From NCBI RefSeq assembly GCF_019599295.1, contig NZ_JAIEWN010000013.1:101705-134651 (forward strand): a stretch of 32,947 bases of DNA. The letters are read 5' to 3'. Shown one piece after another: positions 1 to 32,947 of the stretch. Made by a program: the position numbers and the translations under genes. The DNA comes from Oscillochloris sp. ZM17-4 (GTDB lineage Bacteria > Chloroflexota > Chloroflexia > Chloroflexales > Chloroflexaceae). Below the pieces are notes generated by a model that was given only the letters and a program-made list of their open reading frames with translations, searched no databases and was not told the DNA's origin. The stretch's first letter is position 1, and every line of letters begins with the position of its first letter.

Positions 1-790
1 ATCGCGGGCAACTGGGTGTAGGTTCGGACGGTTCGGCGATCCAGGCCAGTGGCGGCGGCGATCGCGCGCAGTGACCAGCCTTGCTGATGCAGGGCACGAA
101 CATGCGCGTGGCGCGCCGCTTTTGCCGTCGCCCGCGCGTGTTGGTTCTGCACTCGACGCGAAGGCGGCGCAGCGCGGGAAACGACAGGCGGAGGGAGGTG
201 CGTATCACCCACCGATGTGTCCGGAGCCGTTGGCATCGCGGCATGATCAGTCGCCACTGGTACGGCGATGGTGAGGATGTCCTCCAGCAGCTGGTGCTGC
301 TGCTGAAAGACCTGCAACAGGGCGGCACCCACGTTTTTGAGCAGATGCCAGCGGTCGGCGACCTGGATGGCGTTGGGAGCACCTGATCGCGCTCCTTCAG
401 CATAGCTGCCGCCCCGGTCGCGGGTGATGATCATCACCCCAGGGTGCGCACGGAGCCACTGGGCCAGGGTGTCGGCCTGCCGATCCGGCAGCAGGTCGAT
501 CGGCTGCTGCCGTTCATGATCGACGAGAATCGTGCCATACGTATGGGCTTTCCACAAAATTTGCGCACCGTGATCGGGACATGAACCGCCCAGTCGGCCC
601 AGGGAAGATCGGCAAGCGTCCGGGTATAGCGGCTATGCACGCGGGCCGTTTGGGTGCCACACGTCGGGCACCACGCGTGATCGGTCGTCGCTACGACGTG
701 CATGGTGATGGCGTGAGTTGCGTCGTCGATCTGGATGTCGTCAAGGTGGAGTGTGGTTGGGTCATGGAGCAGCAAAGAGGGGATGTCCAT
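1..790 (-). pseudogene. ISL3-family transposase, internally deleted, runs off the window
   Basis: Read on the minus strand from ATG at 790, the first part carries the ISL3 N-terminal zinc-finger region: CPTCG, then [15 protein letters not shown]. After VRKF (near 557) the frame changes. The second part (from about 554) gives [22 protein letters not shown] and then [25 protein letters not shown], which are typical of the ISL3 DDE core and stay open to base 1. ISL3 transposases normally have about 100 residues between these two blocks, so the middle has been deleted and the join at 555-557 is out of frame. In the original frame translation stops at 434. The 3' end lies outside the window. No functional transposase can come from this copy. 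Family assignment is from motif recognition. Confidence 0.8.
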
Positions 791-828
791 AGGTTTTCAT
801 GACATCCTAGCACGTTTTTGTCCTCGAT

Positions 829-849
829 CACCAAAAGGCCGGAAGAGCC
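829..849. repeat. Putative terminal inverted repeat of the ISL3 element
   Basis: On the minus strand this reads GGCTCTTCCGGCCTTTTGG, 39 bases upstream of the transposase start. Ends of ISL3-family elements commonly begin with a GGCTCTTC-like sequence, so this is probably the left end. The ISKra4-type coding sequence breaks off exactly here, which fits insertion of ISL3 into it. The other end and the target duplication are outside the window and cannot be compared. Confidence 0.5.
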
Positions 850-1332
850 AATTGTACACCGGCCTTGACACGCACCATCCGCAGTGCTATCGGATACCTC
901 CGGTTGCGCTATCCCCCGAACACACTGCTGCAACACTGTGATCTTCATGGTGATGTGAAACCAGTCCAGAATATGCTCCGCTTCTGGGTGCAGATACCTC
1001 GGTAATAGGCGCACCGTCGCCCCTCCATCGGAGAAGAAGGTTACCTGTTGGTTCGCCTGCATCCCTTGCGCCTCCAGGACATCCCAGAGTCGGCGTTTGG
1101 GCTTGGTGTCAAAGGCGCGTACCAACGCAAAGCATTTGCTCGAAGGCGGAAGCGTTTCTGGGTCGTCACGCTGGAAGGAAAGAATGCTTTTGCCTGCGAT
1201 GACCTCGAAGAGGTTTCCCGTTTTTGCGTCCGTCGTCCCCCTCCGCGCACGGACAATGCCGCCATCGAGACCGACCGTTTGTGTGGTATCGTCCCTACGA
1301 CGCAGGAACACCCACTTGATGAGCCTATCACC
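850..1332 (-). pseudogene. ISKra4-family transposase fragment
   Basis: The minus-strand reading frame is open from 1332 (a stop codon lies at 1333-1335) and contains GLDGGIVRARRG, FEVIAGKS, KPKRRLWDVLEAQGMQ, QQVTFFSDGGATVR and PEAEHILDWFHITMK. These are characteristic of the central and catalytic region of ISKra4-family transposases. The N-terminal part is missing. The C-terminal part is cut at about 850, where the ISL3 end begins and the frame runs on into ISL3 sequence. The fragment is therefore a broken older element interrupted by a younger one. A GTG at 1311 could start translation, but the product would lack the protein's N-terminus. Confidence 0.75.
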
Positions 1333-1445
1333 CTATGGTAGCGTACCAGAGAACTGGTCTATGATATCTATGTACCAGCCAAGGACATCGCAGATGGGTT
1401 TCGTGGGATCGATGCCCGACGACGGCATACGGAGGAGGCCAGACC

Positions 1446-2372
1446 ATGCGGATCGGCTATGTCCGTGTTTCGACAGCTGATCAGAACCTGCATCTCCAAC
1501 ATGATGCGCTCCAGGCCGCAGGGTGCGAGCGCCTGTTTAGCGACACGGTGAGTGGCGCCCGCGTGGATCGTCCGGGGCTGACCGCAGCACTGAGCGCATG
1601 TCGGTCGGGCGACACCCTCGTGATGTGGAAGCTCGACCGGTTGGGGCGCTCACTCCCACACCTCGTGGAGATCGTGCAGGATGTATACGCCCGTGGTGTG
1701 GGTTTCACCAGCTTGCAGGAGCAGATGGATACGACGACCTCGGGCGGGAAGCTGATCTTCCACATCTTCGCATCACTGGCCACATTTGAGCGCGATCTGA
1801 TCCGGGAGCGAACCAACGCCGGGTTGGCGGCGGCGCGCGCGAGAGGCAGACATGGTGGCCGTCCGAAAGGCGTCGACCAGAAGAAGCAGAAAGCGGCGCT
1901 GGCCTATCGCGGCGGGCTACAGGCCGAGGAGCGCATGGCGCGAGCGGCGGCGGCGCTAGAGCGGGTCGGCCTGGGCCAGCGCATGGACCACAAGCCCCAG
2001 GAGCTCTCGGGCGGCCAGCAGCAGCGGGTGGCGATCGCCCGGGCGCTGGTGACGCAGCCGGCCCTGCTGCTGGCCGACGAGCCGACCGGCGCGCTGGACA
2101 CGCGCACCAGCGCCGAGGTGATGGAGCTGCTGACCGACCTGAACCAGCGCAGCGGGATGACCGTGGTGCTGGTGACCCACGAGCCGGACGTGGCCCGCTA
2201 CGCCCGGCGGCTGCTGGAGATCCGCGACGGCCAGCTCCAGCGCGATGTGCCGACCGCCGAGGCATGGGTCGATCAGAACCCGCACGCGCCGGGCGCGGCG
2301 GTGGGGCCGGTCGTGCGGGCGCGGCGGGTCGGCCGCCTGCCAGTGGCCCGCCAATGGAGGAAGAGCGCATGA
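1446..2372 (+). CDS. Serine recombinase fused to C-terminal half of a MacB-type ABC ATPase
   Basis: The first 150 or so residues are a resolvase/invertase catalytic domain: MRIGYVRVSTADQ with nucleophile Ser9, WKLDRLGRSLPHL, and FERDLIRERTNAGLAAARARGR. The helix-turn-helix tail that should follow is gone. From AYRGGLQAEERM (about residue 153) the protein becomes the back half of a MacB/LolD-type ATPase: signature LSGGQQQ (187-193), Walker B and D-loop DEPTGALD (211-218), and H-loop His245. Walker A and the Q-loop are missing, so it should not bind or hydrolyse ATP normally. A good ribosome site (GGAGGAGG) precedes ATG 1446, and the stop overlaps the permease start (ATGA at 2369). The missing front half of the same kind of ATPase lies at 21356-21617. 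Probably a chimeric pseudogene whose translation could still be coupled to the permease. Confidence 0.8.
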   Translation: MRIGYVRVSTADQNLHLQHDALQAAGCERLFSDTVSGARVDRPGLTAALSACRSGDTLVMWKLDRLGRSLPHLVEIVQDVYARGVGFTSLQEQMDTTTSGGKLIFHIFASLATFERDLIRERTNAGLAAARARGRHGGRPKGVDQKKQKAALAYRGGLQAEERMARAAAALERVGLGQRMDHKPQELSGGQQQRVAIARALVTQPALLLADEPTGALDTRTSAEVMELLTDLNQRSGMTVVLVTHEPDVARYARRLLEIRDGQLQRDVPTAEAWVDQNPHAPGAAVGPVVRARRVGRLPVARQWRKSA

Positions 2373-3721
2373 GCACGAACGAGCAGCTCCACATGCCAGC
2401 CATCCCGCCGACGCGCACGAATGTGGACGCCCCAGCTCCCACCGATACGGTAGGGGATGACCTCTGGGAGGGCGGGATCGGCTGGGTCGAGACCTTAGGC
2501 ATGTCGCTCGCCAGCCTGCGCGGCAACCCGCTACGGACGATCCTGACCGTGCTCGGCGTCTTGATCGGCGTGGCCTCGGTGGTGGCTCTGCTGGCGGTTG
2601 GGCGCGGCTCGCAGGCGGCGATCACCTCGGCGATTACCGCCAACGGGGCCAACCTGCTGACGGTGCGGCCGGGGGCCGCCAGCGCCGGCGGCGTGCGCGG
2701 CGCGGTCGGCTCAGGCGGGTCGCTGACCATGGCCGACGCGACCGCGCTGGAGAACCCGCAGGACGTGCCCGATGCGGCCTACGTCTCGCCAGAGTACACC
2801 GGCAACGCTCAGCTGGTGGCCGGCAGCAACAACCAGAACACCCGCATCACCGGGGCGACGCCGGTCTACCCCAGCCTGCACAACAATACCCTGGCCGAGG
2901 GCAGCTTCTTTGCCGACAGCGACGTGCAGGCTGCGGCGAACGTGGCGGTGCTGGGGGCGAACGTGTCCAGCGAGCTGTTCCCCAACGGCGACGCGCTAGG
3001 CCAGCAGGTGCGGATGAATGGCCAAAGCTTTCGGGTGATCGGGGTGCTGGCAAGCTCGGGCGGCACTGGCTTCGGCTCGATCGACGACGGGGTGATCGTG
3101 CCGCTGAGCACCGCCCAGCGCAAGCTCTTCGGCGCGCGGGCTGCGGTGGGCGGCTCGTTCAGCGTCTCAACCATCGTCGTCCAGGCGGCCAGCGCGGGCC
3201 AGATCGACGCGACCCTGAATGAGATCAACACCACCCTGCGCCAGCGCCAGAACCTACCGCTGGACGGCAGCGGCGACACCTTCAGCGTGATCAACCAGGC
3301 GGCCATCTTAGCCACGGTGACGCAGACAACGCAGATGCTGACGCTGTTTCTGGCGGCGATTGCGGCGATCTCGCTGCTGGTGGGCGGGATCGGGATCATG
3401 AACATTATGCTGGTGTCGGTGCGCGAGCGGACCCGTGAGATCGGGCTGAGCAAGGCGCTGGGCGCCCGCGAGGGCGACATCCTGCTGCAGTTCCTGTTCG
3501 AGTCGCTGGCCCTGAGCGGGGTGGGCGGGCTGGTGGGCCTGGCCCTGGGCGCGGCGATCGCCCTGGCGGTGGGGGCAAGCGGGGCCATGCAGGTCCAGCT
3601 CAGCCCCGACGCGGCCCTGCTGGCCCTCGGCTTCGCGCTGGCAGTGGGTCTGTTCTTCGGCATCGCCCCGGCCCGCAGCGCGGCCCGGCTCGACCCGATT
3701 GTTGCCCTGCGGTATGAGTAG
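2369..3721 (+). CDS. MacB-type ABC transporter permease
   Basis: A 450-residue membrane protein of the MacB/FtsX permease family. One N-terminal transmembrane helix follows the SLRGNPLRTILTVLGVLIGV motif (residues about 48-67). A large extracytoplasmic MacB core domain comes next, then three C-terminal helices that include LLVGGIGIMNIMLVSVRERT and FGIAPARSAARLDPIVALRYE, the usual family ending. ATG 2369 was chosen because it overlaps the upstream stop (ATGA) and is preceded by GGAGGAAGAG. Such permeases work with a cytoplasmic ATPase and a MacA-type adaptor to export peptides, lipids or drugs, or in mechanotransmission. Here the upstream ATPase lacks its Walker A half and the adaptor is missing, so the complex is probably non-functional unless another locus supplies these parts. 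Confidence 0.9.
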   Translation: MSTNEQLHMPAIPPTRTNVDAPAPTDTVGDDLWEGGIGWVETLGMSLASLRGNPLRTILTVLGVLIGVASVVALLAVGRGSQAAITSAITANGANLLTVRPGAASAGGVRGAVGSGGSLTMADATALENPQDVPDAAYVSPEYTGNAQLVAGSNNQNTRITGATPVYPSLHNNTLAEGSFFADSDVQAAANVAVLGANVSSELFPNGDALGQQVRMNGQSFRVIGVLASSGGTGFGSIDDGVIVPLSTAQRKLFGARAAVGGSFSVSTIVVQAASAGQIDATLNEINTTLRQRQNLPLDGSGDTFSVINQAAILATVTQTTQMLTLFLAAIAAISLLVGGIGIMNIMLVSVRERTREIGLSKALGAREGDILLQFLFESLALSGVGGLVGLALGAAIALAVGASGAMQVQLSPDAALLALGFALAVGLFFGIAPARSAARLDPIVALRYE

Positions 3722-3756
3722 GGGACAGGGGATAGGGGATAGGGGACAGGGGATGG
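3721..3756 (+). repeat. G-quadruplex-type tandem repeat
   Basis: Five runs of four G separated by ACA, ATA, ATA and ACA, then AT and GG, start at the last base of the permease stop codon. This matches the strict pattern for a four-tetrad G-quadruplex on the plus (coding/RNA) strand. It lies between the permease and the diguanylate cyclase, where it could slow transcription or act on the mRNA. Similar GGGGAYA strings are dispersed in some Chloroflexota genomes (from memory). Confidence 0.8.
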
Positions 3757-3787
3757 ACACATACGGCACGACCTATCCGAGGATGCC

Positions 3788-4630
3788 ATGTTCAATTGGC
3801 TGAACCGGCGGAGCCGGGGCCAGGGGATGGCCCTCAGCCTCGCCCTGATGGCCCTGATTGGGCTCGTCGATATGTGTACGAGCTATGAGTTCGATCTGAG
3901 CAACCTGTACATCGCCCCGATCATCCTGATCACCTGGACGCTGGGGCACCGCGCCGGCTGGGCGATGGCGATCAGTTGCGCTGGCCTGCGGGTCGCTACC
4001 GATGTGGTCACCCGCAGGCCGGTGAGCCATCTCGGGGTGTACCTGTGGTCGTTTGTCGCCAGTGGGCTGATCTTCACGATCCTCGTGGTGCTGATCACCC
4101 AGCTTCACGCCGCCCTCAGCGCCCAGTATCGGCAGGCCCGCCATGATCCGCTGACCGCCCTCTGCAACCGTGCCGGATTCTACGAGCTGGCCGAGCGCGA
4201 GCTGGCCCGCAGTCGGCGCAGCGGCGACCCGCTGACCGTCGTCTATCTCGACTGCGATGGCTTTAAGGCAGTCAATGATCGCTACGGGCATCACATGGGC
4301 GATCAGGTGCTGCGTGCGGTTGGGGCGACCCTCAATGACGCGCTGCGGCCGAGCGATGTGGCGGCCCGCATGGGCGGCGACGAGTTTGTGCTGCTGCTGT
4401 CAGGCGTGGCCCCGCCGACAAGCCAGCCGCTGGTTGAGCGGATCGCGGCGGCGCTCGATCAGGTCATGCAGTCCGGCGGCTGGCCGGTCTCGTTCAGCGT
4501 CGGCGCGGTGACCTACGCCGTTGCACCGGAGTCGGTCGACGGGCTGCTCGCCCCGGCCGACGCGCTGATGTACACGGTCAAGCACGCAGGCAAGAACCGG
4601 GTGGCCCACCAGGTGATCCCCGCAGCCTAG
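3788..4630 (+). CDS. Membrane-bound GGDEF diguanylate cyclase
   Basis: A 280-residue protein with about four hydrophobic segments in residues 13-105 and a C-terminal GGDEF domain. It should make cyclic di-GMP from two GTP at the inner face of the membrane. The domain opens with HDPLTALCNRAGF (119-131), the metal site lies in VVYLDCDGFKAVND, and the active-site loop GGDEF (196-200) is intact. The inhibitory I-site RPSD (187-190) sits five residues before it, so product inhibition is likely. No recognisable ligand-binding sensor domain is present besides the membrane part. ATG 3788 has GAGGA seven bases upstream. It follows the MacB-type permease after the G-rich repeat and converges with ackA. 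A decayed copy of its first codons, MFNWLDRP, occurs at 21630. Confidence 0.92.
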   Translation: MFNWLNRRSRGQGMALSLALMALIGLVDMCTSYEFDLSNLYIAPIILITWTLGHRAGWAMAISCAGLRVATDVVTRRPVSHLGVYLWSFVASGLIFTILVVLITQLHAALSAQYRQARHDPLTALCNRAGFYELAERELARSRRSGDPLTVVYLDCDGFKAVNDRYGHHMGDQVLRAVGATLNDALRPSDVAARMGGDEFVLLLSGVAPPTSQPLVERIAAALDQVMQSGGWPVSFSVGAVTYAVAPESVDGLLAPADALMYTVKHAGKNRVAHQVIPAA

Positions 4631-4644
4631 CCCAGGCGCCCGTG

Positions 4645-5835
4645 CTATGCGCTGGCGAGCAGGCTGCGCGTATGCCGGGCGATCATCAGATCCTCGTCAG
4701 TCGGGATGACCCAGGTCGCCACGGTGCTGTCGTCGGCGCTGATCTGGGGGCCGCCGCGCTCGTTGGCGGTCGGGTTGAGGCGCAGTCCCAGCCACGCGGC
4801 CTCTCGACAGACCCGCGCCCTGATCGGTGCGGCGTGCTCGCCGATCCCGGCGGTGAACACGAGCGCGTCGAGCCCGCCCAGGGTGGCGGCCAGCTCGCCC
4901 AGCGCCCGCCCGATGCGGTACACGAATAGGTCGATCGCCTCCGCGGCGCGCGGCGCGCTGCTGTCGAGCAGCGCGCGCATATCGTTGCTAACCCCCGAGA
5001 CCCCTAGCAGCCCCGACCGATGGTAGAGCAGATCGGTGATCGCGGCGACGTCCATGCCGTGCTCACCCATCAGGTAGAGGATGACGCCGGGATCGAGCGC
5101 GCCGCAGCGCGTGCCCATCATCAGGCCGTCGAGGACGCTGAAACCCATCGTGGTGGCGACGCTCTTGCGCCCGCGCATGGCGCACATGCTGGCCCCGTTC
5201 CCCAGGTGCGCGACGACCACTCGCCCATCGGCCAGCGGGCCAACCACCTCGGGCAGCACGCTGGCGATGTACTCGTAGGACAGGCCGTGAAAGCCGTAGC
5301 GCCTGATGCCCTGGTCGCTTAGGTCGTGCGGCAGGGCAAATGCCTGGGCCACGTGCGGCTGGGTGTGGTGGAAGACCGTGTCGAAGCATGCGACCTGCGG
5401 AATCTGCGGGTGGTGGGTCGCCAGGGACTGGATCGGGGCCAGGTTGTGGGGCTGATGAAGTGGGGCCAGCGGGGTGAATGTCGCCAGCTCCGCCATTACG
5501 GCGGCATCGACCAGCACCGGCGCCGAGAAGCGCCCGCCGCCGTGAACCACACGGTGCCCGACGCCGATCAGGCGCATGCCGTCCTCGTGATGGTCGATCC
5601 AATCTAGCAGCAGGCCGATCGCCGTCTCGTAGCTGAACGGCTCGCCTAGGGCGATCTCACGACTCAGCAGCTGCTGGCCCTGGGCATCAGCTACGCTGAA
5701 GCGCGGCTGTCCGCTAATGCCGTCGATCGCCCCGCTGTACACGCGGGTCAGCGGCGTCGCACCGCGCTCAGCTGTAAACAGCGCAAACTTGATACTCGAC
5801 GATCCGGCATTGATCGCCAGAATGACATCGGTCAT
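4645..5835 (-). CDS. ackA: Acetate kinase
   Basis: A 396-residue protein, the usual family length, catalysing acetyl phosphate + ADP to acetate + ATP in the cytosol. Recognisable motifs are NAGSSSIKF near the N-terminus, GHRVVHGG, FDTVFHHT, RRYGFHGLSYEY, HLGNGASMCA, the MGFSVLDGLMMGTRCGALDP segment, FTAGIGEHA, and the C-terminal Glu in PTDEDLMIARHT. Everything looks intact. GGAGG lies just before the ATG on the minus strand. It is transcribed away from the pgm-gnd cluster and convergent with the diguanylate cyclase. With the phosphoketolase at 26962 it would complete substrate-level ATP formation from pentose phosphates without phosphotransacetylase. Confidence 0.96.
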   Translation of the reverse strand: MTDVILAINAGSSSIKFALFTAERGATPLTRVYSGAIDGISGQPRFSVADAQGQQLLSREIALGEPFSYETAIGLLLDWIDHHEDGMRLIGVGHRVVHGGGRFSAPVLVDAAVMAELATFTPLAPLHQPHNLAPIQSLATHHPQIPQVACFDTVFHHTQPHVAQAFALPHDLSDQGIRRYGFHGLSYEYIASVLPEVVGPLADGRVVVAHLGNGASMCAMRGRKSVATTMGFSVLDGLMMGTRCGALDPGVILYLMGEHGMDVAAITDLLYHRSGLLGVSGVSNDMRALLDSSAPRAAEAIDLFVYRIGRALGELAATLGGLDALVFTAGIGEHAAPIRARVCREAAWLGLRLNPTANERGGPQISADDSTVATWVIPTDEDLMIARHTRSLLASA

Positions 5836-6289
5836 GGCTGGATCCTCCGTTTGCCATGGGCAAGCAGCAGCGCGAGGCTACACGAGGCCATAGGGAGTGT
5901 GCCGAAAGCGGGCGAGATTCACCCAAACACCCTACACCTATAGCACTGAGCAGCAGGCTTGAGCCACTGAGGCACTGAATCTGGTGGCTCGCTGCGCTCG
6001 CGCCTTCCTCATAACAGGCTCAATCTCTCTGCCCGCCGCTATAAGAGGTGTGTCGGCCTGACTTGCGCCGGCCAGCGAGAAGTCGCGCAAGGCGCATGGC
6101 AGAGTATCACGATTTTGGTGTCTGGAGAAGTGAGAAAGGTCGGATCACGATCTCTACTTTACCCCTGGCACTGCCAGGGACAGCTGCTCAGCGGGACGGC
6201 ACATACCTTGCTAGTACCGTTATGCGGAAATCCCTATCATCCACATGTACCGCAATGTGTGCCAATTATCGTATGGATACGCCTCTTCG
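5836..6289. other. Intergenic region between ackA and the pgm remnant, no gene seen
   Basis: This stretch separates two divergent units and has a lower G+C content than its neighbours in its second half. I see no convincing coding sequence; the open frames lack codon bias and recognisable domains. It contains the octamer ACTGAGGC twice near 5972-5986, which also builds the large palindrome at 20957, and a small inverted repeat CCTGGCA...TGCCAGG near 6164. Promoters for ackA and for the rightward unit must lie here or in the next element, but I cannot place them securely. Confidence 0.5.
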
Positions 6290-6397
6290 CTTTAGCGTTG
6301 CCTTAGCTGGCATGCACCCGTCTCTTCATCTCGCTTCTGTACACTGGCCTACGCGAACCTTGGGGCAGCAGTCGTGATGATACGCATGGAGTTGGCC
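6290..6397 (+). promoter_or_regulatory. Duplicated pgm leader/promoter region, copy 1
   Basis: From CTTTAGCGTTGCC onward this matches 23561-23668 with a constant offset of 17,271 bases and only scattered differences. The similarity begins sharply at 6290/23561 and continues into the pgm coding start. The shared block, including GCATGCACCCGTCTCTTCATC, therefore probably holds the pgm promoter and leader. GGAG six bases before ATG 6398 is the likely ribosome site. Confidence 0.6.
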
Positions 6398-6559
6398 ATG
6401 AACGTGAGCCCGTTGGCGGGGAAGCCGGCCGAAGAGTCGATGCTGGTGAACATTCCCAGGCTGGTCAGCGCCTATTATACGGAGACCCCTGTGCGCCGCC
6501 TGCTGGAGGAGGCGCAGGCAATCGTGAGCGCTGCGCTGGCAGATCAGGCGGGGGGATGA
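6398..6559 (+). pseudogene. pgm: Phosphoglucomutase remnant: first and last codons joined, middle deleted
   Basis: An open 53-codon frame joins the N-terminal 31 codons of phosphoglucomutase ([14 protein letters not shown] ... YYTETP) directly to its last 22 or so ([21 protein letters not shown]). The intact gene at 23669-25324 shows what is missing: about 1.5 kb including the catalytic serine and all substrate loops. The 5' part differs from the intact copy at only two positions, while the short 3' part has several silent changes, so this is a diverged paralogue and not a simple copy. The frame is preserved and the stop overlaps the next start (ATGA), so the stub could keep translational coupling to the phosphatase gene. 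No enzyme activity is possible. Confidence 0.93.
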
Positions 6560-7140
6560 TCATGCCCCTGAAGCTCTACCTGGTTCGGCACGGCGGCACC
6601 TCATGGTCGGTCTCTGGCCAGCACACCGGCCGCAGCGACATCCCGCTGACCCCCCAGGGCGAGGCCGAGGCGCGACGCCTCGCGCCGCGCCTTCAGGCGG
6701 TGGCGTTCACCCATGTGCTGACCAGCCCAAGCCAGCGGGCGCGCCGGACATGCGCGCTGGTGGGCCTGGAGCCGAAGGCCGCGATCGACCCCGATCTGTC
6801 CGAGTGGGCCTATGGCGACTATGAGGGCCGGACCTCGGCCGACATCCGGGCGGAGCGCCTGGGCTGGGATGTCTTCCGCGATGGCTGCCCGCACGGCGAG
6901 TCGCCGGCCCAGATCGCGGCCCGCGCAGATCGGCTGATCGCCCGCCTGCGCGCGCTGGACGGCAATGTCGCGCTGTTCTCGCACGGCCAGTTCGGCGCGG
7001 TGCTGGCCGCGCGCTGGATCGGGCTCACCGTGGTCGAAGCGCAGCACTTTCGGCTCGACACCGCATCGCTGAGCATCCTCGGCTACGACCCGCATCACCC
7101 CGAGGTGGCGGTCATTGCGATGTGGAACACCAGCGCGTAG
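6556..7140 (+). CDS. Histidine phosphatase family protein (phosphoglycerate mutase-like)
   Basis: A protein of about 194 residues of the histidine phosphatase superfamily. The phospho-acceptor motif LVRHGGTSW (His12) is at the N-terminus, followed by SPSQRARRTCAL, the catalytic acidic segment EWAYGDYEGRTSADI and the second catalytic histidine in LFSHGQFGAVLAARW. The family includes cofactor-dependent phosphoglycerate mutases and many sugar-phosphate phosphatases; sequence alone does not fix the substrate. The start may be ATG 6556, overlapping the pgm-remnant stop, or ATG 6562 (MPLKLYLVRHG). Its place between pgm and gnd suggests a role in sugar-phosphate turnover. In the paralogous segment at 25.3 kb this gene is absent. 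Confidence 0.88.
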   Translation: MIMPLKLYLVRHGGTSWSVSGQHTGRSDIPLTPQGEAEARRLAPRLQAVAFTHVLTSPSQRARRTCALVGLEPKAAIDPDLSEWAYGDYEGRTSADIRAERLGWDVFRDGCPHGESPAQIAARADRLIARLRALDGNVALFSHGQFGAVLAARWIGLTVVEAQHFRLDTASLSILGYDPHHPEVAVIAMWNTSA

Positions 7141-7199
7141 GCGCGTGTACCTTGAATGACGCTGAGCCCCCGCGTGGGCTTGGAAGGAGATAGATCGCT

Positions 7200-8231
7200 A
7201 TGCAACTTGGAATGATCGGCCTCGGGCGCATGGGCGCGGGTATGGTGCGCCGCCTGATGCGGGGCGGGCACACGTGCGTCGTGTATGACCGCGATCAAGC
7301 GGCGGCGGCCGAACTGGCCGGCGAAGGCGCGACCGCTGCCACGTCACTCGGCGATCTTGTCGCCACATTGGAGACGCCGCGGGTGATCTGGCTGATGATC
7401 CCCGCCGCTGCGGTCGATTCGGCGCTCCAGGATCTGCGCGGGCTGCTCCAGCCCGGCGACAGCGTGGTCGATGGCGGCAACTCGTACTACATCGACGACA
7501 TGCGCCGGGCGCAGGAGCTGGCAGCCAGCGGCATCACCTACATCGATGTGGGCACGAGCGGCGGCGTGTGGGGGCTGGAGCGCGGCTATTGCATGATGAT
7601 CGGCGGGCCGCAGGCCGCCGTGCAGCAGCTCGACCCCATCTTCAAAGCGCTGGCCCCCGGGGCGGGCACGATCGCGCGCACGCCTGGCCGCGCGCGGCTG
7701 GGCGGCACCGCCGAGGCTGGCTACCTCCACTGCGGGCCGAGCGGGGCCGGCCACTTCGTCAAGATGGTACATAACGGGATCGAGTACGGGATCATGGCGG
7801 CCTACGCCGAGGGGCTGAACATCCTCAAGCACGCCAACGTCGGCGCGCAGGGCCACGCCATCAGCGCCGAGATGACACCGCTGCGCCACCCGGAGGACTA
7901 CCAGTACGATCTGGACCTGGTCGACGTGGCTGAGGTCTGGCGGCGCGGCAGTGTGATCGCCTCGTGGCTGCTCGATCTGACCGCGACGGCGCTGGTGGCG
8001 GACCCACAGCTCGCCCAGTTTACGGGCCGGGTCTCGGACTCGGGCGAGGGGCGCTGGACGATCCTGGCGGCCATCGAGACGGGCGCGCCCGCGCCGGTGC
8101 TGAGCGCGGCGCTGGACCAGCGCTTCGCATCACGCGGCGAGGACGACTTCGCCGACAAGCTGCTCTCCGCGATGCGCTTCCAGTTGTCGAGATCGCCTGG
8201 TCGATCGTCGAGCCCATCCTCGACGACGTGA
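7200..8231 (+). CDS. gnd: 6-phosphogluconate dehydrogenase (decarboxylating, short type), altered C-terminus
   Basis: This enzyme converts 6-phosphogluconate to ribulose 5-phosphate and CO2 with NAD(P)+. The Rossmann motif MIGLGRMGAGMVRRLMRGG is at residues 4-22, DGGNSYYIDD and DVGTSGGVWGLERGYCMMIGG form the substrate site, and the catalytic lysine lies in GHFVKMVHNGIEYG. The length suits the short GndA/YqeC type. The native sequence ends near MRFQ (about 8184). Beyond it the frame runs into a zwf tail read out of frame ([15 protein letters not shown]) before stopping at 8231, so the last few native residues have been replaced. Activity may survive because only the extreme C-terminus is affected. 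AAGGAGA lies before ATG 7200. The same leader sequence appears at 25330 fused to zwf. Confidence 0.92.
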   Translation: MQLGMIGLGRMGAGMVRRLMRGGHTCVVYDRDQAAAAELAGEGATAATSLGDLVATLETPRVIWLMIPAAAVDSALQDLRGLLQPGDSVVDGGNSYYIDDMRRAQELAASGITYIDVGTSGGVWGLERGYCMMIGGPQAAVQQLDPIFKALAPGAGTIARTPGRARLGGTAEAGYLHCGPSGAGHFVKMVHNGIEYGIMAAYAEGLNILKHANVGAQGHAISAEMTPLRHPEDYQYDLDLVDVAEVWRRGSVIASWLLDLTATALVADPQLAQFTGRVSDSGEGRWTILAAIETGAPAPVLSAALDQRFASRGEDDFADKLLSAMRFQLSRSPGRSSSPSSTT

Positions 8232-8329
8232 CGCCGCTGTGCGACTATGCGCCGGGCACCTGGGGGCCGCAGGAGGCCGAGCGGCTCATCGCCGATGTGG
8301 GCGGCTGGCACCGGCCGGGCCGCAGATAG
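8185..8329 (+). pseudogene. zwf: zwf 3' remnant (glucose-6-phosphate dehydrogenase tail)
   Basis: In a different frame from gnd, the sequence encodes [32 protein letters not shown] and [13 protein letters not shown], the last 45 or so residues of glucose-6-phosphate dehydrogenase. It is almost identical to the tail at 26088-26232. The join to gnd lies in GTCGAGATCGCC at 8185. All of the catalytic protein is missing, so this is a deletion scar that shows gnd was once followed by zwf. Confidence 0.92.
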
Positions 8330-8370
8330 CCGCAGGGCGCGGGGCGCAGATAGAGGGGTCTGGCAGCCGA

Positions 8371-8417
8371 AACCCAGGATCTTCCTACTGTTGGCATCCA
8401 GCCGGCGGGGCTATGCT
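8371..8417 (+). promoter_or_regulatory. 47-bp promoter-like element, copy 1
   Basis: One of four elements of identical length in the window (others start at 22425, 26276 and 32321). Invariant blocks are AACCCAG at the left, CCT-n-CTGTTGG in the middle and GGGCTATGCT at the right end. CTGTTG and TATGCT are 18 bases apart (TTGGCA and TATGCT are 15 apart), which resembles a sigma-70-like promoter with an upstream operator box. It lies 62 bases before the stress-protein start at 8480. Promoter function is inferred from conservation and position. Confidence 0.7.
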
Positions 8418-8479
8418 GATTGTGAGCCTTGGAGTGCTGGACAAGACACAGCGTGTGCCGATGCACAAGGAGCATAATG

Positions 8480-8992
8480 ATGAACCAGAGCACGATTGGA
8501 ACATACGCGACGCTCGACGCGGCCGAGCAGGCCGTGCGCGCGCTCGGCGAGGGCGGCTTCCCGATCCGCCAGGTGTCGATCCTGTCCCAGGACATGCAGA
8601 GCGAGCGGGTGGTCCACGGCTATATCACCACGGGCGATGTGGCCAAGCAGGGCGCGGGCGTGGGCGCGTGGTCGGGCGGCCTGTTTGGCATCCTGATGGG
8701 TGCCGCCTTCATCTGGGTGCCGGGCTTCGGGCCGCTGCTGGTAGCAGGGGCGTTTGCCGGCGTGCTGCTGGGCGGCATCGAGGGCGCGGCGGCCGGCGCC
8801 GTGGCGGGCGGGGCGCTGGGCGCCCTGGCCGGCTGGGGCGTCTCGAAGCAGCATATCCTCAAATACGAGGAGCAGCTCAAGACAGGCAAGTACCTGGTCA
8901 TCGCCCACGGCAGCGATGACCAGGTCGCGCAGGCCCGCACGCTGCTGGGCCAGACTGAGACGGCCGCGCTGGACGTCCACGCCGCACGGTGA
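8480..8992 (+). CDS. YflT-like general stress protein with glycine-rich membrane segment, copy 1
   Basis: A 170-residue protein. Residues 1-50 (YATLDAAEQAVRALGEGGFP, VSILSQDM) resemble the general stress protein 17M/YflT N-terminal domain. Residues 60-125 form two glycine- and alanine-rich hydrophobic stretches separated by a short turn, like a glycine-zipper membrane hairpin. The C-terminal part (KYLVIAHGSDDQVAQARTLL) is a second small alpha/beta fold. ATG 8480 was chosen because it is conserved in the paralogue at 26385 and has AAGGAG upstream. The two proteins differ at about a dozen positions. Biochemical function is unknown; the family is induced by stress in Bacillus. The conserved 47-bp element lies directly upstream. 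Confidence 0.82.
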   Translation: MNQSTIGTYATLDAAEQAVRALGEGGFPIRQVSILSQDMQSERVVHGYITTGDVAKQGAGVGAWSGGLFGILMGAAFIWVPGFGPLLVAGAFAGVLLGGIEGAAAGAVAGGALGALAGWGVSKQHILKYEEQLKTGKYLVIAHGSDDQVAQARTLLGQTETAALDVHAAR

Positions 8993-9349
8993 GGGTGGGG
9001 GAGCGCTGCGCGACACCATAAAAAACTGGTAGCGCGCATACGCGCTGGGTTCGCCTGCGCATGTGAGCAGCATCATGGTCGCGGGCGACTGAAGTCGCGT
9101 CACGGGAGCCTGCGGCTGGCCGCCCGCCTGCGCGGGCGGGTGCGGCGTCGGCCTGCGCCGACGCCCCGGCGCGGAGCGCCCCTCCGGCGCGACGTCAGTC
9201 GCTGGCCGGCGGGCCCTCCCCTCACGATGCGACGTGACCCAGGAGTTATTCGTGCTAAGAAAAAACTGGCGGTGCTGCGGCGCGGCGACGCCGCGCCGCA
9301 GCACCGCCAGTGCAGATGGAAGAGTCAATGACGCATTGCAGGAGCAACC
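8993..9349. other. Non-coding region with short inverted repeats before glgP
   Basis: No credible coding sequence is visible. The region holds several short hairpins: GCGACTGAAGTCGC (9084-9097), CCCGCCTGCGCGGG near 9122, GGCGTCGGCCTGCGCCGACGCC near 9143, and the long palindrome at 9266-9310. The string GCGGGCGACTGAAGTCGCGT (from 9081) recurs in related form at 16331 and looks like a dispersed extragenic repeat. The glgP ribosome site (AGGAGC) is at its right end. Confidence 0.6.
9266..9310. repeat. Perfect 45-bp palindrome upstream of glgP
   Basis: Two 22-base arms starting CTGGCGGTGCTGCGG are exact reverse complements around a single central A at 9288. In RNA this would give an extremely stable hairpin 40 bases before the glgP start. 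It is preceded by AAAAA and is not followed by a T-run on the plus strand. It may act as a terminator on the minus strand, as a roadblock, or as a mobile extragenic palindrome. Confidence 0.85.
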
Positions 9350-11896
9350 ATGAGTAATCCAACCCCTGTCAGACACCCGATCTATAACCTGCGCTCTCGC
9401 GAGATCGCAGGGTTCGACTCGCTGGCCGAGCTGGCCCTGGATCTGCGCTGGTCCTGGGGCCACGCCACCGACCATGTGTGGCGGCAGCTAGACACCGAGC
9501 TGTGGGAGAGCACCCATAACCCCTGGGTCGTCTTGCAGACAGCTTCGCGCGACCGGATCGCAGGCGTGCTGGCCGACCCCACCTTTCGCAACAATGTGGA
9601 CGAGCTGCTGCGCAGCAGGCGTCACGAGGCCCAGGCGCCCGCGTGGTTTCAGCGGCAGCATCCGCAGGCGCCCCTGACCTGCGCCGCCTACTTCAGCATG
9701 GAGTTTATGCTGAGCGAGGCGCTGCCGATCTACTCGGGCGGGCTTGGCAATGTGGCTGGCGACCAGCTCAAGGCGGCGAGCGATCTGGGCCTGCCGGTGC
9801 TTGGCGTGGGGCTCCTCTACCAGCAGGGCTATTTCCGCCAGGTGATCGACCAGGACGGCGCGCAGCAGGCGCTCTACCCGTATAACGACCCCGGCCAGCT
9901 GCCGATCACGCCGCTGCGCCAGGCGAACGGCGAGTGGCTGCGCCTGGAGATCGCCTTGCCGGGCTACACCGTCTGGCTGCGGGCCTGGCAGGTCAAGGTC
10001 GGCCGCGTGAAGCTCTACCTGCTCGACAGCAACGACGCGGCGAACACGGCGGTGCATCGTGGGATCACCAGCGAGCTGTATGGCGGCGGGCCGGAGCTGC
10101 GCCTGACCCAGGAGCTGCTGCTCGGCATTGGCGGCTGGCGCCTGCTCGCCGCGCTCGGCGTGCAGCCCGAGGTGTGCCATCTGAATGAAGGGCACGCGGC
10201 CTTCGCTGTGCTGGAGCGCGCGCGCAGTTTTATGCAGGCGACCGGGCAGCCCTTCGACGTCGCCCTGGCCGCCACGCGGGCGGGGAATCTCTTCACCACC
10301 CACACGGCGGTGGCCGCCGGATTTGACCGCTTCGACCCGGCGCTGATCGCGCGCTACCTCGGCCGGTATGCGCAGGAGGAGCTGCACATTTCTGTCGACG
10401 ATCTGCTGTCCCTGGGCCGCCAGAATGCCGACGACCCGACCGAGCCGTTTAACATGGCCTATCTGGCCATCCACGGCAGCGGGGCGGTGAATGGCGTGAG
10501 CCGCCTGCACGGGCAGGTCAGCCAACGCCTGTTTGCGCCGCTCTTCCCGCGCTGGCCGCAGGCGGACGTGCCGGTTGGCCACGTGACCAACGGCGTGCAT
10601 ATGCCAAGCTGGGCCTCGTCTGCGGCCGATGCGCTCTGGGCGGAGGCGTGCGGGGAGGAGCGCTGGCTGGGGGCGGAGGCGGGCGAGGGGCAGGGCATGG
10701 GTGGCGTCTCGGACGCGACGCTCTGGCAGCTTCGCGGCGCGGCTAGCCGGTCGCTGGTGGACTTCGCGCACGAGCGGCTGGCCAGCCAGCTGGCAGCATC
10801 CGGCGCGGCGCCCGAGGCGATTGACGCGGCGAGGCAGCGATTTGACCCCGAGCGGTTGACGCTGGGCTTTGCGCGGCGCTTCGCGACCTACAAGCGGCCC
10901 AACCTGCTGCTGCACGACCCGGAGCGGCTGCTGCGGCTGCTCAGCAACCCCGAGCGCCCGGTGCAGCTGATCATCGCCGGCAAGGCTCACCCGGAGGACC
11001 AGGCCGGGCAGCGCCTGATCCAGGCCTGGGTCCAGTTCATCCGCCGGACAGAGGCCCGCGCCCGAGTCATCTTTCTCAGCGACTACGACATGCTGCTGTC
11101 CGAGCGCCTGGTCCAGGGCGTCGATGTCTGGGTCAACACGCCCCGGCGGCCCTGGGAGGCCAGCGGCACCAGCGGCATGAAGGTGCTGGTCAACGGCGGG
11201 GTCAATCTCTCGGAGCTGGACGGCTGGTGGGCGGAGGCGTACACGCCGGAGGTGGGCTGGGCGCTGGGGGACGGCCAGGAGCATGGCGATGATCCGGCCT
11301 GGGACGCTGCCGAGGCCGATTCGCTCTACGACCTGCTTGAGCGCGAGGTGATCCCTTCGTTCTACGCCCGCAATGCGCAGGGCATCCCGGCCGCCTGGGT
11401 GGCGCGCATGCGCGCGAGCATGGCCCAGCTGACGCCACGATTCTCCGCCAGCCGCACGGTGCGTGAATACACCGAGCAGCACTACCTCCCGGCCGCGGCG
11501 GCCTACCGCGCGCGCGCGGCGAAGAGCGGGGCGATCGGGGCGCAGCTGGTCGATTGGCGGCGCGGGCTTGCGCAGCGCTGGGCCACGCTGCGATTCGGCA
11601 GCGTGACGGTGGAGACCGCTGACGACCAACATGTCTTTGAGGTCGAGGTCTATCTCCACGATCTCGACCCGCAGGCGGTGCGGGTCGAGCTGTATGCCAA
11701 CGGGCGCAACGGCGGCCCGCCAGAGCGGCACGCGATGGCATGTGTACGCCACCTGGACGGCCCGGGGCACGGAGCCGTCTACCGCACGGCGATAGCGGCC
11801 GCCCGCCCGCCGGCCGACTACACCGCGCGCGTGATCCCGCAGCGCGCCGGCGTCGCGGTGCCCCTGGAGGCAGCGCACATCCTCTGGCAGCGCTGA
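9350..11896 (+). CDS. glgP: Alpha-glucan (glycogen) phosphorylase, GT35
   Basis: An 848-residue enzyme releasing glucose 1-phosphate from glycogen or maltodextrin with phosphate. It is the short alpha-glucan phosphorylase type with an N-terminal DUF3417-like region (YNLRSREIAGFDSLAELALDLRWSW). Core motifs are YFSMEFMLSEALPIYSGGLGNVAGDQLKAA, HLNEGHAAFAVLE, TNGVHMPSW, FARRFATYKRPNL, and the pyridoxal-phosphate site EASGTSGMK with Lys611. The length and ends look complete, and AGGAGC precedes ATG 9350. Its product feeds phosphoglucomutase (23669) and then the oxidative pentose phosphate and phosphoketolase enzymes of this window. Confidence 0.95.
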   Translation: MSNPTPVRHPIYNLRSREIAGFDSLAELALDLRWSWGHATDHVWRQLDTELWESTHNPWVVLQTASRDRIAGVLADPTFRNNVDELLRSRRHEAQAPAWFQRQHPQAPLTCAAYFSMEFMLSEALPIYSGGLGNVAGDQLKAASDLGLPVLGVGLLYQQGYFRQVIDQDGAQQALYPYNDPGQLPITPLRQANGEWLRLEIALPGYTVWLRAWQVKVGRVKLYLLDSNDAANTAVHRGITSELYGGGPELRLTQELLLGIGGWRLLAALGVQPEVCHLNEGHAAFAVLERARSFMQATGQPFDVALAATRAGNLFTTHTAVAAGFDRFDPALIARYLGRYAQEELHISVDDLLSLGRQNADDPTEPFNMAYLAIHGSGAVNGVSRLHGQVSQRLFAPLFPRWPQADVPVGHVTNGVHMPSWASSAADALWAEACGEERWLGAEAGEGQGMGGVSDATLWQLRGAASRSLVDFAHERLASQLAASGAAPEAIDAARQRFDPERLTLGFARRFATYKRPNLLLHDPERLLRLLSNPERPVQLIIAGKAHPEDQAGQRLIQAWVQFIRRTEARARVIFLSDYDMLLSERLVQGVDVWVNTPRRPWEASGTSGMKVLVNGGVNLSELDGWWAEAYTPEVGWALGDGQEHGDDPAWDAAEADSLYDLLEREVIPSFYARNAQGIPAAWVARMRASMAQLTPRFSASRTVREYTEQHYLPAAAAYRARAAKSGAIGAQLVDWRRGLAQRWATLRFGSVTVETADDQHVFEVEVYLHDLDPQAVRVELYANGRNGGPPERHAMACVRHLDGPGHGAVYRTAIAAARPPADYTARVIPQRAGVAVPLEAAHILWQR

Positions 11897-12040
11897 GCAC
11901 GCGCGCATGCACGATCATGCGCGCGCAGCGCGATCCGCGTCATCCACAGGTGCCTGATGCATTGGCGTAGGGCCGACGCATGCGCACCGGATGAATCTGC
12001 GTGTCGCCTTAACGATCAATCAATCACGTCTGGACACATC

Positions 12041-12290
12041 TCAGGTCGAGGTCGGTCTCGCCCGAGTCGTGGACGCATGGGTCATCCGAGCAGCGCCAGG
12101 TGGCATTGAGGGATGGGCTGTAGCCGGGCGATCTGGACACCTGCGAGACGCCGGGGCGGGCGCCGTAGCGGCGGCAGCGTCGGCGTCTCCGGTGGTTGGG
12201 CTCAAGCGCCGAACGCCGCGCTGCGGCGGGCCATCCGCGCGGCGCTGATGTGGCTTCAGGCGGAATGCACCATCACGCACATGATGGAGC
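12041..12290 (-). pseudogene. Possible degraded CheB-like fragment
   Basis: The minus strand encodes DGAFRLKPHQR near 12250-12280, which matches GAFRLEPISKP of the clearer CheB-like fragment at 12312-12700. The underlying DNA CAGGCGGAATGC also recurs at 12257 and 12628. Downstream, HPSMPPGAA resembles the SMPxxAI region of CheB methylesterases, but the rest is low-complexity and shows no frame conservation. I read it as a decayed second copy; chance similarity outside the repeated stretch is possible. Confidence 0.3.
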
Positions 12291-12337
12291 GCTGACTAAT
12301 CACGGCGGCGATCAGCAGCCGTGATCAGTCAGCGCTC
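12287..12337. terminator. Hairpin with 20-bp arms at the end of the CheB-like fragment
   Basis: GAGCGCTGACTAATCACGGC at 12287-12306 pairs with 12318-12337 with one mismatch around an 11-base loop. It overlaps the stop of the minus-strand CheB-like fragment, so it may have served as that gene's terminator. There is no T-run. Confidence 0.5.
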
Positions 12338-12700
12338 CACGCGCAATGCGGATGATGGTCGCTGCGATAGCTTCCGGGGAGAGCACATAGTCGATACACC
12401 CGCTTGCAATGGCGCTCGCTGGCATATCCGGCTGCCCGGCCGTGTCGAGTCGCTGCGCGATGGTGATGCCGCCCACGTCCTTGATGTCGCACAGCGCTGC
12501 GGCCCCATCGCCATCATAGCCAGAGACAATGACCGCGATCAGCGTACCGCCCCAGTGCTGCGTGAGGGAGCGCAGAAAGACGGTGATCACGTCGGGCCAT
12601 CCGCGCGGCTTTGATATCGGCTCCAGGCGGAATGCGCCATTACACGAAGCCCCCTGCTCAGCCGTCCTGCCCGCCGCTAGAGCAATGCAGATCAGTGAAC
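12312..12700 (-). pseudogene. CheB-like methylesterase, C-terminal fragment
   Basis: The minus-strand frame is open from the repeats near 12700 down to the stop at 12312. It reads IALAAGRTAEQGASCNGAFR, LEPISKPRGWPDVITVFL, IAVIVSGYDGDGAAAL, VGGITIAQRLDTAGQPDMP and SGCIDYVLSPEAIA. This is the C-terminal half of the CheB-type methylesterase domain: GYDGDGAAAL matches the region with the catalytic aspartate (usually GMGxDGA), and PDMPASAI follows it. The N-terminal half with the catalytic serine and histidine is missing; the frame enters a 21-base tandem repeat instead. It therefore cannot be an active enzyme, although a protein of 92 residues or more could be made. Confidence 0.75.
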
Positions 12701-12702
12701 CG

Positions 12703-12755
12703 GGTTTAGTCTGCGGCCCGTCCGGTTTAGTCTGCGGCCCGTCCGGTTTAGTCTG
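12703..12755. repeat. 21-bp tandem repeat, 2.5 copies, at a gene-fragment junction
   Basis: The unit GGTTTAGTCTGCGGCCCGTCC occurs at 12703 and 12724 without change and partly at 12745. It sits exactly where the CheB-like fragment (leftward) and the DUF4139-like fragment (rightward) meet. Both have lost their N-terminal ends here. The repeat keeps frame in both directions. Confidence 0.85.
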
Positions 12756-12756
12756 G

Positions 12757-13584
12757 CTGCCCTCCCACCCGGTGGCCTCGCTGCGGCTGACGAACGAGAC
12801 AGGGCTGACCCTGGAGCGCGGCCCGGTGACGGTGCTCGACGCGGGCGACTACGCCGGCGAGGCGGTGCTGCCCTTCACGCGGGCCGGCGGCGAGCTGATC
12901 GTGCCCTACGCCGTGGAGCTCGGGATCACGGTGAGCGAGCGCAGCCGCAGCGAGCGCCGCCTGCACGCCGTGCATATCCGCGGCGAGTACGCAGTGTTCG
13001 AGGAGTACGACCTGCGCTCGCGCAGCTACGACCTGGTGAGCGGCATCGACCGGCCGGCCGAGGTGCTGATCGAGCAGGCCCGCCTGGCGCACTACGACCT
13101 GGCCGACACCCGCGCCCCCGACGAGGAGAGCGCCGGCTTCGCCCGCTGGCGGGTGGCCTGCCCGGCCCACGGCCGCAGCGCCTTCGTCGTCGTCGAGCGC
13201 CGGCTGGTGAGCCGCCAGGAGCAGGTGCGCGGCCTGAGCGGCGAGCGCCTGCGCGCCCTGCTGCGCGATGGCCTGGTAAACGCGAAGACGGTCGCCTTCC
13301 TTGAGGGGGTGCTGGAGCTGTACCGCCAGGTCGCGGAGGCCCAGGGCCAGCTGCGGCAGATCGAGCAGGAGCGCGAGTCGATCTACAAGCAGCAGCGCCA
13401 GATCCAGGGCAACCTGCAGCCCCTCGGGCGCGATGGCGACGAGGGCGCCCTGCGCAAGCGGTATGTGTCAACCCTCGGCCAGCTCGAGGACGCCCTCGCT
13501 GCGGCCGCCGCCCGCGAAGAGAAGCTGCGCCAGCAGATCGCGCGGCTGGAAGAGCAGGCGATGGTCAGGTTGAATAAGGCGTAG
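12757..13584 (+). pseudogene. DUF4139-like protein, C-terminal fragment
   Basis: The frame from about 12757 encodes HPVASLRLTNETGLTLERGP, DAGDYAGEAVLPFTRAGGEL and then a beta-rich region. A long charged coiled coil follows at the C-terminus (RQVAEAQGQLRQIEQERESI and following, about 70 residues). This resembles the C-terminal part of DUF4139/mucoidy-inhibitor-like proteins, which are normally much longer. Upstream the frame stays open to ATG 12529, but that part runs through the tandem repeat and the antisense of the CheB-like fragment and has no relation to this family. I infer a 5'-truncated gene. Function is unknown. Confidence 0.6.
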
Positions 13585-13639
13585 GGCCGAAGCATTGTGG
13601 CCTGTCGCACAGCGACAGGCCACAATGCTTTGGCCCTAC
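13581..13639. repeat. Long inverted repeat with 28-bp arms
   Basis: Arms 13581-13608 and 13612-13639 are complementary except for one G-T pair, around the loop ACA. The left arm starts in the stop codon of the DUF4139-like fragment. The right arm ends just before the next ribosome site. It could terminate transcription in both directions. The outer part GTAGGGCC resembles extragenic palindromes typical of these genomes (recollection, not checked). Confidence 0.85.
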
Positions 13640-13649
13640 AGGAATGAAT

Positions 13650-14030
13650 ATGCGACGGATTGACCCAAAAACCCTTGGCCTGATGCTGCTTGCCCTGATC
13701 GTGGGCCTGTCCTGGGCCGCCTATAACCTGGCGCTGGCCGGGCCGGTGCGTGGCGAAGACACCGTGCGCCCCCTAGTCTGGGCGGTCTTCGCCGCGCCGG
13801 CGGCGCTCGTCATCGGCTGGCTCATCGCCCGGCCGCGCGAGATCGGGCTGGCCTCCGCCTGCTGCTTCTGCCTCTACTTCTTCAGCTTCTTCGTCGCCCA
13901 GCGCATCGAGTCGCTGCTCGTCACCCCGGATCAGGCGGCGGCGAGCGGCCACACCACCTACTTCTGGGTCGCGATCATCCTCCACGCCTTCGTCGGCGGC
14001 GGCCTGGCGATCTGGCGGGCGCGGGCGTAG
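13650..14030 (+). CDS. Small membrane protein of unknown function
   Basis: A protein of 126 residues with four predicted membrane segments: LGLMLLALIVGLSWAAYNLAL, VWAVFAAPAALVIGWLIA, ASACCFCLYFFSFFVAQRI and YFWVAIILHAFVGGGLAIW. ATG 13650 is favoured over ATG 13644 because AGGA lies six bases before it. No family is recognised. It stands alone between the long palindrome and the convergent sensor gene on the minus strand, so context gives no clue to its role. Confidence 0.75.
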   Translation: MRRIDPKTLGLMLLALIVGLSWAAYNLALAGPVRGEDTVRPLVWAVFAAPAALVIGWLIARPREIGLASACCFCLYFFSFFVAQRIESLLVTPDQAAASGHTTYFWVAIILHAFVGGGLAIWRARA

Positions 14031-14064
14031 GGGCGCAGCACGCGGCGCCCCTGCTGCGCCCGCG

Positions 14065-16194
14065 CTACGCGTCAAGATCGAGAAACGCCCGCACCACCGC
14101 CGGGTCGAAGTGGCTGCCCGCCTGCGCGCTGATATACGACCGCACCCGCACCGCATCCCAGGCCTGGCGGTAGGGCCGGTTCGAGCGCAGGGCGTCCCAG
14201 ACATCGGCCAGGGCGAAGATGCGCGCAGCCAGCGGGATGGCCTCGCCCGCGAGGCCGTGCGGGTAGCCCCTGCCGTCCCAGCGCTCGTGGTGGTAGTGGG
14301 GGATGTCCAGGGCAGGCCGCAGGTAGTCAATCGGCCGCAGCATCTCGTAGGCGTAGGTGGGGTGTCGGCGCATCTGCTCCCACTCCTCGCTGCTCAGCGG
14401 GCCGGGCTTGAGCAGGATCGCGTCGGGCACGCCCATCTTGCCGATGTCGTGGAGCAGCGCGCCGCGCCGGATATGGATCAGGCTCTCCTCGTCCACACGG
14501 AGGAAGCGGGCCAGCCGCACCGTCAGCTCCGTCACTCGCTGTGAGTGCCCCTCGGTCTCCTTATCGCGCAGATCGAGCGCGCGCGACCAGCCCTCGATCG
14601 TGGCGTCGTAGGCCATGGCCAGGTCCAGGTTTGATCGCTGGAGGCCCTCGAACAGCGCGGTGTTATCGATCGCCACCGTGGCCTGGGCCGCCAGAATATG
14701 CAGCAGCTCCTCCCACTCGGCATCGTTCCGCCACGGCCCGCGTGTGAAGACCTCCAGCACGCCGCGGACGTAGCCCTTGGCGATCAGGGGGATGGTATAG
14801 TAGGCCGTGAAGCCCTCCGCGTCGATCTTGCGCTCGCGGGTGAACTGCACATGCGTGTGCAGATCCCGCAGGCTGATCGGGCGCCGCTCGATCACCGCCC
14901 TGCCGGCCGCCTGGTCATCCAGCGTGATCCGGCTGCTCTCGATGCCACGGGTGCGAAACCCGCGCCCTGCGGCATACTCAAGGCAGAGCGTGCGCGGGTC
15001 GAAGAGCAGGACGGATGCAGCATCGACCCGCAGCTGATCGATCACGTGGTCGAGCAGCACGCCGAGGGTCGCGCCCAGATCCAGGCTGGCCGAGATCGCC
15101 ATATTGACGTTGTGTAGCGCCTGGAGCCGCTGGAGCCGCTGCTGGGTCTGCTCGTGGAGCTCGGCCCGGCGCATTGCGCTGGCGGCCATATCGGCGATGG
15201 CGGTGAGCAGGCGCAGCTCGGCGTCGCTGAACCCTGTATCGTGCTCGGGGCCGAGCGCCCGGCTGACGAGCAGCACGCCGAGCGGGGTGTTCTGGGCGCT
15301 CAGCGGCGCGCCCGCCAGCGCCTCGGGCGATCGGCTGGGGTGCGGGCGAGTGAGCTGCGGGTCTCGCCAGAGGTCGGCGGTGCGGTAGGGCACGCCGGTG
15401 CTGAGGATATGGCCGATCACGCCGTCCTTGGCGGGCACGCGCAGCCCGCCCATCCGCGCCATCTCGCCGTAGCCGCGCTCCAGGAGCACCTCGTCGCTGT
15501 TATGCTCAAGGATCGCGATCAGCGCCCCGTCGGCGCGCAGCAGGTCGCAGATCTGCTCCAGGATCACCGGCAGCATCTCCGCCCGCGTCGCGGCCGCGCG
15601 CAGCGCGGCGCTGACGGTGGCCATCGCCTCAAGCTCGCGGGCGCGCTGGCTGCGCTCGGTGACATCCTGCTTGATCGCGACATAGTGCAAGATCCGCCCC
15701 TGCGAGTCGCGGACGGGGGTGATCGTCTGCTCCTCGACGTAGAGCGATCCGTCCTTGCGGCGGTTGAGCAGCTCGCCCCGCCAGATCTCGCCGGCGCTGA
15801 CCGTCTCCCACATCTCGCGGTAGTAGGCCTCGGTCTGGCCGCCCGAGCGCAGCAGGCGCGTGGTCTGCCCGATCGTCTCCTCGGCGCTGTAGCCGGTGAG
15901 TATGGTGAAGGCGGGGTTGACCCAGCGGATCACGCCGGAGGTGTCGGTGATCATAATCGCGTTGGCGGTGGCATCGAGCGCGACCCTCTGGAGGTGCAGA
16001 TCCTCCTCGGCGCGCAGGTGCAGCTGCTGCGCGAGCTGCTGCCCGTCGGCCGGGGGGAAGCCTCGGTCGACGATGCGGAGGGAAACCGGTCGCTGGTGCG
16101 AATCAGGGTCGGGCGATGGGTCATGATGTCGAAGCTGCGCCATAGGGAACCCCGGTTCTTGCTGTGTGACCTGGTTGAGGGTAGACGGCGACAT
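14065..16194 (-). CDS. PAS-GAF-GAF-HD-GYP sensor, putative c-di-GMP phosphodiesterase
   Basis: A cytosolic sensor protein of about 709 residues. In order it has a PAS domain (VALDATANAIMITDTSGVIR to IKQDVTERSQ), two GAF domains (LRAAATRAEMLPVILEQICD onward; SASLDLGATLGVLLDHVIDQ onward), and a C-terminal HD-GYP domain. The HD-GYP motifs are present: HSQRV, LLHDIGKMGVPD, HPTYAYEML, HHERWDGRGYPHGL and RIFALADVWDAL. The protein should hydrolyse cyclic di-GMP in response to a signal bound by PAS or GAF. The open frame extends up to 16281, but a promoter at 16254-16281 has its -10 box inside that extension, so translation should begin at ATG 16194 or ATG 16143; neither has a strong ribosome site. 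It may counteract the diguanylate cyclase at 3788. Confidence 0.9.
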   Translation of the reverse strand: MSPSTLNQVTQQEPGFPMAQLRHHDPSPDPDSHQRPVSLRIVDRGFPPADGQQLAQQLHLRAEEDLHLQRVALDATANAIMITDTSGVIRWVNPAFTILTGYSAEETIGQTTRLLRSGGQTEAYYREMWETVSAGEIWRGELLNRRKDGSLYVEEQTITPVRDSQGRILHYVAIKQDVTERSQRARELEAMATVSAALRAAATRAEMLPVILEQICDLLRADGALIAILEHNSDEVLLERGYGEMARMGGLRVPAKDGVIGHILSTGVPYRTADLWRDPQLTRPHPSRSPEALAGAPLSAQNTPLGVLLVSRALGPEHDTGFSDAELRLLTAIADMAASAMRRAELHEQTQQRLQRLQALHNVNMAISASLDLGATLGVLLDHVIDQLRVDAASVLLFDPRTLCLEYAAGRGFRTRGIESSRITLDDQAAGRAVIERRPISLRDLHTHVQFTRERKIDAEGFTAYYTIPLIAKGYVRGVLEVFTRGPWRNDAEWEELLHILAAQATVAIDNTALFEGLQRSNLDLAMAYDATIEGWSRALDLRDKETEGHSQRVTELTVRLARFLRVDEESLIHIRRGALLHDIGKMGVPDAILLKPGPLSSEEWEQMRRHPTYAYEMLRPIDYLRPALDIPHYHHERWDGRGYPHGLAGEAIPLAARIFALADVWDALRSNRPYRQAWDAVRVRSYISAQAGSHFDPAVVRAFLDLDA

Positions 16195-16253
16195 TGCCGC
16201 GACACACCATGGTGCGGAACCTGATCGGGGCAGCTTGGCCGCAATCCTTCTGA

Positions 16254-16281
16254 AGTATAACATTTCACTCTTATTCTGCAA
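16254..16281 (-). promoter_or_regulatory. Sigma-70-like promoter for the HD-GYP gene
   Basis: On the minus strand TTGCAG (16281-16276) and TATACT (16259-16254) are separated by 16 bases. The surrounding sequence is AT-rich compared with its neighbours. Transcription would start near 16247, which excludes the upstream start codons of the long open frame. Confidence 0.5.
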
Positions 16282-16439
16282 TAGACAAGGTTTCAGGGGG
16301 TGCGGCGTAAACTCTTGCAGCGGTGCTCTGGCGGGCGGCTGAAGCCGCGTCGCCGGGGCGCTGCGCGCCGGTGATATCCCGGCTCCAGAGCTCGCTGTCG
16401 AGCCGCGATGTGGCTCATACGCGGCACGCAGGCACCTGT
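16282..16439. other. Intergenic region with REP-like hairpin
   Basis: The region separates the 3' end of the kinase/pyrophosphorylase gene from the HD-GYP promoter. It contains GCGGGCGGCTGAAGCCGCGT at 16331-16350, related to the repeat at 9081, and a GC-rich inverted stretch that may terminate transcription. No coding sequence is seen. Confidence 0.5.
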
Positions 16440-19763
<3,324 letters not shown>

Positions 19764-19781
19764 TGGTGCGCTTGCCTCGTT

Positions 19782-19850
19782 GGGGGTTGGGCGTTGGGGG
19801 TTGGGCGTTGGGGGTTAGACGCCCTAACCCCCAACCCCCAGCCCCCGCCC
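19782..19850. repeat. G-rich tandem and inverted repeat (quadruplex-type)
   Basis: Alternating GGGGGTT and GGGCGTT units at 19782-19816 are followed by TTAGACGCCCTAA and the complementary CCCCCAACCCCC string up to about 19843. The plus strand could form a G-quadruplex, or the whole could form a hairpin with GGGGGTTAG/CTAACCCCC arms. It fills the gap between the GalU-like gene and the kinase/pyrophosphorylase gene, so it would be in their shared mRNA as the C-rich form first and the G-rich complement on the template strand. Confidence 0.75.
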
Positions 19851-20689
19851 TACTTCATCGCCAGCAGCTCGATCATGCTCACCAGCACCTCATCGCGGTC
19901 GACGCCGCCGAGGGCCAGCGCCAGTTGCGCGGTGAGCACGCCGTACTTGCCGCCCACATCGTGGCGGGTGCCGAGGTTGGCCAGGGCCAGGATGCGCTCG
20001 CGGGCGGCCAGCTCGTCGAGGGCGGACGACAGAGTCACCTCGGCGGGGTTGGCGGCGTCGCGCAGCATGCGGCCCAGCACCTCCATCACGCCAGGGGTGA
20101 GCACGTGCATGCCGAAGAAGCAGAGGTAGTGGCCGGCGCGCAGGCCGGGCACCGCCAGGTGCTGCTCGGCCTCGGTGGGCGTCGGCTTCTCGCGCACCGT
20201 CTCCACCAGGTAGAGATCCTGCCGGCCGGGCAGGCGTCGCCCGCCCACCACGCCGAAGGAGGGCAGCAGGCTCTCGCGCGAGGGCTGCACCGCCGAGACA
20301 GCGCAGGACTCGGCCACGGCCACGGCCACGAGCTGCTCGGCGCAGCCGCGCCCGCTGTGGCTGAGCCAGAGGTGATCGCCCACCAGGTGCAGAAAGGGCG
20401 CGTCGCCCACGAAGTCGCGGGCGCAGGCGAGGGCGTGGCCGTAGCCGCCGGGGCTGGGCTGCTCCACAAAGCGCAGCCTGCCGGCGTGCTCGCCCGCAGC
20501 CTCGGCGAAGGGCGCGGCGTCGCCGGGGCAGACCACCACGCAGATCTCGTCCGCCCCGGCCTTCAGGGCCTCCTCGACGACGATCCACAGCACCGACTTC
20601 GGCGTCCCGTCGCGGTCGACCATGCGCTGGAGCGGCAGGGTGCGCTGGCTACGGCCGGCGGCGGTGATGACAGCTTTGGTGACACGCAC
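19850..20689 (-). CDS. GalU-like UTP-glucose-1-phosphate uridylyltransferase
   Basis: A 279-residue nucleotidyltransferase. The N-terminus [20 protein letters not shown] is the GalU-type nucleotide loop, although the usual GxGTR stretch is modified to [55 protein letters not shown] and [10 protein letters not shown] follow the GalU pattern. It would make a UDP- or dTDP-sugar from a sugar 1-phosphate. GTG 20689 was chosen as start, with AGAGGA upstream. It probably forms an operon with the kinase/pyrophosphorylase gene downstream, which suggests that the pair makes a nucleotide sugar for a polysaccharide or glycolipid. It is a little shorter than typical GalU. Confidence 0.8.
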
Positions 20690-20779
20690 GGCGCTGGTCC
20701 TCTTATTCGGCCCGGCCTCTCCGGGCCGCTATAGTATGCCACATTTCTCGCGAAGGGCCTGGCCTCCTCTGATGGCGGT

Positions 20780-20828
20780 GGGCATGTGCAACGTCCCTGC
20801 CCCCCGGCTGGCGACGTTGCACATGCCC
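20780..20828. repeat. Perfect inverted repeat, 16-bp arms
   Basis: GGGCATGTGCAACGTC at 20780-20795 pairs exactly with 20813-20828 across a 17-base C-rich loop. It lies upstream of the leftward GalU-like gene and not within any gene. Confidence 0.8.
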
Positions 20829-20956
20829 TGTCTGATGGCGGTGGTGTTCACGCTTAGGGCTCATAAAAGAACACCTTCCCTCAGGCCGCTGAATCGGCCA
20901 TCGCAACCGTCCCGTCGCGATGTGGGAAATCTCGAGGTTGCTACGGTGAAACACCC

Positions 20957-21032
20957 GATCACTGAGGCACTGAGACACTGAGGCACTGAGCTTGTCCCCT
21001 CAGTGCCTCAGTGCCTCAGTGCCTCAGTGATC
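20957..21032. repeat. 34-bp-arm inverted repeat built of ACTGAGGC units
   Basis: Arms 20957-20990 and 20999-21032 match with one mismatch around CTTGTCCC. Each arm is itself a tandem run of the octamer ACTGAGGC (or its complement) flanked by GATC. The same octamer occurs near 5972-5986. It looks like an extragenic palindrome between two gene blocks. Confidence 0.88.
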
Positions 21033-21189
21033 AAACCCTGGGCCTTTCCACGCCCAACCCCAGGGAATCCCCTACTGCCGCCGACAGGGCCGCCCGGCTA
21101 GACTGCCCGTGTCAACCGGAATAGACGCGACGGTGCCGGCCACGCCGGCTAGCCCCTTGCGCTACTGGCCTATGAGAAGGAGGGTGCAG

Positions 21190-21358
21190 ATGAGCGTGAC
21201 ATCAACCGCGCCGGGCCGCCCTGTGCGTGCAGACTGGCAACCAGTGTCTGAAGGACGGCGACAGCCTGGTCATCCCGTCGGCCACCAGCAGTACGACGAG
21301 CGGCGGCAGCCAGCAGCGCAGCGGCTTCGGCGGCGGGCGGGGAGGGTTCCTGCCATGA
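21190..21358 (+). pseudogene. macA-like adaptor remnant: start joined to C-terminus
   Basis: A strong ribosome site (AAGGAGG) precedes ATG 21190, which encodes about 12 codons (MSVTSTAPGRPV). After these, in another frame, comes the C-terminus of a MacA-type periplasmic adaptor: [17 protein letters not shown], then a serine- and glycine-rich tail ending [11 protein letters not shown] and a stop at 21356-21358. The main body of the adaptor, normally 350-450 residues, is missing. The next start (ATG 21356) overlaps this stop, as in an intact macA-macB operon. Confidence 0.7.
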
Positions 21359-21617
21359 GCAGCATGATTCGCGCCCGCACCTGACCCGCACCTATGTGAC
21401 CGGCGACATCGAGGTCCACGCCCTGCGCGGGGTCTCCTTCGAGGTGGCGCGGGGCGAGTTCGTGGCGATTATGGGGCCGTCGGGATCGGGCAAGAGCACG
21501 CTGATGAACCTGATCGGCTGCCTGGACACGCCGACCTTAGGCAGCTACATCCTGGACGGGCTGGAGCTGCCGCTGCTGGCGGCGGTGCGCAACCGCAAGA
21601 TCGGCTTTGTCTTCCAA
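21356..21617 (+). pseudogene. MacB-type ABC ATPase, N-terminal half
   Basis: ATG 21356 begins MSSMIRAR; a one-base loss then shifts the frame, after which [20 protein letters not shown], the Walker A segment [21 protein letters not shown] and IGFVFQ are clear. The sequence stops being ATPase exactly at the Q-loop glutamine (21617). The LSGGQ and Walker B half is missing here, but a matching C-terminal half is fused to the recombinase at about 1.9 kb. A few residues before [10 protein letters not shown] are also missing. It is not functional. Confidence 0.88.
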
Positions 21618-21707
21618 CGGGAGGAGTCCATGTTCAACTGGCTTGACCGGCCGACGCGCTTCGGTGCCGCCCACGCCGCCGATGACGCCAGATGTGGCTG
21701 CGCCTGA
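21618..21707 (+). pseudogene. Diguanylate cyclase N-terminal remnant
   Basis: Directly after the ATPase fragment, GGGAGGAGTCC and ATG 21630 encode [12 protein letters not shown], closely similar to the start MFNWLNRRSRG of the diguanylate cyclase at 3788, including its leader. The frame then ends at 21707 without any GGDEF domain. It shows that the permease and most of the cyclase were deleted from this copy. Confidence 0.65.
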
Positions 21708-21779
21708 GCCAGCAGCGTAGATATGGCCGCCAGATACGCTGACGGCCAGCACGCTTGCACCTCTGAAAGGACAATATGT

Positions 21780-22397
21780 ATGAACACGCAGATGACCCAA
21801 CCGACCACAACGATGCAGATCCCGGAGCCGCCGATCGCGCGGTTGCTGTTCGCCGACACCCGGATCGCGCTCCTCTGGACGATCCTCCGACTCTACCTGG
21901 GCTACGAGTGGCTCACGGCCGGCTGGGAGAAGCTGACTAACCCGGCTGGAGTCTGGGTGGGAAAGGCCGCCGGCACGGCGATCAGCGGCTTCCTCAAGGG
22001 CGCGCTGGCGAAGACGGGCGGCAGCAACCCCGACGTCAGCGGCTGGTACGCCAGCTTCCTCCAGAACGTCGCACTGCCGAACGCGGTGTTCTTCTCCTAC
22101 CTTGTCACCTTCGGCGAGATCCTGGTCGGCATCGCCCTGATCCTGGGGCTGCTCACCGGCATTGCGGCCTTCTTCGGAGCCTTCATGAACGCTAGCTACC
22201 TGTTCGCCGGGACGGTCTCGGTCAACCCGCTGCTGCTGCTGCTCGCGATCGGCGTCATGCTGGCCTGGCGGGTCGCCGGCTACTGGGGCTTTGACCGCTG
22301 GGCGCTGCCGCTGCTCGGCGTGCCCGGCTTCCCCGGCACGCTCTTCCGGCCAAAGGTGGTCGCTACGAAGGCTGCGACACACGTCGCACGGAGGTGA
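21780..22397 (+). CDS. DoxX-like membrane protein
   Basis: A 205-residue protein with about four membrane helices. LLWTILRLYLGYEWLTAGWEKL is the family's first segment, followed by the soluble insert WYASFLQNVALPNAVFFSYL, VTFGEILVGIALILGLLTGI, FFGAFMNASYLFAG and LLLLLAIGVMLAWRVAGYWG. This resembles DoxX/thiosulfate-quinone-oxidoreductase small-subunit relatives, whose bacterial members are linked to redox stress or electron transfer to quinone. The exact role here is unknown. GAAAGGA precedes ATG 21780. It lies just upstream of the second group of stress and membrane genes; the 47-bp element follows it and does not precede it. Confidence 0.85.
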   Translation: MNTQMTQPTTTMQIPEPPIARLLFADTRIALLWTILRLYLGYEWLTAGWEKLTNPAGVWVGKAAGTAISGFLKGALAKTGGSNPDVSGWYASFLQNVALPNAVFFSYLVTFGEILVGIALILGLLTGIAAFFGAFMNASYLFAGTVSVNPLLLLLAIGVMLAWRVAGYWGFDRWALPLLGVPGFPGTLFRPKVVATKAATHVARR

Positions 22398-22402
22398 CGA
22401 AA

Positions 22403-22471
22403 AACCCAGGCTCTGGCCGCCCGGAACCCAGCATATTCCTACTGTTGGGGCCCGGCCCTGAGGGCTATGCT
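22403..22471 (+). promoter_or_regulatory. 47-bp promoter-like element, copy 3, with extra upstream AACCCAG box
   Basis: The core element is 22425-22471, with AACCCAG, CCTACTGTTGG and GGGCTATGCT in the invariant positions. A second AACCCAGG box begins at 22403, exactly 22 bases (about two helical turns) before the first. The same arrangement occurs at 32299/32321. This suggests binding of a regulator to two sites on one face of the helix upstream of a promoter. It precedes the small membrane protein at 22572 by 100 bases. Confidence 0.7.
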
Positions 22472-22571
22472 TAGGACAGATATTCGACACAGCCCGGCGC
22501 TGAGGGGCGAGAGCGATCACCGCTCGCTCATGCCCTTCTCGCCGCCGGGGCAAAAGATGAAAGGTACGACG

Positions 22572-22826
22572 ATGAGCCATACCACGATTGAGGCACACGT
22601 GACGACCGGGCCAGCGGCTGGCGCTGGGACATGGATTGGGGCGATCTGGGGCTTGCTGAGCCTGGCCACCTGCCTCGCGGCCCCGGCCTTCTGGCCGGGC
22701 CTCGTGGCCGTCGCTGGTATGGTCGCGCTGCTCGGCGCACTGGAGGGCGCGGCCTTCGGCGCCGCTGCGGACAGCGCGCTGGCGCCCCAGCGCGCGCCGT
22801 TGTCTCACCGGAGCCACGGGCTGTAG
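22572..22826 (+). CDS. 84-residue membrane protein, copy 1
   Basis: After a short polar start (MSHTTIEAHVTTG) two hydrophobic segments follow: WIGAIWGLLSLATCLAAPAF and LVAVAGMVALLGALEGAAFG. The polar tail ends in RAPLSHRSHGL. ATG 22572 is supported by AAAGG upstream and by conservation in the second copy at 32466, which differs in six residues. No family is recognised. Both copies are preceded by the 47-bp element and followed by a PRC-barrel gene or remnant, so the two genes form a conserved pair. Confidence 0.75.
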   Translation: MSHTTIEAHVTTGPAAGAGTWIGAIWGLLSLATCLAAPAFWPGLVAVAGMVALLGALEGAAFGAAADSALAPQRAPLSHRSHGL

Positions 22827-22882
22827 CGAAGCGCGCTAGGCCGCAGCGGCCGGCCCTGCTCAAAACGAAAGAGGGAACCACG

Positions 22883-23503
22883 GTGGATATTCGCATCGAC
22901 ACAAACGTGGAGTGTACGGATGGCCCCGGCGGCCAGGTGACGAGCATCATCCTGAACCCGGTCACCCGGCGGATCACCGATATGGTGGTGCGCGAGCCGG
23001 GCTTGGTGGGGAACCAGGTGCTCGTGCCCACCACGATGATCACGGAGCAGACGTCCGACACGCTGCGCCTGAGCGTGACGCGCGGCGCGCTGGCCGATCT
23101 GCCGAGCTTTATGATGACCCAGTACCACCAGCCCGGCGACCGCCTGCTCGACACGACCCCCTGGATCACCTATCCGCCCGGCGGCATCTACCTGTCGCCT
23201 TATATGCCGATCGCGGTCGATCACTATGTGGACACCTACGAGAACATCCCGGCCAGCGAGCTGGCGATGCGTCGCGGCGACGTGGTCGCCGCGACCGACG
23301 GACGGGTGGGCCGGATCGAGGGCTTTGTGGTCGACCCGCAGGGCGAGCAGATCAGCCACCTGCTGCTCCGCGAGGGCCACCTCTGGGGCACCAAAGACGT
23401 GAGCATCCCCGTCGCGAGCATCAAGGACATCCAGGCGGGCGTGGTCCATCTGAAGCTGAGGAAGGACGAGGTCGCGGCGCTGCCGACCATTACGGTGCAT
23501 TGA
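22883..23503 (+). CDS. Double PRC-barrel domain protein
   Basis: A 206-residue soluble protein with two PRC-barrel-like repeats: IRIDTNVECTDGPGGQVTS to PTTMITEQTSDTLRL, and SELAMRRGDVVAATDGRVGR to KDVSIPVASIKDI. A linker with PPGGIYLSPYMP lies between them. PRC-barrels occur in photosynthetic reaction centre H subunits, RimM and many stress-related proteins, and usually mediate protein contacts. GTG 22883 was chosen because GAGGGA stands six bases upstream and the domain starts at once. It follows the 84-residue membrane protein, probably in the same transcript. A truncated version of its leader and middle occurs at 32754-32822. Confidence 0.8.
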   Translation: MDIRIDTNVECTDGPGGQVTSIILNPVTRRITDMVVREPGLVGNQVLVPTTMITEQTSDTLRLSVTRGALADLPSFMMTQYHQPGDRLLDTTPWITYPPGGIYLSPYMPIAVDHYVDTYENIPASELAMRRGDVVAATDGRVGRIEGFVVDPQGEQISHLLLREGHLWGTKDVSIPVASIKDIQAGVVHLKLRKDEVAALPTITVH

Positions 23504-23560
23504 TCGCATCGGCTACGTGCTGACCACGCCATTGCGGGCCAGCTCGACGCCGCGATCACT

Positions 23561-23668
23561 CTTTAGCGTTGCCTTAGCTGGCATGCACCCGTCTCTTCAT
23601 CTCGCTGCTGTACCCTGGCGTACACAGACCTTGGCGCAGCAGTCGCGATGATACGCATGGAGTTGGCC
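23561..23668 (+). promoter_or_regulatory. Duplicated pgm leader/promoter region, copy 2
   Basis: This matches 6290-6397 with few differences, starting at CTTTAGCGTTGCC. GGAG lies six bases before ATG 23669. Conservation of about 108 bases of non-coding DNA ahead of both pgm copies points to a promoter and leader, though no clear -35/-10 pair can be named. Confidence 0.6.
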
Positions 23669-25324
23669 ATGAACGTGAGCCCGTTGGCGGGGAAGCCTGC
23701 CGAAGAGTCGATGCTGGTGAATATTCCCAGGCTGGTCAGCGCCTATTATACGGAGACCCCAGACCCATCGGTCGCTGGGCAGCGGGTTGCCTTCGGCACC
23801 TCCGGGCATCGTGGCTCGGCCTTCGATGTATCCTTCAACGAATGGCACATTCTGGCGATCTGCCAGGCCATCTGCCGCTACCGGGAGCAGCAGCAGATCA
23901 CTGGCCCGCTGTTCCTGGGCATGGACACCCACGCCCTCTCGGTGCCGGCGCTGTCTAGCGCGCTGGAGGTGCTGGCCGCCAACGGGGTCGAGGTGATGCT
24001 GGCTGAGGGCGACGAGTACACGCCCACGCCGGCTATCTCGCTGGCTATCCTGAGCTACAACCGCGGGCGCACGACCGGGCTGGCCGACGGGATCGTGATC
24101 ACACCCTCACATAACCCGCCCCACGACGGCGGCCTGAAGTATAACCCGCCCCACGGCGGCCCGGCCGAGACGCGCATCACCAGCGGGATCGAGGCGCAGG
24201 CAAACGCGCTGCTGGAGCGCGGGCTGCAGGGCGTGAAGCGCATACCGCTGGCGCGCGCCCTGGCCGCCCCCACGACCCATCGCTACGATTATCTCAACGC
24301 CTATGTCAGTCAGCTGGCGCAGGTTGTGGATATGGACGCGATCCGCGCCGCGAAGATCAGCCTGGGGGTAGATCCGCTGGGCGGGGCCGGGGTCCACTAC
24401 TGGGGGGCGATCGCCGAGCGCTACGGCCTGGACCTCACGGCCGTCAACACCGCGGTCGATCCGACCTTCCGCTTTATGACGGTCGACTGGGACGGCCAGA
24501 TCCGCATGGACCCGTCCTCGCCGTATGCGATGCAGCGGCTGATCGCGATCAAGGATCGCTTCGAGATCGCCTTCGCCTGCGACACCGACCATGATCGGCA
24601 CGGGATCGTCACCCGCAGCAGCGGGCTGCTGCCGCCCAACCACTACCTGTCCAGCGCGATCTTCTACCTGTTTCAGCACCGGCCGCAGTGGCCCGCGCGG
24701 GCGGCGGTCGGCAAAACCGTGGTGAGCAGCCAGATGCTCGATCGCGTCGCCGCCAAGCTTGGCCGCACGCTCTACGAGGTGCCGGTTGGCTTCAAGTGGT
24801 TCGTCGCTGGTCTGCGCGACGGCTCGCTCGGCTTCGGCGGCGAGGAGAGCGCGGGGGCATCCTTTGCGCGGCTGGATGGCAGCGTCTGGACGACGGACAA
24901 GGACGGGATGATCCTGGCCCTGCTGGCGGCGGAGATCACGGCCAAGGCTGGCCGCGACCCCGGCGAGATCTACCTCGGCCTCACGCACGAGCTGGGCGAG
25001 CCGGTATATGACCGGGTTGAGGCTCCGGCCACCCCAGCGCAGAAGGAGCTGCTGCTGCGCCTCTCGCCCCAGCAGGTGGGCAGCACCGAGCTGGCGGGCG
25101 AGAAGATCACGCGTGTGCTGACCCAGGCGCCCGGCAATGGGGAGCCCATCGGCGGGCTGAAGGTAGAGGCCGCCAGCGGCTGGTTCGCGGCCCGCCCGTC
25201 GGGGACAGAGGCCATCTACAAGATCTATGCGGAGAGCTTCCGGGGGGCCGATCATCTGCGCCGCCTGCTGGAGGAGGCGCAGGCAATCGTGAGCGCCGCG
25301 CTGGCCGATCAGGCAGGTGGGTGA
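23669..25324 (+). CDS. pgm: Phosphoglucomutase (alpha-D-glucose specific)
   Basis: A protein of 551 residues, close to E. coli Pgm in length and order. It interconverts glucose 1-phosphate and glucose 6-phosphate. Motifs are [22 protein letters not shown], the phosphoserine loop [11 protein letters not shown] (Ser147), DPLGGAG, the metal site [10 protein letters not shown], the sugar loop [12 protein letters not shown], and the phosphate-binding [10 protein letters not shown] 23669 was chosen over the upstream in-frame ATGs because GGAG lies six bases before it and the N-terminus [12 protein letters not shown] aligns with E. coli. The stop overlaps GTG 25321 of the truncated zwf. It links glgP to the pentose phosphate pathway. 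A deleted paralogue lies at 6398. Confidence 0.96.
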
Positions 25325-26232
25325 TCGCCCGCGTGGGCTTGGAAGGAGAGAGATCGCTCTTCGCCTTTCTGGGCAAGAGCGCGGTGCAGAACCTGCTCTT
25401 CTTCCGCTTCGCCAACATCTTCCTGGAGCCGATCTGGAACCGCCACTATGTCGAGAGCGTGCAGATCACCATGGCCGAAGCGTTCGGCGTGCAGGGCCGG
25501 GGGAAGCTCTACGACGAGCTGGGCGCGATCCGCGATGTGGTGCAGAACCACCTGCTGCAGGTCGTGGCCTATGTGGCGATGGAGCCGCCCATCCTGGCCT
25601 ACCCCGAGGGCATCCGCGACGAGACCGCCAAGGTCTTCCGCGCCATCGAGCCGCTCGACCCGCAGAACCTGGTGCGCGGGCAGGTCGCCGGATACCGCGG
25701 CGAGCCGGGCGTGCGCCCGGACTCGCGCGTTGAGACCTACGCCGCCGTGCGCCTGCACATCGACTCGTGGCGCTGGGCCGGCGTGCCCTTCTCCATCCGC
25801 GCCGGCAAGTGTCTGCCGGTGACGACGACCGAGGTGCAGGTGACGCTCAAGCGCCCGCCGCTCGCCGGGCTGGCGCCCGGTCAGGGCAACCGCGTGCGCT
25901 TCCGCCTCACCCCGCCGATCACGCTGGGGGTCAACACCCGCATGAAGGCTGCGGGCGACGCCATGGCCGCACGCGAGCAAGAGCTGACCGCCGCGTATCA
26001 GCCCGGCCCGAGCATGCTCGGCGACTACGAGCGGCTGCTCACCGACGCCATGCGGGGCGAGGCGATGCTGTTCGCGCGTGAGGATGCGGTCGAGATCGCC
26101 TGGTCGATCGTCGAGCCCATCCTCGACGACGTGACGCCGCTGTGCGACTATGCGCCGGGCACGTGGGGGCCGCAGGAGGCCGAGCGGCTCATCGCCGATG
26201 TGGGCGGCTGGCACCGGCCGGGCTCCTACTAG
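25321..26232 (+). pseudogene. zwf: Glucose-6-phosphate dehydrogenase lacking its NADP-binding domain
   Basis: From [17 protein letters not shown] (about 25363) to the end the sequence is a good match to the C-terminal two-thirds of Zwf: [32 protein letters not shown], the [17 protein letters not shown] region and [10 protein letters not shown]. The first 180 or so residues are missing, including the GASGDLTK-type Rossmann loop, the EKP motif and most of the RIDHYLGK active site. In their place stands the gnd leader (CGCGTGGGCTTGGAAGGAGA), so this is a deletion from the gnd ribosome site into zwf. A GTG at 25321 overlapping the pgm stop could start a 303-residue protein. It cannot be a normal dehydrogenase; whether it is translated is unknown. 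Confidence 0.92.
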
Positions 26233-26275
26233 GCATCGTCGGCGCTCATGCGCACCCCATGGTCTGGGCTTCTAA

Positions 26276-26322
26276 AACCCAGGATCTTCCTACTGTTGGC
26301 ATCCCGTCGGCGGGGCTATGCT
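26276..26322 (+). promoter_or_regulatory. 47-bp promoter-like element, copy 2
   Basis: This is very close to the element at 8371, with only two differences, and shares AACCCAG, CTGTTGGCA and GGGCTATGCT with the other copies. It lies 62 bases before the second stress protein at 26385 and is the best candidate promoter for the run 26385-32280 (stress protein, phosphoketolase, SpoIIAA-like protein, ATPase). No full AACCCAG box is found 22 bases upstream. Confidence 0.7.
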
Positions 26323-26384
26323 AGGTGCAGACCTGGAGATGCCGAAACTGGCAATAGCGCGTAAAGACGCAGAAGGATACGGTG

Positions 26385-26891
26385 ATGAACCAGAGCACGA
26401 TAGGAACATACGCGACGCTCGACGCGGCCGAGCAGGCCGTGCATACGCTCGGCGAGGGCGGCTTCCCGATCCGCCAGGTGTCGATCCTGTCCCAGGACAT
26501 GCAGAGCGAGCGGGTAGTCCACGGCTATATCACTGCGGGCGATGTGGCGAAGCAGGGCGCGGGCGTGGGCGCGTGGACCGGCGGCCTGTTTGGCATCCTG
26601 ATGGGCGCCGCCTTCATCTGGGTGCCGGGCTTCGGGCCGCTGCTGGTGGCGGGGGCATTTGCCGGCGTGCTGCTGGGCGGCATCGAGGGCGCGGCGGTCG
26701 GCGCCGCTACGGGCGGAGCGCTGGGCGCCCTGGCCGGCTGGGGCGTCTCGAAGCAGCATATCCTCAAATACGAGGAGCAGCTCAAGGCAGGCAAGTACCT
26801 GGTCATCGCCCACGGGAGCGATGCGGAGGTCGCGCAGGCCCGCACGCTGCTGGGCCAGACCGACGCGGCCGCGCTGGACGTCCACGCCTAG
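26385..26891 (+). CDS. YflT-like general stress protein, copy 2
   Basis: 168 residues, with the same architecture as the protein at 8480: an N-terminal YflT-like part, a glycine-rich membrane hairpin in the middle, and a C-terminal alpha/beta part ending ARTLLGQTDAAALDVHA. ATG 26385 has AGAAGGA nine bases upstream and is conserved in copy 1. The proteins differ at about twelve positions, mostly conservative, and the genes carry many silent differences, so both have been kept under selection for some time. It lies immediately upstream of the phosphoketolase gene. Confidence 0.82.
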   Translation: MNQSTIGTYATLDAAEQAVHTLGEGGFPIRQVSILSQDMQSERVVHGYITAGDVAKQGAGVGAWTGGLFGILMGAAFIWVPGFGPLLVAGAFAGVLLGGIEGAAVGAATGGALGALAGWGVSKQHILKYEEQLKAGKYLVIAHGSDAEVAQARTLLGQTDAAALDVHA

Positions 26892-26907
26892 CGTATATGC
26901 GCCGATG

Positions 26908-26946
26908 GCGCTGTATGGGCCGGTAGTGCTATCGGCCCATTAGCGC
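26908..26946 (+). promoter_or_regulatory. Stem-loop in the phosphoketolase leader
   Basis: GCGCT plus ATGGGCCG (26908-26922) pairs with CGGCCCAT plus AGCGC (26933-26946), interrupted by a small internal loop. It lies between the stress protein stop and the xfp start and has no T-run after it. It may separate expression of the two genes by partial termination or RNA processing. Confidence 0.55.
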
Positions 26947-26961
26947 ATCACAGGGGTCATC

Positions 26962-29343
26962 ATGAGCAAACCAGTGGAATCCGAACCGCTCTCCCCGGAC
27001 ATGATCCGCAAGATCGACGCCTACTGGCGCGCCGCCAACTACCTGTCGGTCGGCCAGATCTACCTGTACGACAACCCGCTGCTGCAGCGGCCGCTGGCGC
27101 TCGCGGATGTGAAGCGCATGCTGCTGGGCCACTGGGGCACCACCCCGGGGCAAAACTTCATCTACGCGCACCTGAACCGGGCGATCAAAAAGTACGACCT
27201 CGACATGATCTACGTCTCCGGCCCCGGCCACGGCGGCCCGGCCGTGGTGAGCAACACCTACCTGGAGGGCACGTATAGCGAGATCTACCCCAACATCAGC
27301 CAGGATGCGGCCGGGCTGCGCAAGCTCTTCCTCCAGTTCTCGTTCCCCGGCGGCATCCCCAGCCACGCCTCGCCCGAGTGCCCCGGCTCGATCCACGAGG
27401 GCGGCGAGCTGGGCTATTCGCTCAGCCACTCCTTTGGGGCGGTCTTCGACAACCCCGGCCTGATCGTCGCCTGCGTGGTCGGCGACGGCGAGGCGGAGAC
27501 CGGCCCGCTGGCCACGGCCTGGCACTCCAACAAGTTCCTCAACCCGGCCAGCGATGGCGCGGTGCTGCCGATCTTGCACCTCAACGGCTATAAGATCTCC
27601 AACCCGACCGTGCTCGCCCGCATCGAGCGTGAGGAGCTTGAGCAGCTGCTGCGCGGCTACGGCTGGACGCCCTACGTCGTCGAGGGCCACGAGCCCGCGC
27701 TGATGCACCAGGCCATGGCCGCGACGCTCGACACCGTCGTTGAGGAGATCAAGCGGATCCAGGAGAACGCCCGCGTCCACGGCGACCTCACCCGCCCGCG
27801 CTGGCCGATGATTGTGCTTCGCTCGCCCAAGGGCTGGACGGGGCCGCAGATGGTCGATGGCATCCAGATCGAGGGCACCTTCCACGCACATCAGGTGCCG
27901 CTGCTGGTCGATGCCGAACACCCCGCGCATCTCCAGCAGCTAGAGGCGTGGCTGCGCAGCTACCGGCCCGAGGAGCTGTTCGACGCACAGGGTCGGCTCA
28001 TGCCAGAATTGGCTGAGCTGGCCCCGAAGGGCGAGCGGCGCATGGGTGCGAACCCCCACGCCAACGGCGGCATACTGCTGCGCGACCTGCGCATGCCGGA
28101 CTTCCGCGACTACGCGGAGGATGTGCCCGCGCCCGGCGCGCCCGGCATCGGCGACACCCATGTGCTGGGGCGGTTTCTGCGCGACGTGACGAAGCTCAAT
28201 GCGGCGCAGCAGAACTTCCGCATCTTCGGCCCAGACGAGACCCTCTCGAATGGGCTGGAGGCGGTCTTTGCGGCCACCGAGCGCCAGTGGGAGGCCGCGA
28301 CCGTGCCGGGCGACGAGCTGCTCGCTCCCGCCGGGCGCGTGATCGAGATGCTCAGCGAGCACCAGTGTGAGGGCTGGCTCGAAGGCTACCTGCTCACCGG
28401 GCGGCACGGCCTGTTCAACTGCTACGAGGCGTTCATCCACATCGTCGACTCGATGTTCAACCAGCACGCCAAGTGGCTCAAGGTCACCGCCGACCTGCCC
28501 TGGCGGCGCAAGATCGCCTCGCTCAACTACCTGCTGGCCTCGCACGTCTGGAGGCAGGATCACAACGGCTTCACCCACCAGGACCCGGGCTTCATTGATC
28601 ACGTTGTGAACAAGAAGGCCGAGATCGTGCGCGTGTACCTGCCGCCCGATGCGAACTGCCTGCTCTCGGTGGTGGATCACTGTCTGCGCAGCCGCCACTA
28701 CGTCAACGTGGTGGTGGCCGGCAAACACCCGGCCCCCCAGTGGCTCACCATGGACGCTGCGGTCAAGCACTGTAGCGAGGGCATCGGCATCTGGCCGTGG
28801 GCCAGCAGCGACCAGGGCGCCGCGCCCGATGTGGTGATGGCCTGCTGCGGCGATGTGCCCACCCTGGAGACCCTGGCCGCCGTCTCGATCCTGCGCGAGC
28901 ACCTGCCCGACCTGCGGATCAGAGTGGTCAACGTGGTCGATCTTATGAAGCTAGAGCCGCAGACCGAGCACCCCCACGGCCTGAGCGACCTGGAGTTCGA
29001 CGAGCTCTTCACCAAAGACAGGCCGGTGATCTTCGCCTTCCACGCCTACCCCTGGCTGATCCACCGGCTCACCTACCGCCGCACCAACCACGACAACATC
29101 CACGTCCGCGGCTACAAGGAAGAGGGCACCATCACCACGCCCTTCGACATGACCGTGCTGAACGAGCTGGACCGCTTCCACCTGGTGATGGACGTGATCG
29201 ACCGCCTGCCGCAGACCGGCGACAGGGGCATCTACCTCAAGCAGCAGCTCAAAGACAAGCTGATTGAACACAAGCAGTATATCAACAGGTACGGCCAGGA
29301 TATGCCGGAGATCCGGGACTGGACGTGGAGCAATCGCGCATGA
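26962..29343 (+). CDS. xfp: Phosphoketolase (xylulose 5-phosphate / fructose 6-phosphate)
   Basis: 793 residues, the usual family length. This thiamine-diphosphate enzyme splits xylulose 5-phosphate (and often fructose 6-phosphate) with phosphate into acetyl phosphate and glyceraldehyde 3-phosphate (or erythrose 4-phosphate). Family motifs are [38 protein letters not shown] (about 87-105), [20 protein letters not shown], the thiamine-diphosphate motif [14 protein letters not shown] (174-187) and [11 protein letters not shown]. The C-terminal [12 protein letters not shown] and the [15 protein letters not shown] region are also intact. Sequence does not settle single versus dual substrate use. 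It follows the stress protein after a stem-loop and precedes the SpoIIAA-like and ATPase genes. With ackA at 4645 it yields ATP. Confidence 0.96.
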
Positions 29344-29381
29344 GCTGATCATGCGTATGTGCTTCTCAGAAGGAGACCACA

Positions 29382-29744
29382 ATGTCTATGCAACTCAATC
29401 AAGCAGACGGCGGCAAGACGCTCGTCGTTCAGGTGAGTGGGAAGCTGATAAAGGCGGACTACGAGCAGTTTGTGCCTGAGTTCGAGCGCCTGCTCCAGCA
29501 GCACGGCAAGCTGCGCATCCTGTTCGACATGGCCGACTTTCACGGCTGGGACGCCAGCGCGGCGTGGGAGGATCTGAAGTTCGACATGCGTCACTTCGCC
29601 GACATCGAGCGAATCGCGATGGTCGGGGATAAAAAGTGGGAGCATGGCATGGCGACGTTCTGTAAGCCCTTTACCCGCGCGGCGCTCCGCTACTTCGACC
29701 AAACCGCCGCTGCTGAGGCGCACACATGGCTTGCGGAAGCCTGA
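29382..29744 (+). CDS. SpoIIAA-like (STAS-type) protein
   Basis: A 120-residue cytosolic protein with the alternating strand-helix pattern of SpoIIAA-like/STAS proteins: VVQVSGKLIKADYEQFVPEF, KLRILFDMADFHGWDASAAW, DIERIAMVGDKKWEHGMATF and TRAALRYFDQ. Such proteins are usually small regulatory or scaffold units, and some bind membranes or lipids; a specific role is unknown. AGAAGGAGA precedes ATG 29382. It lies between xfp and the P-type ATPase with short gaps on both sides, so it is probably co-transcribed and may modulate one of them. Confidence 0.82.
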   Translation: MSMQLNQADGGKTLVVQVSGKLIKADYEQFVPEFERLLQQHGKLRILFDMADFHGWDASAAWEDLKFDMRHFADIERIAMVGDKKWEHGMATFCKPFTRAALRYFDQTAAAEAHTWLAEA

Positions 29745-29793
29745 AAGGATGTGGGGCAACCCATGCACGTGCCGCAAGGGAAAGGATCTATCC

Positions 29794-32280
29794 ATGCAAT
29801 CTATCGCACAGCCCAGGGCGGCTACCGCCCCGAAGGCCGACCTCCAGACGCTGCCGATAGCAGCGGTCGAGCAGCAGCTGAGCACCTCGCCGGACGGCCT
29901 GACCCAGGCCGAGGCGCAGCGGCGGCTGGCCCAGTATGGGCCCAACGAGCTTGCCGAAAAGGAGGTTAACCCGCTCCTGAAATTTCTCAGCTACTTCTGG
30001 GGGCCCATCCCCTGGATGATCGAGATCGCCGTGGTGCTCTCGGCGCTCGCTCAGCACTGGCCGGATTTCTTCATCATCTTGGTCTTGCTGGTCGCCAACG
30101 CCGTGGTCGGGTTCTGGGAGGAGCGCCAGGCGGGCAGCGCGATCACGGCGCTCAAGGCCCGGCTGGCGCTCAAGGCCCGGGTGCGGCGCGACGGTGTCTG
30201 GGCCAACCAGGCGGCCCGCGAGCTGGTGCCGGGCGACGTCATCCGCCTGCGCCTGGGCGACATTGTGCCGGCGGACGCCCGTCTGCTGGACGGCGACCAG
30301 GTCGAGGTCGACCAGTCCGCACTGACCGGCGAGTCGCTGCCAGCCACGCGCACGCCGGGCGACGCAGTCTTCTCGGGATCGATCATTCGCCAGGGCGAGA
30401 TCGACGCGCTGGTCTATGCCACGGGTGCGCGCACCTACTTTGGCAAGACCGCCCAGCTCGTCCAGGAGGCGCACACGGTCAGCCATTTTCAGAAGGCCGT
30501 GCTGAAGATCGGCAACTACCTGATCATCCTCGCGGTGGCGCTGGTGGCGCTGATCATTGGCGTCGCGATCATTCGCGGCGACCCGATCCTCGACACCTTG
30601 CAGTTCGCGCTGGTGCTGACCGTGGCGGCGATCCCGGTGGCCATGCCGACGGTGCTATCGGTGACGATGGCTGTCGGCGCGCGCCTGCTGGCCCGCAAGC
30701 AGGCGATTGTGAGCAAGCTGGTGGCGATCGAGGAGCTGGCCGGCGTGGACATGCTCTGCGCCGACAAGACCGGCACCCTGACCCAGAACAAGCTCACGCT
30801 CGGCGACCCGTTCACCGTCGCCGGCACGTCCGCCGAGCAGGTCGTCCTCGCCGGCGCGCTGGCCTCGCGCGCGGAGGACAACGACACGATCGACCTGGCC
30901 GTGCTGGGCGGGCTGAAGGACAAGGACGCGCTGAAGGGCTACCAGGTCGTCCACTTCCAGCCCTTCGACCCGGTACACAAACGCACTGAGGCCACCGTCA
31001 CGGGCCAGGACGGGGTGCAGTTCAAGGTGACGAAGGGCGCGCCGCAGGTGATCCTTGCGCTGGCGGCCAACGCCGCACAGGTGCAGCCAGCAGTCGAGAC
31101 GGCGGTCAACGGGTTCGCCGCTCGCGGCTTCCGCTCGCTGGGCGTGGCGCGGGCCGACGGCGACGGCCAGTGGCAGTTTGTCGGCGTGCTGCCCCTGTTC
31201 GACCCGCCGCGCGACGACGCCAAAGAGACGATCGCAACCGCGCTGGCAATGGGCGTGCGGATCAAGATGGTCACCGGCGACGCGCTGGCGATCGCCAGGG
31301 AGACCGCGAAGAAGCTAAACCTGGGCGCGAACATCCTGGACGCCTCCGGCCTGGGCGACTCCCAGAAGCGTGAGACTCCGCAGGTGGCCGCGTCGATCGA
31401 GCAGGCCGACGGCTTCGCCCAGGTCTTCCCGGAGCACAAGTTCCATATTGTGGACGTGCTCCAGCAGCGCGGCCATATCGTGGGCATGACCGGCGACGGC
31501 GTGAACGACGCCCCGGCGCTGAAGAAGGCCGACTGCGGCATCGCCGTCTCGGATGCGACCGACGCGGCGCGGGCGGCGGCGGCAATCGTGCTGCTGACGC
31601 CGGGCCTGTCGGTGATCGTCGACGCGATCAAGGAGAGCCGCAAGATCTTCCAGCGCATGAACAGCTACGCGATCTACCGCATCGCCGAGACGCTGCGCGT
31701 GCTGTTCTTCATGACCTTGTCGATCCTGGTCTTTAACTTCTACCCGGTGACGGCCGTCATGATCGTCATGCTGGCGCTGCTGAACGACGGTGCCATCTTG
31801 TCGATCGCCTATGACAACGTACACTACAAAGATCAGCCCGAGGCATGGAACATGCGCATGGTGCTGGGGGTCTCCACGGTGCTGGGCATCATCGGCGTCG
31901 TCTCCGCCTTCGGCCTATTCTATCTGGGCGAGCGCGTCTTCCACCTCGACCGCGCCCACATCCAGACCCTGATGTACCTGAAGCTGTCGGTGGCCGGGCA
32001 CCTGACGATCTTCCTGACCCGCACCCGTGGCCCGTTCTGGTCCACCCGCCCGGCGCGCATCCTCTGGGTGGCCGTGCTCGGCACCCAGATCGTGGCGACG
32101 CTGATCGCGGTGTACGGCCTATTTATGACGCCGCTGGGCTGGGGCTGGGCGCTGTTCGTCTGGGGCTATGCGCTGGCATGGTTCCTGATCAACGACCGCC
32201 TCAAGCTGCTCGCCTACCGGCTGTTCGATCCCGCGGGCGACATGCCTGCGTCCGCTGTCGCGGCGCAGGCCCGGCCGTAA
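29794..32280 (+). CDS. Type III P-type H+-ATPase
   Basis: A protein of 828 residues, related to plasma-membrane proton pumps. It has the N-terminal cation-ATPase domain (LTQAEAQRRLAQYGPNELAE), actuator motif TGES (178-181), membrane motif PVAMPTVLSV (281-290), phosphorylation site DKTGTLT with Asp324, and the hinge MTGDGVNDAPALKKADCGIA. About ten membrane segments are expected, four of them before the phosphorylation domain. It would pump protons out at the expense of ATP. ATG 29794 was chosen because AAAGGA lies eight bases upstream; an in-frame open region reaching back to 29644 overlaps the SpoIIAA-like gene and is not conserved. It is the last large gene of the xfp unit and may maintain pH or membrane potential during fermentative ATP production. 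Confidence 0.94.
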   Translation: MQSIAQPRAATAPKADLQTLPIAAVEQQLSTSPDGLTQAEAQRRLAQYGPNELAEKEVNPLLKFLSYFWGPIPWMIEIAVVLSALAQHWPDFFIILVLLVANAVVGFWEERQAGSAITALKARLALKARVRRDGVWANQAARELVPGDVIRLRLGDIVPADARLLDGDQVEVDQSALTGESLPATRTPGDAVFSGSIIRQGEIDALVYATGARTYFGKTAQLVQEAHTVSHFQKAVLKIGNYLIILAVALVALIIGVAIIRGDPILDTLQFALVLTVAAIPVAMPTVLSVTMAVGARLLARKQAIVSKLVAIEELAGVDMLCADKTGTLTQNKLTLGDPFTVAGTSAEQVVLAGALASRAEDNDTIDLAVLGGLKDKDALKGYQVVHFQPFDPVHKRTEATVTGQDGVQFKVTKGAPQVILALAANAAQVQPAVETAVNGFAARGFRSLGVARADGDGQWQFVGVLPLFDPPRDDAKETIATALAMGVRIKMVTGDALAIARETAKKLNLGANILDASGLGDSQKRETPQVAASIEQADGFAQVFPEHKFHIVDVLQQRGHIVGMTGDGVNDAPALKKADCGIAVSDATDAARAAAAIVLLTPGLSVIVDAIKESRKIFQRMNSYAIYRIAETLRVLFFMTLSILVFNFYPVTAVMIVMLALLNDGAILSIAYDNVHYKDQPEAWNMRMVLGVSTVLGIIGVVSAFGLFYLGERVFHLDRAHIQTLMYLKLSVAGHLTIFLTRTRGPFWSTRPARILWVAVLGTQIVATLIAVYGLFMTPLGWGWALFVWGYALAWFLINDRLKLLAYRLFDPAGDMPASAVAAQARP

Positions 32281-32298
32281 GCGAGCAATGAGCCAGCG

Positions 32299-32367
32299 AA
32301 CCCAGGCGTTTCCCCGTGCGAACCCAGTATTTCCCTGCTGTTGGCACCCGGCCATGCGGGCTATGCT
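32299..32367 (+). promoter_or_regulatory. 47-bp promoter-like element, copy 4, with extra upstream AACCCAG box
   Basis: The core is 32321-32367 with AACCCAG, CCTGCTGTTGG and GGGCTATGCT. A second AACCCAGG begins at 32299, 22 bases upstream, as in copy 3. It lies 98 bases before the small membrane protein at 32466. Confidence 0.7.
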
Positions 32368-32465
32368 TCGGGCAGCTCTTCGATACGGCCCAGCGCTGAA
32401 GGGCGCGCGCGCGCCACTCTTGCATGCCCTTCTCGCCGCCGGGGCAAAAGATGAAAGGTACGACA

Positions 32466-32720
32466 ATGAGCCATACCACCATTGAGGCACATGTGACGAC
32501 CGGGCCAGTGACTAGCGCTGGGACATGGATTGGGGCGATCTGGGGCTTGCTGAGCCTGGCCATCTGCCTCGCAGCCCCGGCCTTCTGGCCGGCCCTCGTG
32601 GCCGTGGCCGTTATGGTCGCGCTGCTCGGCGCGTTGGAGGGCGCGGCGTTCGGCGCCGCTGCGGACAGCGCGCTGGCACCCCAGCGCGCGCCGTTGTCTC
32701 ACCGGAGCCACGGGCTGTAG
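32466..32720 (+). CDS. 84-residue membrane protein, copy 2
   Basis: Identical in length to the protein at 22572 and different in six residues, mostly in the first half (for instance PVTSAG versus PAAGAG). Two hydrophobic segments, the GALEGAAFGAAADSALAPQR segment and the tail APLSHRSHGL are unchanged. AAAGG precedes ATG 32466. It has no recognised family. The conserved tail and upstream element suggest that both copies are functional. The following PRC-barrel gene is reduced to a short remnant here. Confidence 0.75.
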   Translation: MSHTTIEAHVTTGPVTSAGTWIGAIWGLLSLAICLAAPAFWPALVAVAVMVALLGALEGAAFGAAADSALAPQRAPLSHRSHGL

Positions 32721-32753
32721 GGGCTCGCGCTAGGCCGCGCGACCGACCCGGTT

Positions 32754-32822
32754 CAAAACGAAAGAAGGAACCAAGGGCGGCATCTACCTGTCGCCCTATA
32801 TGCCGATGGCGGTCGATTACAG
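32754..32822 (+). pseudogene. PRC-barrel gene remnant: leader fused to an internal piece
   Basis: TTCAAAACGAAAGAAGGAAC at 32754 corresponds to the leader and ribosome site of the PRC-barrel gene at 22862. The start codon and first 99 or so codons are missing, and the sequence continues directly with GGIYLSPYMPMAVDY, equivalent to residues about 100-114 of the intact protein, before similarity ends near 32822. It cannot encode the protein. Confidence 0.85.
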
Positions 32823-32947
32823 AAATAACCCCGCGTGGAAGCCGCAGGGCTTTAGCCCTAGGACCAATACTTTTCGAATAAGGAATCTGCTGCTGCTCAG
32901 CTCTCACCCCCCCAGCCCCCTCTCCCTGAGCGGGTAGGTTTTTCATT
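32823..32947. other. Non-coding end with REP-like hairpin and C-rich repeat
   Basis: No gene is seen. AGGGCTTTAGCCCT at 32846-32859 is a perfect small hairpin. The final part (CTCACCCCCCCAGCCCCCTC and following) is a C-rich string of a kind that I recall as dispersed in related genomes; this recollection is unverified. Confidence 0.45.

Follow-up and report, generated by a model that had tools for sequence, protein, structure and literature searches.

Positions 21189-21660 of the window probably represent what is left of an additional macA-macB-permease-GGDEF operon copy, which would have been eroded by several large deletions and would have lost its genes stepwise. The window is the whole stretch of DNA that was analyzed, 32,947 nucleotides in length (G000:C35:101705-134651); it is the final 33 kb of a contig, ending at the contig end, in a 6.69-Mb draft genome (G000) of 182 contigs. 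A sequence-only reading had described this region as an operon copy compressed by several internal deletions, a description borne out by the ordered scraps with missing interiors that we recovered. From left to right, the region holds a macA-like start, then the macA tail with a MacB-type ATPase up to the Q-loop, and then a GGDEF leader with its first codons. What was observed directly is that ordered scraps with missing interiors are present and that both copies have the GGDEF start. The scraps are as follows.

21189..21221, plus strand: macA start scrap with ATG at 21190 and about 10 codons, compared with the macA starts of G003:C436 and G001:C303
21224..21616, plus strand: last ~45 codons of macA and the N-terminal half of macB, with about 87 codons' worth of MacB-type ATPase (ATG at 21355)
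21621..21654, plus strand: GGDEF leader and first codons with ATG at 21630, 28 of 34 bases identical to 3779-3812
21647..21660, plus strand: probable GGDEF interior scrap, near codon 255, overlapping the GGDEF leader scrap by a CCGGC repeat

For the macA start scrap, 29 of 33 bases (21189-21221) were identical to the macA start of G003:C436 and 21 of 23 bases to that of G001:C303, and in neither comparison was any of 300 shuffles as good; these shuffles used two-base blocks and are not strictly dinucleotide preserving. Five parents were tried, and the matches to the other three were weaker, with 4, 23 and 45 of 300 shuffles as good for G005:C24, C2 and C161, respectively; in C161, the top match fell outside the macA start. 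Upstream of the scrap, at 21040-21185, homology to six stretches with macA or its upstream region did not exceed that of shuffles. A left end near the macA ribosome site, preceded by sequence with homology not above shuffles, is what one would see if operon mRNA had been reverse transcribed with skips and then reinserted. We consider such RNA-mediated copying extremely improbable, however, since ordinary deletions suffice and conservation of the intergenic DNA upstream of macA relative to a paralogue is not expected in any case.

The second piece (21224-21616), which was judged by its E value and not by shuffles, aligned to the intact paralogue G000:C2 (L034) at E about 1e-96, with identity in 333 of 424 columns; relatives in G005, G004, G001 and G003 aligned to it at 73-75%. 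When the macB part was compared alone, 235 of 262 bases were identical to C2; relative to that gene, it has one base and 15 bases fewer, and its reading frames are disrupted. The macB scrap contains the Walker A motif, covers positions 1-72 of the 137 positions of Pfam ABC_tran and ends exactly at the Q-loop, which is codon 93 of the C2 paralogue; the Q-loop is where the match ends in all five cases, C2 and the relatives in the four other genomes. The GGDEF leader scrap scored 38 against 3779-3812, compared to a maximum of 27 in 500 block shuffles, and a degenerate pattern of the GGDEF start, allowing up to 2 mismatches, occurred in the six genus genomes only on this contig, at two places. The interior scrap at 21647-21660 is a 14-base exact match to 4553-4566 that none of 200 shuffles equalled, in one of the twelve such comparisons made. 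This suggests that a GGDEF deletion ended near codon 255, the interior having been removed at the CCGGC repeat. The shuffles and the alignment to the C2 paralogue thus confirmed the proposed series of macA scraps, macB N-terminal half to the Q-loop and GGDEF start.

The absence of the permease from the compressed stretch was likewise confirmed: 21617-21800 contained no strong permease match, and the shuffle comparisons gave no scrap above chance, with 107 of 200 shuffles as good for 21646-21723 and 116 of 200 for 21655-21723. Nothing clear was found in 21655-21723. A 13-base match of this piece to the PRC-barrel gene, for which at best 5 of 200 shuffles were as good, was set aside. Rfam, at gathering thresholds, gave zero matches in the window.

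Further operon material lies at 1.9-4.6 kb, where the C-terminal half of macB, the permease and the GGDEF gene are adjacent.

1446..2372, plus strand: in-frame fusion of a serine recombinase N-terminal domain to the MacB C-terminal half (Pfam Resolvase 2.2e-46, ABC_tran 3.2e-14)
2264..3721, plus strand: MacB-type permease with MacB_PCD and FtsX domains, whose longest frame begins upstream, inside macB
3788..4630, plus strand: intact GGDEF gene (Pfam GGDEF 6.2e-39)

Positions 1897-3724 are 83% identical to G000:C2. The sequence-only reading had taken 1.9-4.6 kb as the surviving rest of the same operon. The matching material is indeed there. Since each of the two places has its own GGDEF start, however, two operon copies have to be assumed. 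We also considered a single operon split in two by rearrangement, with the N-terminal half at 21.4 kb and the C-terminal half at 1.9 kb; in the C2 gene, the matches to these two pieces lie only ~50 bp apart. The duplication of the GGDEF start argues against a simple split, and this explanation was set aside. We thus read 1.9-4.6 kb as a separate copy, in which a recombinase fusion follows on a 5' truncation, and 21.2 kb as the gutted copy, and we take the duplication to cover at least the GGDEF start part. The four-gene order macA-macB-permease-GGDEF is one that we infer from the 1.9-4.6 kb copy together with the C2 paralogue. Next to the recombinase-MacB fusion are two minus-strand pieces of ISL3-type transposase, one at 434-790 (E 3e-8) and one at 691-1311 (E 0.0024, under the Pfam cut-off).

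Alignment to intact macAB-GGDEF operons of related genomes had been suggested as a check, and none was found in six genus or 41 family genomes. Protein and DNA searches of the other genomes gave no intact four-gene operon. With the GGDEF protein as the query, the top nonself match over most of its length in the six genus genomes had 38% identity (G000:C100, query positions 16-272), identities of up to 46% being confined to the GGDEF domain; in contigs of the wider set of genomes, the best 80 of 594 loci had 36-37% over most of the length and up to 46% over the domain. In DNA searches with 3000-6300 in the 41 family genomes, the window itself was the only place where a match over the GGDEF gene reached E <=1e-60. 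Among plasmid records, 142 had a match and 0 covered 80% of the query, the 20 matches listed being ABC ATPase or unannotated places. No GGDEF gene was seen by eye immediately 3' of the permease in C2. The GGDEF gene is thus intact only in the 1.9-4.6 kb copy of the window, and the macAB part has intact relatives elsewhere.

We infer the deletions, their order and the stepwise loss of genes as follows. The operon would first have been duplicated. In one copy, a deletion inside macA would have kept the macA start and the tail that carries the macB start, another deletion would have begun at the macB Q-loop and ended shortly ahead of the GGDEF ribosome site, and the GGDEF interior would have been lost afterwards. 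This makes at least 3 deletions of roughly 0.7-2 kb each, with little or no homology at the joins, which may have arisen by polymerase slippage or Ku-independent end joining. The genes would have been lost singly, each fixed deletion sparing the ribosome site of a following gene that was still in use, and translation starts would thus have been left as scraps that mark the order of loss. If so, the leader scraps are there because each gene was lost while the next one was still needed.

Similar damage was observed in the surroundings. The remnant sits in a repeatedly duplicated and rearranged accessory cluster with genes for acetate kinase, phosphoglucomutase, gnd, zwf, phosphoketolase and stress proteins, in which the following features were compared.

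23648..25324, plus strand: intact pgm with four PGM_PMM domains
6290..6561, plus strand: pgm remnant with both gene ends kept and ~1.5 kb of the middle missing, matching 23561-23760 and 25257-25326
25322..25358, plus strand: gnd leader scrap of 37 bp between two deletions, 91.9% identical to 7163-7199
8186..8320, plus strand: zwf tail joined to a near-complete gnd, whose frame continues to 8231
32299..32820, plus strand: partial copy of 22403-23224, with a small gene and the PRC-gene leader followed by a 45-bp PRC-barrel interior scrap

The join in the pgm remnant is common to the sister species G005, where it lies on C54 within a 2046-bp stretch of 93.6% identity; unlike it, the gnd/zwf joins are absent from G005, in which gnd and zwf are both open and adjacent. 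Relative to G005, the first copy in G000 has a gnd-zwf deletion with the zwf tail remaining, and 8186-8320 matches the zwf end in the other copy (26089-26223) at 99% identity. The second copy has lost the histidine phosphatase gene and also the region from the gnd start to mid-zwf. The gnd leader scrap left there ends at the ATG and is a second case of an initiation region lying between two deletions; by the same scheme as at 21.2 kb, the histidine phosphatase gene would have been lost first and gnd later. The stepwise part of our reading draws on these two leader scraps between joins; against it stand the PRC scrap of 45 bp and the GGDEF scrap of 14 bases, which are gene interior. In 32299-32820, the PRC-barrel gene has lost ~300 bp of its beginning, and the ack gene of G005 is itself reduced. 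On another contig, G005 also carries a fusion in which the first ~127 codons of macA continue in frame into the permease end, the joining point being a 14-bp direct repeat; the fusion has 292 codons, and macB is gone (G005:C73; L045 8237-9115). Compared to G000:C161, in which the macA, macB and permease frames are open, ~3.25 kb are missing, by arithmetic from positions; this fusion might yield a protein product.

The presence of short direct repeats at each join had been proposed as a further check. They were mostly absent, with 0-5 bp of homology by eye, the exception being the 14-bp repeat of the G005:C73 fusion; most joins were read by eye on printed alignments. In the remnant, the join of macB to the GGDEF leader had 0 bp, with ~4 unexplained bases, and the GGDEF interior join had 5 bp (CCGGC). 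In the cluster, homology was 0 bp with a 2-base filler for pgm, 0 for gnd and the zwf tail, 0-3 for pgm and the gnd leader, 0-1 with ~6 unexplained bases for the gnd leader and zwf, 2 for PRC, ~4 for ack and 0-1 for a 160-bp deletion in G005. Ku (PF02735) was found in 0 of the 6 genus genomes, and the same search found it in B. subtilis among 14 control genomes. Ku-dependent end joining was therefore set aside, Ku having been found in none of the 6 genus genomes. Short or no join homology in the absence of Ku fits slippage or Ku-independent end joining, and the combination of 0-5 bp with no Ku detected points to one of these routes here.

The same joins could also have been produced in one complex event, in which a fork or repair polymerase skipped forward repeatedly along an intact operon (serial replication slippage or template switching). 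The scraps are indeed in the same orientation and in order, with 0-5 bp of join homology by eye, several of them are short with joins on both sides (gnd leader, 37 bp; GGDEF leader, ~34 bp; PRC, 45 bp), and there is no sign that the deletions were separated by long periods of neutral decay. Nevertheless, the missing excess of point changes is equally expected from fast serial deletion when few bases survive, and the deletions in different cluster genes are separate, as the pgm join occurs in G005 too and the gnd/zwf joins do not. We thus regard a single event as unlikely and favor several deletions, one after another. We think it less likely still that reads from different copies or strains were put together in the assembly, even though the genome is a draft of 182 contigs, the window lies at a contig end and related copies at 6, 8, 22, 23, 26 and 32 kb could mislead an assembler. 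The scraps are 10-21% diverged from the nearest relatives and from every copy found, so they were not put together by an assembler from sequences that the searched genomes still contain at other places, and sharing 0-5 bp at the joins is unlike assembler chimaeras. Moreover, the pgm join is also present in the separate sister genome, in the 2046-bp stretch mentioned above.

With respect to timing, the macB scrap showed 27 differences from C2 in 262 bases, of which 5, 6 and 16 fell at codon positions 1, 2 and 3. In the macB C-terminal half of the 1.9-kb copy, the corresponding counts were 9, 15 and 39 of 462 bases. At positions 1 and 2 together, this gives 11 of 175 for the scrap versus 24 of 308 for the C-terminal half, in a comparison of different gene parts. 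The counts were made against C2 only of the five parents, as the other four did not yield the start motif. The differences of the scrap are still skewed to third codon positions, and an excess of the kind expected under relaxed selection is not visible, so inactivation would have been late and the deletions quick; the inactivation of the macB scrap looks recent. With so few surviving bases, fast successive deletions and one complex event are not told apart by timing.

A function of the remnant is improbable. It has no complete macA, keeping only about the first 10 and the last 45 codons; its ATPase has Walker A only, the signature and Walker B missing; and the permease with MacB_PCD and FtsX domains is in the 1.9-4.6 kb copy, not in the remnant. 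One open frame runs through it.

21396..21707, plus strand: 103-codon open frame of macB N-terminal half, GGDEF scrap and unrelated sequence

This frame has a Walker A motif and coding-like codon use, and an intact DoxX-family gene follows immediately downstream. It might thus encode a small MacB-like protein, or the leader scraps might act as promoter or ribosome sites for the DoxX-family gene. Either form of retained function appears very unlikely to us. The frame stops short in the ATPase domain, of which it covers Pfam positions 1-72 of 137 and thus only the first half; it is not in phase with the macB start at 21355, and its coding signal is inherited from macB. Furthermore, among the matches listed from 31 genomes, none but the window passes the Q-loop into a GGDEF scrap. 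The 103-codon frame is thus probably not a working protein.

The sequence-only reading had held that several deletions sparing the gene ends are hard to explain by random decay. We compared a collinear control, 400 kb of G000:C1 (with 1,700 N) and 395.5 kb of G005:C1, a single contig pair with 66 HSPs of at least 1.5 kb (209.7 kb in total). From HSPs of >=60 bp and >=75% identity, 15 candidate large indels of 150-8000 bp were obtained, gains and losses pooled, and genes were called with a simple codon-score script. Half of the indel endpoints (15 of 30) lay within 40 nt of a gene terminus, 9 at a stop and 6 at a start, compared to 9-10% of random positions. Sparing of gene ends is thus ordinary here, which weakens this part of the claim and leaves it only partly supported; most simply, fixed indels respect gene ends because neighboring genes are in use. 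Both short scraps at 21.2 kb (macA and GGDEF) lie on start codons, for which uniform placement gives a chance of ~4e-4, a post hoc figure. In the control, 1 of the 15 indels clearly truncates a gene as in the window, leaving 129 bp of a 999-bp gene; another falls within a gene call of 210 bp and cuts it, and in three cases genes differ internally by 172-376 bp but are still open. The density of gutted genes in the window therefore looks unusual, although window and control were scored by differing rules. Of five nameable short scraps, three are initiation regions (macA, GGDEF and gnd) and two are not (PRC, 45 bp; GGDEF, 14 bp). A genus-wide tendency for initiation regions to be left as 30-45 bp fossils that record the order of operon loss, through constraint from the downstream gene or template skipping, is a speculative extension that we doubt. 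If the pattern held across many strains, such scraps could serve to read the order of gene loss.

The source of the scraps is an operon of the MacA-MacB type of ABC transport system with separate ATPase and permease genes (e.g., G000:C2); the remnant has the same gene order but has lost the permease, and little of its ATPase and adaptor genes is left. Serial replication slippage, FoSTeS and MMBIR yield ordered short templated pieces with microhomology at the joins. The ordered short pieces of the remnant resemble such products, although a single event is unlikely for it. In their available parts, the reports found on these processes (e.g., PMC3597517 and PMC2583991) deal with human, primate or fly DNA. 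The remnant is most likely a deletion-eroded pseudo-operon and not a new kind of system. It resembles bacterial pseudogenes lost under deletional bias, as described for Salmonella (Kuo and Ochman 2010, PMC2916853), in its deletional loss, its little acceleration of point changes and its mostly strain-specific distribution. That study reports a single inactivating change in 346 of 378 pseudogenes and more than one in 32, with little accelerated change in young ones, whereas the remnant copy carries at least 3 large deletions as well as small ones. Several large deletions in one young remnant would thus lie at the rare end of the range described there. A narrow term search of the literature for operon remnants with internal deletions and tandem duplication gave no match and carries little weight. 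Taken alone, the region is an added example and establishes no new principle; as such, it is a clear and checkable case of operon erosion in which several scraps are legible and five other genes are damaged (pgm, gnd, zwf, the PRC-barrel gene and, in G005, ack).

Some further features of the cluster were observed. Positions 6140-8185 and 25365-29351 are 93.6-96% identical between G000 and G005 (L040), and the arrangement in G005 combines the left portion of one of the two G000 copies with the right portion of its counterpart. On contig C1, 53 of the 66 long HSPs between the two genomes had 80-90% identity, and the higher identity of the cluster suggests its recent exchange. A promoter-like motif, CCTnCTGTTGG-N(12-20)-GGGCTATGCT, occurs four times in the window (8370-8417, 22424-22471, 26275-26322 and 32320-32367), upstream of the YflT-type stress genes (8429 and 26382), of the small gene beside the PRC-barrel gene and of the copy of this small gene. 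Exact matches to the motif numbered 4 in G000, all in the window, and 1 in G005, in the same cluster, compared to 0 for a reversed control pattern. Finally, 20957-21032 contains a 34-bp inverted repeat, 97% complementary and made of 'cactgaggcactgag'-like units, and similar sequences occur at many places in G000 and G005.
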